Assembly (NCBI RefSeq): GCF_023111095.1
Contig: NZ_JALGYW010000014.1
Span: 62,001-126,000, forward strand
Direction of reading: 5' to 3'
Source of the DNA: Maribellus sp. YY47
GTDB lineage: Bacteria > Bacteroidota > Bacteroidia > Bacteroidales > Prolixibacteraceae
Length of the DNA: 64,000 nt
Part shown: piece by piece, positions 1 through 64,000 of the stretch
Position numbering within the stretch: the stretch's first letter is position 1
How the letters are laid out: each line of letters starts with the position of its first letter
The notes under the pieces: generated by a model
What the model was told of the DNA's origin: nothing
What the model saw: the letters and a program-made list of their open reading frames with translations, nothing else
The model's database searches: none
Program-made: the position numbers and the translations under genes

Positions 1-161
1 CAACACCCGATAAGGCTTATTTCGTAAAAGTGGGGCTGGGTGAAACCATGACGGCTCAGGATATTCTGGATGGTTACATGATCGTTGAAATCGGAATGGC
101 AGCTGTCAGACCCGCAGAATTCATCGTTTTGAAATTCTCTCACAAAATGCAGGAAGCTTAA
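1..161 (+). CDS. Contractile tail sheath protein, C-terminal end only (partial)
   Basis: Only the last 52 codons are present; the frame opens at base 3 and stops at 159-161. The visible end reads as the typical C-terminus of phage/eCIS sheath proteins: a KVGLGETMTAQDI motif, then MIVEIGMAAVRPAEFIV and a final FSHKMQE. In the family this C-terminal domain forms the inner layer of the sheath and makes the handshake contacts that drive contraction around the inner tube. It lies directly upstream of two tube genes, as in Afp/PVC clusters. The rest of the protein and any further sheath paralogues or cap protein lie outside the window. The family call is firm; the exact paralogue (Afp2, 3 or 4 type) cannot be told. 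Confidence 0.9.
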   Translation, partial: TPDKAYFVKVGLGETMTAQDILDGYMIVEIGMAAVRPAEFIVLKFSHKMQEA

Positions 162-190
162 TAATCGAATAATCTTTAAATGTTATAGTT

Positions 191-637
191 ATGGCAACAT
201 CATATCCAATTCCAAAGTTTCATTTTAAAGTTAGCTTTGGTGATACAGAATTTAATTGCACAGAGGTTTCCGGCCTCGATTTCGAAGCCGAGGTGATCGA
301 ATACCGTTCGGGCGCCGATGCTGAATACCACAAAACCAAACAGCCCGGTCTTTCCAAATACAGTAACATTACTTTAAAGCGGGGCACTTTTGTGGATAAA
401 GGGCGCGAGTTCTACGAGAAGTGGATTAAAACCGTCTATTTTCAGGAAAAGGGCGAGCAGTTCAGGGGTGATCTGGTGATCAGTCTTTTGAATGAGAGCC
501 ATGAACCGGTGGTGAGCTGGAAAGCGATTAACGCCTACATCACAAAAATTCAATCCACCGATTTAAAGGCTGACGGAAACGAAATTGCGATTGAAACAGC
601 TGAGTTTGTGCATGAAAAACTGACCATGATCGAATGA
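191..637 (+). CDS. eCIS inner tube protein 1 (gp19/Hcp-like fold)
   Basis: This 148-residue protein matches the conserved tail-tube family of eCIS particles (Afp1/Afp5, T4 gp19-like). Visible family marks are FHFKVSF near the start, a VSGLDFEAEVIEYRSG stretch, KYSNITLKRG around residue 60, and an IETAEFVHE C-terminus. Hexamers of such proteins stack into the rigid tube that is driven out when the sheath contracts, and cargo travels in the lumen. It begins 29 bases after the sheath stop and overlaps the next gene by four bases (ATGA), so translation is probably coupled. Full length for the family. It is probably the main (Afp1-like) tube subunit because it follows the sheath, but which of the two tube genes supplies the bulk of the tube is inference. 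Confidence 0.93.
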   Translation: MATSYPIPKFHFKVSFGDTEFNCTEVSGLDFEAEVIEYRSGADAEYHKTKQPGLSKYSNITLKRGTFVDKGREFYEKWIKTVYFQEKGEQFRGDLVISLLNESHEPVVSWKAINAYITKIQSTDLKADGNEIAIETAEFVHEKLTMIE

Positions 638-1074
638 CAGGCTATTATCCACCCATAGGATTTCATTTCAGCGTTGAGTTTCCGGAGATTTCTTCCAATG
701 GCAAAGATCAGCAGTTTCAGTCGGTTACCGGCTTATCGGTCGATATTGATACGGAAGAAGTTGTGGAAGGGGGCGAAAACCGGTTTAAACACAAAATTCC
801 GGTTCGTACCAAATATCCAAACCTGGTGTTAAAGCGGGGTTTGCTGGTCGATTCGGAGGTGATAAAGTGGTGCCGCGACGCTGTGGAGAACTTTCAGTTC
901 AAACCCACCGGGATCATTGTAAAACTGTTGAACGAGAAACACGAACCACTGGTTAGCTGGAGCATCGTTCATGCATATCCCGTGAAATGGAGTCTTGTTG
1001 ATCTGAATGCCGAAGAAAGCAAACTGGCAATTGAAACGCTGGAATTAACCTACAACTACTTTAAAGTGATTTAA
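634..1074 (+). CDS. eCIS tube initiator-type protein 2 (Afp5-like)
   Basis: A second, diverged tube protein of 146 residues. It keeps the same layout as its upstream neighbour: FHFSVEF near the start, a VTGLSVDIDTEEVVEGG segment, KYPNLVLKRGLLVD, and a C-terminal IETLELTYNYF. The start ATG overlaps the previous stop. In Afp, PVC and AlgoCIS a second tube paralogue forms the first ring that joins the tube to the spike and baseplate; its position just before the DUF5908 and LysM genes fits that role. The family assignment comes from the sequence; the adaptor-ring role is inferred from gene order. Confidence 0.9.
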   Translation: MTGYYPPIGFHFSVEFPEISSNGKDQQFQSVTGLSVDIDTEEVVEGGENRFKHKIPVRTKYPNLVLKRGLLVDSEVIKWCRDAVENFQFKPTGIIVKLLNEKHEPLVSWSIVHAYPVKWSLVDLNAEESKLAIETLELTYNYFKVI

Positions 1075-1076
1075 TC

Positions 1077-1235
1077 ATGCCGATCGAGATAAAGGAACTA
1101 CACATTCGAATCAATGTGTCGAACGATGCCGACCAACCTGCAACATCTGCAGCGCCTGCCAATTCAAAAGAGGAAATTATTGAAGCCTGTGTGGAACAAA
1201 TAATGGAAATTCTGGACAGAAAGGAGGAGCGGTAA
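1077..1235 (+). CDS. DUF5908 / Afp6-like small eCIS protein
   Basis: A 52-residue gene fills the gap between the tube and LysM genes. It starts MPIEIKELHIRINV, the hallmark opening of the DUF5908 family (Afp6/Pvc6), followed by an Ala/Pro-rich linker and a short acidic helix ending in DRKEER. The ATG lies two bases after the preceding stop, and the stop is one base before the next ATG, so it sits inside the operon without a gap. The family is found almost only in eCIS loci; its role is poorly known. Gene calling can miss it because of its size. The opposite-strand frame covering this region has no family likeness. Confidence 0.85.
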   Translation: MPIEIKELHIRINVSNDADQPATSAAPANSKEEIIEACVEQIMEILDRKEER

Positions 1236-1236
1236 G

Positions 1237-1956
1237 ATGTCAGGAGAACTGGTAAAACTTCAGATAAAAGCATACAGCGATGAGCAGTTTAATAACGAGG
1301 TAGCCAATGGCGAATTTCGGACCCTGTTGAATCCTGAAAAGTACGTCTTTAAATACAAGGTGGAACAAAACAGTCAGCAGGCCTCAGGGACGAGTTCGTC
1401 GGCGCCGCGTTATAACCGCACACCGCCCGAAGACCTGGATCTGGAGTTTATTTTCGACCGAACAGGTGTTCTTTTAAATTACGGGGATCCATCCACCGCT
1501 TCCGATGATCATTTGTCGGTTGACGAGGGAGTGGGGATTGCTGACGATGTGGATCAGTTCAAACGCGTGGTTTTCGACTACAATGGAGATGAGCACCGTC
1601 CGAACTACCTGATCATCACCTGGGGGGCACTTTTGTTTAAAGGAGTGCTCACCGAAATGGATATCACTTTTAAGTTGTTTAAATCCGACGGAACGCCGCT
1701 GCGTGCCACAGCCACAGCCAAGTTCAAAGGTTTTATCGAGGACAATCTCAGGGTGGCGCTGGAGAACAATACTTCTCCCGATTTAACTCACGTGAGAATT
1801 GTAACCGAAGGCGATACACTGCCCCTGATGACATTCCGGATTTACGGTGATTCAAAATATTACCTGGAGGTGGCAAAAGTGAACAAGATCACCAATTTCA
1901 GGAAACTGAAAGTTGGTCAGCAAATTTTCTTTCCACCCATAGAAAAAGTCTCGTAA
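1237..1956 (+). CDS. eCIS tube-capping baseplate protein with LysM domain (Afp7-like)
   Basis: A 239-residue protein. The first ~170 residues match the contractile-injection-system tube-protein N-terminal family (FRTLLNPEKYVFKYKVEQ, then LDLEFIFDRTGV), and the last ~55 residues form a LysM-type domain beginning HVRIVTEGDTLPLMTFRIYGD and ending KLKVGQQIFFPP. T4 gp53-like and Afp7/Pvc7 proteins have this layout and sit between tube and spike, clamping wedge proteins with the LysM fold rather than binding peptidoglycan. It lies in the usual place directly before the spike gene, with one base between stop and next ATG. Confidence 0.9.
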   Translation: MSGELVKLQIKAYSDEQFNNEVANGEFRTLLNPEKYVFKYKVEQNSQQASGTSSSAPRYNRTPPEDLDLEFIFDRTGVLLNYGDPSTASDDHLSVDEGVGIADDVDQFKRVVFDYNGDEHRPNYLIITWGALLFKGVLTEMDITFKLFKSDGTPLRATATAKFKGFIEDNLRVALENNTSPDLTHVRIVTEGDTLPLMTFRIYGDSKYYLEVAKVNKITNFRKLKVGQQIFFPPIEKVS

Positions 1957-1957
1957 T

Positions 1958-3706
1958 ATGCCTGAACAAAGAGTCATACCAACACAACGGTCTGCCGATC
2001 TGGTTACCTGGAAAATACTGATTGAAGGCGAGGAATTGTCTTCAACCTACCAGGTACTGAGTATTGCCGTTGAAAAGGAGATCAACCGTATTCCGTGGGC
2101 GAAGATCGTTTTGCTGGACGGTGACCCGTCAGCACAGGATTTTGCATTAAGCAATGAATCATTCTTTGTCCCGGGAAAAGAGATCGAAATAAAGGTGGGT
2201 TATCATTCCGATGAGGAAACGGTTTTTAAGGGTATGGTTATCCGTCATAATTTATCGATTAGGTCAGACAAGGCACAACTGGTGATCGAGTGCAGGGATA
2301 AAGCGGTGAAAATGACGATCGGCCGCAAAAGCAAATATTTCTACGAAAGTAAAGACAGCGATATTCTGGAAGAAATCATTAGCGCCCATAACCTGGAAGC
2401 AGATGTGGAAGCAACGTCGGTTGATTATCCTGAAATGGTGCAATACCGTGTCAGTGACTGGGATTTTATGATCGCACGTGCGCAGGCCAACAGCAAGGTT
2501 TGTGTCGTGGACGATGGAAAGGTCTCGGTGGTGACACCTGATTACAGTCAGGAAGAAAAACTAACGCTGGTTTACGGTGCTACCATCCTTCATTTTGACG
2601 CGGAAATTGATGCCCGGAACCAGTTTGGAAACATTACCTCCTTTGGTTGGGATGTGGCAAATCAGGATGTTTGGGAGCGGGAAGCCGCAGCATTGAATGT
2701 TCAGTTAAACGGAAATATTTCGGCCGATGAACTGGCATCGGTGATTGATTTGGAAAAACTGGAATTAAAAGATGGCAGCGGACTTAGCGATGCCGGGTTA
2801 CAGGCCTGGGCCGATGCCCGGAACCTGTTTAACCAGCTTTCGAAATGCCGGGGAAGTGTCCGTTTTCAGGGAATCGCTGATGTGAAACCGAATACAACCA
2901 TTGCTCTGGCAGGAGTAGGCGATCGCTTTAATGGGAAAACCTATGTGTCAGCCGTTCGTCATCACATGACCGAGGGAAACTGGACCGTTGATGCCCAGTT
3001 TGGTGTCGATTCAAAATGGTTTACCGATAAATCGGATATCAACGAGCTTCCGGCGTCGGGCTTGCTCGGAGCTGTGCATGGACTGCACATCGGAAAAGTT
3101 ACGCAACTGCAGGACGATCCGGAAGGAGAGTACCGGGTGTTAGTTCGAATGCCGCTGATCAACAACGACGAACAAGGTGTTTGGGCACGGGTGGCAACAC
3201 TCGATGCGGGCAATAACCGCGGCTCGTTTTTCAGACCTGAAATTGACGATGAGGTAATTATCGGTTTTCTGAATGGAAGTCCGAACGACCCTGTAATTCT
3301 CGGAATGCTAAACAGCAGTGCCAATCCTGCTCCGCTGGAGCCGGAAGATGCCAACAACGAAAAAGGTTTTGTGACGCGCAGTGAAATCCGCTTCATTTTT
3401 AATGACGACGATGTAAGCGTGACCATGGAAACACCCAACGGCAATAAAATGGTGATCAGTGATGCGGATGGCGGAATAAAACTGGAGGATGAAAACGGCA
3501 ACCTGATTCAGATGGATGCGAACGGAATTAAGATCGAAAGTGCGAAGGATTTGAATTGTAAATCTTCAGCAAATACGGTAATTGAAAGTGATGTAAATCT
3601 CGAACTATCGGCGGGTGCACAGTTTAAGGCCGAAGGTGGAGCGGGCAGTAGCCTGGAATCATCGGCTATTACAGAGATAAAAGGATCAATGGTAAAAATT
3701 AACTGA
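1958..3706 (+). CDS. VgrG-like spike protein (gp27-gp5 fusion, Afp8-like)
   Basis: This 582-residue protein forms the trimeric hub and needle under the tube. Residues ~1-370 resemble the gp27-like hub (FVPGKEIEIKVGYHSDEETVFKG, later VQYRVSDWDFMIARAQ). An OB-fold of gp5 type starts near residue 376 (HIGKVTQLQDDPEGEYRVLVRMP, with GSFFRPEIDDEVIIGFLNG and PVILGML). From ~residue 480 a repetitive, glycine- and aspartate-rich tail (for example GGIKLEDENGNLIQMDANG) matches the triple-stranded beta-helix needle. No extra lysozyme or toxin domain is visible, so it looks like a structural spike only. The next gene encodes the PAAR tip that would cap it, one base after the stop. Confidence 0.94.
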   Translation: MPEQRVIPTQRSADLVTWKILIEGEELSSTYQVLSIAVEKEINRIPWAKIVLLDGDPSAQDFALSNESFFVPGKEIEIKVGYHSDEETVFKGMVIRHNLSIRSDKAQLVIECRDKAVKMTIGRKSKYFYESKDSDILEEIISAHNLEADVEATSVDYPEMVQYRVSDWDFMIARAQANSKVCVVDDGKVSVVTPDYSQEEKLTLVYGATILHFDAEIDARNQFGNITSFGWDVANQDVWEREAAALNVQLNGNISADELASVIDLEKLELKDGSGLSDAGLQAWADARNLFNQLSKCRGSVRFQGIADVKPNTTIALAGVGDRFNGKTYVSAVRHHMTEGNWTVDAQFGVDSKWFTDKSDINELPASGLLGAVHGLHIGKVTQLQDDPEGEYRVLVRMPLINNDEQGVWARVATLDAGNNRGSFFRPEIDDEVIIGFLNGSPNDPVILGMLNSSANPAPLEPEDANNEKGFVTRSEIRFIFNDDDVSVTMETPNGNKMVISDADGGIKLEDENGNLIQMDANGIKIESAKDLNCKSSANTVIESDVNLELSAGAQFKAEGGAGSSLESSAITEIKGSMVKIN

Positions 3707-3707
3707 T

Positions 3708-3998
3708 ATGCCGCCTGCTGCAAGAATAACCGATATGCATGTTTGCCCGATGGTAACCGGAACCGTTCCGCACGTGGGAGGTCCGATACTTCCCCCGGGT
3801 TGCGCAACAGTGCTGATTGGAGGACAGCCGGCAGCACGGGTAGGAGACATGGCAACTTGCACCGGGCCCCCTGATTCCATTTTAACGGGCTCAGGAACCG
3901 TAATGATCGGCGGAATGCCCGCAGCAAGATTGGGAGATACAACAGCACATGGTGGAACAATTGTAAGCGGATTTGGAGCCGTAATGATTGGAGGATAA
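3708..3998 (+). CDS. PAAR-repeat spike tip protein (Afp10-like)
   Basis: A 96-residue protein made almost wholly of PAAR repeats: PAARITD near the start, PAARVGDMATC in the middle and PAARLGDTTAHGG near the end, with His and Cys residues able to bind the single zinc or iron of the cone. PAAR proteins sharpen the VgrG needle. There is no N- or C-terminal effector extension, so it is a plain tip. Here the PAAR gene precedes the gp25 gene, while in Afp and PVC gp25 (Afp9) comes first. Confidence 0.94.
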   Translation: MPPAARITDMHVCPMVTGTVPHVGGPILPPGCATVLIGGQPAARVGDMATCTGPPDSILTGSGTVMIGGMPAARLGDTTAHGGTIVSGFGAVMIGG

Positions 3999-4000
3999 AA

Positions 4001-4411
4001 ATGGAAAAACAACACTCATTTTTAGGAACAGGATGGAGCTTCCCGCCTGAATTTCAAAAAGAAAACAAAGCAGTGAAAATGCTTCAGGACGAGGAAGACA
4101 TCAACAGTAGTCTGCACATTCTGTTGACGACCCGTTTGGGCGAGCGCGTTATGGTGCCTGATTACGGTTGTAACCTCGATGAGTTGCTGTTTAAACCATT
4201 GAACCTGACGGTGAAAACATACGTGTTCGATTTGATAAAGCGGGCGATTCTCTACCACGAACCACGAATCGATGTCAACAAGATTGCGATTGATCCGGTG
4301 AATGAGCTGGAAGGCCAGTTGCTGATCAACATCGATTACACGATCCGAACAACAAATTCAAGACGAAATATGGTTTTCCCATTTTACAAAACCGAGGGTA
4401 CCGAACTATAA
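4001..4411 (+). CDS. gp25-like baseplate wedge protein (Afp9-like)
   Basis: A 136-residue GPW/gp25-family protein. Visible marks are FLGTGWSFPPEF at the start, LHILLTTRLGERVMVPDYGC in the middle and a C-terminal INIDYTIRTTNSRRNMVFPFY. The EPR-type core motif of the family appears as HEPRIDV. In contractile systems gp25 joins the baseplate wedge to the first sheath ring and helps trigger contraction. Length is typical. It starts two bases after the PAAR stop. Confidence 0.94.
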   Translation: MEKQHSFLGTGWSFPPEFQKENKAVKMLQDEEDINSSLHILLTTRLGERVMVPDYGCNLDELLFKPLNLTVKTYVFDLIKRAILYHEPRIDVNKIAIDPVNELEGQLLINIDYTIRTTNSRRNMVFPFYKTEGTEL

Positions 4412-4422
4412 AAACACACTAA

Positions 4423-7400
4423 ATGGCAGGTTGCGGAAAAGACATATTGTTAACGCGGGAAGGAACAGAACAAACACAACGTTTCAGCGAAATACTCGAT
4501 CCTTCGTGGGTTAAACTCAATAATTTTGGTTTAAGTGAATGGATGAGGTTTGCCTGGAACTTTGCAGCTCATCTTCAGTATTACGGGGTGGATGACGACA
4601 AAGTGTCTTCCGGAAACTGGCAGGATTTCTTTTTCACGAAAGAGGAATTGGAGGCTTTCCTTACAAAGGTGAAAGAAGGACAGGAAATTACGCCTCACCT
4701 GGCTTTGTTTGTAACCTTTGTAAAGCTGTTGGAGGTTACACAAAAACATTTTAACAGCCTCACGCAAAGTCACCTCGACTTTTATTTCAACCGGGTACTG
4801 AAAATTGAAAAACAGGCCGCTGTTGGCGATAAGGTTCATATTCTTTTTGAACTGGCAAAAAACGCCGTGGATGAAAAGATTGCCTCAGAAACACAGCTGG
4901 ACGCCGGAAAAGATGCAACCGGGAAGAAGCTGATCTATCAAACAAAAGAAGAGCTGATTGCGAACCAAACCGTTGTAGCACAGCTGAAAAGTGTTTACAA
5001 CGATCATGACTTAAGTAAAATAAAAGCAGCGGAAGTGGCCAATTCTTATGACGGATTGGGGGAAGATTTTCCGAATAAAGAAGTCAAATGGTGGCCTTTT
5101 GGGTATTTCGAACCTGCTCCAAAAGACGGTGATCCCGATTTGCGAGAATATCCCGAATTGCCCGATGCAAAAGTTGGTTTTGCTGTTTCGGGCGAAATAC
5201 TCGAATTGCAGGAGGGCGAACGTGATGTATTGATACGATTGAAGTTCGACAGCAACCTCTCCGGAAGTATTTCCCGCGATGATCTGGAAGCCAACCTCGA
5301 GGTGTTTTGTACCGGAGAAAAAGGCTGGATCGGACCTTTGGAAATCCTGGCACAGTCAGGAGGAGAGGACGAAGATCCGGTATCATTTAGTTCAGGCGTA
5401 AAAAGCGGCGACCTGAAAACACTGAATATTTTGTTTCGGGTTCCGAAAGAGGAAAAAGCGGTGGTGAAATACGATGCAAAAGTACATGCAGAGCATTTCA
5501 ATGCCAATTTCCCGGTTTGCCGGGTACTTTTCAAAACGGCAGATCCGGATGCCCATCAGCTTTACCGCGAACTGATCGCCAAAGAACTTATTTCGGCGAG
5601 TATCAGTGTATACGTGAAGGGCGTCGAAAGCCTTTCATTATCCAACGATTTTGGAGACATTAATGCCGCCAAGCCTTTTTATCCTTTCACAACTCAACCT
5701 GTCAAAAAATCAAAGTTTAACATCAACTATCCCGAACTATTCAAAAAGAAATGGGGAGATCTGCATGTAAAAATCGACTGGAAAAATACACCGGATGCTT
5801 TTAAAGAATGGTATGCTGCCTATCGGAAGAGTTTCAAATTTCAGATGACCTCGCTCGATTACAGCAATCAGATTTTTAGCAAAGCTTACATCGATTCTCT
5901 GACAGCGTCTCCACCTGTCGGAATAGGTAAGGTAGTCGGAATGGCTAAATTCAATTTCAGCAACCTTATCATTTCGTCTGACGAAGATTTTACCGCTGCG
6001 GTGGAGATTTTTCAGAACGAAGACTGGGAATTTGTAGCCGATAAAAAGGAAATTCCACTGTATGATACAAAAGAAGATGACGGAGCTTTTTCGATGAATT
6101 TTGATGTTTCCAACCCGGAATCAGATGATGATAATACCGGACCAATTCGCTTGTCATTGATTCAGCCCTTTCTTCATGATATGTTCCCGCGACTGTATGC
6201 GGTGGCGATGAGCAGCGAAGATAAAAACATACTGATTCCGAATGAACCTTACACGCCTTTTGTTGAAAAAATAACGCTTAATTACACGGCTAAGGCCGAA
6301 CTGAAACCCAGCGGAGAAAGCTACGATATCGAAGAGTTTGACCTGTTTCACGAACATCCGTTTGGGCAGGCAAAAGAATCGATTATCGGCAAGTTATCCA
6401 ATAAAATAGTGGCAAAACAGGAAGCCACTAAATTGCGGGCGGTTCCGAATTATTGCAAAGGCGGTGAATTGTACATTGGCCTGGAAAATGTGAAAAAACA
6501 GCAGATTGTTTCGTTGCTGATCCAGGTGCTGGAGGGAAGTGAAAACCCGGAGGCAGAATCTTTTACAGGTAAGCAAAAAGTGGAATGGTGGATGTTGTGT
6601 AACAACGACTGGAAACAGTTGGATACCACCGCCATTATTGCCAACGAAACGGATAATTTGCTGAAATCGGGGATTTTGAAATTTACGGTTCCAAAAGAGG
6701 CAACCAACGACAATACTTTGCTTCCGGCTGGCTACATGTGGCTGAAAGCCCGGATTCATAAAAAATACAATGCGGTTTCGAAAGCCATCGGAATTCATGC
6801 GCAGGCTGTGGTTGCTGAGTTTTCAGATAAGGGAAACGATCTTTCGCACCTGAAAAACGGTTTGCCGGGAGATACTATTTCGAAAATGATTTTCAGAATT
6901 CCGAAGGTAAAAAGCTTGTCGCAGCCTTACAGTTCGTTTGGAGGCAAACCCGAAGAAAGTGATGCTGATTACTACCGCCGCGTAAGCGAACGACTGCGGC
7001 ATAAAAACAGGGCCATTTCGATGTGGGATTACGAACACCTGGTACTTCAGAATTTTCCCGAAATTCATAAAGTAAAATGCCTGAATCACACCTGTTCCAA
7101 AATTGTAAACAAGCAGCGAAAAACTCGTTACCTGGCGCCGGGAAGTGTAGTCGTGGTGGTGGTTCCTGACATCGTCAATAAAAATGTGTTTGACATTTAT
7201 CAGCCGCGCGTGAGCAAAGCAACTTTGAATAATATTGAAAACTACCTTAAAAAGCTCAACTCTCCTTTGATCAATACCGTGGTCATTAATCCCGAATACG
7301 AGGAAGTAAAAGTGGCGTTAAAGGTTCAGTTTAATACCGGTTTTGATAATGTCTATTCCAAAAAAATACTGAAAGAAGATTTAACCAAACTGTTGTCGCC

Positions 7401-7671
7401 GTGGGCGTTTGATACTTCCGCCGAAATTCGTTTTGGTTTGTCGCTGCACAAAAGCGTGGTGATCAATTATGTCGAAAAACTGCCTTATGTGGATTTTGTA
7501 AGCGATGTAAAACTCTTTCAGAAAATTGCCGGAGCAGAGGAAGAAGTAAAAGTAGCTGTTCCGTCGAGCCCCGAAACCATATTGGTGTCCTCAAAAGCAC
7601 ATGTTGTGGATGACCTGATAAACGACTGTTCCAAAAACGAAATTGAACCAGCAGAAAAATGTCAGAGCTAA
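4423..7671 (+). CDS. Large baseplate wedge protein, gp6/baseplate J type (Afp11-like)
   Basis: A 1082-residue protein in the position of Afp11. The C-terminal third carries the baseplate-J-like signature from about residue 840: FGGKPEESDADYYRRVSERL, then RAISMWDYEHLVLQNFP and PGSVVVVVVPD. The N-terminal two thirds are alpha-rich and less conserved, as in other Bacteroidota eCIS. Family members dimerise to build the inner wedge ring around the spike hub. The 3' end overlaps the next reading frame by 13 bases, which suggests coupled synthesis of the two wedge partners. Assignment to the family is strong; the fine role is from homology and order. Confidence 0.88.
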   Translation: MAGCGKDILLTREGTEQTQRFSEILDPSWVKLNNFGLSEWMRFAWNFAAHLQYYGVDDDKVSSGNWQDFFFTKEELEAFLTKVKEGQEITPHLALFVTFVKLLEVTQKHFNSLTQSHLDFYFNRVLKIEKQAAVGDKVHILFELAKNAVDEKIASETQLDAGKDATGKKLIYQTKEELIANQTVVAQLKSVYNDHDLSKIKAAEVANSYDGLGEDFPNKEVKWWPFGYFEPAPKDGDPDLREYPELPDAKVGFAVSGEILELQEGERDVLIRLKFDSNLSGSISRDDLEANLEVFCTGEKGWIGPLEILAQSGGEDEDPVSFSSGVKSGDLKTLNILFRVPKEEKAVVKYDAKVHAEHFNANFPVCRVLFKTADPDAHQLYRELIAKELISASISVYVKGVESLSLSNDFGDINAAKPFYPFTTQPVKKSKFNINYPELFKKKWGDLHVKIDWKNTPDAFKEWYAAYRKSFKFQMTSLDYSNQIFSKAYIDSLTASPPVGIGKVVGMAKFNFSNLIISSDEDFTAAVEIFQNEDWEFVADKKEIPLYDTKEDDGAFSMNFDVSNPESDDDNTGPIRLSLIQPFLHDMFPRLYAVAMSSEDKNILIPNEPYTPFVEKITLNYTAKAELKPSGESYDIEEFDLFHEHPFGQAKESIIGKLSNKIVAKQEATKLRAVPNYCKGGELYIGLENVKKQQIVSLLIQVLEGSENPEAESFTGKQKVEWWMLCNNDWKQLDTTAIIANETDNLLKSGILKFTVPKEATNDNTLLPAGYMWLKARIHKKYNAVSKAIGIHAQAVVAEFSDKGNDLSHLKNGLPGDTISKMIFRIPKVKSLSQPYSSFGGKPEESDADYYRRVSERLRHKNRAISMWDYEHLVLQNFPEIHKVKCLNHTCSKIVNKQRKTRYLAPGSVVVVVVPDIVNKNVFDIYQPRVSKATLNNIENYLKKLNSPLINTVVINPEYEEVKVALKVQFNTGFDNVYSKKILKEDLTKLLSPWAFDTSAEIRFGLSLHKSVVINYVEKLPYVDFVSDVKLFQKIAGAEEEVKVAVPSSPETILVSSKAHVVDDLINDCSKNEIEPAEKCQS

Positions 7672-10412
7672 CAAAACATATTACCATACCCAAAGACGTG
7701 GCATCGCACGATGATCAGGACTATGCATTCCTGCGTCAGAAAGGGCAGGAGTACATCGAACAGCTTTCCGGAAAAGTGTGGACGGATTACAACGAACACG
7801 ATCCGGGCATCAGCATCATGGAGGTGCTGTGTTATGCGATAACTGATCTTGGTGCGCGCATCAGTATGCCGCTCGAGAACATTCTTACTCCTCCGGCAGG
7901 AAGCGGTTTTATTGGTGATCAATTTTTTAAAGCCACTCAGATACTGCCGTCGAAACCCGTTACGGAAGCCGACTATCGCAAGCTTTTTATCGACATTGAA
8001 GGCGTTAAGAATTGCTGGCTGAAGAAATACGAGAAAACAGTTTATGTGGATTGTAAACATGATCTGCTCTCGTATGGCCCGGATGATTTTTCGGGGCTTG
8101 AAAAACACAACAAAAATGAATTTATCCTGAATGGATTGTACCGGGTTATCATGGATTTTGACGAGCAGTTTTTGAGTGAGTTTGAAGATGAAGACGCGAA
8201 AAAGGAGGAAATCAAAAAGCAGATCATCGACACATACCATAAAAACCGCAATTTGTGTGAGGACCTGGTGGAAGTGGAAGAGGTAACAACTTTCCCGGTG
8301 CAGGTTTGTGCCAGTATTGAAGTGGAAGCGGATGTGGATGAGGAAAGAGTACATGCGCAGATTTTACGAGCCATCGATAAGTATTTGTCGCCCGATATCT
8401 GGTTTTACTCTTTGCAGCAAATGTTTGACAAGGGATATACTTCGGATCAGATTTTTGACGGCCCGGTTCTGGAAAATGGTTTTATCGATTTGCAGGAACT
8501 GGAAAAGGCCCGGCTTAGAAAAGAAGTCAGGCTTTCGGATTTGATGCAGCTGGTAATGAACATCGAGGGCGTGAAACTGATCAAAGACATGTCGGTCAAC
8601 GATTGCGCAAATCCTGCAAGCGACAAAGACGTATGGCTGGTTTGCGTTCCGGACGATAAAAAGCCAATTCGCTGTCATCTCAGTGCTTTTTCTTATTACA
8701 AAGGCGTTCTTCCCGTCAACATAAACAAGAAGGCGGTTAATGCCTATCTCGCAAAGTTTGAGGAAGAGGAAAAAGCCCTGCAGGAAGAGGCCAAAATCGG
8801 AAAAGAGATTCTTGTGCCTGAAGGTGAATACCTGCAAACCGGGGAGACAACCACCATTCAGAATGATTTTCCGGAAACGTACGGAATTGGACCTGTTGGT
8901 TTGCCCAAACGTTCCACTGTTGCACGAAAGGCACAAGCCAAACAACTGAAAGCTTATTTGCTGTTTTTTGACCAGGTTTTTGCCAGCTATTTTGCACACC
9001 TGAGTAAGGTGAAAGATCTCCTGTCGGTAAACAACAAACTTTCAAAAACATATTTTACACAGGCAGTTAGCGATATAAAAAACTTCCATGAAATTGTTCA
9101 GGATTATCCGCTGGAGGATAACGATTTGCTGACTGAACAATTGTTGGCTGACCTGGACGATAACATTGCCCGCAAGAACCGTTTACTCGATCATTTGCTG
9201 GCCCGTTTTGCTGAGCGATTCAGTGAGTATGCCTTTTTGATGAAAACTTTGTATGGAAAATTTGCCGATCAGTCGATTGTGGATACCAAGCAACTTTTCC
9301 TTTCGGAATATGGTGAAATCACAGATGCCGGGAACAACATCGAGAACAAGGGAATCAGTAACTGGCGGGGCAGTGGTTTCAATTATTTTGAACAGGCGAA
9401 CGGGGATCTTTGGGACACCAAAAATGTGGCGGGAGTTCAGAAACGAATTGCCCGTTTGTGTGGGATGAAAGACTACAGCCGGAGAAATCTCTCTGAATCG
9501 TTTGTTGAAGTGTACGATTTGATCGATTCCGAAGGAGAAAAAGTATATCGCTGGCGGATAAAAGATACTACCGGAACACCGGCTTTGTCGGCTACGGTCA
9601 ACTACAAATCGCCCCGGTATGCTGAAGACGAGATGTATTTCTCGATTCTGAAAGTGATCGAAACTTCGCCCGAAACCATCAAAGAAGCCTTTCTGAATGA
9701 AATCGGTGACGAGTACGAGGTCGGGAATTTTGAAATACAGAAAGCGGAAAGCGGAATGTATTCGTTTGACGTGATCAATACCGAGGCCGATCCCAACAGC
9801 GTGGACCGGATTATCGCCCGTCAGTTTTTGTATTACGAAACGCAGGAAGAGCTAAAAGAGGCAATTATCAGCCTGATCAACTTTCTGAGAAATGATTTTA
9901 CGGATGAGGGAATGTTTATCGTTGAACACATTCTTTTGCGTCCGGATGTCACTGCGGAAGAAGGATTAACAGACGAATTTATGCCGGTTTGCACCGACAA
10001 TTGTGAGAGTTGCGAACCCATCGATCCGTATTCGTACCGGGTAACCGTTGTGTTGCCGGGCTGGACATACCGTTTCAGCAACATGGATTTCCGGAATTTT
10101 ATGGAAGAGCTTATCCGCCGCGAACTTCCGGCACATATTCTTGCCCGGATTTGCTGGATTGGCGACCGTAAAGGCAGCGTTGAAGATGAGAAAAATGATA
10201 TGCTTCATTTCGAAAAAGACTACAAAGCCTTTTTGCTGGCCAAAACAAACATCGGGCAGGCACAGGACAAAACAGCATTGAAGAATTTGATAAAGTCAAT
10301 CACCGAATTAAACACCATTTATCCATCCGGCAGGCTAATCGATTGCGACGATGAGAAAGATTCACTGCAAGGCCGGATCATAATGGGGAGAACAAACATT
10401 GGAAACCTTTAA
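7659..10412 (+). CDS. Large baseplate wedge protein, Afp12-like
   Basis: A 917-residue protein that follows and overlaps the gp6-like gene. Near residue 45 it has TDYNEHDPGISIMEVLCYA, a signature shared by Afp12/Pvc12-type and related baseplate proteins. A helix-rich middle (around residues 420-470) includes a YLLFFDQVFASYFAHLS motif, also typical of the family, and the C-terminus has a VVLPGWTYRF...RRELPAHI motif. These proteins pair with Afp11-like subunits as the outer arm of the wedge. Length is close to that of Afp12. The ATG lies inside the last codons of the upstream gene. Confidence 0.88.
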   Translation: MSELTKHITIPKDVASHDDQDYAFLRQKGQEYIEQLSGKVWTDYNEHDPGISIMEVLCYAITDLGARISMPLENILTPPAGSGFIGDQFFKATQILPSKPVTEADYRKLFIDIEGVKNCWLKKYEKTVYVDCKHDLLSYGPDDFSGLEKHNKNEFILNGLYRVIMDFDEQFLSEFEDEDAKKEEIKKQIIDTYHKNRNLCEDLVEVEEVTTFPVQVCASIEVEADVDEERVHAQILRAIDKYLSPDIWFYSLQQMFDKGYTSDQIFDGPVLENGFIDLQELEKARLRKEVRLSDLMQLVMNIEGVKLIKDMSVNDCANPASDKDVWLVCVPDDKKPIRCHLSAFSYYKGVLPVNINKKAVNAYLAKFEEEEKALQEEAKIGKEILVPEGEYLQTGETTTIQNDFPETYGIGPVGLPKRSTVARKAQAKQLKAYLLFFDQVFASYFAHLSKVKDLLSVNNKLSKTYFTQAVSDIKNFHEIVQDYPLEDNDLLTEQLLADLDDNIARKNRLLDHLLARFAERFSEYAFLMKTLYGKFADQSIVDTKQLFLSEYGEITDAGNNIENKGISNWRGSGFNYFEQANGDLWDTKNVAGVQKRIARLCGMKDYSRRNLSESFVEVYDLIDSEGEKVYRWRIKDTTGTPALSATVNYKSPRYAEDEMYFSILKVIETSPETIKEAFLNEIGDEYEVGNFEIQKAESGMYSFDVINTEADPNSVDRIIARQFLYYETQEELKEAIISLINFLRNDFTDEGMFIVEHILLRPDVTAEEGLTDEFMPVCTDNCESCEPIDPYSYRVTVVLPGWTYRFSNMDFRNFMEELIRRELPAHILARICWIGDRKGSVEDEKNDMLHFEKDYKAFLLAKTNIGQAQDKTALKNLIKSITELNTIYPSGRLIDCDDEKDSLQGRIIMGRTNIGNL

Positions 10413-10423
10413 TTACAGAAGCA

Positions 10424-13400
10424 ATGACACCGAAACTAACAGAAATTACTACCAAGTACCATACATTTGTTGAAAACCAGGTACTCACGGATGAACAGTT
10501 AAACGAGTTTATCGAATATTTCGATGATCAGGACCGGCTGACCCGCACATTTTTGATCGGTGTGGGCACCGTTTGTGGTTTTGAGGTTTCCCGGTCGGGC
10601 GTCAACATTGTGCTGGCACAGGGCGTTGGAATTACCACCGATGGCGACTTGCTGCAACTGAAAGAGGAGGGAGTCTCACCTAAAAAGCTGGTAAAGAATT
10701 CAGTTACTTATTCCCATTATAAAAAGTTTGACGATAACGAAGCTGCTTATGCGCCCTTCCGGAAACTTGTTGGTAGCGAAGAGCTTACTACTTCTGTAAT
10801 GGATTTGTACGAGATTTTACCCACTTCAGTTGAAAATTCTTCGGCTCTAAGTGAACTGCCCAACCTGAATGAAATGGCGGTTTTGCTTTACCTTGAATCA
10901 TACGCCGACGACGGCGATTTGTGCACTGCCATGGATTGCGACAATCAGGGAGTTGCCCAGATCAATCGCCTGCGGGTATTACTGGTTTCCAAAACCGATG
11001 CAGAATATATTGCTGCTAACGACTCGATATTTTCAGCGCACAATAAAATAGATCAGTATTTTGATCTTCCTTCAGTGGCGGTGCGACGTGTTGTACTGAA
11101 CCAGATCAATACTTCAAAATACGAAGAATTGAAACGCGCCTATCACACGGCCATCAATAGCGATGATTTGCTGAAAAACCTGAGTACAGGTATCAGTTTG
11201 ATCGTGAAGAATTTTGGCGGACTTTTGCAGCTCGGAATCAGCCCGGCTACACTCAATTCAACCTTAAATAGTTTGAAGGCGCAGTTTACATTTGCGGCTT
11301 ACAAAACGCCTTTCGATATTCAGTATCGCTACGATTATTTAAAAGATCTGGTGGATACATACGATGAAATCAGGCAGGAATTACTGAGCCTGAAAGAAAT
11401 TTGTTCGCCCGATGTGAATGCTTTTCCAAAACATTTGTTGCTGGGATTGCTTTCCGAAATAAACACTGTTCCCAAACACCTGCGGCACAGTTTTTACCGC
11501 TCGCCTGCTTTAAGCAGCTGCGATAAGCTGGAAAAGGTAAAGTCGCTGGTACTTCGCCTGTTGGAACAGATCAAAAATTACGGAATCAAGGTCGGTGAAA
11601 TAAAAATAACGCCTTCGAATAAATTACCGGAACTGGGCAAACGAAGTATTCCGTTTTATTACAAGGTGGAAACAGCTTTTCTGAAAAGCTGGGACTTTTC
11701 CAAAACGAAAATATTCCGGGAGAAATTTAACCTGAGTTATCGCAGCGAGAACCTTTCTACAGCTCCGCAAATTCAGAATCCACTGGCTTTTAATACCGAT
11801 TCTTCTGATTTTCTACGGATTGAAGGGCACCAGGGAAAAGATTACCGCGATGTGCTGGAAGAGTTGGATGATCTGAAAAAAAAATACGGACTTTCGTTCG
11901 ACGTAAAAGCACTTTCAGTAAATATCAATACCGAAACGCTCGATATCGACGATTATGAATGCGAGTTCGAGGACCTGAAAGTGATGTTAAAAGCCTGGAC
12001 TTCGGAACAGGATTGTATTTTGGCGCAGGTGGCCAGTTTCTTTTCGGGTTTTAGCACCAGGGTTCCGGGAGCGAACATAAAAGAAGCGGAACTCGATCTC
12101 AAATCAAATCTGAAAGTCGGCTCCATTTCTACCAACTACCGAAGCGTTGATTACAATACAACTTTTCTGAAAGAGGCTACGGTGAGCAAAACAAAACTGC
12201 TCTATCAGGCAGTTGCCGGAAGCTCGGTGATTTCGGATAATATGAGCAGTGTGGAAGATACCCTGGGTGTTGAACTGAAAGCTGCAATTGATGAGAACAA
12301 AGGCGGTTCGGCCAACGATATTATTGCCAGTGCAAAAAACAAACTTCAGGAAAAAATAAATACCGAAGAATGGAATGCTGTGCCCGACTTAAAGGATTTT
12401 GTAGCCAATAAATCGGTGGAACTAATGGCGCATACCTACATTATTACACAACGGATGCCGCTCGCGGTTCATTTGGTCGATACCGTTAAGGTGCGCGACT
12501 ACAAACTTTCGCTTACGCAGTTATGCGCACTGGTTCAGAAATTAAAAGCCGGGTACCAGTCCACGTCTTTATCGGTGGGACTTCGCGCATTTATCGGCTT
12601 GCTGATTAACCAGCTTTCTACGGTTTGCTGTTCGGGCAAAAAAATGGAAGTGCTTTTGGATGAGATCAATAACCGGAAGGAACAGATCTTGCTTCGCCTG
12701 CAGCTTTCAAAATTTATTGAACAGCATCCGGGACTGGAGCACAAAGCTGGTGTGGAACCCGGTGGCACCTTTGTTTTGGTGTATAAAAATGCAGAAGTAA
12801 GCACTGATACCGGCTCTGTAATCAATCGTGTTTCGGATGCAAACATCTTTTCAAAAGTGGATTTGTCCGCTTCAAAATCTTTACTCTCCAGTCAGTTATT
12901 GAACGCTGAAAAATTGACTTTTGCTGAGAGATCGACCGTCCTGAAAAGTGCCACGGAGATATTGAATTACGAAAGTTATATTGACCGGATCAAAGATATT
13001 CAGTCGTTAAATCGACTGATTGTACCTTCATCGGTTCCTGACAACACCGTGGTGGCTGATTTTGCTTTGCCTTACATGTGTTGCTCTGATTGTGCTCCGG
13101 TGAATTTCATCATTGCCAAACAACCGGCAACGCTTCGCCTGGAGCGGGATAAATATTGCCTGCTGACCGATACGGAGCCGATTTTGTACGAAGTCAGCCC
13201 GGCAGATGGAACAGTTGCACCCAATCCGGCAGTGGATGGAGTGAGTGTTGAAAACGGCAAAATTGTGATCCTTGCCGATGCATTCCCCGCAACTCAAATA
13301 GGTGTTCCCATTAAATTTACAGTTGATAACCAGGTAACCGATGCTGTTCTAACAGTTTATGCCGGAATAAAGGCCGACTTTTCGGTACCTCTGGAACCCA

Positions 13401-14647
13401 CCAACCAGGCAACGCACCGCTTTGTTGCAACCGGTGAGAACCTCGAAGGTGCATCTTATTTGTGGGAATTTGGAGACGGAGCTACCTCCAGCGAAGCAAC
13501 ACCTTCGCATACCTACAAATTGCCGGTAAACGAAGAAAACAAAGTGACCGTTAGCCTGACTGTTACGGCTTCAAACGGAATTTGCAAATATACGGTTGAC
13601 CACGATATTGCCTTTGTGGAAATCAAGCCAACCGTTCAACTAGATGCTACCGAGTATTGTGCCAACGATAAAAACGAATACGCATTTGCGGTAAGTCCCG
13701 AAAATGCCCAGGTGGTAATCTCCGGGCCGGGAGTGATCCCAAATAATGCAGGAGGATTTAGTTTTATTCCGGCTGCCGCTACCGTCGGAACCTTTGGGTT
13801 CCTGGTAAACGGCGAAGACGCTGGTTTTAATGTTACATTATTTGCTCCTCCTGTGGCCGGTATTTCTCCAAAGCAGGTCGGCAATCAGTTGGTAATTTCC
13901 AATACTTCGAAGAACGCGAACAAATTCGACTGGTCGATCAATGGTACGCCGCAAACCACCACGAATCTTAATCCGATTGTGATCAATCTTACGCCAAACA
14001 GTCCGACTGAATGGCGAATAACACAGGTAGCTGCGGGGGCAGCAGTTTGCCCGGTGAGCCGGACTTCTGTTGGAATAACCACCAAATATGTGGAGGAACC
14101 GCCGGTAAGCAACTGTGTGGATGAAGCAAAAACAGCGATCCTCAGGGACTTGAAAATTCTGTTGGCAACTAAGCCTGACGAAGCCGGAGTGATTGGAAAC
14201 ATTCTCGTTCAAACACAAAGTATTTATGGTGGTACAAGTGGTTTCAACAAAGGAGTAATCGACCGGATCGATGAGTTCCTGAGCGGAAAAGCCAACAGCG
14301 AGGTTCAGGTTATGTTTGAAAAACTTTGGTTTGAAACATTCAACATGATCATTAAAACAAGCACGCAGCCCGAAATTCAGAAACTACTGATGATCTTGTT
14401 CGAACTTCAGATCCGGCTGTTCTACAATGTAATGGGTTGTCAGAGCAACGAAACGCTCAAAGCGTTTGGCGATATTCTGAATAATTTGCTCAACCAGCTA
14501 GTACAGTACTTTGAAGAACTGAAGGAACGTAAGATTTCATTCAGTGAAGCAATGAAAGCTTTTATAAAAAACTATGCAGAAAAAGTCGCGGACCGGCTTT
14601 TCCTGGCCGAGCAGACAAAATTTATAATTGATAATGTATTAATCTAA
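10424..14647 (+). CDS. Giant PKD-domain eCIS structural protein at the tail-fibre position
   Basis: A 1407-residue protein between the Afp12-like gene and the tape-measure gene, the slot occupied by the Afp13 fibre in Afp. Residues ~1-90 show a short beta module (VLTDEQLNEFIEYFDDQDRL, then IGVGTVCGFEVSRSG and GITTDGDLL) that I associate with baseplate-bound proteins of eCIS and related phages. Residues ~100-900 look alpha-helical and are unrecognised. A PKD fold begins near 983 with the diagnostic WEFGDGATSS around residue 1014, followed by one or two further immunoglobulin-like beta modules to ~1220 and a helical C-terminal segment. There is no signal peptide. It could be a cage or arm attached to the baseplate, with the PKD fold used for contact with a surface; that role is inference. 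No trimeric adenovirus-like fibre signature is seen. Confidence 0.7.
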   Translation: MTPKLTEITTKYHTFVENQVLTDEQLNEFIEYFDDQDRLTRTFLIGVGTVCGFEVSRSGVNIVLAQGVGITTDGDLLQLKEEGVSPKKLVKNSVTYSHYKKFDDNEAAYAPFRKLVGSEELTTSVMDLYEILPTSVENSSALSELPNLNEMAVLLYLESYADDGDLCTAMDCDNQGVAQINRLRVLLVSKTDAEYIAANDSIFSAHNKIDQYFDLPSVAVRRVVLNQINTSKYEELKRAYHTAINSDDLLKNLSTGISLIVKNFGGLLQLGISPATLNSTLNSLKAQFTFAAYKTPFDIQYRYDYLKDLVDTYDEIRQELLSLKEICSPDVNAFPKHLLLGLLSEINTVPKHLRHSFYRSPALSSCDKLEKVKSLVLRLLEQIKNYGIKVGEIKITPSNKLPELGKRSIPFYYKVETAFLKSWDFSKTKIFREKFNLSYRSENLSTAPQIQNPLAFNTDSSDFLRIEGHQGKDYRDVLEELDDLKKKYGLSFDVKALSVNINTETLDIDDYECEFEDLKVMLKAWTSEQDCILAQVASFFSGFSTRVPGANIKEAELDLKSNLKVGSISTNYRSVDYNTTFLKEATVSKTKLLYQAVAGSSVISDNMSSVEDTLGVELKAAIDENKGGSANDIIASAKNKLQEKINTEEWNAVPDLKDFVANKSVELMAHTYIITQRMPLAVHLVDTVKVRDYKLSLTQLCALVQKLKAGYQSTSLSVGLRAFIGLLINQLSTVCCSGKKMEVLLDEINNRKEQILLRLQLSKFIEQHPGLEHKAGVEPGGTFVLVYKNAEVSTDTGSVINRVSDANIFSKVDLSASKSLLSSQLLNAEKLTFAERSTVLKSATEILNYESYIDRIKDIQSLNRLIVPSSVPDNTVVADFALPYMCCSDCAPVNFIIAKQPATLRLERDKYCLLTDTEPILYEVSPADGTVAPNPAVDGVSVENGKIVILADAFPATQIGVPIKFTVDNQVTDAVLTVYAGIKADFSVPLEPTNQATHRFVATGENLEGASYLWEFGDGATSSEATPSHTYKLPVNEENKVTVSLTVTASNGICKYTVDHDIAFVEIKPTVQLDATEYCANDKNEYAFAVSPENAQVVISGPGVIPNNAGGFSFIPAAATVGTFGFLVNGEDAGFNVTLFAPPVAGISPKQVGNQLVISNTSKNANKFDWSINGTPQTTTNLNPIVINLTPNSPTEWRITQVAAGAAVCPVSRTSVGITTKYVEEPPVSNCVDEAKTAILRDLKILLATKPDEAGVIGNILVQTQSIYGGTSGFNKGVIDRIDEFLSGKANSEVQVMFEKLWFETFNMIIKTSTQPEIQKLLMILFELQIRLFYNVMGCQSNETLKAFGDILNNLLNQLVQYFEELKERKISFSEAMKAFIKNYAEKVADRLFLAEQTKFIIDNVLI

Positions 14648-14648
14648 T

Positions 14649-16199
14649 TTGGCAACATTTGGCAACCATATTATAAACAGGGTTTTGGTGGACGTAAATC
14701 TGCGGAACGAAGAGACAGCCCATCAGATCAAAGATAACATCAGTGGATTCTTGCAAAACGAGGTATTTCCTGAATTGGAAAGCCTGTTGGATGAATTGAA
14801 TGCAGGAAATCAGATCGTTCGATACAAGCAACTTGTTTTTGACCTGAAAATCGAAAATTGGGAGCAGCGTCATCGGGTCAAAAAAGAGCTGGTGCAGAAC
14901 CTTCGGCAAAATATTGTCGAGTCGTTGGGTGTAAAGGTCCCTGCAAACGGGGAACGGTGGCGACTGGATGGAACCGGAAAAATTGCGAGCACCGGTTTGC
15001 ACGGTGAATTTGTAAGTCCTGAACAGAAAAATCGCAAAACGCTCCTGTTTTTTCTGGAGCATGGCTATTTACCCTGGTACGGGAAACGACCGAATTTGGA
15101 GGAGCTGGTGGAGGAAAAGGCATGGGAGAAACTGGTAAGTGACAATTCTTTTTCTGTTCAGCTGATTTCACTTTTTATGAATAAGGACAGTGCATTAAAA
15201 CGCTTCGTTTTTCAGTTTTCGCACTCGCAGGTTCTCTCTGTTATAGATGGCGTTAATCCTGTTTTTACTAATCGTCCCGGGTTTGAGGTGTTTCTGCAAA
15301 CACTTTCCACAGCAAGTCAAAGATTACTCATCGAGTATTTACTGCGGATTTCGGTGTCCTCCGGAAAAGAAATTTTCGGAAGTAGATTTTTGCAGCTGTT
15401 GCGTACTTTTTTGAAAGAGGGAATAATTTCTGTTTCAGAAAATTCGGATGATATAAATAAAGAATTTCATAAAAAAATCGGGAAATACTTGAAGGACAAT
15501 GTTGTTCGTCGGCATTTTCAAATTGGGAAGGAAGAACTTAAGGAAACTGTGATGTTTGAAGGGCATCACCCGTTCGAACACACAAAAAGGGGGTCTACTC
15601 AAGGCAAGGGGTCAATCGTTGAAAATGACCCAACCGTTATTTCAAAAGGATCAGTGCATACTGAAAATGAAAAGGAACCGCTGTTTTTCGAAAATGACGC
15701 TGGTGAAATCACCGTTCGAAATGCAGGCCAGGTTCTTTTTCATCCTTTTTTGCTTTACTTTTTTGAACACTTTGAGTGGCTAAACGAAGAAAACAAAATC
15801 AAAGAGGAATACCGGATGCTGGCTTTGCAGGCGGTGCATTTTTGTGCGACCGGCGCAGAAACTTTTTGGGAAGAAGAAATGACACTTGAGAAGTTTCTTT
15901 GCGGAGTTTCGCTGGAAACACCCGTTCCTGCTTATAGTTTGCTAACGCCGGAAATTAAAAGCGAAGCCAACGAGATGTTGCAACAGGTAGTTGACAACTG
16001 GAAAGCACTAAAAAATACTTCGGTGGAGGGAATGCGCGAGATGTTTTTTCAGCGGGATGGGAAACTGGTTCGGACGGATCAGCATTTCAAACTGATTGTG
16101 GAACGCAAAGCACAGGATATTTTGCTGGACAAGTTGCCCTGGGGCGTGTCCATCATTAAATTACCGTGGAGAGAGCAATTGTTATTTGTTGAATGGTAA
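14649..16199 (+). CDS. Contractile injection system tape-measure protein (Afp14-like), TTG start
   Basis: A 516-residue member of the CIS tape-measure family. The diagnostic stretches are NHIINRVLVDVNL at the start, RYKQLVFDLKIEN near residue 60, NAGQVLFHPFLLYFF around residue 357, and an AVHFCATGAETFWEEEM segment. It begins at TTG, one base after the previous stop; no ATG in frame would keep the conserved N-terminus, so the TTG is preferred. The protein is thought to set tube length by stretching along the lumen during assembly. A variable, low-conservation stretch between ~residues 290 and 345, just before the C-terminal domain, may hold length information. Confidence 0.88.
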   Translation: MATFGNHIINRVLVDVNLRNEETAHQIKDNISGFLQNEVFPELESLLDELNAGNQIVRYKQLVFDLKIENWEQRHRVKKELVQNLRQNIVESLGVKVPANGERWRLDGTGKIASTGLHGEFVSPEQKNRKTLLFFLEHGYLPWYGKRPNLEELVEEKAWEKLVSDNSFSVQLISLFMNKDSALKRFVFQFSHSQVLSVIDGVNPVFTNRPGFEVFLQTLSTASQRLLIEYLLRISVSSGKEIFGSRFLQLLRTFLKEGIISVSENSDDINKEFHKKIGKYLKDNVVRRHFQIGKEELKETVMFEGHHPFEHTKRGSTQGKGSIVENDPTVISKGSVHTENEKEPLFFENDAGEITVRNAGQVLFHPFLLYFFEHFEWLNEENKIKEEYRMLALQAVHFCATGAETFWEEEMTLEKFLCGVSLETPVPAYSLLTPEIKSEANEMLQQVVDNWKALKNTSVEGMREMFFQRDGKLVRTDQHFKLIVERKAQDILLDKLPWGVSIIKLPWREQLLFVEW

Positions 16200-16202
16200 G
16201 CG

Positions 16203-18107
16203 ATGAGACGAGGAAACAGAATTTACAGATCGAATTACAGTGGCCGAAGAAATCATTCGCCGCTGTTTTCACAATCCGGGGAGTCATCTTTTTTTCCGGC
16301 ACAGGCCAAACTTACGGTAGGCCAGCCAGGAGATCGTTTTGAACAGGAAGCGGATCGTGCGGCAGATGCGGTCGTTAATCAAAATGTACCGGATAGCGCG
16401 TTAAACGGATTGGATAGCAATGAATTCAGGAATACCGGAGAAAGTATTTCAGAAGGAATAACACCGCTTGTTCAGCAGGAAATGGAAGAAGTTGGCATTG
16501 CACAACGCCAGCCAAAGGAAGAAGAGGAGGAAATCGCACAACCAAAACTGCAGGAAGAGGAGGAGCCGGTTCAAGCGCAGGCAGAAGAAGAGGAGGAACC
16601 GGTTCAGGCCAAAGAGGAAGGCGAAGAATTGCAGATGCAGGAGGAAGAAGAGGCAATACAAGGTAAGGCTGAGGAAGAAGAGGAGGAGTTGCAAATGCAA
16701 GCGGAGGAAGAGGAAGAAGAAATAATGCCAAAAGCCGAGGGAAGTGCTCAACCTGCATCAAGTGTGGAAAGCACTTTGGCTTCGAGTCCGGGAAGCGGAT
16801 CAAAAATGGACAACAACATTCGTTCGGAAATGGAAAGCGGCTTTGGAGCCGATTTTAGCCAGGTTCGGATTCACACCGGGCACGATGCGGTAAACATGAA
16901 CCGCCAAATGGGAGCACAGGCTTTTGCACATGGTAACGATATTTATTTTAACGAAGGAAAATACGATCCAAATTCGGAAAAAGGAAAGCACTTATTGGCG
17001 CACGAACTTACGCATACCATTCAGCAAAAAGGATTTGTTAAGGCCGATGTGCAGACCACGATGGACGATAACCGGGACCTTGTTTCGGATCGGTTTAGTG
17101 GTAATTTACGCTTGGAAGCCTGTTTGGATGGAGAACGAACGCTTGGCTATGGAAGCACTGGCCGGCCGGTTTCGTTGATACAACAGGCTTTGGTGGATGC
17201 CGGATTTCCATTGCCAGTGTATGGCGTTGACGGGATTTTTAAAAATGAAACCAAAGCAGCTGTAGAAAGTTTTCAGCGTTCGTCTTCTTTACCGGTAACG
17301 GGAATAATTGATGCCCGGACCATGGCCTCGCTCGACGGATTATTCTCGTGGGGCGCGCCAACTTTGCCCACCGGAACTCCGGCCACAGAGGCTCCTTCCA
17401 TCACTTCTTCAACGATCAGCATTGCACCCGACGGAACAGCCGATGAACGTACCTTGGTGGGAGTGGGGGAATTTGTTCGCTTTACCGGAAATACGGAAGG
17501 CACCTGGACTGTCACCGGAGGAAGGATTATCGGATTAAATACGGGACAGAACATGGTGTGGGAAGCTCCGCCTGTTCCGATGGTCAGCATCATTACACTT
17601 ACCAATCAGGCAGGTTCAGCGTCTATGATCATGTCAACCAAAGCACCCGACTCAATTACCTTAGAACGGTCGGCAATTCTACCCATACCCGCCGGAACGC
17701 TTGGCGCAGCAATGGAAGCTGCTATTACCGTTCATCCCTTGAACGTAAACTTTGGCCGCACACAGTGGTTCGAGGAGCCCGGTCCGGCAACAAGTGTAAG
17801 CGGCTATTTTAACCAGTTTTCAGCGGCAGATCTTCACCACGACCCAAACCCGGATTATCTGCCATTTGATGATATGAATACCGGGCTAACCGATGAGGCC
17901 GCCTGGCGGGGAGGGAATCCTCCGTTCAGCAGAGGCTATCACGAATGGGTGATTCCGAACAAATACAAGATTGACGGAGAATCGGATGCCCAGGGAAGGG
18001 TATTTACCAATGTTACACAGTCCTTCTTCGTAACCCCGGGAGGCAGTTTTATGGTAGCCAAAGCAGGAGCATTTATTTTCCGGACGCTAAACAACTTTAC
18101 GATATAA
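16203..18107 (+). CDS. DUF4157 (eCIS core) protein with acidic repeats and peptidoglycan-binding domain; cargo candidate
   Basis: A 634-residue protein. Its N-terminus has the motif AKLTVGQPGDRFEQEADRAAD, known from eCIS-associated DUF4157 proteins. Residues ~105-174 form seven acidic units of Glu runs spaced by short Gln/Lys/Met linkers. The DUF4157 fold spans ~212-275 (SGFGADFSQVRIHTG) and ends in HELTH (267-271), a zincin-like HExxH motif. A peptidoglycan-binding-1-type domain follows at ~313-380 (VDGIFKNETKAAVESFQ). The C-terminal ~250 residues contain a beta module (DERTLVGVGEFVRFTG) seen by me in other DUF4157 proteins, with no toxin motif I can name. It starts three bases after the tape-measure stop. 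DUF4157 proteins are linked to eCIS loading or release of cargo; whether this one is cargo, a maturation protease or a particle component is open. Confidence 0.82.
   Translation: MRRGNRIYRSNYSGRRNHSPLFSQSGESSFFPAQAKLTVGQPGDRFEQEADRAADAVVNQNVPDSALNGLDSNEFRNTGESISEGITPLVQQEMEEVGIAQRQPKEEEEEIAQPKLQEEEEPVQAQAEEEEEPVQAKEEGEELQMQEEEEAIQGKAEEEEEELQMQAEEEEEEIMPKAEGSAQPASSVESTLASSPGSGSKMDNNIRSEMESGFGADFSQVRIHTGHDAVNMNRQMGAQAFAHGNDIYFNEGKYDPNSEKGKHLLAHELTHTIQQKGFVKADVQTTMDDNRDLVSDRFSGNLRLEACLDGERTLGYGSTGRPVSLIQQALVDAGFPLPVYGVDGIFKNETKAAVESFQRSSSLPVTGIIDARTMASLDGLFSWGAPTLPTGTPATEAPSITSSTISIAPDGTADERTLVGVGEFVRFTGNTEGTWTVTGGRIIGLNTGQNMVWEAPPVPMVSIITLTNQAGSASMIMSTKAPDSITLERSAILPIPAGTLGAAMEAAITVHPLNVNFGRTQWFEEPGPATSVSGYFNQFSAADLHHDPNPDYLPFDDMNTGLTDEAAWRGGNPPFSRGYHEWVIPNKYKIDGESDAQGRVFTNVTQSFFVTPGGSFMVAKAGAFIFRTLNNFTI
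16515..16723 (+). repeat. Low-complexity acidic repeat tract (GAA/GAG-rich) inside the first DUF4157 gene
   Basis: About 210 bases of purine-rich sequence encode seven imperfect units of four to six Glu residues followed by a short linker such as PVQAQA, LQMQA or IAQPK. On DNA level the units are related but not identical, so the tract is old or under selection for charge rather than a fresh tandem duplication. A weaker acidic segment is present at the same place in the second DUF4157 protein (around 18415-18645). Such tracts can change length by slippage. Confidence 0.85.
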
Positions 18108-18145
18108 CCGACAAATTTTGAATTGATAAAAGGAACCAATGATTT

Positions 18146-21100
18146 ATGTACGAATCAAAATCGGCACAAAAAAGTAGTACTCACTCTTCCGCTGCAAACC
18201 GGAACGAGCCTTTTATCCAGCCCAGTTTAAAGGTTGGACAACCGGGCGACAAATACGAGGTGGAAGCTGATCAGATGGCCGATCAGATTGTACAGCAAAG
18301 CAGGGCACAAAATACCTCCCAAGACACATTTTTTTCTGTATCCGATAGCGTAAATGCCAAGTCGTTGAATTCCTCCGGGGGATTTTTTGGTGCGGGAACA
18401 AGTGCTGAAAAATCGGAAGAAGAAGAGGTGCAAATGAAAGCGGAGGACAAGCAAAACGATTTGCTGGTTCAGAACTCAGTTGACAACGATGTTGTTTCAT
18501 CCATTCCCGCTTTACAGGCCAACTCAATCGGTTCGGCAGAAGAAGAACAAGTAAAAGAACCGGAAGAGGAAGAGGTTCTTCAAACTGAATCAATCGTTCA
18601 AAAAAGTACCGATATCCCTGAAGAAGAACCGGAATTACAAAACAGGTCAGATTCTCCCAACAATGCAAGTTCGGTAGAGTCATCTCTTGAGAGCTCTAAA
18701 GGCGGTGGAAGTCCAATGAGCGGCGATACAAAAAGTGAGATGGAATCGGGTTTCGGGGCGGATTTTGGCAGTGTGAGGATTCACACCGGAAGCGATGCGG
18801 TGCAAATGAGTGAAAACCTCAATGCACAGGCCTTTACACACGGCAACGATATTTATTTCAACGACGGAAACTATAATCCTAGAACTGAATCGGGAAAACA
18901 TCTGCTGGCGCACGAGCTGACGCACACGGTTCAGCAGGGAGCTTCAGTCCAGCGTAAAATGATCCAGAAGCAGGAAAATGATACAACAGCTGAAAACCCG
19001 GAAGATATACTAAAGAAATTTTATCTCCCGGCAGTAAAAGCCCGACATTTATCGCTTTATCAAACCTGGGCATCACAGGGAAAATTGAAGCGTTTTCAGG
19101 GCTACAGCCGGGGAAGACCAAATCAAATAAGTGTTTGGAAAAATCATTTTTGGGATAAAATGCAAAATACCGAAAGACTCGGGCTTCACGAAGAATTTTC
19201 GGGCGTTAAAAAGATAAAAACTCCGGGCGATAAAGAAATACGGGGACGGCGGGCAACTTTGTTAAAAAAGCTCACCATCGCCAATTGGGACAAACGTGGC
19301 CGCGTGCTAGATAATACCATGGAAGTCGATCACATTATTGAACTTCAAACCGGAGGCTGGCCCAATTCTACCACGCCCAACGAAATTGAAAACATGGAGC
19401 TGCTCGACAAAAGCTCCAATGCCACTGCAGGGGCCAAAACCAAATCGAACATTGTGGCTATTGTCCGAAATTATCTGGAAGCTTCCGGCGAATCGAATAC
19501 TCAATCCGATGCAGAAACCTATATGGCGGCCAATACCATTAATTTTGAACAGGTGGAGCTTGGTCAAGGTGATTTTGCAGGACAAAGAGGGGAGAGTCAG
19601 TATTGGACCCGGGAAGAAATTGAACAGGGCTTGCATTTGAACGATTTGGAGGATCTGGGAAATATCGGCGAACCGGGATCGCCCACTGAATTTGCCTTGA
19701 TGACACCCGACGACGGTTACTTAATGGAATTATTTCCGCATGAAGAAAATAGTTTGTCGATTCAACTGGGACCCGATAATGCCAAAAGCAAAGCGGTGGC
19801 CGGTATGAAAATCTCCAACATTTCACTCAATTCCGGTTATGATTCAGTTGCTGCCGATCTGCCCATGGGGCAAATTACCGCAAACTGGGATCTTCCATCC
19901 GATTTTAATGCCCCGGAAGGACCGTTTACAATTCCTGTAAAAAAATCGATTAGCCAGTATGCCGGAAAAGTGGGAGACGTACCATCAATGGGGATGGATT
20001 TTGAGTATCTGAGCCCCATCGAATTGTCCGGTGAATTTGGAATTAACGAGGAGGGTTTTTTTGCTGAAGGAAGACTGACTCCTTCTGTAGAATTTTTGCG
20101 GGGAGCCGCATTGGTGGTTGGAGTGCGGGGTACAGAGGCCTATTTCGCAGCCGAATATTCTCCTTCTGATCTGAATATACCGGTGCCGGGATTAAGCATT
20201 GATAGTTCCAGTTTATCGGTTGGTTACAGTACCGCTGACGGATTTGGAGTAGATGGAAGTATTGAATTTCAGATGGACCCGATCGGGAGCGGTGCCATTG
20301 AAGCCGGTTTTAACCAGGAGAATGGCTTGAGACTGCGGGGCGATATTACCTTCGACGAACGACTTTTTGGGCGGAGTGAGGCGAGTGCCAGAATGGCATA
20401 TGAAAATGGTTTGTGGAGCATTGGCGGTACTTTAACGATTCCCCGAAACAAAGTACCGGGAGTAAAAACAGCCACCATAAGTGTTGATTTTTCGGAAGAA
20501 TCGGGGTTATCTGCCACCGGTGATGCCGAACTTGATATTCCGGGAATTGAACAGGGAACTTTGTCGATTAACTATGGTGATGAAGGCTTTTCGATTTCCG
20601 GCGATTTTAACCTGAGTTCTGAAATCCCCGGCATACAGGGCGGTACAGTGTCTGCACGCGTTGGCAAACAGGAAGGTGCAGAAGGTTATGACATTATGAT
20701 TTCCGGCACAGCTCAGCCGGATATTCCCGGAATCGACTCAACGTTGACCGTAAGTTACGAGAATGGTGCACTTACCATTGAAGGACAGGCAGCCTACGAA
20801 CGTGGAATGCTCAGCGGAAATATACGGGTGGGAGCTACCAACCGGACCATTGGTGAAGACGGTCAGCCAACCGGAGAGCCGGATGATACCATGCGGGTTT
20901 ACGGTGGCGGCGATCTCACGCTGCAACTTACGCCATGGCTGGAAGCAACTGCCGGTGTTCAGTTTTTGCCCAACGGCGAGATGGAAGTAACCGGCCGAAT
21001 TGGTTTGCCCAGTGCGGTGGATGTTTTTGACCGGCGCGAATTCCGCAGAAGCCTGTTTACAGTGCCAACGGTTGAGATTCCGATTTTTGCCATTCCACTC

Positions 21101-21718
21101 GGACCCCGCAGTATTGGTTTGGTAGCACAAATAAGTGGCGGACTCGATTTCTCCGCCGGTTTTGGCCCGGGGCAATTGCGAGAAGTGTATGCCGAGGTTA
21201 CCTACAATCCGGATCGCGAAGATGAGACCGAAATTCATGGTCACGGAGAGTTTGCCATTCCTGCGGATGCCGGACTTACACTCCGCGGCGATCTTGGACT
21301 AGGAGTGAGCATTGCCATCGCCAGTTTGTCGGGTGGCATCGAACTGGCCGGAACACTTGGTCTGGAAGGCGAAGCATCGGCCATGGTTGATTTATCGTGG
21401 AGTCCGCAAACAGGAGTGGTACTCGATGCGGAAGGACGAATCACGGTAAATCCAAAGTTTGTGTTCGACGTCAATGCCTTTGCCCGCGCCAGCCTTGGGA
21501 TTGGCTGGTTCTCTATTTCCGAAACCTGGCGATACAACCTTGCCTCGTTTAGCTGGGGACCCGATATTCAGTTTGGACTGGTGTTCCCGGTTCATTACCA
21601 GGAAGATCAGCCTTTTGATATTTCATTCGACGATATTGAAGTGATCTATCCCGACCTGGATGTGATTGACATGGCGAAAGGACTGGCACGCGACGTAAAA
21701 GATGATATGTTTGATTAA
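18146..21718 (+). CDS. DUF4157 cargo candidate with HNH-nuclease-like motif and long beta-repeat C-terminal region
   Basis: A 1190-residue protein sharing its N-terminal plan with the gene upstream: LKVGQPGDKYEVEADQMAD near residue 30, a sparse acidic linker, and DUF4157 at ~200-265 ending in HELTH (256-260). Residues ~385-435 carry an HNH-like nuclease pattern: D395-H396, Gly403-Gly404, N416, L419, N425 and K431, in the spacing EVDHIIEL-x-TGG...N..LL...N...K. From ~residue 600 to the end the protein is glycine-rich beta repeats; (I/V)PG(I/V/L) turns recur at about 680, 770, 798, 827 and 860, and the tail includes a basic-poor, amphipathic segment. There is no signal peptide. The layout suggests a nuclease effector delivered by the injection system; the beta tail may mediate loading or membrane insertion (inference). 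Confidence 0.8.
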   Translation: MYESKSAQKSSTHSSAANRNEPFIQPSLKVGQPGDKYEVEADQMADQIVQQSRAQNTSQDTFFSVSDSVNAKSLNSSGGFFGAGTSAEKSEEEEVQMKAEDKQNDLLVQNSVDNDVVSSIPALQANSIGSAEEEQVKEPEEEEVLQTESIVQKSTDIPEEEPELQNRSDSPNNASSVESSLESSKGGGSPMSGDTKSEMESGFGADFGSVRIHTGSDAVQMSENLNAQAFTHGNDIYFNDGNYNPRTESGKHLLAHELTHTVQQGASVQRKMIQKQENDTTAENPEDILKKFYLPAVKARHLSLYQTWASQGKLKRFQGYSRGRPNQISVWKNHFWDKMQNTERLGLHEEFSGVKKIKTPGDKEIRGRRATLLKKLTIANWDKRGRVLDNTMEVDHIIELQTGGWPNSTTPNEIENMELLDKSSNATAGAKTKSNIVAIVRNYLEASGESNTQSDAETYMAANTINFEQVELGQGDFAGQRGESQYWTREEIEQGLHLNDLEDLGNIGEPGSPTEFALMTPDDGYLMELFPHEENSLSIQLGPDNAKSKAVAGMKISNISLNSGYDSVAADLPMGQITANWDLPSDFNAPEGPFTIPVKKSISQYAGKVGDVPSMGMDFEYLSPIELSGEFGINEEGFFAEGRLTPSVEFLRGAALVVGVRGTEAYFAAEYSPSDLNIPVPGLSIDSSSLSVGYSTADGFGVDGSIEFQMDPIGSGAIEAGFNQENGLRLRGDITFDERLFGRSEASARMAYENGLWSIGGTLTIPRNKVPGVKTATISVDFSEESGLSATGDAELDIPGIEQGTLSINYGDEGFSISGDFNLSSEIPGIQGGTVSARVGKQEGAEGYDIMISGTAQPDIPGIDSTLTVSYENGALTIEGQAAYERGMLSGNIRVGATNRTIGEDGQPTGEPDDTMRVYGGGDLTLQLTPWLEATAGVQFLPNGEMEVTGRIGLPSAVDVFDRREFRRSLFTVPTVEIPIFAIPLGPRSIGLVAQISGGLDFSAGFGPGQLREVYAEVTYNPDREDETEIHGHGEFAIPADAGLTLRGDLGLGVSIAIASLSGGIELAGTLGLEGEASAMVDLSWSPQTGVVLDAEGRITVNPKFVFDVNAFARASLGIGWFSISETWRYNLASFSWGPDIQFGLVFPVHYQEDQPFDISFDDIEVIYPDLDVIDMAKGLARDVKDDMFD

Positions 21719-21728
21719 TGATTTAGAT

Positions 21729-22592
21729 ATGGACAAACTTATTGAATTAAATAACCAGGGAGTTTCACACTTTCTAAACCAGCGGTTTAAAGAAGCGGAA
21801 GATTCATATAACAAAGTGCTGGAAATAGATGAACACAATGCCACAGCATTGAATAACCTGGGATTGTTGTATCATCAGCAAAAACAATACAAGGATGCCG
21901 AAAAAAGTTTTGAAGAGGCGATTGAGGCAAATCCCAGATCTTCCTATTTTCTCAATCTTGCCAATGTGCAGGTATTTTTGAAGAAATGGGCGGTGGCTGA
22001 AAAAAATTATATAAAAGCCTGCGAGCTGGATGCCAAAAACGTGAAAGCCAAAATTAGTATGGCCCGTTTTTATGAAGCGCAACGATTGTTTTCGAAAGCT
22101 GCTGATGTTTGGTTCAGCCTGATCATGCAAACCAACGAAACCCAATACAAGATAAACCTGGCCGGAAACAAAATGGCAATGGGGCAGTTTGAGGAAGCAT
22201 TGGGCATTCTTTCAAATTTAACAGACCAGAAAGAAGCTGCCACGGTTTATCATCAGATCGGGATTTGCGAATTGAACCTGAAGAATTACGGCCTGGCGCT
22301 GCTGGCTTTTCGCAACAGCCTTGGGCTCTCTCCTGATAATCTGGCTACGCGTCATTACCTGGCGATAACCATGCTGGCGGCCGGAGAGCATGAAAAGGCT
22401 TTGGAAGAATTCGACTTTCTTCTGAAAATGAACCCCGAAAGTATAAAGTTTCGTTTGGACAAGGCTTCGGTGTTGTTGTCGCTTCAGCAAACCGGAGAAG
22501 CTAAGGAATTGATCGATGAGGTTTTACAACGGGATCCCGGGAATAATAAGGCGGCCAAATATCTTACTTTGATAAAGGGTGAGGAAAAATAG
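21729..22592 (+). CDS. TPR-repeat protein of the eCIS operon
   Basis: An all-helical protein of 287 residues built of tetratricopeptide repeats, for example ALNNLGLLYHQQKQYKDAEKS near residue 42, YFLNLANVQVFLKKWAVAEKN and a C-terminal IKFRLDKASVLLSLQQTGEA. An earlier in-frame ATG at 21702 would overlap the preceding gene by 17 bases; the ATG at 21729 is preferred because the TPR pattern starts right after it. It lies between the cargo candidates and the AAA+ ATPase with three bases to the latter. TPR proteins are common scaffolds; here a chaperone for cargo loading or assembly is a reasonable but unproven guess. Confidence 0.8.
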   Translation: MDKLIELNNQGVSHFLNQRFKEAEDSYNKVLEIDEHNATALNNLGLLYHQQKQYKDAEKSFEEAIEANPRSSYFLNLANVQVFLKKWAVAEKNYIKACELDAKNVKAKISMARFYEAQRLFSKAADVWFSLIMQTNETQYKINLAGNKMAMGQFEEALGILSNLTDQKEAATVYHQIGICELNLKNYGLALLAFRNSLGLSPDNLATRHYLAITMLAAGEHEKALEEFDFLLKMNPESIKFRLDKASVLLSLQQTGEAKELIDEVLQRDPGNNKAAKYLTLIKGEEK

Positions 22593-22595
22593 AGT

Positions 22596-23948
22596 ATGCA
22601 TGTATCGGCAACAAATAAAATGGAGAGTATTTATCAGCAAGTGTTTGCTTTTGTCCGGCTGGGAATTCAGCACCGGCTAAACCAGGATTTCAAAAAAGAT
22701 GCTAATTCAAGTTCTGTAATCCCGGATTTTTCGTTTGCTACGGATACAACTTTAGGGAAGTTCATCGCTGAAAATAAGTTAAGCAGCGAAGAAATTTTTT
22801 GTCTGTGTATGGCGCTCATGCCACACTTATCGCCCGGATTTATTTCGGGAGTAGTAGGGGCATATCTTCCCAACGGTGGCGAATTTCCGGAGTTTGGCGG
22901 AGTGAAAGGTAAAAACCACCGGGGAATCATTCCAACCGGTGAAACGGTTCTTTACCTGCTGGCCGGAAAAGACCTGGCAAAAAGAGCAGCAATGATCCGG
23001 ATGTTTGAAGAGGATCACCTGTTTTCGCGGAAGAACGTCCTTTTTCTGGATCAGGTTCCGTTGGGAGAGCCCAAAATGAGTGGCCGCCTGATTATGGATG
23101 ACGAATACGTCGATCTTTTTATTGCAGGCAAAATTTCGAAACCAAAACTGAGCAGCGATTTTCCGGCACAGTTGATTACTACAGATCTGGAATGGAACGA
23201 CTTGGTTTTGCATGAAAAAACAATTGAGGATATTCGAGAGATCGAAACTTGGCTAAAATTCAATGCCAGGTTGATGCAAGACTGGAAACTTCACGGAAAG
23301 GTAAAGCCCGGATACCGGGTTTTGTTTCACGGGCCACCAGGAACCGGAAAAACAATGACAGCTTGCCTGCTCGGAAAATACACGGGTCGGGATGTTTTCA
23401 GGATAGACTTGTCAATGGTGGTGTCGAAGTACATTGGCGAAACCGAAAAGAATCTTTCGAAGTTGTTTGACAAGGCAGCCAACAAAGACTGGATTTTGTT
23501 TTTTGATGAGGCCGATTCGATTTTCGGGAAACGCACTAACGTTAGGGATGCGCACGACAAATATGCGAACCAGGAGGTTTCTTATTTGCTTCAGCGAATC
23601 GAATCGCACGAGGGGCTGGTTATTTTGGCTACCAACATGAAAGCCAATATTGACCCGTCGTTTACCCGCCGTTTTAATACGTTTGTGGAATTCGATAATC
23701 CCGGAGTGGATGAGCGCCGCCGTTTGTGGGAGGTTTATCTGCCCGATTCAAAAAAACTGGATAAGGAAATTCAGACAAAGGAACTGGCACGTCTTTACGA
23801 GTTATCAGGGGCCAATATCGTAAATGTAATTCAGTATGCCGGATTGCAGACATTGCAGAAACAAAACAAACAACTTCAGATGGAAGATCTGCTGAAAGGC
23901 GTTGAAAAAGAGTATCTGAAAGAAGGTAAAATGCTTCGAAGAAATTGA
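22596..23948 (+). CDS. AAA+ ATPase of the eCIS (Afp15-like)
   Basis: A 450-residue ATPase. Walker A is GPPGTGKT at residues 246-253, Walker B ends in D304-E305 (WILFFDEADSIFG), sensor-type Asn lies in VILATNMKAN and an arginine finger region in SFTRRFNTFVEF. The first ~200 residues form the non-catalytic N-terminal domain seen in eCIS ATPases. Afp15/Pvc15-type ATPases are needed for assembly or cargo loading rather than contraction. It is the last gene of the locus; the strand continues with unrelated genes after about 100 bases, and no clear terminator is seen after the stop. A second possible ATG lies eight codons in. Confidence 0.93.
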   Translation: MHVSATNKMESIYQQVFAFVRLGIQHRLNQDFKKDANSSSVIPDFSFATDTTLGKFIAENKLSSEEIFCLCMALMPHLSPGFISGVVGAYLPNGGEFPEFGGVKGKNHRGIIPTGETVLYLLAGKDLAKRAAMIRMFEEDHLFSRKNVLFLDQVPLGEPKMSGRLIMDDEYVDLFIAGKISKPKLSSDFPAQLITTDLEWNDLVLHEKTIEDIREIETWLKFNARLMQDWKLHGKVKPGYRVLFHGPPGTGKTMTACLLGKYTGRDVFRIDLSMVVSKYIGETEKNLSKLFDKAANKDWILFFDEADSIFGKRTNVRDAHDKYANQEVSYLLQRIESHEGLVILATNMKANIDPSFTRRFNTFVEFDNPGVDERRRLWEVYLPDSKKLDKEIQTKELARLYELSGANIVNVIQYAGLQTLQKQNKQLQMEDLLKGVEKEYLKEGKMLRRN

Positions 23949-24051
23949 AACTAAGGGATTAATATTTCTTTATCGTGTGTAGTATCTTCGTTTGCTGCTA
24001 TGAACATAAAAAACTAATTTAGCCATCTACAACCAATTATAACTAATAAAA

Positions 24052-25317
24052 ATGAAGATCCTGATTTCAGCATTGTTTTTAATGCTTTTATTGCCGGTGT
24101 TGAGCATAGCTCAAGAGGCCAATTATGACGAAACAAAAGTCCCTGAATTCAAATTACCCGATCCGTTGACCACTTTTAACGGAAAGAAAGTAAAAAGTGT
24201 AAAACAGTGGGAGAAGAAACGTCGTCCGGAGCTTTTGCAGTTTTTTACCGAGAATGTTTATGGCGCCGTTCCCGGTGAATTGAAGATTCATGATATAAAT
24301 GTGGTTGAAGAAAGTGCGAATGCGCTAAATGGAAAGGCCAAAAGAAAACAGGTAACACTCACATTTAAAAAAGATGCGAAAGAACTTGATTTTACCATTC
24401 TGATGTACACTCCAAAAACCGAAGAGAAAGTTCCGCTGTTTTTGGGTTATAATTTCTACGGTAATCATACCATCACTGAAGATGTAAATGTGCAGATTTC
24501 TTCGGCCTGGGTTCGTGATAATCCTTCTTTTGGCATTGTAAATAATCAGCTAACGGAACAATCGCGTGGAGTTCGGACCAATCGCTGGGCATTAGAGAAA
24601 ATTATTGACGCCGGTTATGGCTTGGCGGTAATTTTTTATTGCGAAGTTGATCCCGACAAAGACGATATGACTGACGGTGTACATCCGTTTTTTTATGTGG
24701 ATGACCAGCAACAACCTGCCAATAATGAGTGGGGAGCGATTTCAACGTGGGCCTGGGGCCTGAGCCGGGCCTTGGATTATTTTGAACAGGATGCCGATGT
24801 CGATGCTTCGAAAGTGATCGTATTCGGACATTCACGTTTGGGGAAAACTTCGCTATGGGCCGGAGCTACCGACCAGCGTTTTGCCGGGGCTATTTCGAAT
24901 GACTCGGGATGCGGAGGAGCTGCGCTTTCCAAACGTTGTTTTGGTGAAACTGTAGCACGTATTAACCGCAGTTTTCCGCATTGGTTTTGCGGAAATTTTA
25001 AAAATTACAGCAACAACGAACAGGCTTTACTGGTCGATCAGCACGAACTGATTGCACTGCTTGCTCCGCGCCCGGTTTATGTGGCCAGTGCCGAAGAAGA
25101 CCGTTGGGCCGATCCCAAAGGCGAATTTCTGTCTGCTTTGTATGCCAGCCCGGTATTTGAGTTGTATGGCAAGACGGGAATTACGCAACAGGAAATGCCC
25201 GAAGTGAACCATCCGATTCAAAGTACTGTTTCTTATCATATTCGGACCGGTGTTCACGATGTAACGGATTACGACTGGGAACAATACATTCGCTGGGCCG
25301 ACAATTTTATAAAGTAA
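24052..25317 (+). CDS. Secreted CE15-like (glucuronoyl) esterase
   Basis: A 421-residue alpha/beta hydrolase with a signal peptide (hydrophobic stretch to about residue 20, ending SIAQ). The nucleophile elbow is GHSRLGKT with Ser261, the G-x-SR-x-GK form characteristic of carbohydrate esterase family 15, and the family NDSGCGG block follows at about residue 282. His402 in GVHDVTDYDWEQ is the probable catalytic base. CE15 enzymes cut ester bonds between glucuronoxylan and lignin alcohols, although many bacterial members have other substrates. It is followed after 29 bases by a DUF1080 lipoprotein, suggesting a small polysaccharide-use operon. It lies outside the eCIS locus. Confidence 0.82.
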   Translation: MKILISALFLMLLLPVLSIAQEANYDETKVPEFKLPDPLTTFNGKKVKSVKQWEKKRRPELLQFFTENVYGAVPGELKIHDINVVEESANALNGKAKRKQVTLTFKKDAKELDFTILMYTPKTEEKVPLFLGYNFYGNHTITEDVNVQISSAWVRDNPSFGIVNNQLTEQSRGVRTNRWALEKIIDAGYGLAVIFYCEVDPDKDDMTDGVHPFFYVDDQQQPANNEWGAISTWAWGLSRALDYFEQDADVDASKVIVFGHSRLGKTSLWAGATDQRFAGAISNDSGCGGAALSKRCFGETVARINRSFPHWFCGNFKNYSNNEQALLVDQHELIALLAPRPVYVASAEEDRWADPKGEFLSALYASPVFELYGKTGITQQEMPEVNHPIQSTVSYHIRTGVHDVTDYDWEQYIRWADNFIK

Positions 25318-25346
25318 CCGACACTTTACTTAACACTATTGATACC

Positions 25347-26063
25347 ATGAAAAAACGTTTGCTACTTCCACTGCTCGCCCTTCTTTTTGCGGCGTGTAAT
25401 TCATCGAAAAATGCAGTACCCAAAGATCCGACCATTCATCTTTTTAACGGGAAAGATCTCTCGGGCTGGCATGCAGATGTTCCGGCGGCCGATCAAAATC
25501 CGGATACAGTTAAATCGTTTGTAATTCGCGATACCTTGTTGGTGAGTATGGGCGATCCGCGCGGACATTTGATTACGGATTCGATTTTTAGCAATTACCG
25601 TTTGGATGTGGAATACCGTTTTGCCGGAACACCCGGTAACTGTGGGGTTTTGGTGCATGCTTCAACACCGCGGGCACTTTATCAAATGTTTCCAAAATCG
25701 CTGGAGGTTCAGATGCAAAATGGGCAGGCTGGCGATTTTTGGTGTATCGTAGAAGATGTTACTGTGCCTGACATGGTGGAGCGACGCGGGCCGGAAGAAA
25801 ACTGGGGAATAACCGAAGGTAAAAGCAGACGAATTCTGAACCTTACCGACGGATCGGAAAAACCGGTAGGCGAGTGGAATCATATGACCGTCGAGTGTGT
25901 AGCTGATACGATAAAAGTTTGGGTAAACGGCGATCTGGTGAATTATGGTTACAACTGTACAGCACAGAAAGGACAAATCGCGGTTCAGGCGGAAGGATCG
26001 GAAGTCGAATTCCGAAAAATTGATTTAAAACCGATTGAGAAAACTACGCCGATAGAAATATAG
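25347..26063 (+). CDS. DUF1080 (3-keto-disaccharide hydrolase family) lipoprotein
   Basis: A 238-residue lipoprotein: signal peptide with lipobox LLFAAC and Cys17. The body is a single DUF1080 jelly-roll domain (LFNGKDLSGWHAD, FSNYRLDVEYRF, GNCGVLVHAS and a closing GQIAVQAEGSEVEFRKI). Characterised family members act on 3-keto-glycosides or bind sugars in the periplasm; the exact substrate here cannot be read. The 29-base gap to the CE15-like gene suggests joint transcription. Confidence 0.85.
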   Translation: MKKRLLLPLLALLFAACNSSKNAVPKDPTIHLFNGKDLSGWHADVPAADQNPDTVKSFVIRDTLLVSMGDPRGHLITDSIFSNYRLDVEYRFAGTPGNCGVLVHASTPRALYQMFPKSLEVQMQNGQAGDFWCIVEDVTVPDMVERRGPEENWGITEGKSRRILNLTDGSEKPVGEWNHMTVECVADTIKVWVNGDLVNYGYNCTAQKGQIAVQAEGSEVEFRKIDLKPIEKTTPIEI

Positions 26064-26427
26064 ATTCTTGATTTTTAGGAGTCATTAATAAGTGGAATGT
26101 TGATTTATCGCAGCTTGTTTTCCTTTCTCCTATCCTCTTTCCCCCAGATCGTACGGGTGGATTTCCCTGTGCCGAGCCAGCTTTTATATACAAATTGGAA
26201 AAAGCTGGAAAATAAGAAATAGCAAATAAGGAATAAAGAATAAAAAGTATCGGAAACGAAATAATTTGAATCAATACTTTCGATTTTTTATTTCATGCTT
26301 TTTATTAAAAAACGTTCATATTTTCCTCAAGTTCCAGAAAGGAAAAGATATGTATAAAGGGGAGTTGCTCGCAAGGAAAGAAATGAGGATGGGTATGAAT
26401 GTATTACCGAAACGGATTTGACTTTTA
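26064..26427. other. Gene-free intergenic stretch with one 9-bp hairpin
   Basis: About 365 bases lie between two convergent genes. No reading frame here has family likeness. A perfect inverted repeat CCAGCTTTT / AAAAGCTGG (26177-26185 and 26200-26208, 14-base loop) is present, followed by A-rich rather than T-rich sequence on the plus strand, so it is not a classic terminator. The stretch after it is AT-rich and featureless. The minus-strand terminator of the PLP enzyme lies at the right edge. Confidence 0.6.
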
Positions 26428-26454
26428 TAAAAAAAGGGAGCCAGTAAGCTCCCT
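26428..26454 (-). terminator. Rho-independent terminator after the PLP enzyme gene
   Basis: A perfect 7-bp stem AGGGAGC/GCTCCCT with loop CAGTAA; read on the minus strand it is followed by seven T residues. It lies 25 bases beyond the stop of the PLP-enzyme gene. Confidence 0.85.
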
Positions 26455-26478
26455 TTATATTTTGTTGTTTTTGATCGA

Positions 26479-27741
26479 TTACATATCAACTTCAACTTTG
26501 GCAATTTCGCCGGTGCGGTATTCGCCGGCCACCAGTTTTTTACGCGTTTCTTTAAAGGCTTTCAGTGTCAGTTCAACATCCTCTAAAGTATGCATTGCAG
26601 TTGGAATTAAACGAAGAAGGATTTCACCTTTTGGAATAACCGGGTAAACCACCATTGAGCAGAAAATACCATAGTTTTCGCGAAGGTCGTAAATCATTTG
26701 AGTAGCTTCTTCTTCGCCACCTTTCATATAAACCGGGGTAACCTGGGTATTGGTTTTACCCAAATCGAAACCGGCTTCTTTTAACCCACCTTGCAGTGCC
26801 TTAACGACTGTCCACAGTCTTTCGCGCAATTCAGGCATGGTACGAATCATATCCAAACGTTTCAATGCACCCATTGTCATGGCCATTGGTAACGATTTGG
26901 CAAAAGTTTGCGAACGCATGTTGTAACGTAAAATGTAGCAAATGTCTGTTTCGCAGGCAATAAATCCGCCGATACCGGCCATTGCTTTCGCAAATGTTCC
27001 AAAGTAAAGGTCAATTCCATCCTGTACGCCAAAATGTTCGCCCGAACCTGCACCGGTTGGTCCCATAGTTCCAAATCCGTGTGCGTCGTCAACAAACAAG
27101 CGGAAATCGAACTCTTTCTTCAGGGCAACAATCTCATCAAGTTTACCAACCTGTCCGGTCATCCCAAAAACACCTTCGGTAATTACCAGGATACCTCCGC
27201 CATTTTCAGCAGCAAGTTTAGTGGCAAATCCTAACATTTTACGCAGCTTTTCCATGTTGTTGTGCTGGTAAACAAAGCTTTTTCCGCCCTTGGCTTTATG
27301 CAGGAAAACGCCATCCATAATACAGGCGTGCGATTCCGAATCGTAAACGATTACGTCTTTTCTGCTGGCAAGAACATCAATGGCAGAAACCATTCCCTGG
27401 TAACCGTAGTTTAAAAGGAAGGCATCAGGTTTGCCAACAAATGCAGCCAATTCACGTTCGAGCTGTTCGTGTTTAACGGTTTGCCCCGACATCATACGAG
27501 CTCCCATCGGGTAAGCCATGCCATATTGGGCTGCCGCTTCGGCGTCCGCTTTTCTTACTTCAGGGTGGTTAGCCAGCCCCAGGTAGTTGTTCAAACTCCA
27601 GGTTAAAACTTCTTTTCCCCGGAAGTTCATTCTGGCTGCGATTTCACCTTCCAGTTTTGGGAAGGCAAAATAACCGTGAATTTGGTCCATCCACTTACCA
27701 ATGTCACCTTTATTATTTCTGAATTTTGCGAAAACATCCAT
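26479..27741 (-). CDS. PLP-dependent alpha-oxoamine synthase family enzyme (serine palmitoyltransferase / sulfonolipid synthase-like)
   Basis: A 420-residue fold-type I PLP enzyme of the alpha-oxoamine synthase family, which condenses an amino acid with an acyl thioester. Lys252 in YFGTFAKAMAGIGG is the PLP Schiff-base lysine; the cofactor-binding DDAHGFGTMG (218-226) and the SESHAC motif near residue 138 are also present. Related Bacteroidota enzymes are serine palmitoyltransferase (sphingolipids) and the cysteate-using enzyme of sulfonolipid synthesis; 2-amino-3-ketobutyrate CoA ligase is the other option. The amino-acid substrate cannot be read from sequence alone. It is a single-gene unit with its own terminator and an upstream gap of over 250 bases shared with bamD. 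Confidence 0.8.
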   Translation of the reverse strand: MDVFAKFRNNKGDIGKWMDQIHGYFAFPKLEGEIAARMNFRGKEVLTWSLNNYLGLANHPEVRKADAEAAAQYGMAYPMGARMMSGQTVKHEQLERELAAFVGKPDAFLLNYGYQGMVSAIDVLASRKDVIVYDSESHACIMDGVFLHKAKGGKSFVYQHNNMEKLRKMLGFATKLAAENGGGILVITEGVFGMTGQVGKLDEIVALKKEFDFRLFVDDAHGFGTMGPTGAGSGEHFGVQDGIDLYFGTFAKAMAGIGGFIACETDICYILRYNMRSQTFAKSLPMAMTMGALKRLDMIRTMPELRERLWTVVKALQGGLKEAGFDLGKTNTQVTPVYMKGGEEEATQMIYDLRENYGIFCSMVVYPVIPKGEILLRLIPTAMHTLEDVELTLKAFKETRKKLVAGEYRTGEIAKVEVDM

Positions 27742-27986
27742 GATAATTCGTTATTAAATGTTCGATTTCAAGGGTGCAAATGTAAACTTTTTTAAAATCT
27801 CAGCAAATGTGTTAAATAATTCTAAGCACTTAGCCCACACATTCATTACAATGTTAAATTAGCGCTTCGTAAAAGAAGGGCTGGGAGGTTATTGTGTTAA
27901 TTATGAACAGTGTAAGTCTTTGTTTTAATTATTTACGAACAATAAAATTTTGATATTCTTTTAGCCTCAGTTAATTAAAAAAAGTA

Positions 27987-27994
27987 TATTTTTG
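27987..27994 (+). promoter_or_regulatory. Bacteroidota -7 promoter element before bamD
   Basis: The sequence TATTTTTG matches the TAnnTTTG -7 consensus of Bacteroidota sigma-ABfr promoters. It ends four bases before the first ATG, so either the leader is almost absent or one of the two next in-frame ATGs (28005, 28011) is used. I see no TTTG at the expected -33 distance, so confidence is moderate. Confidence 0.5.
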
Positions 27995-27998
27995 CGCC

Positions 27999-28823
27999 AT
28001 GTTTATGAAAATGAGATTTTTGTGGGTATCGTTGGTGATGGCAACCTTGTTGCTGACATCTTGCGGAGATTACAATAAGATTGTAAAAAGTAGTGATTAC
28101 GAATTTAAATATAAAAAGGCCGTTGAGTACTACGAAGATGGAGAATATGTAAGGGCCGGAACACTTTTTAAAGAATTGGTTAATATTTATCGGGGAACAA
28201 GCAGAGCCGATAAAATCTACTATTACTACGCCAAGTCGATGATCGGTCAAAAGGATTATCTCATGGCCGGACACTATTTTAAGTCGTTGGTAAAAGAATT
28301 TCCAATGAGCGAATATGCCGAAGAATCTCAGTTTATGATCGGTTATTGTTCGTACCTCATGTCTCCAAAAGCCAGGCTCGATCAGCAGGTGACACTTGAG
28401 GCGATCGATGCGCTTCAGCTTTACTTAAACCTGTATCCATACAGCGATCGGGTACAGGAAGCGAATCGCTTAATTGATGAACTTACCGAGAAGTTAACCT
28501 TTAAGTCGTATTTAAATGCTAAATTGTACTACGATTTCGAAATGTACAAGGCTGCTGTAGTAGCATTAAACAATAGTTTGCAGAAATTTCCCGACACAAA
28601 ATACCGTGAGGAAATAAAATATATGCTTTTAAAATCGAAGTATTTACTGGCTTACCGCAGTGTAAACGACAAGCAGGAAGAACGTTACTCCAATGCGTTG
28701 GACGAGTATTTTTCGTTTGTCGATGAATATCCGGAAAGTAAATACCGAAAAGAGATCGATAAATTCTACGAAAAAGCATCTGAAGTGTTAAATTATAAAG
28801 AACAAGAAACTAATATCAATTAG
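27999..28823 (+). CDS. bamD: Outer membrane protein assembly factor BamD
   Basis: A 274-residue lipoprotein: the signal peptide ends in LLTSC with Cys22. TPR-type helices follow (AVEYYEDGEYVRAGTLFKELV, YAKSMIGQKDYLMAGHYFKSL, SEYAEESQFMIGYCSYL), as in BamD, which binds BamA and helps insert beta-barrel proteins in the outer membrane. Length and lipobox fit. It heads a block with the omega subunit, coaBC and porD, an arrangement common in Bacteroidota. Three in-frame ATGs occur in the first five codons. Confidence 0.92.
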   Translation: MFMKMRFLWVSLVMATLLLTSCGDYNKIVKSSDYEFKYKKAVEYYEDGEYVRAGTLFKELVNIYRGTSRADKIYYYYAKSMIGQKDYLMAGHYFKSLVKEFPMSEYAEESQFMIGYCSYLMSPKARLDQQVTLEAIDALQLYLNLYPYSDRVQEANRLIDELTEKLTFKSYLNAKLYYDFEMYKAAVVALNNSLQKFPDTKYREEIKYMLLKSKYLLAYRSVNDKQEERYSNALDEYFSFVDEYPESKYRKEIDKFYEKASEVLNYKEQETNIN

Positions 28824-28826
28824 AAA

Positions 28827-29162
28827 ATGGATTACAAAAAAACAAAAGCTGCACCGTCAACTATTTCGCGTGACCTTGATGTTTTGACTCAGGAAACAGG
28901 TAATATCTACGAAACAGTGATGGTTTTGGCTAAAAGAGCAAACCAGATTTCTTCGGAATTGAAAGAGGAGCTGAATCAAAAACTTCAGGAGTTTGCTTCT
29001 TACACTGATAATCTGGAGGAGATTTTTGAAAACCGTGAGCAGATTGAAATTTCGAAGTTCTACGAGCGTTTACCAAAACCAACATTGATCGCTTTCGAAG
29101 AACTGAAAACGGGTGAAATCTACCATCGTAACCCTGCACGCGAAAACAAGCAGCGCATTTAA
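28827..29162 (+). CDS. rpoZ: RNA polymerase omega subunit (Bacteroidota Rpb6/RpoZ type)
   Basis: A 111-residue protein of the Bacteroidota omega family: TGNIYETVMVLAKRANQIS near residue 30 resembles the omega/Rpb6 core helix, followed by KEELNQKLQEF. Omega stabilises the beta-prime subunit. It starts three bases after bamD and lies before coaBC, the same neighbour order as in many bacteria, where rpoZ sits near the coenzyme A gene. The family is divergent from proteobacterial RpoZ, so the symbol is by role. Confidence 0.85.
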   Translation: MDYKKTKAAPSTISRDLDVLTQETGNIYETVMVLAKRANQISSELKEELNQKLQEFASYTDNLEEIFENREQIEISKFYERLPKPTLIAFEELKTGEIYHRNPARENKQRI

Positions 29163-29166
29163 TTTC

Positions 29167-30375
29167 ATGCCCATGCGGCTGAAAGGAAAAAATATTATAC
29201 TTGGAATTACGGGAAGTATTGCAGCTTATAAAGCAGCAATGCTTCTTCGGCTTTTAATAAAGGAAGGAGCCGAGGTTCAGGTCGTAATTACTCCGGCGGG
29301 AAAAGAGTTTATTACACCGGTTACTTTATCGGCATTGTCGAATAAACCGGTGGTGAGTGAGTTTTTTGGCGCCAACGACGGATCATGGAACAGTCATGTT
29401 GATCTTGGATTGTGGGCCGATCTTATGCTGATAGCGCCGGCTACAGCTTCCACGCTTGGCAAAATGGCCAACGGAATTGCCGACAACATGTTGGTGACCA
29501 CTTATTTGTCGGCAAAATGTCCGGTATTTATTGCACCTGCCATGGATCTTGATATGTTTGCTCATCCTTCCACTCAACGGAATATTTCGATACTCCGCGG
29601 GTATGGAAATGTGATCGTAGAACCCGGTTCAGGAGAGCTGGCGAGCGGACTGGAAGGAAAAGGCAGGATGGAAGAACCCGGGAACATTCTCAATCTGGTA
29701 GTGGAACATTTTTCAGTAAAAAAAAAACTTCTGAATCGTAAGTTCCTCGTAACTGCCGGTCCTACTTTTGAAAAAATTGACCCCGTTCGTTTTATCGGAA
29801 ATTATTCTTCCGGTAAAATGGGATACGCCCTTGCCGAAGAATTGGCTGATCAGGGTGCAGAAGTGATACTTGTATCCGGGCCGGTGTCGGTTTTGGCAAA
29901 AAACAGTGCGATTAATGTGGTCAAGGTAGAGTCGGCACAAGAAATGTACGAAGAATGTGTTTCTGTCTTCCCCTCGTGCGACGGAGCCGTGATGTGTGCT
30001 GCCGTAGCCGATTTTACTCCGGTTGATAAAGCACGGGAGAAAACCAAAAGAGGCAAGGAAAATTGGTCCATCGAGTTACAACCCACAAAAGACATTGCTG
30101 CGGAGCTCGGAAAACTGAAAAAAGAAAATCAGCTTTTGGTGGGCTTTGCGCTCGAAACCAATAATGAACTGGAGAATGCCGGAACAAAGCTGGTGAAAAA
30201 GAACCTCGATTTTATTGTTCTAAATTCGTTAAACGATTCGGGCGCTGGTTTTGGCGTTGACACCAACAAAATTACAATTGTGGCAAAAGACAATAAACCG
30301 GAGATTTTTGAGTTAAAATCAAAGAAAGAAGTTGCCCGCGATATTGTTGGGAAGATTATTGAACTGAAACCTTGA
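29167..30375 (+). CDS. coaBC: Bifunctional phosphopantothenoylcysteine decarboxylase / phosphopantothenate-cysteine ligase
   Basis: A 402-residue CoaBC enzyme, which makes 4'-phosphopantetheine from phosphopantothenate and cysteine for coenzyme A. The N-terminal flavoprotein half has GITGSIAAYKA, NGIADNML and the PAMDLDMF active-site clamp; the C-terminal ligase half has TAGPTFEKIDPVRFIGN YSSGKMG and the GFALETN and LNDSGAGFG blocks. A longer frame back to 29113 would overlap the omega gene by 50 bases and adds residues not seen in the family; the ATG at 29167 (MPMRLKGKNII) or 29173 fits best. Confidence 0.94.
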   Translation: MPMRLKGKNIILGITGSIAAYKAAMLLRLLIKEGAEVQVVITPAGKEFITPVTLSALSNKPVVSEFFGANDGSWNSHVDLGLWADLMLIAPATASTLGKMANGIADNMLVTTYLSAKCPVFIAPAMDLDMFAHPSTQRNISILRGYGNVIVEPGSGELASGLEGKGRMEEPGNILNLVVEHFSVKKKLLNRKFLVTAGPTFEKIDPVRFIGNYSSGKMGYALAEELADQGAEVILVSGPVSVLAKNSAINVVKVESAQEMYEECVSVFPSCDGAVMCAAVADFTPVDKAREKTKRGKENWSIELQPTKDIAAELGKLKKENQLLVGFALETNNELENAGTKLVKKNLDFIVLNSLNDSGAGFGVDTNKITIVAKDNKPEIFELKSKKEVARDIVGKIIELKP

Positions 30376-30379
30376 CAGC

Positions 30380-31291
30380 ATGATCAGAAAAATTGCAAGT
30401 ACCTTATTGATTACAGCTTTTGTGTTATTCGGCGCCATGGCGCAGGAGTTGCGTTGTAATGTTACGGTTTCTGCACGTGGAATTCAGGGGGCCAATCAGA
30501 ATCTTTTCCGAACCATGCAGTCGGATATTTACGATTTTATGAATAACCGCAAATGGACAGAGCATGTTTATGGTTACGATGAAAAAATCCGCTGCAACAT
30601 TCTTATTCGTTTGGATGAACAGGTTTCTGCCGATGAGTTTAAAGGATCTATCCAGGTACAGCTAACCAGGCCGGTGTTTAATTCGAGCTACACTTCTACG
30701 GTGCTAAATATCAAAGACAACGATTTCCATTGCAATTATGTAGAGTTTCAGCCGCTTGAATTTAATGAAACTTCAAATCGCGACAACTTGACCAACATTT
30801 TGGCTTATTACGCTTATATCATTCTTGGTTTTGATTACGACACTTTTTCTCCGGAAGGAGGAACCGAATTTTTTCAGAAAGCACAGTCGATTGTAAATAA
30901 CTCGCAAAATGCCCGGGAAAGAGGTTGGAAATCATTCGAAAGTGAACGCAATCGTTATTGGCTGACCGAAAATATCTTAAATAAATCCTATTCTTCTTTC
31001 CGGAGCTGCATGTATAATTACCACCGCATGGGACTTGATATCATGTCGGATCGGGCAGAAGAGGGGCGCGCCACTATTGCCAATTCGTTGCGCGATATCC
31101 AAAAAGTATTTCGCCGTCGTCCGTCGACCTATATTTTGCAGATATTTTTCGATGCCAAAGTCGATGAGTTGGTAAACGTCTTTTCAAAGTCGTTTCCCGA
31201 TGAACGCAGCCGGGTGCTCACCATCCTGAACGAGGTGGATCCTTCGAACGGAAGTAAATACGAAAAGATCAATGAAAGTGAAGACATGTGA
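30380..31291 (+). CDS. porD: PorD-family protein (DUF4835), type IX secretion system-associated
   Basis: A 303-residue exported protein with signal peptide (ending AMAQ). The family DUF4835, now called PorD, shows as ELRCNVTVSARGIQGANQNLFRTMQ and LTNILAYYAYIILGFDYDTFSPEGG, with a C-terminal KSFPDERSRVLTILNEVDPSN. PorD occurs with PorT/PorK-type genes in genomes with type IX secretion; its exact role is unclear. It lies five bases after coaBC and before recN, as is usual in Bacteroidia. Confidence 0.88.
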   Translation: MIRKIASTLLITAFVLFGAMAQELRCNVTVSARGIQGANQNLFRTMQSDIYDFMNNRKWTEHVYGYDEKIRCNILIRLDEQVSADEFKGSIQVQLTRPVFNSSYTSTVLNIKDNDFHCNYVEFQPLEFNETSNRDNLTNILAYYAYIILGFDYDTFSPEGGTEFFQKAQSIVNNSQNARERGWKSFESERNRYWLTENILNKSYSSFRSCMYNYHRMGLDIMSDRAEEGRATIANSLRDIQKVFRRRPSTYILQIFFDAKVDELVNVFSKSFPDERSRVLTILNEVDPSNGSKYEKINESEDM

Positions 31292-31368
31292 TCTTACCTG
31301 CTCATCGTTAATATTATTCTCCGCATAAATCTTTTTTGAAATAACTGAAAAGAAAAAGTCAGTTGTCC

Positions 31369-31376
31369 TATTTTTG
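31369..31376 (+). promoter_or_regulatory. -7 promoter element before recN
   Basis: TATTTTTG matches TAnnTTTG. It lies inside the possible 5' extension of the recN frame and 28 bases before the ATG at 31405, which supports that ATG as the true start. Confidence 0.5.
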
Positions 31377-31404
31377 GTATTTTTACCCGAAATACAATTT
31401 GAAT

Positions 31405-33060
31405 ATGCTTGCCCGATTATACATATCCAATTATGCTTTGATCCAGGAATTACAGGTCGATTTTAGCCGAAATCTGAATACTGTAACCGGGGAAACCGGC
31501 GCCGGAAAATCCATAATTCTTGGAGCACTTGGACTGATTCTTGGCAATCGTGCAGATTTGTCGGTGTTAAAGGAAAAGGAAGAGAAATGTGTGGTGGAAG
31601 GTCAGTTTGAAGTCAAGACTTATCAACTGAAGCCGTTTTTCGAGGAGAATGATCTGGATTACGACGAAATCACCATTCTGAGGAGGGAAATAACACCAGC
31701 CGGAAAATCGAGGGCTTTTATAAACGATACGCCGGTTACCCTGAAAACGCTTCGGGATTTGGGATTAAAGCTAATCGATATTCATTCTCAGCATCAAAAC
31801 CTGGAATTGGGGAACCAGAAATTTCAACTCGATTTGGTGGATGCAGTTGCCGGGGCCGGAGAAGCGCTGGCCGACTATAAAAAACAGTTCCGGCTGTATC
31901 GAAATACAGCAAAAGAACTGGCGGCCTTAAAAGAACAGGCTGAAAAGGAACAAGCCGATCTGGATTACTACCAGTTTCAGTTTAATCAACTGGAAGAAGC
32001 TGCCCTGAAAGAGAATGAGCAGGATGAACTGGAAGAAGAACTGGGACGCCTGACACATGCCGAAGAAATCAAAACGGGTTTTACAACCGTTGTCCAGCTT
32101 TTGGACGATGAACGTTTTTCGGTTATTCAGAACGTGAAAGACGGGAAAAAAGCCCTCGAAAAGATAAGGAACTATATAACAGAAGCCGCCGGTTTAGAAA
32201 GCCGGCTGGAGAGTGCGATGCTCGAATTGCGCGATATTCTGGATGAAGCGGAGGCTTTGGCTGAAAAGATTGAACACGACCCGGAACGCATTCAGGAAGT
32301 GAATGACCGGTTAAATTTGATTTACAGTCTTCAGCAAAAACACAATACCGATAATGTAGCCGCTTTGATTGAGCTACGCAACGAACTGGATCAGAAAATC
32401 AGCAAAGTAACCGGTTACGATGATGAGATTCGTGAAAAAGAAAGCGAATTGGCCCACCAAAGTAAGTTGCTGGAAGAAAAGGCCGGTAAGCTGACATCGG
32501 TTCGAAAAAAGGCATTTGCAGTAATCGAAAAGTCGGTGGTGGAGGATCTGCAGCAACTTGGAATGAGCAAAATCCGTTTTGTGGTGGAGCACACGCTGAT
32601 GAGCAATTTCGGCCCGGAAGGAAAAGACGAAGTGGCTTTCCTGTTTAGTGCGAACGCCGACTCGGCGCCTGATGAAATTTCGAAAATTGCATCGGGTGGT
32701 GAAATGTCGCGGCTGATGCTGGCCATTAAAAATTTATTGAGAAGCTCGAAGGCGCTGCCCACCATTATTTTTGATGAAATCGATACGGGCGTGTCGGGCG
32801 AAGTGGCCATTAAAATGGGAGCGATTATTAAGTCATTCTCAGACACCACACAAATCATAAATATTACGCATCTTCCGCAAATAGCAGCCCGCGGCGATGC
32901 TCATTTTATGGTGTACAAACTGGAACAAAACGGACGAACTTATACGTCGATCAGGCAATTGTCGGAAAACGAACGCATAGAAGAACTGGCAAAAATGATG
33001 GGTGGAGATAAACTCACCGATACAACAATTAGCGCAGCGCGCGAACTTTTAGCAAATTAA
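31405..33060 (+). CDS. recN: DNA repair protein RecN
   Basis: A 551-residue SMC-like ATPase for double-strand break repair. Walker A is GETGAGKS near residue 30, the central ~150-350 residues form the coiled-coil arms, and the C-terminal half has the signature ASGGEMSRLMLAIK followed by Walker B TIIFDEIDTGVSG. The family start MLARLYISNYALIQELQV is at 31405; a frame opening at 31363 runs through a promoter-like element and is not used. Full length. Confidence 0.94.
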   Translation: MLARLYISNYALIQELQVDFSRNLNTVTGETGAGKSIILGALGLILGNRADLSVLKEKEEKCVVEGQFEVKTYQLKPFFEENDLDYDEITILRREITPAGKSRAFINDTPVTLKTLRDLGLKLIDIHSQHQNLELGNQKFQLDLVDAVAGAGEALADYKKQFRLYRNTAKELAALKEQAEKEQADLDYYQFQFNQLEEAALKENEQDELEEELGRLTHAEEIKTGFTTVVQLLDDERFSVIQNVKDGKKALEKIRNYITEAAGLESRLESAMLELRDILDEAEALAEKIEHDPERIQEVNDRLNLIYSLQQKHNTDNVAALIELRNELDQKISKVTGYDDEIREKESELAHQSKLLEEKAGKLTSVRKKAFAVIEKSVVEDLQQLGMSKIRFVVEHTLMSNFGPEGKDEVAFLFSANADSAPDEISKIASGGEMSRLMLAIKNLLRSSKALPTIIFDEIDTGVSGEVAIKMGAIIKSFSDTTQIINITHLPQIAARGDAHFMVYKLEQNGRTYTSIRQLSENERIEELAKMMGGDKLTDTTISAARELLAN

Positions 33061-33062
33061 TT

Positions 33063-33902
33063 ATGACAGAAATAGGAAAAATAAATACACTCGATATTGT
33101 TCGTGAAACTGGAAACGGAGTTTATCTTGACGGAGGTGAGCTGGGCGAAATTTTAATGCCCCAGAAGTTTGTCACCGATGAAATGAAAGCAGCCGGAAAA
33201 GCAGAGGTTTTTGTGTACACCGATTCGGAAGACCGCTTGGTGGCAACTACCGAAAAACCGTTGGCCAAAGTGGGTGAACTTGCCTGCCTTGAGGTGAAGC
33301 AGGTGACCAACGTTGGCGCTTTTCTCGATTGGGGACTTCCCAAAGACTTGCTGGTGCCTTATCGCGAGCAGCGCGAGAGAATGGAAGTGGGGAAGAGTTA
33401 CTGGGTGCATGTTTTTCTCGACCTGCTTTCGAATCGTATCGCGGCAACAACCAAACTGCAGAAATACCTCGATAATACTCCGCCGGAATATAACCCGGGG
33501 CAGGAAGTGGATCTGATTATTTTTGACGAAACGGATCTGGGCTATAAGGCCATCATCAATCGCGAACATACAGGAATGCTGTACAAAAACCAGGTGTTCA
33601 AGGAACTCCGGATAGGTGATGTAACACGTGGCTTTATCGCAAAGGTTCGGAAAGATGAAAAAATCGACCTGATGCTGGAAAAGCCCGGTTACGGAAAAGT
33701 AGACGACATTTCTGCAAAAATTCTGAAAGAGCTGAAAAACAACCGGGGCTTTATGGCGGTATCCGACAAATCATCTCCCGATATGATTCAGGCCCTGTTT
33801 GGCATCAGCAAAAAAACATTTAAACAGGCGATTGGCGGTTTGTACAAAAAACGGCTGATTAGTTTTGAATCCGATGGCATTAAACTGGTGGAAGAAGATT
33901 AG
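33063..33902 (+). CDS. cvfB: CvfB-family S1 RNA-binding protein
   Basis: A 279-residue protein of the CvfB/YitL type: tandem S1-like OB folds (GELACLEVKQVTNVGAFLDWGLPKDLLVPYREQ at ~80-115; TDLGYKAIINREHTGMLYKN at ~155; MLEKPGYGK at ~200) and a C-terminal winged helix (SPDMIQALFGISKKTFKQAIGGLYKKRLI). In Staphylococcus and Streptococcus it binds RNA and influences virulence gene mRNA. It starts two bases after recN and converges with the next minus-strand gene, the two stops overlapping. Confidence 0.88.
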   Translation: MTEIGKINTLDIVRETGNGVYLDGGELGEILMPQKFVTDEMKAAGKAEVFVYTDSEDRLVATTEKPLAKVGELACLEVKQVTNVGAFLDWGLPKDLLVPYREQRERMEVGKSYWVHVFLDLLSNRIAATTKLQKYLDNTPPEYNPGQEVDLIIFDETDLGYKAIINREHTGMLYKNQVFKELRIGDVTRGFIAKVRKDEKIDLMLEKPGYGKVDDISAKILKELKNNRGFMAVSDKSSPDMIQALFGISKKTFKQAIGGLYKKRLISFESDGIKLVEED

Positions 33903-35119
33903 TGTTGTTGGTCGCCGGTAAAAGACATCTGTTTATCCAGTATTCTGAAATCCAATTTACGAACACCCAGGATATTCAGATAGCTTTTACAATTGTAGGA
34001 ATGAATTTCATCCTTTTCTCCAAATATGTGATACGAACGAACTACCCAGTCAATGGCAGCATCAATATCCCCTTCCATTTCGCAGGCCAGTCCCAAATTG
34101 TACATACACTTGGCTGCAATCCTTTTGTTCGGATTGTCGATATTCTTTTTCCAGTAGTTGGCTGCTTCCAGCCAATTTCCTTTTTTTAGAAAATCTTCGG
34201 ATTGTTTCAGGTCAGGATGCCCCGATTTATAATACATCCGTTCTACTTCCATCCAGTGAGGAATAATCATTTGCGCAAACTGAGTACCGTTCATGTCTGC
34301 CGAATTCAAAACTGCATCTCTGCGTGGCGGAACAACTTTTAATGCGTTTTGCAGAAAGATACATTCTCCTTCCCATGTAATAGGATTCTTATGCAAATAA
34401 TGATAGAGGAACATGTTTTTATTCAAATCATATATACTCCAAAGTGCATTTACTTCTGCCAACTCTGTAACGTTGTAATAGCCTTCCGCAAAAGTCTCAT
34501 TGGTGTCTATTTCGTTCCGTGTAAAAAAATGATCCAACGATAAAAGAAAATCAGCCCCTGTAGAATCAGAAATGGCTTTCAGTTCATTAGAAGTATATAA
34601 TCCGAATTCGGGATCCAGCATCTTATCATCTGCCTTGTTTTCTGTGGAAGCAGGTAATTCTTTTAAATAACTCGCAATAGCGAATGAATTTACGTATCCA
34701 ATATAGGAATCAGGATTTGCAGTTGAATCTATTTTCGCGAGTTGATGAAAATTGAGGGTGTCTTTGACCAAAATTGAAGAATAATCGCACGGTTCCAGCT
34801 CAATAATTCGATCAAAAAAATCCTGCTCCAGGATTCCTGCAAGGAAATAGTCGTAATAGATTTTTGAGGCAACACTGTCCATGTTACTTGTGTCACTCAT
34901 CTCTTGTCCCAGAACTTTGTAATGAATGAGTTCGGGATTATACGCCACATTGGTATTGTTGTAGCGTACGGCAAGTTTTCGGTATACTTTGGGAAGCGTG
35001 ATTTCTGCCGGTTGAAGGACTTCAATTTTTATCGAACTTGTCTGCAAAAAACGGGCACATCCCTGTAAAAAAGCAGCGATAAAGAAAACAGTGATTAAGG
35101 TTAGAGGTAAACGTTTCAT
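33899..35119 (-). CDS. DUF6340-type lipoprotein, third of three tandem paralogues
   Basis: A 406-residue lipoprotein (lipobox LQGC, Cys21). After the lipid anchor comes EVLQPAEITLPKVYRKLAVRYNN, the opening shared with its two neighbours, then an alpha/beta body with SDTSNMDSVASKIYYDYFLAG, and a C-terminal TPR-like helix pair (KGNWLEAANYWKKNIDNPN, AAKCMYNLGLACEMEGD). The function is unknown. It overlaps by four bases with the convergent upstream gene and begins one base downstream of the middle paralogue, so all three are probably one operon. Confidence 0.8.
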   Translation of the reverse strand: MKRLPLTLITVFFIAAFLQGCARFLQTSSIKIEVLQPAEITLPKVYRKLAVRYNNTNVAYNPELIHYKVLGQEMSDTSNMDSVASKIYYDYFLAGILEQDFFDRIIELEPCDYSSILVKDTLNFHQLAKIDSTANPDSYIGYVNSFAIASYLKELPASTENKADDKMLDPEFGLYTSNELKAISDSTGADFLLSLDHFFTRNEIDTNETFAEGYYNVTELAEVNALWSIYDLNKNMFLYHYLHKNPITWEGECIFLQNALKVVPPRRDAVLNSADMNGTQFAQMIIPHWMEVERMYYKSGHPDLKQSEDFLKKGNWLEAANYWKKNIDNPNKRIAAKCMYNLGLACEMEGDIDAAIDWVVRSYHIFGEKDEIHSYNCKSYLNILGVRKLDFRILDKQMSFTGDQQH

Positions 35120-36142
35120 TTATTCATGGTTTAGTTTTGAAATGTCACGCATGCGTTTTTGAAGTGCATTTTGATAGAAAAGGATTCGTTTGATATCTTC
35201 TTTACTCCGGTATTTTGTGGCCAGTTGCATTGCAGCCGTCAGCCAGCTCGATGCGGTATCCATGTCGTCTTTCATTTCGTAAGCCAATGCCATGTTGTAC
35301 CTCGCCTGTATGGCGATTTTCCCGTTGTCGTCTCCCACATAACGCTTCCATAGTAATATGGCATTATCCCATTCTCCTTTTTGCAGGTAGGTTTCAGCAG
35401 AAGCGAAGTCGGGGAGTGGCGGTACCGAATACATTCGGTTGGCCGTTTGCCACGAGGCAAAAAAACGTTTGGCATAGTTTTCACCTGCCATCTGGGAGGC
35501 TATTTTAAGGGCAGTTATACGCGGGGGAAGCAGTGTTTTTCGCTGGTAATTTCCCTGGTCGTCGTAACCGTTCCAGAAAACGGTATCAATCATGGTTTTC
35601 CGGTCCAGCATTCTTTTTTCAACCGGATCATAAACCGCCCAGACCGCAGCGGTTATTACTTCGTTCGATTTTGTCGGCATTTCCGCTGTGTAGGAATATT
35701 CGTTGTAAAAACACGAATAGGTTTCGAGCGAGATCATCAGATCGCTATTTGATTTATCGGTGATATTCTCGATCAAATCATAATTGAGCGGAGGCAGTTT
35801 ATCGCCCCGGTGTGTTTTGAAAAGTTCGGGGAAAATATGAATGGTCTCAAACGTCTGATGATTTTTCAAATTGCCAGCCAGTTTCTGCATGGCCTGGCTT
35901 ACCAGCACCGAATCGAGGTTTTCAGGATCATTAACGGCTTTTTTTAGCCGGTAATCGTCTTTGTAATAATGAATAAGCGTGTCGTTGGTGTACTTAAAAT
36001 TGCGGTAAACAATCGCAGCACTTTTACTGTTTTGGGGGATCGTAATTTTGCCCGGTTGAAAAACCTCAATCTGGTATTCTTTATAAACGGTGCACGAACT
36101 GAACAATGCCAGCAGGATCACCAGTGGGAGAATGCGGTTCAT
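35120..36142 (-). CDS. DUF6340-type lipoprotein, second of three tandem paralogues
   Basis: A 340-residue lipoprotein, lipobox FSSC (Cys17). It shares the EVFQPGKITIPQNSKSAAIVYRN opening, the LDSVLVSQAMQKLAGNL segment and the C-terminal helices (KGEWDNAILLWKRYVGDDN, QARYNMALAYEMKDD) with both neighbours. About 65 residues shorter than the third copy, mostly in the middle. Stop and start of adjacent copies touch (one-base overlap with the first copy, none with the third), consistent with tandem duplication and coupled expression. Function unknown. Confidence 0.8.
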   Translation of the reverse strand: MNRILPLVILLALFSSCTVYKEYQIEVFQPGKITIPQNSKSAAIVYRNFKYTNDTLIHYYKDDYRLKKAVNDPENLDSVLVSQAMQKLAGNLKNHQTFETIHIFPELFKTHRGDKLPPLNYDLIENITDKSNSDLMISLETYSCFYNEYSYTAEMPTKSNEVITAAVWAVYDPVEKRMLDRKTMIDTVFWNGYDDQGNYQRKTLLPPRITALKIASQMAGENYAKRFFASWQTANRMYSVPPLPDFASAETYLQKGEWDNAILLWKRYVGDDNGKIAIQARYNMALAYEMKDDMDTASSWLTAAMQLATKYRSKEDIKRILFYQNALQKRMRDISKLNHE

Positions 36143-37191
36143 TATTTAAGTTTTTCTAGTTCCTGTCGTCGCAGTTTCAGCCGTTCCAGGTAGTCGTATG
36201 TCACCTGCCGAAACATCGTATTGTACGACTCCAGTCCCCACTTTATCGCTTCATCAACATTCCCCTGAAGTTCGTAAGCTACAGCCAGATTAAATGCAGC
36301 TTTACTTTTGGTCGCTTTTGAGCTGCTTTCCGCGGCAACTTTCTTCCAAATTTCCATCGCCGAAGGCCAGTCGTTACTGTTCACCAGGTTTTCAGCCTGG
36401 GTCATCTGCGCATCTTTGTCGCTTAGAATTTGTCGTTGTTCGCGGTACCAAACCGTGCTGATTTTTTCCGAGAAATCGAGTGCTGCCGCTATACCTGCCT
36501 CCGAAAGACCTTGTTTTACCGTTGTAAAGTGAGAGAACAGTTCGCGCGCAGAACCCGCACCGTCTTCCCAGTACAAGGTATCCCGCTGGTATTCGCGTAT
36601 GATCACCTTATCTTCTGACGGATCATATATTCTGAAAAGAGTTTCATAGACAACGGCCATTTGCGCTTTTACCATTTCGTAAAAAGCGTCATCTGCTGGA
36701 TTGTAATAGGTATCTCGGTTGAAATTGGTAATCACCCGGGTAGTAAACATATCAACCGACAAAACGGCATCGGTGTTAAAGGTATCGCAAAGCTCTTTAA
36801 CCTCGTTCCACGGCATGGTTTCACTTAGAAAAGCATTTTTTTCGTGATCAATAAAACGATCAACCGGGATAACATAATCATATCTTCCCGACTCAAAAAG
36901 CAGTTGCCCTAGCGCCTGTAACATGGTATCGGCCGATTGACGGTCATGAATAACCGTGTCAACATCGAATCCTTTTTTGAAAAAAATGTTTTGAAGCGTA
37001 TCGGCAGCGGTGTCGGTGTACGAATCGTCGACTGTACGGTTAACCAAAACTAGGCTTTGAATTCGTTCAGGAAGTTCCTGTTTCGCTTTTTGCGGAATTT
37101 CAATGGTAATATATTTTGGCGTTGTGCAAGACGTAACCATTAGCAGCATCAGAGGCAAGAAACCAATAAATTTCCTGAATTTGGTATTCAT
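36142..37191 (-). CDS. DUF6340-type lipoprotein, first of three tandem paralogues
   Basis: A 349-residue lipoprotein with lipobox MVTSC (Cys22). The frame extends upstream to 37290, but that would overlap the VWA gene end; the start at 37191 directly precedes a proper signal peptide (FRKFIGFLPLMLLMVTSC). Family segments: EIPQKAKQELPERIQSLVLVNR, DTDAVLSVDMFTTRV and the TPR-like end (NDWPSAMEIWKKVAAESSS, AFNLAVAYELQGNVDEAIKWG). It lies 26 bases after the VWA-type gene on the same strand. Confidence 0.8.
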   Translation of the reverse strand: MNTKFRKFIGFLPLMLLMVTSCTTPKYITIEIPQKAKQELPERIQSLVLVNRTVDDSYTDTAADTLQNIFFKKGFDVDTVIHDRQSADTMLQALGQLLFESGRYDYVIPVDRFIDHEKNAFLSETMPWNEVKELCDTFNTDAVLSVDMFTTRVITNFNRDTYYNPADDAFYEMVKAQMAVVYETLFRIYDPSEDKVIIREYQRDTLYWEDGAGSARELFSHFTTVKQGLSEAGIAAALDFSEKISTVWYREQRQILSDKDAQMTQAENLVNSNDWPSAMEIWKKVAAESSSKATKSKAAFNLAVAYELQGNVDEAIKWGLESYNTMFRQVTYDYLERLKLRRQELEKLK

Positions 37192-37217
37192 ACAGCGTGT
37201 TTCGTTTATACCTGAAA

Positions 37218-39425
37218 TTAATAAACTCCCCAATATTTTCTCAAAAACCATTCCACACTCAATATTAGCAACAAAACAAAAAACAGCCATTTAAAGTTGA
37301 GCAATTCATTTACCATTTCCTGGTAATAATTTACTGTTTTGGGTTTATTGCCTGATTTGAGTTCGTCAATCAGTTGGCCTGCGCTGGCCGGCAGATAAAA
37401 CTTTCCGCCACTTAGCGATGCCAGTTGATACAAGGTGTTATGATCGGCCCTTGTCACCACATCTTCCAAATTTACCGGAACAACCGTGAAACTGCCAGTT
37501 TCGTTATATTCTTCCGTTCCGATATCAACTTTGGCATCAAAAGTATAATCGCCCAACGGGAGGTGTCCCGCGTTCAAAAAATAATCTTCGCCCTGTACAT
37601 CGAAGGTAAAGTTAAAATCTTCATTGTCAAAGTTTTTTAGGGTGATGTTTACTTCTCCGGTGGTGATGCGTTCAAAGGCATCATTGTACACTTCTGCATT
37701 CAGAATAACATCGTCGGTTTCGGAATATACCGGTTGGAACTCAACAATAAAATTATCTTCATTTTCGCGCAAGGCAAGGTACTGAATCAGCTGGTTGATC
37801 AATTCGTTAAAACGGTCGTGACTCTGATTCTGATAATAATCGAACAAGCGCCAGCGCCAGATCCCTTCGCCAAAAATAAAGCCCACCTTCCGGCCGTTCT
37901 TTTTCCCGGTGGCCATCAAAGGTTTTCCTGTTTCAATATTTTTTAGTTTTTGATAAAGCAGTGTAGTAAAATCAGCATCGAGTTCATAATCGGCATAAGC
38001 GACATTTAATGGCGGAAATTTTGGCAGAACTTCCAGGAAATCTTCAGATAAACGAAACGTCGCATAAATCGGATTGAATACGGGTTGGGCTTCTTCTCCC
38101 GAACCGGCCAGCGGTGTTATTTTTGCTCCCTGATCGAAAGTATTAAGCTGCGGCAGAAACGTTTTGCTTCCTACGATAAAAAGAACGGGTAACCTTCCGG
38201 CCTGAGCATTTTCAATTACCTGGGCGATCGATTTTCCCGAAGTCGGAAGTTGATTAAGAATGATCAGGTTGTAATCGTTCAGGTTCGATGGATAAGGTTC
38301 GGCGGTAAATACACTGACATCGTATGTTTTTTGTTCTTCAAGCGTATACTTAATCGCTCCAATGTCGGGGTGCGAACCATCAGACAGAATCAGGATCTTT
38401 TGCTTGTTTTCCAAAACATTGATGACAAAGCCGGCCGAGTTATTTTTGGTGTTTTGCTCGTTTTCCACCGTCTCTATTTTTGCGGTATAATGTTGCAACC
38501 CGGTCTGGTCAGCGTCAAGAATAAATTCGCGGCTTATAAAATAATTGTCATTAGGCGGGGTGATCATTACGCTTTGCAGCTCTTCGTTGCCTTTAACAAC
38601 CGACAGTTTTAGCACTTTATTCCTTACTTTCGAAAAGTGCACGTCCACCTCCACCGGAAACTTATTGCCCGAGAAAGCCGTACGGTTCACGCGAATATTC
38701 TGGATTCTCGAATCGGCCACAATGGTGGTGTCTCCGAATCCGATGGTATAAACCGGGAAATTGATATCGCTGAGTTGGTTTACCGGGTTTCTTCCCTGGT
38801 TGTAAATGCCGTCGCCAACAAGAATCAGCGCACCAATATTCTGGTTAAAATGATTGTTGCTGACCGTATTCAGCATCTCACTGTAATTCGATCTTTTGGC
38901 GTTGAATGAAAGCTCATCCTTTGTGCCGGGTTCTTCTCCGAAATTATAATTTACAAGCTCGAAATCATTGCCAAGTTTATCGTTTAGTTCTTTTTTTAAC
39001 GCTTTTATTTCTGTGGAAAGAGCTGTCGAATCGGGGCCTGAAATCATCGATGAAGAGTTATCCCAGGCAGCTATGATCAGCGGATTCTGGCTGATCTTTT
39101 TAAGGCTTCTCAAAAACGGAGCTAACAGCAGCACCGCAATCAGGAAAAAAGAAACAAAGCGCAGGGCCGACAGGATTCTAATCTGAATTTTGGAAAGTTC
39201 ACTATTCGCTTTGTTTTTGAAATACAAAAGAATAACGATGCCCAATGCTGCGGCAAGCACAGCGAGCAAGTGGATAAACCAATATTTAGTTCCGAATGAG
39301 ATCAAATCAAGTGAATTTTGAAAGTCGTAAATATACGTAACTCCTTTTTTAAAATAAGGATTTATGAGTATTATTACATAGTAAAATAAAGCAGAAATAG
39401 TTGGTGGAATTAGCCTATAAATCAT
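37218..39425 (-). CDS. VWA-domain/BatA-like inner membrane protein of unknown function
   Basis: A 735-residue membrane protein. Two N-terminal transmembrane helices (YWFIHLLAVLAAALGIVILLYF, ALRFVSFFLIAVLLLAPFLR) precede an extracytoplasmic von Willebrand A-like domain (AAWDNSSSMISG, DxSxS MIDAS pattern, and ALILVGDGIYNQG), a GATase-like fold (QKILILSDGSHPDIGAIKY) and Ig-like beta modules; one C-terminal helix near residue 705 (FKWLFFVLLLILSVEWFLR) returns it to the membrane. The first 40 residues are untypical; an in-frame TTG at 39305 beginning ISFGTKYWF is a good alternative start. Related proteins occur next to BatABD-like systems; here it precedes three DUF6340 lipoproteins. Confidence 0.75.
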   Translation of the reverse strand: MIYRLIPPTISALFYYVIILINPYFKKGVTYIYDFQNSLDLISFGTKYWFIHLLAVLAAALGIVILLYFKNKANSELSKIQIRILSALRFVSFFLIAVLLLAPFLRSLKKISQNPLIIAAWDNSSSMISGPDSTALSTEIKALKKELNDKLGNDFELVNYNFGEEPGTKDELSFNAKRSNYSEMLNTVSNNHFNQNIGALILVGDGIYNQGRNPVNQLSDINFPVYTIGFGDTTIVADSRIQNIRVNRTAFSGNKFPVEVDVHFSKVRNKVLKLSVVKGNEELQSVMITPPNDNYFISREFILDADQTGLQHYTAKIETVENEQNTKNNSAGFVINVLENKQKILILSDGSHPDIGAIKYTLEEQKTYDVSVFTAEPYPSNLNDYNLIILNQLPTSGKSIAQVIENAQAGRLPVLFIVGSKTFLPQLNTFDQGAKITPLAGSGEEAQPVFNPIYATFRLSEDFLEVLPKFPPLNVAYADYELDADFTTLLYQKLKNIETGKPLMATGKKNGRKVGFIFGEGIWRWRLFDYYQNQSHDRFNELINQLIQYLALRENEDNFIVEFQPVYSETDDVILNAEVYNDAFERITTGEVNITLKNFDNEDFNFTFDVQGEDYFLNAGHLPLGDYTFDAKVDIGTEEYNETGSFTVVPVNLEDVVTRADHNTLYQLASLSGGKFYLPASAGQLIDELKSGNKPKTVNYYQEMVNELLNFKWLFFVLLLILSVEWFLRKYWGVY

Positions 39426-39513
39426 TTGACAACCGGGCTTTTTTATTGCATGACCATTGGCCTGTTCTACTTGCTGACGCTTTATTTGAAACCGAAAATT
39501 AAACTACCAACCC

Positions 39514-41280
39514 ATGAAAATTACACTGCTGTTACTTGTTATTTTGGCTTTTACAGCGTGCGCTCCGAAATTCAATCCCGAAATTTCGGTTGACGACCTG
39601 AAGGAAAATATTTATTACCTGGCTTCCGATTCGTTGCAAGGGCGACAGTCGGGAGAAAAGGGAGGATTGCTGGCTGCTGAATACATCCGTTCGAAGTTTA
39701 AAGCGGCAGGCCTGCAGTTGTTGTACAACGACGGATTTCAGCCGTTTAGTCTTGTAGCTGACGCTGAACTGGGCGACGGAAATTCGCTGGAGGTGGGTGG
39801 AAATTCGTTCCAGCCTAAAACCGACTTTTTACCCTACGCATTTTCAGGCAATACAACGGTTGAAGCTCAGGTGGTGTTTACTGGTTATGGAATTGAAGTA
39901 GACCGCGATTCATTAAAGTGGAACGATTTTGAAGGCGTGGATGTTACCGGAAAATGGATGCTGGTGCTTCAGGGCGATCCCGATTTGGATAATCCGAACA
40001 GTCCTTACCTTGAGTTTTCTACTGAACGCGCCAAAGCGCTTACCGCTTCCGATAAGAATGCGGCTGGAATAATTTTGGTTGCCGGGCCGGCTTTTAATGA
40101 GAAAGACGAACTTTCCTCGCTCTTTTTTGATAAAAACAGCAGCCGTTTTAGCATGCCGGTTCTGCAGGTGACCCGAAACGTGGCCAACGAAATTCTTGCG
40201 GGGACAGGAGAAACGATAGAATCGCTCGAAAGCAAAATCAAGGAACAGCATAAAGGTATAAATCTGGAAGTTAATACTTCCGTAAAAGCAACGGTGAATG
40301 TTCAGCTAAAGGAAAAGGAAACACGTAATATTGTGGCCATGCTGCCCGGAGTGGATGAGAAACTGAAAGATGAAGTTGTTGTGATCGGTGCGCATTACGA
40401 TCACCTGGGAATGGGTGGCCCCGGCTCGGGATCACGCGCGGTTGATACAGTTGCTGTTCATAATGGTGCCGATGACAATGCTTCGGGTGTTGCTGCCGTA
40501 ATTCAGTTGGCAGAGAAATTTGCTTCGTTAAAGACCAACAAAAGAACGTTGATTTTTGCAGCATTTGGCGCTGAAGAAATGGGACTTGTCGGATCGAAGG
40601 CATTCACAAACGATCCTCCGGTTGCCAGCGAAAAAATGGTGGCCATGTTTAATTTCGATATGGTGGGCCGTTTGGATACCACTACCAATGCTATCAGCAT
40701 CGGCGGAACAAAAACTTCGGTCGAAACCGAACAAATACTTACCGATCTTAATACGGGTTTTGAGCTTGCATTTTCGGGAGAAGGAATTGGTCCGTCAGAT
40801 CACGCATCGTTTTATCTGCAAAATATCCCGGTGTTTTTCTTTTCTACCGGAGCTCATCCCGATTACCATACACCGAAAGACGATGCCGAAATGATTAACT
40901 ACGAAGGTGAGAAAAAGGTGCTGAACTACGCAGAAAAAGTGATTGAAGAAGTGACAAACCGCGATCAGAAACTTACATTTCAGGAAGCAGGCAGCAAATT
41001 CCAGCGGAGCAGGGGCGGACGTTTCAAAGTTACCTTTGGAATTATGCCGGATTACGCGGGACTTGAAAAACGCGGGATGAGAATTGATGCTGTTTCAAAA
41101 GGGAAACCGGCAGATAAGGCAGGAATGCTGCGGGGCGATATTATTACTGCGATTGAAGGCAAAAAGGTTAGTAATATTTATGATTATATGAGCCGTCTGC
41201 AAACACTAAAAGCGGGAGAAAGAGTTTCAGTTGACATAATCAGGGACAATAAAGAAACGGTACTTATCGTTCAGTTGTAA
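39514..41280 (+). CDS. M28-family metallopeptidase lipoprotein with PA and PDZ domains
   Basis: A 588-residue exported zinc aminopeptidase. Lipobox FTAC gives Cys16. A PA-type insert is near residues 110-240, then the M28 catalytic domain with HYDHLGMG, NGADDNASGVA, FGAEEMGLVGS and GPSDHASF, which together supply the two-zinc site and the acid/base Glu. The last ~100 residues form a PDZ domain (GIMPDYA...DAVSKGKPADKAGMLRGDII). Probably trims peptides in the periplasm or at the surface. It has its own downstream terminator. Confidence 0.9.
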   Translation: MKITLLLLVILAFTACAPKFNPEISVDDLKENIYYLASDSLQGRQSGEKGGLLAAEYIRSKFKAAGLQLLYNDGFQPFSLVADAELGDGNSLEVGGNSFQPKTDFLPYAFSGNTTVEAQVVFTGYGIEVDRDSLKWNDFEGVDVTGKWMLVLQGDPDLDNPNSPYLEFSTERAKALTASDKNAAGIILVAGPAFNEKDELSSLFFDKNSSRFSMPVLQVTRNVANEILAGTGETIESLESKIKEQHKGINLEVNTSVKATVNVQLKEKETRNIVAMLPGVDEKLKDEVVVIGAHYDHLGMGGPGSGSRAVDTVAVHNGADDNASGVAAVIQLAEKFASLKTNKRTLIFAAFGAEEMGLVGSKAFTNDPPVASEKMVAMFNFDMVGRLDTTTNAISIGGTKTSVETEQILTDLNTGFELAFSGEGIGPSDHASFYLQNIPVFFFSTGAHPDYHTPKDDAEMINYEGEKKVLNYAEKVIEEVTNRDQKLTFQEAGSKFQRSRGGRFKVTFGIMPDYAGLEKRGMRIDAVSKGKPADKAGMLRGDIITAIEGKKVSNIYDYMSRLQTLKAGERVSVDIIRDNKETVLIVQL

Positions 41281-41304
41281 TAAGCGTAATAGTTTTTTTA
41301 TAAC

Positions 41305-41345
41305 CAGGGATGCCGTTTAAAAGTGGATTACATCCCTGTTTTTTT
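41305..41345 (+). terminator. Rho-independent terminator after the M28 peptidase
   Basis: A perfect 8-bp stem CAGGGATG/CATCCCTG with an 18-base loop is followed directly by seven T residues. It starts 25 bases after the peptidase stop. Confidence 0.85.
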
Positions 41346-41380
41346 CTGAAAGTCAATTTTAAAAAATATTCAATTCTCAA

Positions 41381-41457
41381 TTTCGAATGCGAAATATCCA
41401 ACAAAATCCGGGAAATTGGATATTGGGAATTTTGCATTGGATATTCTGCATTCGAAA
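41381..41457. repeat. Long imperfect palindrome, 21-bp arms
   Basis: The left arm (41381-41401) starts TTTCGAATGCGAAATATCC and the right arm (41437-41457) is its reverse complement with two mismatches; the 35-base loop contains further ATTGGATATT copies. It sits between convergent genes. The form fits a repetitive intergenic palindrome of the kind scattered in many bacterial genomes, but no second copy is visible in this window. Confidence 0.7.
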
Positions 41458-41551
41458 ATAATAACATCCCTTCTATATGCAGATATTCTTAAAAGTACTG
41501 TCATTCCTATCGTAGTGAGAATCTGTTCGGATTAGTAGACACTACTATTTT

Positions 41552-42274
41552 TTATATCCATCCGCGAAGCTTGTAATACGACAGCGCAAACATTTCGCGG
41601 ACAAATAAAATCTCGTATTTCAGATGGTTCCAAAGCTTATAACGCACGTTGATGTTTTGCCCCACATCGGGAATAAAAATGGTGTTTCCTCCCAGTTCGT
41701 CATCATTAAAGGCAAAGTCTGCTTCGGCAACATTCTCAAATGCGGGTAATGCGTTTACTTTTTCATAACCCACTTTACGAAAACAAAATACGGCTCGTCG
41801 CATGTGCTCAAGAGAGGTTATTAAAAGAATGGGCGTTTGGTAACTGATAATGCCTGCACAATTCAGCGCCTGCGAGCTGGTATTGGTTCCTCGTGCTTCA
41901 AAAAGTATCTGGTCTTCCGCAATTGCTCTTACTTCCAGCTCTGCTTTCATTTTCTGCGGCGTACTCATACTGTCTTCCAGCTCCCCCGGCATCGCGATAA
42001 CAACTTTTGCTTCGGGAAAACTTTTAACAGCCACGGCGGTGTACCAGCTTCGCATCAGGTTCGACTGGCTGGGCATGCCACCTCCTCCGAGAAGTATGAT
42101 GTACTGCGGTTTTTGATTGATTTTCGATTGACTGGTTCCCAACCAGTGGTAGCCCCGGTATGGTGCCGAAGTGAGCGCGAGCACGATGCAAATCATGAAA
42201 AATATGCCTGTTACCATGAAGATATTTCGCAGGAGTCTCAAAAAATAGATACTTTTGACTTTGGTTTTATGCAT
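41552..42274 (-). CDS. YdcF/SanA-family (DUF218) membrane protein
   Basis: About 240 residues when started at the ATG at 42274; the frame is open to 42334 but that would overlap the divergent gene's start. One N-terminal membrane helix (NIFMVTGIFFMICIVLALT) is followed by a DUF218 domain: YIILLGGGGMPSQSNLMRSW, ARGTNTSSQALNCAG and LLITSLEHMRRAVFCFRKVG. ElyC, SanA and YdcF proteins of this fold affect envelope and peptidoglycan precursor homeostasis. The precise role here is not known. Confidence 0.82.
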   Translation of the reverse strand: MHKTKVKSIYFLRLLRNIFMVTGIFFMICIVLALTSAPYRGYHWLGTSQSKINQKPQYIILLGGGGMPSQSNLMRSWYTAVAVKSFPEAKVVIAMPGELEDSMSTPQKMKAELEVRAIAEDQILFEARGTNTSSQALNCAGIISYQTPILLITSLEHMRRAVFCFRKVGYEKVNALPAFENVAEADFAFNDDELGGNTIFIPDVGQNINVRYKLWNHLKYEILFVREMFALSYYKLRGWI

Positions 42275-42324
42275 CACCTTTGAATTGAAAAGTAAAATTA
42301 CATTAAAAATAAATACACTCACTT

Positions 42325-43755
42325 TTGAATACAACCGTTAAAAACGAGCTGATAGAACTGTTTGAACACCAGTTCAATGAAAAAGTAGAAACCTTTGAAA
42401 TGCTCCCTCAATCGGGTTCGTACCGCGAGTATGCCCGGATGGGAAACACAACCCGGACGGTGATTGGCGCTTTTAATAACGACGTGAAAGAGAATACAGC
42501 CTTTCTTTCATTCTCCAATCACTTGTACAATAAGGGAATAAAAGTGCCGAAGGTTTATGCGGTGAGTTCTGATTTAAAGAAATACCTGTTGCAGGACCTC
42601 GGGGATACAACGCTTTTTGGTTACCTCACTCAGGTCAGGGAAGAAGAAGGTTTTTCGGAAAATATTATCAGCCAGTACAAAAAAGTACTGACAGCGCTCC
42701 CTAAAATCCAGATCATTGCCGGAAAAGATATCGATTACTCGGTTTGTTATCCGCGTGAGGCTTTTGACAAGCAGTCGATGATGTGGGACCTGAACTATTT
42801 CAAATATTATTTTCTGAAACTGGCCAAAATTTCGTTCGACGAACAGGCTTTGGAAGATGATTTTCAGCAGTTTAGTAACTATTTGCTGAGTGCAAGCTCG
42901 AAGTATTTTCTGTACCGCGATTTTCAGTCACGGAATGTAATGCTGAAAGACGATGAAGTTTATTTTATAGATTACCAGGGCGGACGCATGGGGGCGCTTC
43001 AATACGATTTGGCCTCGCTCTTATACGATGGAAAGGCTGATATTCCGGAAAGTGTTCGGCAACAACTGTTCGATTTTTATCTCAGCGAGCTAAAAAAATA
43101 CATGAAAGTGGACGAGGAGCGCTTCACTGCCTACTTCAAAGGTTTTGTGCTCATTCGTATTATGCAGGCAATGGGAGCCTATGGGTTCCGTGGCTTTTAC
43201 GAGAAAAAGGAGCATTTCCTGAAGAGTATTCCTTTCGCTCTGAAAAATCTGGAAATACTTCTGAAAGACCTTCGGCTTCCGCTTGAATTACCTGAGTTGA
43301 TAAGTGTTTTGAAACAACTGACCAAATCAGAAGTGTTAAAGGAAATCGGGAAATCGAAGTCTGATCTTACCGTTCGCATTACCAGTTTTTCTTTCAAAAA
43401 AGGTATTCCTGACGATCCTTCGGGTAACGGAGGAGGGCATGTTTTTGATTGCCGTGCTATTCACAACCCGGGGAGATATGAAGAATATAAAAAGCTAAGC
43501 GGAAAAGATGTGGCCGTGCAGGAGTTTTTGGAGCAAAAGTCAGAAATGGGACTGTTCCTCGAATCGGTAAAAGCATTGGTGGAACAATCGGTAAAAGTTT
43601 ACCTTGAGCGCGGATTCTCTCATTTGTCGGTGAGCTTTGGTTGCACCGGCGGACAACACCGGTCGGTGTATTCGGCCGAAAAAATTGCAGAATTTCTTCA
43701 AAACAATTATCCGGTGAATGTTGTTGTAGTTCACCGTGAAAGGGATAGTTGGTGA
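42325..43755 (+). CDS. Fusion of an aminoglycoside-phosphotransferase-fold sugar kinase and a RapZ C-terminal domain
   Basis: A 476-residue protein starting at TTG. Residues ~1-330 are an APH-fold kinase related to amino-sugar kinases: LLQDLGDTTLF near 88, the catalytic loop YRDFQSRNVM with Asp199 and Asn204 (Tyr in place of the usual His), and the metal-binding IDYQGG with Asp216. Residues ~349-476 match the C-terminal domain of RapZ (GGHVFDCRAIHNPGR, then SVSFGCTGGQHRSVYSAE at 435-452), which in E. coli binds glucosamine-6-phosphate. No RapZ N-terminal kinase domain is present. The fusion suggests phosphorylation and sensing of an amino sugar during cell-wall recycling (inference). The downstream small gene overlaps the stop. 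Confidence 0.85.
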   Translation: MNTTVKNELIELFEHQFNEKVETFEMLPQSGSYREYARMGNTTRTVIGAFNNDVKENTAFLSFSNHLYNKGIKVPKVYAVSSDLKKYLLQDLGDTTLFGYLTQVREEEGFSENIISQYKKVLTALPKIQIIAGKDIDYSVCYPREAFDKQSMMWDLNYFKYYFLKLAKISFDEQALEDDFQQFSNYLLSASSKYFLYRDFQSRNVMLKDDEVYFIDYQGGRMGALQYDLASLLYDGKADIPESVRQQLFDFYLSELKKYMKVDEERFTAYFKGFVLIRIMQAMGAYGFRGFYEKKEHFLKSIPFALKNLEILLKDLRLPLELPELISVLKQLTKSEVLKEIGKSKSDLTVRITSFSFKKGIPDDPSGNGGGHVFDCRAIHNPGRYEEYKKLSGKDVAVQEFLEQKSEMGLFLESVKALVEQSVKVYLERGFSHLSVSFGCTGGQHRSVYSAEKIAEFLQNNYPVNVVVVHRERDSW

Positions 43756-43880
43756 TGAGTAAAAAAGCATGTAAAAAAAAGGATTTTGAGAACAAAAAAG
43801 ACGCGCTTTTTGAATGTAAAAAGTGCGGTGCTAAAGTAAAAAGTGAAGACAAGGTTTGTAAACCGAAAAAGATTGGCTGA
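43755..43880 (+). CDS. Small zinc-ribbon-like protein, translationally coupled
   Basis: A 41-residue gene whose ATG overlaps the preceding stop (TGATG). It encodes a very basic peptide with two cysteine pairs in the form C-x-x-C (ECKKCGAK) plus single Cys at positions 6 and 35, so a small metal-binding ribbon is possible. I recall similar short Lys/Cys-rich genes after RapZ-like genes in other Bacteroidota but cannot verify this here. It is below many gene-calling cut-offs. Confidence 0.65.
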   Translation: MSKKACKKKDFENKKDALFECKKCGAKVKSEDKVCKPKKIG

Positions 43881-44013
43881 CAGTTATCGTTGTATCTTGG
43901 GGATCAGGTAGCTGACAAAAATCAAAAATGTATCAGTTTTGCCTGTAAGATCTTGGTAATTAAAAACTGAGTTTTTATTTTCGCAGCAAATTTCAAAAAA
44001 TTAAAAATCATCC

Positions 44014-44724
44014 ATGGGAAGAGCATTTGAATACCGCAGGGCAGCAAAAGAAAAACGCTGGGATAAGATGTCGAGGGTTTTTCCAAAACTCGCAAAAAAA
44101 ATCACGATTGCAGCCAAAGAGGGCGGTGCTGATCCGGATATGAATCCCTCATTGCGTACAGCCATTTTGAATGCGAAGCACGAGAATATGCCGAAAGCTA
44201 ACATTGATTCGGCTATCAAACGTGCCTCGGGTAAAGATGCTACCGACTATATTGAGGTGAGTTACGAAGGAAAAGGTCCGCACGGAGTACTTGTTTTTGT
44301 GGAATGTGCCACCGATAATACAACGCGCACAGTTGCCAACGTAAAAAGCTACTTTAATAAAGCCGGCGGAGGCCAGGTGCCTAACGGTTCTTTGGAATTT
44401 ATGTTTTCGCGGAAAGCAGTTTTCGAATTCGATCTTCCGGAAGGAATGGAGGTGGAAGATATGGAACTGGAACTGATTGACTCCGGTTTGGAGGAAATTG
44501 AGGAGAACGAAGGCAAATATTATGCTTCGGGCGATTACACCAGTTTTGGCGAATTGGCTTCGGCATTCGAGCGACTAAATATCGAACCAAGTAAAGCGGA
44601 GTTAAGACGAATCCCTACTACTCCGGTTGAATTTACCGAAGAACAGCTCGAAGAAATTGAGAAGATGCTGGATAAACTGGAAGAAGACGACGATGTTCAG
44701 GCAGTTTACACAAACATTGCCTAA
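44014..44724 (+). CDS. yebC: YebC/PmpR-family protein (translation/transcription factor)
   Basis: A 236-residue protein with the family start [20 protein letters not shown], the [15 protein letters not shown] block and [17 protein letters not shown]-like helix (here [16 protein letters not shown]), and the conserved [18 protein letters not shown] and [16 protein letters not shown] segments. YebC was described as a DNA-binding regulator and more recently as a factor that helps ribosomes at proline stretches; both views rest on other species. Full length, with its own terminator. Confidence 0.93.
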
Positions 44725-44752
44725 TCAGCGTTATTGATAATAATTTCAAAAG

Positions 44753-44785
44753 AACGTATTCGTTTAAAACGGGTACGTTTTTTTT
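44753..44785 (+). terminator. Rho-independent terminator after yebC
   Basis: Outer stem AACGTA/TACGTT with an inner CGTT/AACG stem, followed by a run of eight T residues; it begins 29 bases after the yebC stop. Confidence 0.8.
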
Positions 44786-44898
44786 ATGCGCTCGATTTAC
44801 CATTCAGATCACTTCATTAACCCTAAAAAACACTGTACTCGTCTAATAAATGACAGCTGAATTTTTCTTTTGTCCTATATTCGGAGAAAACTTAACTT

Positions 44899-46122
44899 AT
44901 GCTGCCTGTCCGTAAATACATTCGACATTTTTCGGAAATATGGGAAAACAGTCCCGGTAATTTTCCTGCTTTCTCTAAAGAATACTCATCTCAGGAAAAA
45001 TTGTCAAGAGAGGCCAACTACGAACTTTTCCAGGAGAAGATAAAAGCGATGCAAAACCGAAAAGAAATAAAAGCCGCGAAAAGTGATCCCGGAGCTTCTT
45101 TCTTTCCCATGTTCAAAGCTTTTCTGGAAACGGTTTTTGATTTTGAAAAGGACCATTTGAAGGTGATTTTATCGGAGGAGTTTAAAAATGTATCCAAAGA
45201 CTTTTTTTACCGGGCCCGCGAGTTTGGGCCGGAGTTGAAACCAACCGATATTTACCAGGGAATGCGGAATGTGTGGATCATGAACGGACTTCAGCTAATG
45301 ATGAACATCCCTGTTAAGATTACCCCTTCGGTTTTTGCCTATTCGATGATCTACCCGTACAGCGATAATCTGTTGGACGATCCTGCAATTACCAATACCG
45401 AAAAGGAAGAGTTTTCGGAGCGTTTCAACCGTAGGTTACATGGTGAGGATGTTCATCCTGCTTCCTTTTCTGAAAGCCAGTTATTTAAATTGGTGGAAAT
45501 GTTTGAAGAAGAATTTCCAAGAACGGATTTTCCGATGGTATACGAAAGTTTGTACGCTATTCAGCAGGGGCAAACCAACAGTTTAAAAATGTGTACACAA
45601 AGTGGCCTGTCGGATGAACAGATTCTTGAAATTTGTTTTGAAAAAGGAGGAGCTTCGGTTTTGGCAGATGGTTATTTGGTTGCCGGCCGGTTAACTCCCG
45701 AACAGGAGCAGGCCTTGTTTGGCTATGGTGTTTACCTGCAGCTGCTCGACGATATTCAGGATGTAAAAGAGGATGCACAGGCATCTACCAAAACCATTTT
45801 CTCCTGTCTCCCTGAAAATGATCTGGGAACTTTTGTAAACAAAACCATTCATTTTGGCCGTACTGCACTTGCCGAAATGAAATGCTTTCAGGGGAGTGAA
45901 AATGACGAGTTTATCAGTTTAATGAATCGCAGCATCGAAACCATGCTCATTGAGTCGGTAGGATTGAACGATGGTTGGTTTACACAGGAATACCTGGACG
46001 AACTGGAGCGTTTTTCACCCTTGCATTTTAGTTTTGTTCGCGAAAAAAGGGCGCAGTCCAAATCACAGCGCTTTGCTTTGTTCCAGAAATACTTTGAGTC
46101 GGCAAAACCTGCCGCAGTTTAG
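44899..46122 (+). CDS. Class I isoprenoid-synthase-like protein (terpene synthase fold candidate)
   Basis: A 407-residue, mainly alpha-helical protein. Two aspartate-rich motifs stand in the helical body: SDNLLDDP (Asp156, Asp160, Asp161) and LLDDIQDVKED (Asp284, Asp285, Asp288), spaced by about 125 residues, which is how class I prenyl-diphosphate-using enzymes place their two magnesium-binding motifs. It lacks the familiar FARM/SARM sequence context of farnesyl or octaprenyl diphosphate synthases, and the N-terminal ~70 residues are extra. No carotenoid, hopanoid or quinone genes adjoin it. It could be a terpene cyclase, a prenyltransferase or a catalytically dead relative. Family by motif only; the substrate is not known. 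Confidence 0.68.
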   Translation: MLPVRKYIRHFSEIWENSPGNFPAFSKEYSSQEKLSREANYELFQEKIKAMQNRKEIKAAKSDPGASFFPMFKAFLETVFDFEKDHLKVILSEEFKNVSKDFFYRAREFGPELKPTDIYQGMRNVWIMNGLQLMMNIPVKITPSVFAYSMIYPYSDNLLDDPAITNTEKEEFSERFNRRLHGEDVHPASFSESQLFKLVEMFEEEFPRTDFPMVYESLYAIQQGQTNSLKMCTQSGLSDEQILEICFEKGGASVLADGYLVAGRLTPEQEQALFGYGVYLQLLDDIQDVKEDAQASTKTIFSCLPENDLGTFVNKTIHFGRTALAEMKCFQGSENDEFISLMNRSIETMLIESVGLNDGWFTQEYLDELERFSPLHFSFVREKRAQSKSQRFALFQKYFESAKPAAV

Positions 46123-46142
46123 TGCCTGATGCTTCAATCTCT

Positions 46143-46625
46143 CTACTTTAAAAGTTGTTCGATATAAGGCTCCAACTTTTCCGGTTTGGTAATGGGAGCA
46201 AAGCGTTTCACCGGTTTACCGTTTTTGTCGATCAGAAACTTTGTAAAATTCCATTTGATCTTACTTCCGAGTACACCACTTAATTCTTTTTTCAGGTATT
46301 TAAAAATTGGGTGTGCCTCTTCTCCGTTGACGTCTACCTTCGAAAACATCGGAAACGAAACGCCGTAATTGATCAGGCAGCCTTCCGAAATTGATTTTTC
46401 ATCTCCGGGCTCCTGGTTTCCAAACTGGTTGCAGGGAAAACCGAGAATCACCAGGCCGTTGTCTTTGTGTTTTCTGTATAAATTTTCCAGACCTGCGTAT
46501 TGCGGAGTAAAACCACACTTGCTGGCAGTGTTCACCACTAAAATGGTTTTTCCTTTAAAGTCTTCCATTGGAACCTCCTTGCCTTGAAGACTGTTGGCTT
46601 TGAATTGATAAAAATTGTTTTCCAT
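46143..46625 (-). CDS. Glutathione peroxidase-family thiol peroxidase
   Basis: A 160-residue peroxidase. Peroxidatic Cys37 in [10 protein letters not shown], Gln near residue 72 in [13 protein letters not shown], and the WNFTKFLID segment (Trp, Asn) supply the catalytic tetrad. Cytoplasmic, with no signal peptide. Bacterial members of this type usually use thioredoxin rather than glutathione. It ends convergent to the isoprenoid-synthase-like gene and is divergent from the arsR operon. Confidence 0.9.
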
Positions 46626-46779
46626 GGTTAAATTGTTTTATGTTGTTTTAAATATATCGTGCGCAATCCAAATGTAGAAATTTGATTGTATGTCGCATGC
46701 GATATAAGTTGGTGCCAACTCAAATTAATGGATAATTAATCGTTAAAAAGCGTTGATTTTGAAATGCAAATTCAAAATA

Positions 46780-46797
46780 GTTCGTATTTTTGCGAAC
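46780..46797 (+). promoter_or_regulatory. ArsR operator copy 1, overlapping the -7 element
   Basis: An 18-base inverted repeat GTTCG-TATTTTTG-CGAAC; its centre TATTTTTG is a perfect TAnnTTTG -7 element. A dimeric ArsR binding here would block the promoter. It lies 16 bases before the arsR ATG. A near-identical copy precedes the downstream thioredoxin gene. Confidence 0.7.
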
Positions 46798-46813
46798 AAC
46801 GAACAAGCTGATC

Positions 46814-47113
46814 ATGATGGAAGTAAAAATAATTTCAGACGAACAACAAAAACTGGCGCGGTATTCCAAAGCCCTAGGTCACCCTATCCGTGTTTATGTA
46901 ATGCAGTTGCTTGGGCAACAAGCCTGCTGTTACAGTGGCGATTTAAGCGAAGAGTTACCGGTTGCAAAGTCAACACTATCGCAGCATTTGAAAGAACTCA
47001 AAGATGCCGGATTGATCCAGGGTGAAATTGAAGCTCCAAGAATAAAATACTGCGTTAATAAAGAGAATTGGAAAGAAGCGCAGGAATTATTCAAAACCTG
47101 TTTCAAAATCTGA
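46814..47113 (+). CDS. ArsR-family winged-helix regulator
   Basis: A 99-residue HTH regulator (or 98 if the second ATG at 46817 is used; a TTG at 46790 would fall within the operator and is rejected). The winged helix shows as ALGHPIRVYVMQLLG, SGDLSEELPVAKSTLSQHLKELKDAGLI and the wing GEIEAPRIKYCVN. Cys38-Cys39 before GDL lies where metal-sensing ArsR proteins have their ELCVCDL thiols, so a thiol-based metal(loid) or oxidant signal is plausible. It probably represses its own operon through the two inverted repeats. Confidence 0.85.
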   Translation: MMEVKIISDEQQKLARYSKALGHPIRVYVMQLLGQQACCYSGDLSEELPVAKSTLSQHLKELKDAGLIQGEIEAPRIKYCVNKENWKEAQELFKTCFKI

Positions 47114-47131
47114 AAAAAATTTAGAGCGATA

Positions 47132-47149
47132 GTTCGTGTTTTTGCGAAC
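47132..47149 (+). promoter_or_regulatory. ArsR operator copy 2, before the small thioredoxin gene
   Basis: GTTCG-TGTTTTTG-CGAAC, with arms extended by one base (AGTTCG/CGAACT). The centre differs from copy 1 by one base and is one base off the -7 consensus. It lies between arsR and the thioredoxin gene, so the downstream genes may have their own repressed promoter. Confidence 0.65.
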
Positions 47150-47179
47150 TACGAATAGAAATTAATTATACAAATCACA

Positions 47180-47416
47180 ATGGAAATAAAAGTATTAGGT
47201 ACAGGTTGTGCCAAGTGTAAAAAACTCGAAGAGCTGACCCGCAATGTGGTTGCTGAAATGGGAGTGGAAGCTACTATTGAAAAGGTAGAGGATATCTACA
47301 AAATTATGCAATTCGGAGTGATGAGAACTCCCGGGTTGGTGGTGAACGGAAAAGTAGTTCTTTCTGGTAAACTTCCAGGAACCAGTGAGTTAAAGGAGCT
47401 GTTGGAAAATGCGTGA
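47180..47416 (+). CDS. Small thioredoxin-fold redox protein (CxxC)
   Basis: A 78-residue glutaredoxin/thioredoxin-fold protein. The active site is Cys10-Ala-Lys-Cys13 in GTGCAKCKK, followed by the cis-Pro-type TPGLVVNGK loop. Related small proteins lie next to ArsR/ArsP-type permeases, where they probably reduce or hand over the toxic compound. Its end overlaps the start of the permease gene by eight bases. Confidence 0.85.
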   Translation: MEIKVLGTGCAKCKKLEELTRNVVAEMGVEATIEKVEDIYKIMQFGVMRTPGLVVNGKVVLSGKLPGTSELKELLENA

Positions 47417-48434
47417 TCGTTTTAAAATACTGCTCTGGCCATTTGTGCTTTTGGCGCTGTGGATTCTGATTTACAACAACCTGCATGAAATTGCCGATCT
47501 TGTCGTTTACCGGCTGATGGGACTAAAAGAGGGAACACATCTGACAGAATCGATTTGGTTCTTCATTTTTGAAGTTCCCAAAGTAATGCTTTTACTTGTG
47601 TTGATTGTGTTTATCGTTGGGGTGATCAGAAGTTGGTTCTCGGCCGAGAAAACGCGCAAGGCGCTCGAAGGTAAATCATTGTTTGCCGGAAATGTGATGG
47701 CTTCGGTACTGGGGATTTTGACTCCGTTTTGTTCCTGTTCAGCCATTCCTTTGTTTTTAGGTTTTGTGGAAGCCGGCATCCCCATCGGAGTCACTTTTTC
47801 TTTTTTAATTGCGGCTCCCCTGATCAACGAAGTGGCGCTTATCTTGCTTGCAGGTTTATTTGGATGGAAAGTAGCTGTAATTTATGTGGTTACCGGCTTA
47901 ACCATTGCCATCGTTTCAGGTTTTGTGATTGAAAAGCTGAAGTTGCAGAAATACGTGGCCGACTGGGTATTCCAGGTAAAAGCCAATCATGCTGCAATGG
48001 AAGAACAGGAATTAACTTTAGCGGATCGGATACAGGTGGGATTTGACACGGTAAAGGAAATTGTGGGCAAAATCTGGATCTATATCCTGATTGGAATTGC
48101 AGTTGGCGCCGGTGCGCATGGTTATGTTCCTGAAGATTACCTGGCCCGCATTATGGGAGAAGGAAGCTGGTACGCCGTGCCGCTTGCTATTTTGCTGGGA
48201 GTTCCGCTCTATTCGAATGCTGCCGGTATTATTCCAATCGTGGCGGTTTTGATGGAGAAAGGAGTTACGCTGGGAACCGCACTGGCATTTATGATGTCGG
48301 TAATCGGCTTGTCGCTTCCCGAAATAATTATCCTGAAAAAAGTGCTGAAGTGGCAGTTTATTGCCATTTTTGTTGCAATTGTAGCCACTGGAATTACAAT
48401 GGTTGGATTTTTATTTAATCTTCTGCATTTATAG
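47409..48434 (+). CDS. ArsP-like permease (DUF318 family)
   Basis: A 341-residue membrane protein with about eight to ten helices. The family motif TPFCSCSAIPLFLGFVEAGIP contains Cys108 and Cys110, which in ArsP-type exporters bind trivalent organoarsenicals; a second conserved block (GVPLYSNAAGIIPIVAVLMEKG) is also present. Members export methylarsenite or, in other cases, copper or unknown substrates. With the ArsR and thioredoxin genes next to it a metalloid role is the first guess, not proven. Confidence 0.85.
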   Translation: MRDRFKILLWPFVLLALWILIYNNLHEIADLVVYRLMGLKEGTHLTESIWFFIFEVPKVMLLLVLIVFIVGVIRSWFSAEKTRKALEGKSLFAGNVMASVLGILTPFCSCSAIPLFLGFVEAGIPIGVTFSFLIAAPLINEVALILLAGLFGWKVAVIYVVTGLTIAIVSGFVIEKLKLQKYVADWVFQVKANHAAMEEQELTLADRIQVGFDTVKEIVGKIWIYILIGIAVGAGAHGYVPEDYLARIMGEGSWYAVPLAILLGVPLYSNAAGIIPIVAVLMEKGVTLGTALAFMMSVIGLSLPEIIILKKVLKWQFIAIFVAIVATGITMVGFLFNLLHL

Positions 48435-48436
48435 TC

Positions 48437-48916
48437 ATGGTTCGAAAACACGGTTTCCTTGTTGTCATGATCCTGCTGGTGGGCGCTTTGCTGATCTTGT
48501 TGTTCAACAAGGAGAAACTGTACGATTATATCTCCGGCGAAATGCAACAACAGAATTCGGAACAGGCAAAATTCGAAGCCAAACAGTTCATCGAATCCAA
48601 TTATAATTATGCTGAAAACGGAAAGGATCTTGAGTTTTCCCTGCTTCAGTTTAAATCCTCCGGGTGTACCATTTGCAAACAGATGGAACCGGTTCTGGAA
48701 GAAATCAAAAACTGGAACGGGGCAAAAGTAAATATTCAGGTTTTTCAGGTGTTGAATCCTGACAGCCAGGAAATGATGAAGTATTTTGGAATTTCTACTA
48801 TTCCGATGCACATTCTCCTGGATAAAAACGGGCAGGAATTCTCCCGTAACTACGGGTTTATTTCTGCAGACGATCTAAAATCCCGATTTCTGAAAAATAA
48901 ACAGGCTAATAATTAA
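48437..48916 (+). CDS. Membrane-anchored thioredoxin-like protein
   Basis: A 159-residue protein with an N-terminal membrane helix (FLVVMILLVGALLILLF) and a thioredoxin fold with active site Cys77-Thr-Ile-Cys80 and a cis-Pro loop at ISTIPMHILL. Faces the periplasm by its anchor. It lies two bases after the permease stop, last in the ArsR operon; probably keeps the permease or an exported substrate reduced. Confidence 0.82.
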   Translation: MVRKHGFLVVMILLVGALLILLFNKEKLYDYISGEMQQQNSEQAKFEAKQFIESNYNYAENGKDLEFSLLQFKSSGCTICKQMEPVLEEIKNWNGAKVNIQVFQVLNPDSQEMMKYFGISTIPMHILLDKNGQEFSRNYGFISADDLKSRFLKNKQANN

Positions 48917-48932
48917 AAGACCAGTGTTGAAT

Positions 48933-48995
48933 GAGTTCATTCGCTTTTATGGTGCAATAAAATACATCTTTGCTTCCGTTATACGAATGAACTCA
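48933..48995. repeat. 11-bp perfect inverted repeat with 41-base loop
   Basis: GAGTTCATTCG and CGAATGAACTC flank 41 bases in the gap between the convergent thioredoxin-like and DUF3570 genes. No T-tract follows on either strand, so it is not a standard terminator. Confidence 0.6.
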
Positions 48996-49008
48996 AACTA
49001 TATTCAGA

Positions 49009-50319
49009 TTAATCATCAAAAACAAATTTTACTCCGAGCGAGAACATCGAAGCGCTAAACTTCGAGTCGCGGTCGTATTTGTTGTATTTCAAATCGATAC
49101 TTTTCAGACCAAACTTGTAAATGTGTTTGCTGGTAAATACATCGGTATACGAGACGCCCAATCCAAAATTGTTGGAATTAAATTTCGACAAATCGTAATC
49201 CGAGGTATAGTACTGTTCGGTAGACAAATGTTGATTGTACGGCGCAAAGTAATCAGCTGCCGTTTGGTCGTAATACCGGTACGAAGGATAGATCGTGAAT
49301 TTATCCGTGATCTTTACCGGGATTTCGATGCTTGCGGTGTTGGACGTAATTCCCCAGTCGTCGAAATAATAGCGGTAATAGGTTCTGATCGTTACCCGCT
49401 CGTTCACAAAGTAATTTAAACGGCCTCCCAAGGCGGTTTTAAAGCGCGAATTTGGCAAATGCTCAATCCCTTCGGCCAGATGGAAATTCTCGGCAAAAGC
49501 ATCCTCTACATCGCTAAAATAGACTCGGTGAAAGGGTGTCGACAGCAAACCATCCTGTAAGATAAAATCAGCCGACAAATAGGCATTCATCCGGGAAGAG
49601 AGTATTTGCGAAAATCCAAAACCCGCCGAATAGGAATTCCTGCCTTTACTGGTTATTTCGTTGAACTCTGGATTGTAGTTTCCCTGAATCTGGATCCCCT
49701 GAATCAACTGATTGCCGGGCGTTCCTCCAATCATCGAAGGGCGCAATTCAATGGGATAAATCAAACTCCAGGTATCGATGTATACGTTCCCGTGCAGCGA
49801 GAACTCTGTGTTTTTTTCGTTAAACAGCCAGGTGTACGATCCGCCGCCACCCACCGAAGTATAATCGAACTCGGCAGAAAACGAAAGATCGGCCGACCAA
49901 ATGCGGTTGCGGTCGTCGGAGCTGTGACTGTAACCGATAATTCCGTTTATCCAGACATCGCTTTTGGAAGCGCCGCTGCTTGCCACAAAAGGATCGGCGG
50001 GCTTTTTGCCGTCAAACGGATCGATATTACTCGACGAGGCCGATGAGTATGCCGAAATATTTGCATTAATGGTAAGTACATCGTCGTCGTTTAACGGAAC
50101 ACTCACAACAATGGTAGGAGAGAGGTCCTGCAGTTCTTCCGTTCCTTTTCCGCCGGTAACCGCTGCATTTTCCCCGCTTTGCTCATAATAATTCATGAGA
50201 AATTCGACCTCGGCATTCTCCAATACCCTTTTTTTATACTCCCCGTTATTTTCGGAATCCGTTTGTGCGAACAATGCTCCGGAAAGGAGGATCAAAAAAA
50301 TACTCAGTAATACTTTCAT
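49009..50319 (-). CDS. DUF3570 outer-membrane-type beta-barrel protein
   Basis: A 436-residue exported protein (signal peptide ending LFAQ). The sequence alternates hydrophobic and polar residues with many aromatic strand ends (YRYYFDDWG, YPSYRYYDQ), as in porin-like barrels, and closes in FSLGVKFVF, a typical C-terminal outer-membrane strand. DUF3570 genes lie with ApbE and DUF4266 genes in many Bacteroidota and Proteobacteria. The role is unknown; a channel or scaffold for a flavin- or metal-carrying partner is one idea. Confidence 0.82.
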   Translation of the reverse strand: MKVLLSIFLILLSGALFAQTDSENNGEYKKRVLENAEVEFLMNYYEQSGENAAVTGGKGTEELQDLSPTIVVSVPLNDDDVLTINANISAYSSASSSNIDPFDGKKPADPFVASSGASKSDVWINGIIGYSHSSDDRNRIWSADLSFSAEFDYTSVGGGGSYTWLFNEKNTEFSLHGNVYIDTWSLIYPIELRPSMIGGTPGNQLIQGIQIQGNYNPEFNEITSKGRNSYSAGFGFSQILSSRMNAYLSADFILQDGLLSTPFHRVYFSDVEDAFAENFHLAEGIEHLPNSRFKTALGGRLNYFVNERVTIRTYYRYYFDDWGITSNTASIEIPVKITDKFTIYPSYRYYDQTAADYFAPYNQHLSTEQYYTSDYDLSKFNSNNFGLGVSYTDVFTSKHIYKFGLKSIDLKYNKYDRDSKFSASMFSLGVKFVFDD

Positions 50320-50330
50320 ACTTCTAAAAT

Positions 50331-50546
50331 TTAGTTACACCCACATCCTCCGCCGGTTTTGCCTCCGTTGGCTCCCGATGCTGCTTCGCGGTACGATTGA
50401 AAACTATTTTGAAATTTGTCGATCGAACGTTGGGTCAGTGCCATGTCCGGATCGTTGATGTTCACCTTTTCGTACTCTTTCAGCACCGTACACGAGCTAA
50501 AAAGCAAAAGGCCTGCACCCATCAGTAGCAATAGTCTTTTTCTCAT
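50331..50546 (-). CDS. DUF4266 small lipoprotein with C-terminal Gly/Cys tail
   Basis: A 71-residue lipoprotein: lipobox FSSC, Cys19. The mature part has NDPDMALTQRSIDKFQNSF and an end REAASGANGGKTGGGCGCN with Cys68 and Cys70. The GGGCGCN end is the conserved mark of the DUF4266 family as I know it. Its stop lies 11 bases before the DUF3570 start and its 5' end overlaps the apbE frame by four bases, so the genes are coupled. The SGAN segment is weakly like flavinylation sites of ApbE (which attach FMN to Thr/Ser in DxxTGA-type motifs) but does not match exactly. Confidence 0.8.
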   Translation of the reverse strand: MRKRLLLLMGAGLLLFSSCTVLKEYEKVNINDPDMALTQRSIDKFQNSFQSYREAASGANGGKTGGGCGCN

Positions 50547-51526
50547 TCTGTCTCAATTTTTATATTTTTTGATTGATGGATGTTTCCCTGTTCATCCACA
50601 ATAATGCATTCAATGTTGGGCAACTGGTTAATGCGGTCGATTCCCACGTCGATTCCCATTACAAAGATGGAAGTGGCCAGCGCATCGGCCAGCTCGGCTT
50701 TCGGTGCAAATACGGTGGCACTGATGATCCCCGTTGCGGGATATCCGGTTCTGGGGTCTATGATGTGGGCGTATCGTTTCCCGTTAAAGCTTACATATTT
50801 TTCGTAATCGCCCGATGTAACCACTGCTCCGTGTTCAATGGGAAGCAAGGCAAATGCCTTGTTTTTGTCCATCGGATTGGTGATGGCTACCATCCAGTCT
50901 TCTCCGTTGGGTTGTTTTCCCCAGGTATTCATGTCGCCCGAGGCATTAATAATCCCGGCAATCACGCCTTTTTGTATCAGAAGATCTTTGGCTTTGTCGG
51001 CAGCATAACCTTTTCCGATGGCGCCAAAACCGATTTTCATTCCCTCTTTTTTCAGAAAGACAGTTGAATTAGTTTCATCCAAAACAATGTTCTGATAACC
51101 GACTTTTGAAACAGAGGCTTTTATCGATTCTTCCGAAGGCATTTCTTTCATACTTCCGTCAAATTTCCATATGCGATCCATCGACGCATAAGTAATGTCG
51201 AATGCGCCGTCGGTTAATTTCGAAATTCCGATAGCTCTCTTTATCAGGTTGAAAAGTTCGGGTGAAACTTTTACCGCTTTCTTCCCGGCTGCAGTATTTA
51301 CTGCCGATGTTTCGGAATCGGGATCCCACGATGAAATCAATTTTTCGATACGCGTAATTTCCGCAACAGCCAGATCAATAAATTGGTTGGCTTCTGTTTC
51401 GTTGTTGGCCACAACCGTAATCTCGAAGCGGCTGCCCATTAACTTTAGCGTACGCTTAAAGGGCTGGTTGGCCAGAGCAAATCCGGCCAGCGAAACAAAT
51501 AATATGGCCAGAGCAAATCGCATCAT
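50543..51526 (-). CDS. apbE: ApbE-family FAD:protein FMN transferase
   Basis: A 327-residue exported enzyme with signal peptide (ending LANQ). Family motifs: MGSRFEITV near 30, FGAIGKGYAADKAK near residue 170, NASGDMNTWGKQPNG, GAVVTSGDYEKY, YAHIIDPRTGYPA and ADALATSIFVMG. ApbE transfers FMN from FAD to Thr of target proteins such as NqrB, NqrC and other flavoproteins outside the cytoplasm. The DUF4266 and DUF3570 genes are its partners here; the nqr genes at the window's right edge are another possible client. Confidence 0.92.
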   Translation of the reverse strand: MMRFALAILFVSLAGFALANQPFKRTLKLMGSRFEITVVANNETEANQFIDLAVAEITRIEKLISSWDPDSETSAVNTAAGKKAVKVSPELFNLIKRAIGISKLTDGAFDITYASMDRIWKFDGSMKEMPSEESIKASVSKVGYQNIVLDETNSTVFLKKEGMKIGFGAIGKGYAADKAKDLLIQKGVIAGIINASGDMNTWGKQPNGEDWMVAITNPMDKNKAFALLPIEHGAVVTSGDYEKYVSFNGKRYAHIIDPRTGYPATGIISATVFAPKAELADALATSIFVMGIDVGIDRINQLPNIECIIVDEQGNIHQSKNIKIETE

Positions 51527-51975
51527 CTTTTACTGATTGATACCAGGTGCTCGATGTATTCTTTGGGTGAAAGCTTTTTGTACCCTGTTTCTCCGAGTAT
51601 TTTCCCGGTTTTGTCGAGTACGGCAACAAAAGGAAAGAAACCTTTCGAGTTGTATTTTTCGGCCAGCTGCTTGTTGAATTTAACCTGTTCGCTGTCGGGT
51701 TGATTTTCTTTTTTTCTCGGAAAATCGGCTTTGTAGACTACCAGGTGATCGGCAGCGTACGTTTTAAACTCATCTGAACTCCAGATTTCCTTTTCCAGTT
51801 TCATACACGGTGCACACCAGTCGGAACCCTGGAAAATGAGTAATATGTTTTTATTTTCTGCGGCTGCCTTTTCTTTTATTTTCTCAAAATCAGTAGTCTT
51901 GTTTTGCGCAGAAAGCGTGAGTGTGAAAAGCAGAAATAGAAAACTGATCAAAACTCCGGTTTTTTTGAATTGCAT
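51523..51975 (-). CDS. Periplasmic thioredoxin-like protein
   Basis: A 150-residue exported thioredoxin-fold protein (signal peptide ending LSAQ when started at 51975; the frame is open to 52032, but those residues break the signal pattern). Active site GSDWCAPCMKLE with Cys pair, and a GFFPFVAVLD cis-Pro loop. The stop overlaps the apbE start by four bases. It may reduce or load the cysteine tail of the DUF4266 protein (inference). Confidence 0.87.
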   Translation of the reverse strand: MQFKKTGVLISFLFLLFTLTLSAQNKTTDFEKIKEKAAAENKNILLIFQGSDWCAPCMKLEKEIWSSDEFKTYAADHLVVYKADFPRKKENQPDSEQVKFNKQLAEKYNSKGFFPFVAVLDKTGKILGETGYKKLSPKEYIEHLVSISKR

Positions 51976-52108
51976 TGTCAGTTGTATTAAGTGAATGATT
52001 TTAAAGAAATTTTGTTCATATAAACCCCGCAACAGATGAATTGTTCTGTCGAAACCGGAATTTAACGTTTGTTAGCGGTAGTGAGTTATGTGAAACAAAA
52101 GGTGGAAA

Positions 52109-52999
52109 TTATTCGCCGGCGGTATAAAAACGTGTGGTTGGATAGGCGAATTGAATGTCTTTTTCGGAAGCAAAAGCTTTCAGAATCCTTTGCCAGATTT
52201 GGTTTTCAGATCCTCTTCGTGTACGGGGATTACAGAGGTAACGAACAGTGAGCCGAACGCCGTATTCCTTTACCGACGTATAAACGATGGGAGTGAGGTG
52301 CTTGTAATAAATCATGTAATTCTTGCTGGCCTCAAGTATTTCCTTTTTAGCCTTTACCGGAATATCTTCTGCCAGTTCGTTGATGATCTCTTCAAGAATG
52401 ATCTTTGCTTTTTCCCAGTTACTCTCAAACGTTATGTTCACTTTTATTTCATTCCAGATGTATTCAAATCCGGCGCTGTAGTTGGCTTGTGGTTCCAGAA
52501 AAACCTTTCCGTTGGGAATGTGCACGATTCTTCCCGTGCTTTGGTCGGCTTCCACCCAGTTCCCAATTTCGAGGATCGTAAACTGAAACAGACGGATATC
52601 GATAACATCTCCGATATAGCTGGCCACCTGCACCCGGTCTCCCACATTAAATGGTTTCCTGAAAATGATAAAAAGCCAGCCGGCAAGGTTGGTGAGCGGG
52701 TCTTTTAGCGCAATGGCAATACCGGCGGTAAATAAGCCCAGAAAAGTTCCAAACTCCTCGAAAGCTTTTATCCATACGGCTGCGACCATTAAAAGTCCGA
52801 TGAAAGGCAGGGTCATGGAAAGTGATCTTTTCCACTGGTAACGCACTTTAACATCTTCCGTGCGCCGCCAAACCACTTTTAGGATCGCTAAACGCACCAC
52901 CGACAAGAAAACGATGATCAAAACCGAAACGATCACTTTGCTGAACGTCTCGGCATTTAACCCAATATGATGCGTTATAAACTCGTTAATTTGATTCAT
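52109..52999 (-). CDS. Small-conductance mechanosensitive channel (MscS) family protein
   Basis: A 296-residue membrane protein. One helix near the start, a second at 48-68, and the pore helix TAGIAIALKDPLTNLAGWLFIIF around 90-112, then the MscS beta domain (FNVGDRVQVASYIGDVIDI, IPNGKVFLEPQAN) and an alpha/beta C-terminal part. MscS proteins release solutes on hypo-osmotic shock. It lies on its own before the cotransporter-like gene. Confidence 0.88.
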   Translation of the reverse strand: MNQINEFITHHIGLNAETFSKVIVSVLIIVFLSVVRLAILKVVWRRTEDVKVRYQWKRSLSMTLPFIGLLMVAAVWIKAFEEFGTFLGLFTAGIAIALKDPLTNLAGWLFIIFRKPFNVGDRVQVASYIGDVIDIRLFQFTILEIGNWVEADQSTGRIVHIPNGKVFLEPQANYSAGFEYIWNEIKVNITFESNWEKAKIILEEIINELAEDIPVKAKKEILEASKNYMIYYKHLTPIVYTSVKEYGVRLTVRYLCNPRTRRGSENQIWQRILKAFASEKDIQFAYPTTRFYTAGE

Positions 53000-53054
53000 G
53001 AGCAGTTTCGCTTTACTAAGTTTAATTTACAAAAAGCCTGACTAATTTGCCGAA

Positions 53055-55274
53055 CTATTCAATGGCTTTCTGATTCTTGGAATGCACAAACAATACGGTA
53101 CCGAGGTCATCGTATCCCTTAAACAGGTCTTCTCTTTCATGTTTCACCAGTTCTTCGCGCAAACCAATCAGGGTAAGACCGGCTTTACTGGAGTGTTCGG
53201 CAATGATTCTCCGGGAAGACACTCCGGCGGGTTGCAAAATCACTTTTACGTTTTTCTCGTTGATGGGCAAGCGTCCCAGTATAATCAGATTTTTAAGTTC
53301 GGTTTTGGTCGAACTCAATTCATTTTCCTTGCACAACGCGAAGATTTTGATTTCGGTCTTTTTTAACTCCGGATGGCCCAGAATAATAAAACTCAGCAAA
53401 ATCATAAGGTTGGAGTTTTCAGTATCCAGCGAATTGATCCAGATATGAATGCCGTTTCGCATGTTCATGGGTTTTTCCGAACAGGCCAGAATACAAATGT
53501 CGAACCGGCCACTGTTGACCAATGCAAAGTTTTCAATCACTTTTTTCAGGTTGTCGGGCTGCTCCTTGTCGTATTCAAAAATAACCATGTTGTTTTCCAT
53601 TCCGGCAATGCCCGGAATCTGGATGGCCTGCGATATAGCCGAAGTGTAGGATGGAGAAATGATGGTATCTACATAAACAAAGTTGTCTACTTCGTTGATG
53701 GCTTCCAATATTTCACCCAGCTTTTTCTCTGCTTCTTTCACGGTATTTTTAGAGTAATAATCTTCAATTAAATGGAGGTAGGTGCCAAAGCCGTATTTGT
53801 ATGAAATCCAGTTGAGCAGTTGAAAAGCTTTGTTTTTATGAATGGGCTTGTTTGAGATGCAGATGGCACTGGGGCGCCATTCCTGTTGCATAACTTTTGA
53901 ACGTTTCTTTTGCAACATGATCTGTATGTCGCGGTTCAGCTGAAAAATGGCATTGGCAAAAATCGAGGCAAAACCTTTCCGGTGTTTGTGGTAGTGGTTC
54001 ACATACAGGTAAACCAGGGTCATTACAACAATGGCAAGCAGGGCGTAAGTGGTACTTATTTTAAACATTACCCAAACCGAAACCAGAAAACCCACCAGTG
54101 AAATGTACCAGCGCGATTTAAAAGTTGGCCGGTACGATGGCGACGAACCGAAATGATTCAGGAAGGAAATTAAGCAGAGCGAACCATAGGTTACCATAAA
54201 AAACATGGAAATAATAGATGCTACTGCGTTTACGTTCCCCAGCGCCACAAACACAAAGGCGATTACTGAAGTGACCAGTGAAGCGTGTTTCGGTTCATTG
54301 TCTTCGGGATTTCCGGCAGAAAGCCAGGTATTTATTTTCTTCGAAGGAAAAGCTTTGTCTAAAGCCAGCGCCTGCAAAGTTCTCGGAGCCACCATAAACG
54401 AACCCAGCGCCGAAGAAAAAGTGGAGGCTGCCAACCCGAGCGGAATTACCACCGCTCCTGCTATGGCAATGTCTCCCATAACCAGTTGCTTGTTTAATAA
54501 ATCCTCGACAGAAGCAGAACCGGCGAGTTTAAAAATCACAAAAAAGTAAATAATCATTCCGGAAAACGTGGCCAGAATCGTTCCAAGTGGAATCGATTTT
54601 GATGGCTTTTTTAAATCGCCGGAAAGACCAACACCTGCGGTCATGCCGGTAAAAGCAGGAAAAATAATCGCAAACACCAGGAAAAAGCTTTCCGGGTTAC
54701 GGAATTTACTGTCAGCTAACGAATAGTCGACATTGGCAGCGTGGCTTGTACTTCCCATGAAAAACAGGATCAGTGAAATAAAAAGAATTCCTACTACAAC
54801 ATAGAGTGCTTTTACGCCCAGGTTGGCACCTTTTTTTACGATCATAACTGCCAATCCGAACATCACCGGCAAACTAATGACCTGCCGGGGTAAAATAAAA
54901 TCATACGTTTTGGCCAGGAAGTCAAAGAAGAATTCAAAGGCTTCGGTAAATGCAATGATATAGAATGCCACACTAATGGCCTGCGAAAAGAACAGCGCAA
55001 TACCGATAGTTGCACCGATATTCAGCCCAAACGACCGCGAAATAATAAAATACTCACCGCCGCCTTCCACACGTTTGTTGGTGGCAATTTCGGAGATTGC
55101 CAAAGCAGTTGGAATGGTTACCAGGTGCCCCAGCAGGATAATGATTACGACTCCCCAGAAACCGAGTGTTCCTACGGCAAATCCAAAACGCAGGAAAAGA
55201 ATAGCTCCGAGAATGGTGGAAATAGCCGTGAAAAATACGGGTGCAGTGCCAAATTGTTTTGTCTGGTTTATCAT
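53055..55274 (-). CDS. Cation-chloride-cotransporter-like APC permease
   Basis: A 739-residue protein: ~470 residues of twelve-helix APC-fold transporter (GTAPVFFTAISTILGAILFLRFG, GGGEYFIISRSFGLNIGATIG, FAIIFPAFTGMTAGVGLSGDL), then a ~270-residue cytoplasmic C-terminal domain. Both halves resemble bacterial relatives of eukaryotic Na-K-Cl/K-Cl cotransporters rather than plain amino-acid permeases; the substrate is not read. It stands next to MscS, fitting a role in ion balance. Confidence 0.82.
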   Translation of the reverse strand: MINQTKQFGTAPVFFTAISTILGAILFLRFGFAVGTLGFWGVVIIILLGHLVTIPTALAISEIATNKRVEGGGEYFIISRSFGLNIGATIGIALFFSQAISVAFYIIAFTEAFEFFFDFLAKTYDFILPRQVISLPVMFGLAVMIVKKGANLGVKALYVVVGILFISLILFFMGSTSHAANVDYSLADSKFRNPESFFLVFAIIFPAFTGMTAGVGLSGDLKKPSKSIPLGTILATFSGMIIYFFVIFKLAGSASVEDLLNKQLVMGDIAIAGAVVIPLGLAASTFSSALGSFMVAPRTLQALALDKAFPSKKINTWLSAGNPEDNEPKHASLVTSVIAFVFVALGNVNAVASIISMFFMVTYGSLCLISFLNHFGSSPSYRPTFKSRWYISLVGFLVSVWVMFKISTTYALLAIVVMTLVYLYVNHYHKHRKGFASIFANAIFQLNRDIQIMLQKKRSKVMQQEWRPSAICISNKPIHKNKAFQLLNWISYKYGFGTYLHLIEDYYSKNTVKEAEKKLGEILEAINEVDNFVYVDTIISPSYTSAISQAIQIPGIAGMENNMVIFEYDKEQPDNLKKVIENFALVNSGRFDICILACSEKPMNMRNGIHIWINSLDTENSNLMILLSFIILGHPELKKTEIKIFALCKENELSSTKTELKNLIILGRLPINEKNVKVILQPAGVSSRRIIAEHSSKAGLTLIGLREELVKHEREDLFKGYDDLGTVLFVHSKNQKAIE

Positions 55275-55349
55275 AAAAGAATCTTTCTGGTATTATTATA
55301 AGTCCGATCGAATATAAAATGTTTTCCGGTATATCCGTAATTTCAGCGA

Positions 55350-55700
55350 TTAATATTCTGCCACTACTGCCAGTCCTTTCGCTACTAGATCGTCGTTTAA
55401 AGTCACCGGACTGTCAGAAAATCGAATAATGCCGATATAACGGCCGAATTTGCCCACATCTTTGTTGGTTTCAACAATTACTTCGTAGTTGTTGTCTTCC
55501 ATGCGCTGCACCACATATTCTTTGGCTTCCATCCCTTTTTTGTATTCTTCGCTGTCACGTTTAACGTTGTAGGTTTCGGGAGTATTTATTCCGCGAAGCC
55601 GGATACGTTGAAGCGTGGTAATTTTAAATCCGAGATCGATCACCAGATCCATCGTGTCGCCGTCTACAACGCGGTCGACTTTTGTATGATAAGTATACAT
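55350..55700 (-). CDS. Staphylococcal-nuclease-like (thermonuclease) domain protein
   Basis: A compact 116-residue protein of one SNase fold. It has DGDTMDLVIDLGF, IRLRGINTPET (Arg and Glu of the active site) and GKFGRYIG (the second Arg). It lacks a signal peptide and so is probably cytoplasmic. Whether it degrades DNA/RNA or has another role is not shown. Confidence 0.85.
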   Translation of the reverse strand: MYTYHTKVDRVVDGDTMDLVIDLGFKITTLQRIRLRGINTPETYNVKRDSEEYKKGMEAKEYVVQRMEDNNYEVIVETNKDVGKFGRYIGIIRFSDSPVTLNDDLVAKGLAVVAEY

Positions 55701-55932
55701 GATGACGGTTTTTGTATGATTTGATTTCTAACACATAATTTACATCAAGATAAGGAATGTGCGGATAAATCGTAAATTTTAAACCAAAAGAAATCGCAAT
55801 TCTTTCCGGTGTCTGTTATGTCGTAAAGGTGTATTTTCCCGGATAGCGCAAATTTAAAATTGTTTTAATGCCGTACTTGATGTGGCGCTTTTCTTTTGCT
55901 AACTTACGGCAAATCAAACTGAATGATCTGCC

Positions 55933-57471
55933 ATGCCAAATCTTGCTGAACCCGTCAAAAGGAAATCGTCTGTTCTATCGTTGATAATACCGCCGCTGAT
56001 TAGTTTGTGCATAATATTATTTGCAGACCTTGAACCCGGAAATCCCCGGATAACTTATTGTTTTGCCATTGCAGTACTGATGGCTGCCTGGTGGATTACA
56101 GAAGCAGTGCCTTTAGCGGTTACTGCCTTATTACCGGTAGCCTTGTTTCCGCTTTTCGGGGTGGTAGATGGAAAAACAGTGTCGGCTATCTATTTTAATC
56201 ATCTTATCTTTCTGTTTATTGGCGGATTTCTGATGGCTTTTGCGATGCAACGCTGGAATTTGCATCGTCGCATTGCATTGCGGATTCTGATTCTTTTTGG
56301 TATCAGTCCGGGAAGAATACTGCTGGGATTTATGTTGGCCACTTCCATTTTGTCGATGTGGATGTCGAATACCGCAACAGCCATGATGATGGTACCGATT
56401 GCCTTATCGATTATTTTGAAATTGGAGGAAAGCCTGGGGGAAAAGAAAATGGGGAAGTATGCGATCGGATTACTACTGGGCATAGCTTACGCATCTTCTA
56501 TTGGTGGAATTTCGACGTTGGTGGGGACACCACCGAATTTGTCGTTTGCCCGGATTGTTAGTATCATTTTCCCTGAAATGACAGAAATTTCATTTGCCGA
56601 CTGGTTTATTTTTGCGCTTCCGGCTACTGTCTTGTTGTTCCTACTGGCGTGGCTGATTTTATTTGTGATGTACAAACCCAAAGAGAGCTGGAAAAAAATT
56701 CACATCGATCAATTTCGTGAAGAATATGAAGCACTTGGGAAAGCCCGAAAGGAGGAGAAAATTGTTCTTATTTTATTTATCGCGCTCGCTTTTTTATGGA
56801 TATTTCGTTCCGGTTTTAGCATTCAGTCGTTTGAGATCCCCGGTTGGGCGAAATTGTTTAAAAATCCGGCATACATTAACGACGGAACGGTAGCCATATT
56901 CATGGCGGTTTTGCTTTTTATTCTTCCGGCGCCCTCTGAAAAAGGCGAACGCATAATGAACTGGGAAACGGCACGAAAAATTCCCTGGGACATCGTGCTG
57001 TTGTTCGGCGGCGGCTTTGCTTTGGCTCAGGGATTCGTAGAGTCAGGCCTTTCGCTTTGGTTTGGTGAACAGATGGCAGGCCTGGCCGATGTACAGCCCA
57101 TTGTACTAACCTTTGCCAACGTTACCATGATGTCGTTCCTGACTGAATTAACATCAAACACGGCTACTACCGAAATGATTTTGCCTATTCTTTCAGGGCT
57201 TTCTACCAGTATCGAAGTAAATCCCTTATTGTTGATGATCCCGGCAACCCTTGCTGCTTCTCTTGCATTTATGTTGCCGGTGGCCACACCGCCTAATGCT
57301 ATTATTTTCGGAACCAACCGGATAAAGGTAAAAGATATGGTCCGTACCGGTTTTTTACTAAATCTGGCCGGGATTATCGTTGCAACACTCGTCATGTATT
57401 TTTGGGGTACAACTGTATTTCATATCGATGTTTCTGTTTTTCCCGAATGGGCTACGGTTCCTCTAAAGTGA
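55933..57471 (+). CDS. SLC13/DASS-family sodium-dicarboxylate symporter
   Basis: A 512-residue membrane protein with about 12 helices. The two SNT substrate-binding motifs appear as MSNTATAMMM (near residue 148) and LTSNTATTEMI (near residue 408). Other marks are the VGTPPNL loop and VATPPNAI close to the end. Takes up di- or tricarboxylates with Na+, which fits an organism with a Na+-pumping NQR. A 7-bp inverted repeat (55869-55875 and 55905-55911) lies upstream, of unknown use. Confidence 0.9.
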   Translation: MPNLAEPVKRKSSVLSLIIPPLISLCIILFADLEPGNPRITYCFAIAVLMAAWWITEAVPLAVTALLPVALFPLFGVVDGKTVSAIYFNHLIFLFIGGFLMAFAMQRWNLHRRIALRILILFGISPGRILLGFMLATSILSMWMSNTATAMMMVPIALSIILKLEESLGEKKMGKYAIGLLLGIAYASSIGGISTLVGTPPNLSFARIVSIIFPEMTEISFADWFIFALPATVLLFLLAWLILFVMYKPKESWKKIHIDQFREEYEALGKARKEEKIVLILFIALAFLWIFRSGFSIQSFEIPGWAKLFKNPAYINDGTVAIFMAVLLFILPAPSEKGERIMNWETARKIPWDIVLLFGGGFALAQGFVESGLSLWFGEQMAGLADVQPIVLTFANVTMMSFLTELTSNTATTEMILPILSGLSTSIEVNPLLLMIPATLAASLAFMLPVATPPNAIIFGTNRIKVKDMVRTGFLLNLAGIIVATLVMYFWGTTVFHIDVSVFPEWATVPLK

Positions 57472-57576
57472 CGGCTGGCTAAAATTTGGATATTTTTCAT
57501 GTTAAATAGTGATCTTTAGAAAAAAATTAATAAGTTTGAGATCTATTCTGTATAATATCTATAATCAATTAATGCA

Positions 57577-59064
57577 ATGAGTACTAATCGTAGAACATTC
57601 TTGAAGCATATTGGTCTGGGGGCCGGTGTTGCTGCAACTACTCCTTTGATGACTTCGTGCAGCACGGCTTCGGACGAGGAAAAGGCAAAATTCATCCGCG
57701 AATCGGCTGAACGTGTGCCTGCTATGAACTTTAACATGTGTGGCTATGCGGCTCCAAAACTCGAAAAAGTGCGGGTAGGTTTTGTTGGGATCGGCGACCG
57801 AGGTTCGGGTGCTGTACAACGTATGACTTACATCGACGGAGTTGAAATTGTGGCCTTGTGCGATGTGAGACAGTCGGCTGTTGACGGAGCGCAAAAAATT
57901 CTGGCCGATGCCGGTTTGCCAAAAGCTAAAGAATATGTGGGCAGCGAAACCGAATTTAAAAAACTGGCAGCTGATGGTATTTGCGATTTAATTTATACCG
58001 CTACTCCGTGGGAATGGCACGTGCCCGTTGGTATCGCAGCTATGGAAGGTGGAGCACACGCTGCACTTGAAGTTTCGGCAGCCAAAACAATGGATGAGTG
58101 CTGGCAGATGGTTGAGACCTCGGAGCGTACGAAAAAGCATTGCGTTATCCTTGAAAACTGTTGCTACGATTTCTTTGAGTTACTCACCTTAAATATGGTG
58201 CGTCAAGGCGTTTTTGGTGATTTGATTCACGGAGAAGGTGCCTACATTCACGATCTGGATTACTGGCATTTCAATAAACCGCAGGACGAAAAAATGACCG
58301 ATGGCGCTTATTACAAAATGTGGCGTCTGCACGAAAACACCAGACAGGCTAACGTATATCCAACTCACGGTTTAGGACCTATTTGTCAGGCGATGAACAT
58401 CAATCGTGGCGATAAAATGGATTACCTGACGGCCATGATTTCGGAAGATTTTACCCTGAAAAACAGAATAGAAGAAAAGGCAAAAGAAGATCCGTTCTTT
58501 GAACAATTTGTTGGTCAGAAAATGCGTGGGAACATGGACCTGCAAATGATTAAAACCAACAAAGGAAGAACGATCCTGATTCAACACGATATTTCATCAC
58601 CTCGTCCGTATTCAAGAATTCATATGTTGAGCGGAACCAAGTGTTTTGCACAAAAATGGCCGTTGCAGCATATTGCTTTCGGACACAATGTAGTTGATGA
58701 TGCCAAAATGAAGGAACTGGAAGAAAAATATACTCCGGAAATTGTTCGCAGAGTAGGAGAAATGGCCAAAAAAGTTGGCGGACACGGTGGTATGGACTTC
58801 ATTATGGACTGGCGACTGATTGATTGTTTGCGCAACGGGCTTCCGGTTGATATGGATGTTTACGATGCAGCAGCCTGGAGTTGTATCACTCCGCTTAGCG
58901 AGTGGTCGATTGCCAATGGTTCAAAACCAATCGATATACCTGACTTCACTCGCGGAGCATGGAAAACCAATAAACCGGTTCAACCAGACTTCTCTGCCGG
59001 AGGAGGAAACACTAAAGTACGGAATTTAACAGATGCGAACGCTGAAGGACAGCTAAGCGTATAG
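57577..59064 (+). CDS. Tat-exported Gfo/Idh/MocA protein, glycoside hydrolase family 109-like
   Basis: A 495-residue protein. The N-terminus is a twin-arginine signal (NRRTFLKHIGLGAG) with a lipobox MTSC, so it is probably a Tat lipoprotein. The Rossmann half has GFVGIGDRGSGAVQRM; the substrate half has EWHVPVGIAAMEGG, HDLDYWHFN and YPTHGLGPICQAMNINRGD, features of the GH109 alpha-N-acetylgalactosaminidase group, which uses NAD in a redox-assisted hydrolysis. The sugar specificity is not proven. It has its own downstream terminator. Confidence 0.85.
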   Translation: MSTNRRTFLKHIGLGAGVAATTPLMTSCSTASDEEKAKFIRESAERVPAMNFNMCGYAAPKLEKVRVGFVGIGDRGSGAVQRMTYIDGVEIVALCDVRQSAVDGAQKILADAGLPKAKEYVGSETEFKKLAADGICDLIYTATPWEWHVPVGIAAMEGGAHAALEVSAAKTMDECWQMVETSERTKKHCVILENCCYDFFELLTLNMVRQGVFGDLIHGEGAYIHDLDYWHFNKPQDEKMTDGAYYKMWRLHENTRQANVYPTHGLGPICQAMNINRGDKMDYLTAMISEDFTLKNRIEEKAKEDPFFEQFVGQKMRGNMDLQMIKTNKGRTILIQHDISSPRPYSRIHMLSGTKCFAQKWPLQHIAFGHNVVDDAKMKELEEKYTPEIVRRVGEMAKKVGGHGGMDFIMDWRLIDCLRNGLPVDMDVYDAAAWSCITPLSEWSIANGSKPIDIPDFTRGAWKTNKPVQPDFSAGGGNTKVRNLTDANAEGQLSV

Positions 59065-59090
59065 TAGTATAATTTTCATAGATTTAATTA

Positions 59091-59118
59091 AGCCGTTTCC
59101 ATTTGGGAGCGGCTTTTT
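59091..59118 (+). terminator. Rho-independent terminator after the GH109-like gene
   Basis: A 10-bp stem with two G-U pairs (AGCCG...CGGCT plus inner TTTCC/GGGAG) closed by an ATTT loop, then five T residues. Confidence 0.8.
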
Positions 59119-59260
59119 ATTTGCTGTCCGATAAGGTTATCGAATGGTTCTTCTTTATGGTTTTCCCTGAAATTAAGCAAACGAAATACTTCCCCGGAAA
59201 GAGGTTGGGATGAGATATCATTTCCAGATAAAAATCAGGCTTGATACTGTCTGTGTTCCC

Positions 59261-60736
59261 CTATTTCAGGTTTACATTAAACAGTTTCCGGTTTCCGGCT
59301 AATTCGCCTAACGATGCCGGACCATTGATACAACCTCCTTCGCAACACATCACTTCAATAAAATTGGCAGGCGCTTTACCTTTGGCGTAGGCTTTTAGCA
59401 TGCCCAGCGCTTTTTTGTCGATGCCGTTAATCGCCAGTTCATTGATTTGGATGTCGGGACGTTCTGCTTTTACCGCTGCAGCTACACCTCCCGATAATGC
59501 AAAACCGCGATCGAGCGTTTTGGAGTTGGTTCTGTTTTCGTTGTCTGCCAGCTTGCCGAGGTCAATATCCAGCGCCACAATCATTGCGTTGAGTTCTTCA
59601 AACGACATCACGAAATCTACTTTTTCGTTTTTCCGGGCTTCTTTGCGTTTACCAATACAGGGGCCGATAAACACGGTTTTTGTTCCCGGGTATTCGCTTC
59701 GGGCAATATCTGCCGCATACATCATGGGCGAAGGAGTGTCGGAAACAAAAGGACGAAGTCCCGGCACGTGCTTGTCAACGGCTTCCACATAGCTTGGGCA
59801 ACAACTGGTGGTCATAAACGACTGGCCGCTTTCCATGCGTTCTTCAAATTCTGCCGATTCGTGAATAACGGTTTGCCTTGCCCCATCGGCAACTTCCACC
59901 ACTTCGTTAAAGCCAATTTCCTTTAGCAGGCTTTCAATCTGCCCGGTAGTCAGGTTAAACTGTCCGTGTATCGACGGTGCAAACATCGCTGTAATGTGTT
60001 CTTCGTTGCGGATGGCCATCATCACGTCGATGATCTGACTAACTTCAAAAATACTTCCAAACGGACAAGCTACAAGACATTTTCCGCAGTAGATGCACTT
60101 TTCATCGTCGATCCGTTCAACGCCAAATTCGTCTTTCGAAATGGCGCCCACAGGGCAAGCAGCTTCACAGGGAATCGGAACATGAATAATGGCGTGGTAC
60201 TGGCACTGATTTTTGCAAATTCCGCAGTTGATACAGCTTGACGGGTCAATTTTTGCCTGACCGTTTTGCATGCTCACTGCGCCTTTGGGGCAATTCATAA
60301 TACAAGGGCGGGCAACACAACCGCGGCATAAATTACTTACCACATACTGTGCTTTTACACAACTGGTGCAGGCCTCGTCAACCACTGTCAGGATTTCGTT
60401 TTTTAGCGACTGGCGTTCTTTGGCCTGTTCAGCATAATAACGCAAGGGAACAAGCTCGTCTTTCTCGTCGTCGACTGTAAATCCGAGTAGCGGAAACATT
60501 TTGTATTTGATAACCGCTCTTTCCTTGTGGATACAACAACGGTGTTGTGCAGGTTTTTTCTTCGGGGCCATTTTAATCGGAATACGGTCGATTTCGTCTT
60601 CCAGCCGGCCATCGGCAAAAAGTTGTACAATCTGACGTAATAATTCTCTGCGAATGATGTGTGTGTTGCTTGTATAACCCATTTCCCTGCTTTGATTTTG
60701 AAGTCGCAAAAGTAGCATTTTTAGTGCTTCTTCCAT
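59261..60736 (-). CDS. [FeFe] hydrogenase, group B-like monomeric type
   Basis: A 491-residue iron-sulfur protein. After ~120 residues come a CTSCVKAQ...LCRGC cluster region and at least two ferredoxin-type 4Fe-4S motifs (SSCINCGICKNQC at 167-178, EKCIYCGKCLVACP at 212-225). The H-cluster motifs follow: TSCCP with Cys312, IGPC with Cys360, and EVMCCEGGC with Cys465 and Cys469. These are the short group B forms, not the group A bifurcating type. Function may be H2 sensing, uptake or evolution with ferredoxin; group B enzymes are poorly studied. The maturases (HydE, F, G) are not in the window. No signal peptide. Confidence 0.87.
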   Translation of the reverse strand: MEEALKMLLLRLQNQSREMGYTSNTHIIRRELLRQIVQLFADGRLEDEIDRIPIKMAPKKKPAQHRCCIHKERAVIKYKMFPLLGFTVDDEKDELVPLRYYAEQAKERQSLKNEILTVVDEACTSCVKAQYVVSNLCRGCVARPCIMNCPKGAVSMQNGQAKIDPSSCINCGICKNQCQYHAIIHVPIPCEAACPVGAISKDEFGVERIDDEKCIYCGKCLVACPFGSIFEVSQIIDVMMAIRNEEHITAMFAPSIHGQFNLTTGQIESLLKEIGFNEVVEVADGARQTVIHESAEFEERMESGQSFMTTSCCPSYVEAVDKHVPGLRPFVSDTPSPMMYAADIARSEYPGTKTVFIGPCIGKRKEARKNEKVDFVMSFEELNAMIVALDIDLGKLADNENRTNSKTLDRGFALSGGVAAAVKAERPDIQINELAINGIDKKALGMLKAYAKGKAPANFIEVMCCEGGCINGPASLGELAGNRKLFNVNLK

Positions 60737-60841
60737 ATGAATACGACATTTGAGGGCACTAGTTAAGAATCGGTTAACGAAGTGTATTTTTATGTCTTAA
60801 AAAAAGCGCATATAAGACTTAAAAGACTGTTTTTCTATTGT

Positions 60842-61606
60842 TTAAAAATGTTGAACCAAAGCTGATCTCCACCAGGCAAAATGAGTGGATTCCAGTTCTT
60901 CCTGACCGGGGAACGGATAGAACAGATAATGATCCCGTTCGCCGATAAAAAAGCCATCCTCAATGGTTCGGTAGGGGAGTTCGCTGTGTCGTTCCCGGAG
61001 AACGGTTTTGGTCAGTCGCTGCGAAGTTTCATTCAGTTTTATCAAGCACTCGCGCAGGTGTGCGGGATTTCTGTAAGGCAGGTTCTGGATGGGCAATGTC
61101 GGATCGTTCGCCAGCTGGTTCAATTGAAGCTCGACAAAGAAAAGTTTGGGAACAGCCACCGGCCTGGAACCGTCGGTTAAGTACTGAATAAACTCGGGAG
61201 GATTAAGCTTGCTTGCTACCATGGTTGAAAACGGATTGTACTGCTGATACAGGTGAATGTCTTTTTTGCTTTTTGCTACATAGTCGGTAGCCTGTATTTC
61301 CAGTACTTTCCCATCATCGGTGGCCAGGTACAGGTTTTTCAAGGCTTCAAGCGGAATGGCTTCAAAAACACGGTAAATCGATAAATAAACCGATCGTTTG
61401 GGTTCACCGTTTTCATAGGGTACAAGTTTTTCCTTTACATAATCCAAAGGGAGGTTTACTTTAGCGGGATCAATTTCAAAATACACCGACTGCGCCCGAA
61501 GATTTTTCTTTGTCCCGACTGCCAAATAGTTTCCAAATTCGACAGGCCCCAGATGAGAGGCAATGAGCGATTCGGGAGTAGCAACCAGGTAGTAATGACT
61601 TTTCAT
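60842..61606 (-). CDS. Unrecognised protein, upstream of the hydrogenase
   Basis: A 254-residue soluble protein without signal peptide or membrane helix. I recognise no family. Visible features: several (Y/F)-rich beta-like segments (KSHYYLVATPESLIAS, RSVYLSIYRVFEAIPLEALKNLYLA), a central DVYL-free helix region and an end FAWWRSALVQHF. It lies 105 bases before the hydrogenase on the same strand and 190 bases after nqrF, separated from nqrF by a terminator. It may be co-transcribed with the hydrogenase. A conserved hypothetical is the best call. Confidence 0.6.
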   Translation of the reverse strand: MKSHYYLVATPESLIASHLGPVEFGNYLAVGTKKNLRAQSVYFEIDPAKVNLPLDYVKEKLVPYENGEPKRSVYLSIYRVFEAIPLEALKNLYLATDDGKVLEIQATDYVAKSKKDIHLYQQYNPFSTMVASKLNPPEFIQYLTDGSRPVAVPKLFFVELQLNQLANDPTLPIQNLPYRNPAHLRECLIKLNETSQRLTKTVLRERHSELPYRTIEDGFFIGERDHYLFYPFPGQEELESTHFAWWRSALVQHF

Positions 61607-61742
61607 GGCTATGAATTTTAGTTAGTTGATACTGTAGTCTCATTTGAACCTCTGAAACAAGATGTACAAATGCAACTGTGTTTACGAAAATGGGGTGGGC
61701 GGGGTTAGAGAAATGTTGCGGCATGTAATTTCAAACCAAAGA

Positions 61743-61774
61743 AAAAGCCACTTCCGGGTAAAGAAGTGGCTTTT
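61743..61774 (-). terminator. Strong bidirectional-looking terminator ending the nqr operon
   Basis: A perfect 12-bp stem AAAAGCCACTTC/GAAGTGGCTTTT with an 8-base loop; on the minus strand T residues follow the stem, 25 bases beyond the nqrF stop. Confidence 0.85.
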
Positions 61775-61798
61775 ATATCTTGAAATACTTTTTCTGAA

Positions 61799-63067
61799 TT
61801 AGCTTCCGAAATCGTCAAATAAAACGTTTTCAGTCGGAACCCCCAGATCGTAAAGCATTTTCTGCACAGCGTCGTTCATCATTGGCGGACCACACATGTA
61901 GAAATCGATTTCTTCTGGTTCTTCATGCTGTCTCAGGTAATTGTCGTAAATCACCTGGTGAACAAATCCTGTTTTGTAAGTAATTCCTAATTCATCGGCT
62001 GCCGGATCGGGACGGTCAAGCGCCAGGTGGAACTCAAAATTCGGGAAATTCTTCTCTATTTCACGGAACTGATCGTAGTAAAATACTTCTTTCCACGAAC
62101 GTGCACCGTACCAGAAAGTAACTTTCTTTTTGCTTTCCTTTACGGTATGAAACAGGTGGAACAAATGTGAACGCATTGGAGCCATACCGGCACCACCGCC
62201 TACAAACATCATTTCGCTGTCGTTGTCTTTCAGGAAGAATTCCCCGTAAGGACCCGAAACAGTTACTTTGTCGCCCGGTTTCAGATTGAAAATGTATGAG
62301 GAACAAACTCCAGGATTAACTTTCTTAAAGCCATTGCTGACACGGTCGAAAGGTGGAGTGGCAATACGAATGTTCAACATTACGATGTTGCCTTCGGCAG
62401 GGTGGTTGGCCATTGAGTAAGCACGGAAAGTTGGTTCCGGGTTTTTCATTTTCAGGTCAAACATGCCGAATTTTTCCCATTCATCACGGAATCTTTCTTC
62501 GATGTCCATATCCTTGAAGTCAACATCCACTTTCGGAACGTCGATCTGGATGTATCCACCCGATTTGAAATCCAGTGTTTCGCCTTCAGGAAGTTTAACC
62601 ACGAATTCTTTGATGAAAGTAGCCACGTTCTTGTTCGAAACCACTGTGCACTCCCATTTTTTAACACCAAGAATTTCCTGGTGCATATGGATCTTCATGT
62701 CTTCCTTCACTTTTACCTGGCAACCAAGTCTCCAGTGGTCGTTTTGTTCTTTACGCGTAAAGAAACCGGTTTCGGTTGGAAGAATTGAACCACCGCCTTC
62801 AATTACCTGACAACGGCACATTCCGCATGTACCCCCTCCGCCACAAGCAGAAGGAAGAAGCACTTTATTGTTTCCAAGCGTACTTAAAAGTGTAGCTCCC
62901 GGTTCAGCTTCCAGTGCCAGATATCCGTCGTTAATATCGATTTTTACAGTTCCCGAGGGAGTCAGTTTTTTCTTGACATATAGCAAGATGGCAACCAGAA
63001 GTATAATAACAGTGAGGAAAACCACTACACTGGTAAGAACTACGGTTGTTGTTGATAGTACTATCAT
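61799..63067 (-). CDS. nqrF: Na+-translocating NADH:quinone reductase subunit F
   Basis: A 422-residue subunit with one N-terminal membrane helix (LTSVVVFLTVIILLVAILLYV), a plant-type [2Fe-2S] domain (Cys75, Cys81, Cys84, Cys116) and a ferredoxin-reductase-like FAD/NADH module (FRAYSMANHP for FAD, VGGGAGMAPMRS for NADH and the end YMCGPPMMNDAV). NqrF takes electrons from NADH and passes them via 2Fe-2S to the membrane part, which pumps Na+. It starts 21 bases after nqrE on the same strand and is the last gene of the operon. Confidence 0.96.
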   Translation of the reverse strand: MIVLSTTTVVLTSVVVFLTVIILLVAILLYVKKKLTPSGTVKIDINDGYLALEAEPGATLLSTLGNNKVLLPSACGGGGTCGMCRCQVIEGGGSILPTETGFFTRKEQNDHWRLGCQVKVKEDMKIHMHQEILGVKKWECTVVSNKNVATFIKEFVVKLPEGETLDFKSGGYIQIDVPKVDVDFKDMDIEERFRDEWEKFGMFDLKMKNPEPTFRAYSMANHPAEGNIVMLNIRIATPPFDRVSNGFKKVNPGVCSSYIFNLKPGDKVTVSGPYGEFFLKDNDSEMMFVGGGAGMAPMRSHLFHLFHTVKESKKKVTFWYGARSWKEVFYYDQFREIEKNFPNFEFHLALDRPDPAADELGITYKTGFVHQVIYDNYLRQHEEPEEIDFYMCGPPMMNDAVQKMLYDLGVPTENVLFDDFGS

Positions 63068-63088
63068 TGTTCGTTGATTTATTCTGTT

Positions 63089-63706
63089 CTACAATTTAAT
63101 ACCCATGAATCCCATGAATGCCATCCCCATCAAACCGGTAACAATGAAGGTGATTCCCAGTCCGCGCAACGGAGCAGGTACGTTTGAGTATTCGATTTTT
63201 TCACGGATAGCTGCAATTCCAATAATAGCGAGGAACCAGCCCACTCCCGATCCTAAACCGTATACCGAAGCTTCACCAATGTTCACGAATTCTTTTTGCT
63301 GCATGAATAATGAACCTCCAAGGATCGCACAGTTTACCGCGATCAACGGAAGGAAAATACCCAATTGGTTGTACAGCGCGGGAGCAAATTTTTCAACTAT
63401 CATTTCCACCAGTTGAACCATTGCCGCGATAACAGCGATAAACATGATAAATGAAAGGAAGCTAAGGTCAACATCAGCAAATGCGGGACTTAGCCAGGTT
63501 AAAGCGCCTTCTTTTAAAACTTTAGTTTCAAGCAGGTAGTTCACCGGAAGAGTGATACCCAGAACGAAAATTACTGCGATTCCAAGACCGGCAGCTGTAC
63601 TTACTTTTTTCGATACAGCCAGGTAAGAACACATGCCCAGAAAGTAGGCAAATACCATGTTCTCGATAAAAATCGACTTGATAAATAGATTTATATAATG
63701 TTCCAT
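63089..63706 (-). CDS. nqrE: Na+-translocating NADH:quinone reductase subunit E
   Basis: A 205-residue membrane subunit with six helices. Family marks: [28 protein letters not shown] at the start and [17 protein letters not shown] in the middle. The conserved Cys in GMCSY and NCAILG belong to the Fe site shared with NqrD. Between nqrD and nqrF, the usual order. Confidence 0.95.
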
Positions 63707-63727
63707 AATACTCCTTTTTTGGCCTTG

Positions 63728-64000
63728 TTAATTCTCAATTAATTTGCGGTTTTTGCTACGCTGAACCCAAATGATAACTCCTACGGTGATCAAAGCCATC
63801 GGAGGGAGAATCATCATACCGTTGTTGGCATAGGACCCACCATTGGTAATGTACAAGCTTTCGGGAATGACACGGAATCCGAAAACAGTTCCCGATCCAA
63901 GTAATTCGCGGAAGAAAGCTACGATGATTAGAATAGCAGCATAACCTGCTCCGTTACCAATACCATCGAGGAATGATTGCCACGGGCGGTTACCCAAGGC
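63728..64000 (-). CDS. nqrD: Na+-translocating NADH:quinone reductase subunit D (partial)
   Basis: The C-terminal 90 codons are inside the window; the frame is open through the right edge, so the start lies outside. Family segments: GNRPWQSFLDGIGNGAGYAAIL, FFRELLGSGTVFGFRV and the final MMILPPMALITVGVIIWVQRSKN. NqrD and NqrE form the membrane pair with the internal iron centre. The remaining subunits A, B and C should lie beyond the edge. Confidence 0.94.
   Translation of the reverse strand, partial: ALGNRPWQSFLDGIGNGAGYAAILIIVAFFRELLGSGTVFGFRVIPESLYITNGGSYANNGMMILPPMALITVGVIIWVQRSKNRKLIEN

What the first reader, a model, noticed from the sequence alone, without database searches (positions are those of the whole stretch)
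18146..21718. DUF4157 protein with HNH-like nuclease motif and long beta-repeat tail
The order DUF4157 - HNH-like - ~600 residues of IPG-type beta repeats is one I do not know from described toxins, where the toxic domain usually lies at the C-terminus. Here the presumed nuclease is central and the tail is repetitive (turns at ~680, 770, 798, 827, 860). The tail could be a pore, a lipid-channel-like element or a tube-filling spacer. The HNH pattern (Asp395-His396, Asn416, Asn425, Lys431) is direct; function is inference. No immunity gene is obvious next to it.
Basis: partly seen in the sequence, partly recalled or inferred. Interest (0 to 1): 0.75.

Follow-up and report, generated by a model that had tools for sequence, protein, structure and literature searches.

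The report
Injection-machine nuclease with swappable middle
This is a probable cargo protein of a syringe-like bacterial particle, a DNA- or RNA-cutting enzyme whose cutting part sits unusually in an exchangeable middle section ahead of a conserved beta-strand tail, with a linked partner gene right behind it; it suggests a way such cargoes are built and varied.

Summary
[quoted passage not shown] It has the eCIS_core/DUF4157 domain, a central HNH-superfamily motif of H-N-N type (H396, N416, N425 invariant in 10 relatives; K431 is not) and a ~550-residue beta-patterned tail. The same tail is also joined to Endonuclea_NS_2-like nucleases, before or after it. Two new points. (1) The middle is an exchange cassette: against same-genus Maribellus sediminis, residues 275-780 are 29% identical but the flanks 78% and 89%; Echinicola, from another order, matches the middle at 61%. 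(2) A TPR gene directly follows the effector in 8 of 8 canonical Bacteroidota loci and was not found in 26 comparison loci. Best reading: a particle-loaded nuclease effector, its tail serving delivery or packing, the TPR protein a cytosolic chaperone or, less likely, an immunity protein. Activity, loading, fold and tail function are untested; the HNN structure model failed, the tail model is only partly confident, and no PDB fold search could be run. New variant of a known kind.

The parts
18146..21718 (+). effector ORF, 1190 aa: DUF4157 - HNN - beta tail
18146..18700 (+). residues 1-185, acidic, low-aromatic N-terminal region, possibly the loading signal (inference)
   Evidence: composition only, (D+E 0.19, aromatic 0.04)
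18713..18943 (+). eCIS_core/DUF4157 domain, residues 190-266, with HELTH (HExxH) at 256-260
   Evidence: PF13699 E 7.2e-31; motif position
18968..20485 (+). exchange cassette, residues ~275-780 (HNN domain, middle region, first part of tail)
   Evidence: 29% to L008 (142 of 482) but 61% to L007 (308 of 501), Fisher p 3.8e-24
19226..19525 (+). HNN nuclease-like domain, residues ~361-460; H396 19331-19333, N416 19391-19393, N425 19418-19420
   Evidence: invariant in 10 relatives; profile links to HNH proteins
20183..20734 (+). stretch with the five PG turns, residues 680-863
20513..21715 (+). conserved C-terminal beta tail, residues 790-1190
   Evidence: 89% to L008 and 78% to L007; tail profile; beta model
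21729..22592 (+). TPR protein, linked partner (ORF listed from 21702; homologues suggest the start at 21729, 10 bp after the effector stop)
22596..23948 (+). AAA ATPase of the eCIS
   Evidence: PF00004 E 5.9e-28
16203..18107 (+). second DUF4157 protein, with PG_binding_1; probable second cargo
14649..16199 (+). CIS tape measure protein
   Evidence: PF19268 E 5.1e-118
191..1074 (+). two gp19-like tube proteins (191-637, 634-1074)
   Evidence: PF06841
1237..1956 (+). CIS tube protein
   Evidence: PF19266 E 7.2e-53
1958..3706 (+). spike/hub protein (Phage_base_V)
4001..4411 (+). gp25-like baseplate protein
4423..7671 (+). Baseplate J-like protein

Best explanation
A cargo of the neighbouring eCIS particle. 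Shown by sequence: DUF4157 domain, central HNN motif of the HNH (beta-beta-alpha metal) superfamily, conserved beta-patterned tail, exchangeable middle, linked TPR gene. Inferred: the N-terminal part and DUF4157 mark it for loading; the HNN domain cuts nucleic acid in the target through a metal ion held by H396 and the asparagines; the amphipathic beta tail keeps the cargo packable or helps it leave the tube or cross a membrane, a role comparable to the membrane-associated part of the Streptomyces nuclease effector Tme; the TPR protein, with no hydrophobic N-terminus, holds the effector in the producer's cytosol until loading. Recombination between the conserved ends replaces the nuclease while keeping the delivery parts.
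For: Locus: ten CIS component genes by Pfam. H, N, N invariant in 10 of 10 aligned members; Pfam HNH matched by 6 of 10 members, best E 5.8e-4; the domain profile found 4 proteins outside its own members in 296 genomes, 3 of them lying on Pfam HNH domains over cut-off. Tail shared by 17 distinct proteins, 16 with an HNN or NS_2-like signature. Mosaic. TPR: 8 of 8 against 0 of 26, and tblastn with the window TPR alone finds the 7 other loci. Literature: DUF4157 cargo fills the AlgoCIS lumen (PMC8894135) and a DUF4157 nuclease effector acts in Streptomyces davawensis (PMC11126660); passages only.
Against: No activity, loading or particle data. HNN model mean pLDDT 35.8. PDB sequence hits of the HNN profile are not significant (best E 0.21; 5 of 7 are HNH nucleases). 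Pfam HNH is under cut-off for the window protein. Pfam finds no HNH in the diverged L044 protein or in the L104 fragment. The TPR gene is absent from two HNN + tail loci (L044, L022). The 8 TPR loci are not independent (three from one family, two from one genus).
Confidence: 0.6

Rival explanations
1. The TPR protein is the immunity protein of the HNN nuclease, not a chaperone.
For: Directly behind the effector in 8 of 8 canonical loci and cytosolic by appearance; not found in the four NS_2-type tail loci examined (L042, L043, L046, L021).
Against: It does not follow the nuclease when the cassette is exchanged: WIN-L008 TPR 51% with HNN 35%, WIN-L007 TPR 37% with HNN 60%; L039-L041 TPR 71% with HNN 37%, L040-L041 TPR 58% with HNN 64%. 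Spearman over 28 non-independent pairs: TPR with HNN 0.39, with the N-terminal region 0.73, with tail 0.59-0.67; but also only 0.35 with AAA, so this is weak. HNN + tail loci L044 and L022 lack it.
Confidence: 0.25
2. The tail is the main active part: an amphipathic beta structure that inserts into the target membrane as a pore or barrel, with the nuclease as passenger.
For: Strong beta amphipathicity (mean moment 1.33 against 0.80 +/- 0.05 in shuffled profiles); all-beta model with pLDDT 70-78 around residues 703-923; weak OMP_b-brl and Porin_3 similarities, both under cut-off.
Against: Every soluble beta sheet is amphipathic too; no PDB fold search ran; the viral library gave no match at E <= 1e-3; 16 of 17 tail proteins keep a nuclease signature.
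Confidence: 0.2
3. The HNN domain is degenerate and the protein is a structural filler of the tube.
For: Pfam HNH under cut-off in the window; L044 has a diverged motif and no Pfam HNH hit.
Against: H, N, N kept in 10 of 10 members at 21-61% identity to the window domain.
Confidence: 0.1
4. The mosaic reflects uneven evolutionary rates, not exchange.
For: Toxin regions often evolve fast; only a few genomes compared.
Against: Relative order reverses: L007 is nearer in the middle (61% against 29%) while L008 is nearer in the tail (89% against 78%, p 8.5e-5), AAA (72 against 56) and TPR. A second case, narrower, in L039/L040/L041.
Confidence: 0.1

Closest known systems
Tme of Streptomyces davawensis (PMC11126660; passages seen)
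   Same: DUF4157 protein of a contractile injection system with a metal-dependent nuclease domain; nuclease activity and His-dependent toxicity shown there
   Different: nuclease is C-terminal and EndA-like; middle is tape-measure-like with transmembrane and coiled-coil segments; here the nuclease is central, HNN type, and followed by a beta tail
Cgo1 and Cgo2 of Algoriphagus machipongonensis AlgoCIS (PMC8894135; passages seen)
   Same: two DUF4157 proteins per locus with disordered N-terminus, shown to fill the tube lumen; the window also has two DUF4157 genes
   Different: C-terminal domains differ from each other; Cgo1 is metalloprotease-like; I did not compare sequences
eCIS-associated toxins with DUF4157 (PMC8213781, PMC11297309; passages seen)
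   Same: DUF4157, location beside eCIS genes, variable toxin domain
   Different: described order has the toxin at the C-terminus, sometimes after a long linker; here it is central and the conserved part is the C-terminus
HNH nucleases of H-N-N type such as the Cas9 HNH domain (Cas9 residue roles recalled)
   Same: DH...N-x8-N motif; Cas9 HNH chains are among the non-significant PDB hits
   Different: no significant whole-domain similarity; different protein context

Membership tests
eCIS effector with DUF4157 | eCIS_core/DUF4157 domain | tested here: met
   PF13699 E 7.2e-31
eCIS effector with DUF4157 | encoded in an eCIS operon | tested here: met
   ten CIS component genes by Pfam, from Pvc16_N and sheath upstream of the window to AAA
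eCIS effector with DUF4157 | N-terminal eCIS loading signal | tested here: inconclusive
   acidic, low-aromatic N-terminus by composition only; no predictor run
eCIS effector with DUF4157 | toxin domain at the C-terminus | tested here: not met
   HNN motif at 395-425 of 1190
eCIS effector with DUF4157 | loaded into particles, toxic | not testable with these tools
   needs experiment
HNH superfamily nuclease | conserved metal-site His and Asn at HNH spacing | tested here: met
   H396, N416, N425 invariant in 10 of 10
HNH superfamily nuclease | Pfam HNH over curated cut-off | tested here: not met
   window domain 13.5 of 21.4 bits; 6 of 10 members match, best E 5.8e-4
HNH superfamily nuclease | link by profile to accepted HNH proteins | tested here: met
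   3 of 4 new proteins found by profile A6 lie on Pfam HNH domains over cut-off
HNH superfamily nuclease | beta-beta-alpha metal finger fold | tested here: inconclusive
   model mean pLDDT 35.8
HNH superfamily nuclease | nuclease activity | not testable with these tools
   needs experiment
TamB/AsmA-like lipid channel | profile match to the family | tested here: not met
   tail against Pfam at E <= 10 listed only DUF4402 and OMP_b-brl, both under cut-off
TamB/AsmA-like lipid channel | beta-taco or solenoid fold | tested here: inconclusive
   all-beta model, pLDDT 70-78 only around 703-923, under 50 beyond ~947; no PDB fold search ran
toxin-immunity pair | linked gene that neutralises the toxin | tested here: inconclusive
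   linkage of TPR met; neutralisation not testable; identity pattern speaks against

The most novel reading that the evidence does not exclude
The beta tail defines a two-slot carrier for injected nucleases: unrelated beta-beta-alpha-metal nucleases (HNN or NS_2-like) are placed either between DUF4157 and the tail or behind it, exchanged as cassettes by recombination between conserved ends, and the tail, kept soluble by a dedicated TPR chaperone, carries the nuclease out of the tube and across the target membrane.
Probability: 0.3. Interest if true: 0.8.

Novelty: new variant of a known kind. Interest (0 to 1): 0.62.

Why it matters
How eCIS cargoes are recognised, packed and moved across the target membrane is open, and published passages leave both the role of DUF4157 and the long linkers unexplained. 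A tail conserved while the nuclease beside it is exchanged, plus a linked TPR gene, gives concrete parts to test for loading and delivery, and a candidate answer to why most eCIS toxins seem to lack immunity genes.

Tried and rejected
Acidic tail as DNA mimic or built-in inhibitor: net charge -49 in the window but -53 to +6 over 13 tails, so not conserved. K431 as part of the motif: not conserved. A SUKH-like immunity gene behind the L043 effector, suspected by eye: no Pfam match at E <= 0.01. Phage or viral origin of the tail or the HNN domain: no relative in viral contigs or, for the tail, phages. HNN domain on plasmids: none with the window domain or L013; with L022 only its own record. Tail sequence in PDB: none of use; HNN: (one irrelevant hit). 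More plasmid tail queries returned the same four or three records. Tail as the long linker of other DUF4157 proteins: 19 core proteins over 700 aa without the tail gave no hit better than E 2. Rows dropped before counts: L005, L006 (98-99% to the window), L012 (same translation as L011), two further Cereibacter plasmids, and weak hits L025-L027 (E 1e-6 to 3.8e-4; no eCIS genes found near two of the three; L026 not examined).

Full report
What is there. The ORF at 18146-21718 encodes 1190 aa without internal stop. The window lies at G000:C6:62001-126000; proteins 98-99% identical to residues 269-1190 occur in Maribellus sp. CM-23 and M. luteus, so the genome is Maribellus-like (Bacteroidota, Marinilabiliales). 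The gene sits among ten CIS component genes recognised by Pfam: Pvc16_N and sheath just upstream of the window, two gp19 tube proteins, CIS_tube, spike, gp25, Baseplate_J, tape measure and AAA. A second DUF4157 protein (16203-18107) lies just before it.

Domains. eCIS_core/DUF4157 is at 190-266 (E 7.2e-31). For the nuclease-like domain, the Pfam HNH match of the window protein alone is weak (E 0.082, under cut-off), so I used relatives. In an alignment of 10 members, 21-61% identical to the window domain, the invariant columns are G367, H396, Q401, N416, N425 and G429; K431 is not among them. Six of 10 members match Pfam HNH, best E 5.8e-4; a PHROGs HNH family is matched by the window (0.024), L013 (0.0015) and L022 (1.5e-4). 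The domain profile, searched in 296 genomes, hit 8: four are its own members; of the other four, three lie on Pfam HNH domains over cut-off (a GmrSD-type protein, a small HNH protein and a methyltransferase-HNH fusion) and one, L104, is the C-terminal end of an eCIS_core protein in which Pfam finds no family. PDB hits are not significant (best E 0.21), though 5 of 7 are Cas9 or Cas8f-fusion HNH nucleases aligned on the motif. The N-x8-N spacing resembles the HNN class of Cas9 (recalled). The structure model failed to inform (mean pLDDT 35.8, three sequences).

The tail. It is amphipathic in a beta rhythm (1.33 against 0.80 +/- 0.05), and the model of residues 544-1190 is all beta apart from short helices, with pLDDT 70-78 around 703-923 but below 50 for the last ~240 residues (mean 52.3, four sequences). 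The viral structure library gave nothing at E <= 1e-3; the PDB library could not be searched. Tail relatives: 2 of 295 genomes of the order (query residues 269-1190), 12 of 395 of the phylum, 5 of 395 of the class, three of them weak, 7 of 81 of one family, 4 loci in genome contigs, 4 of 72,556 plasmid records, none in phages or viral contigs. These counts include the window's own genome, and genomes overlap between calls. A control with the four-sequence profile gave 40-1093 bits for 14 tail proteins (four of them in the profile), at most 6.6 bits for the same proteins reversed, and nothing better than E 2 for 19 long DUF4157 proteins without tail.

Architectures. Of 17 distinct tail proteins, 10 are DUF4157 - HNN - tail (window, L004, L007, L008, L010, L011, L013, L014, L022 on a Streptomyces plasmid, and the diverged L044); one has an Endonuclea_NS_2 domain in the middle (L015, over cut-off); five have an NS_2-like signature behind the tail (L016 over cut-off, L017 and L018 by motif, L020 and L021 under cut-off); one (L019) ends before that point. 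L016 and L021 show no eCIS_core domain. NS_2-like motifs also occur in 4 of 20 control loci without the tail (L082, L083, L092, L094), so that nuclease type does not need it.

Exchange of the middle. Against M. sediminis (L008) the window protein is 78% identical in DUF4157 (68 of 87), 29% in residues 275-780 (142 of 482) and 89% in 790-1190 (356 of 401). Against Echinicola shivajiensis (L007; Cytophagales) the figures are 70% (60 of 86), 61% (308 of 501) and 78% (314 of 400). The difference in the middle has Fisher p 3.8e-24, and the tail differs the other way (p 8.5e-5). A second, narrower case: L041 shares the region before and at the HNN domain with L040 (74% and 64%) rather than L039 (30% and 37%), while tails are 75-90% for all three pairs in segments 641-1190.

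The TPR gene. It starts close behind the effector: the likely starts lie 9-20 bp after the stop in six loci, L045 has ATGs at -14, +1 and +19, and the start in L041 is unclear. It was found in 8 of 8 Bacteroidota loci of the canonical type (window, L007, L008, L038, L039, L040, L041, L045) and in 0 of 26 comparison loci: six other tail loci (L044, L022, L042, L043, L046, L021) and 20 DUF4157 loci that I picked from the listing, leaving out known tail genomes. The model was built from the 8; with the window TPR alone, tblastn finds the 7 others and, among the 20 controls, only a distant opposite-strand match in L092 (E 1.4e-7). Two controls (L080, L081) showed only the DUF4157 protein. In L038 and L045 the AAA gene precedes the effector, elsewhere it follows the TPR gene, so effector and TPR keep together. 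TPR identity does not follow the exchanged nuclease, which favours a chaperone or adaptor over a nuclease-specific immunity protein; the correlations are weak and the pairs not independent.

Mechanism and literature. In passages I saw, AlgoCIS DUF4157 cargoes fill the tube lumen (PMC8894135), Tme of S. davawensis is a DUF4157 nuclease effector with membrane-associated parts (PMC11126660), and toxins in DUF4157 proteins are described as C-terminal, with most eCIS toxins lacking visible immunity genes (PMC8213781). The MACs nuclease Pne1 may sit outside the tube (PMC6748791). Searches for this order, for HNH with DUF4157 and for TPR with eCIS or DUF4157 listed no paper describing it; in PMC8651086 HNH and DUF4157 occur in separate passages. 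The library lacks most subscription journals. My reading of tail and TPR is inference.

Noticed in passing
16203-18107: Second DUF4157 protein with a peptidoglycan-binding domain; counterparts in L007 and L008.
   Followed up: partly
L022 (Streptomyces sp. NBC_00299 plasmid): The DUF4157 - HNN - tail effector lies in a CIS cluster on a linear plasmid typed as mobilizable.
   Followed up: partly
L104 (G430:C90): A related HNN-like motif at the C-terminus of another eCIS_core protein, after a helical linker and without the tail.
   Followed up: partly
L007:9638-10480: A muramidase with peptidoglycan-binding domain between the TPR and AAA genes in Echinicola.
   Followed up: no
L044:7249-11136: Diverged HNN motif (DIEH) with tail, plus an extra ~130-residue C-terminal stretch and no TPR gene.
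   Followed up: partly
L016, L019, L021: Tail proteins in which no eCIS_core domain was seen (L016, L021 by Pfam; L019 by motif only); the L019 frame ends before the expected nuclease.
   Followed up: no
10424-14647: Large protein (1407 aa) with PKD domains in the eCIS locus, possibly a fibre.
   Followed up: no
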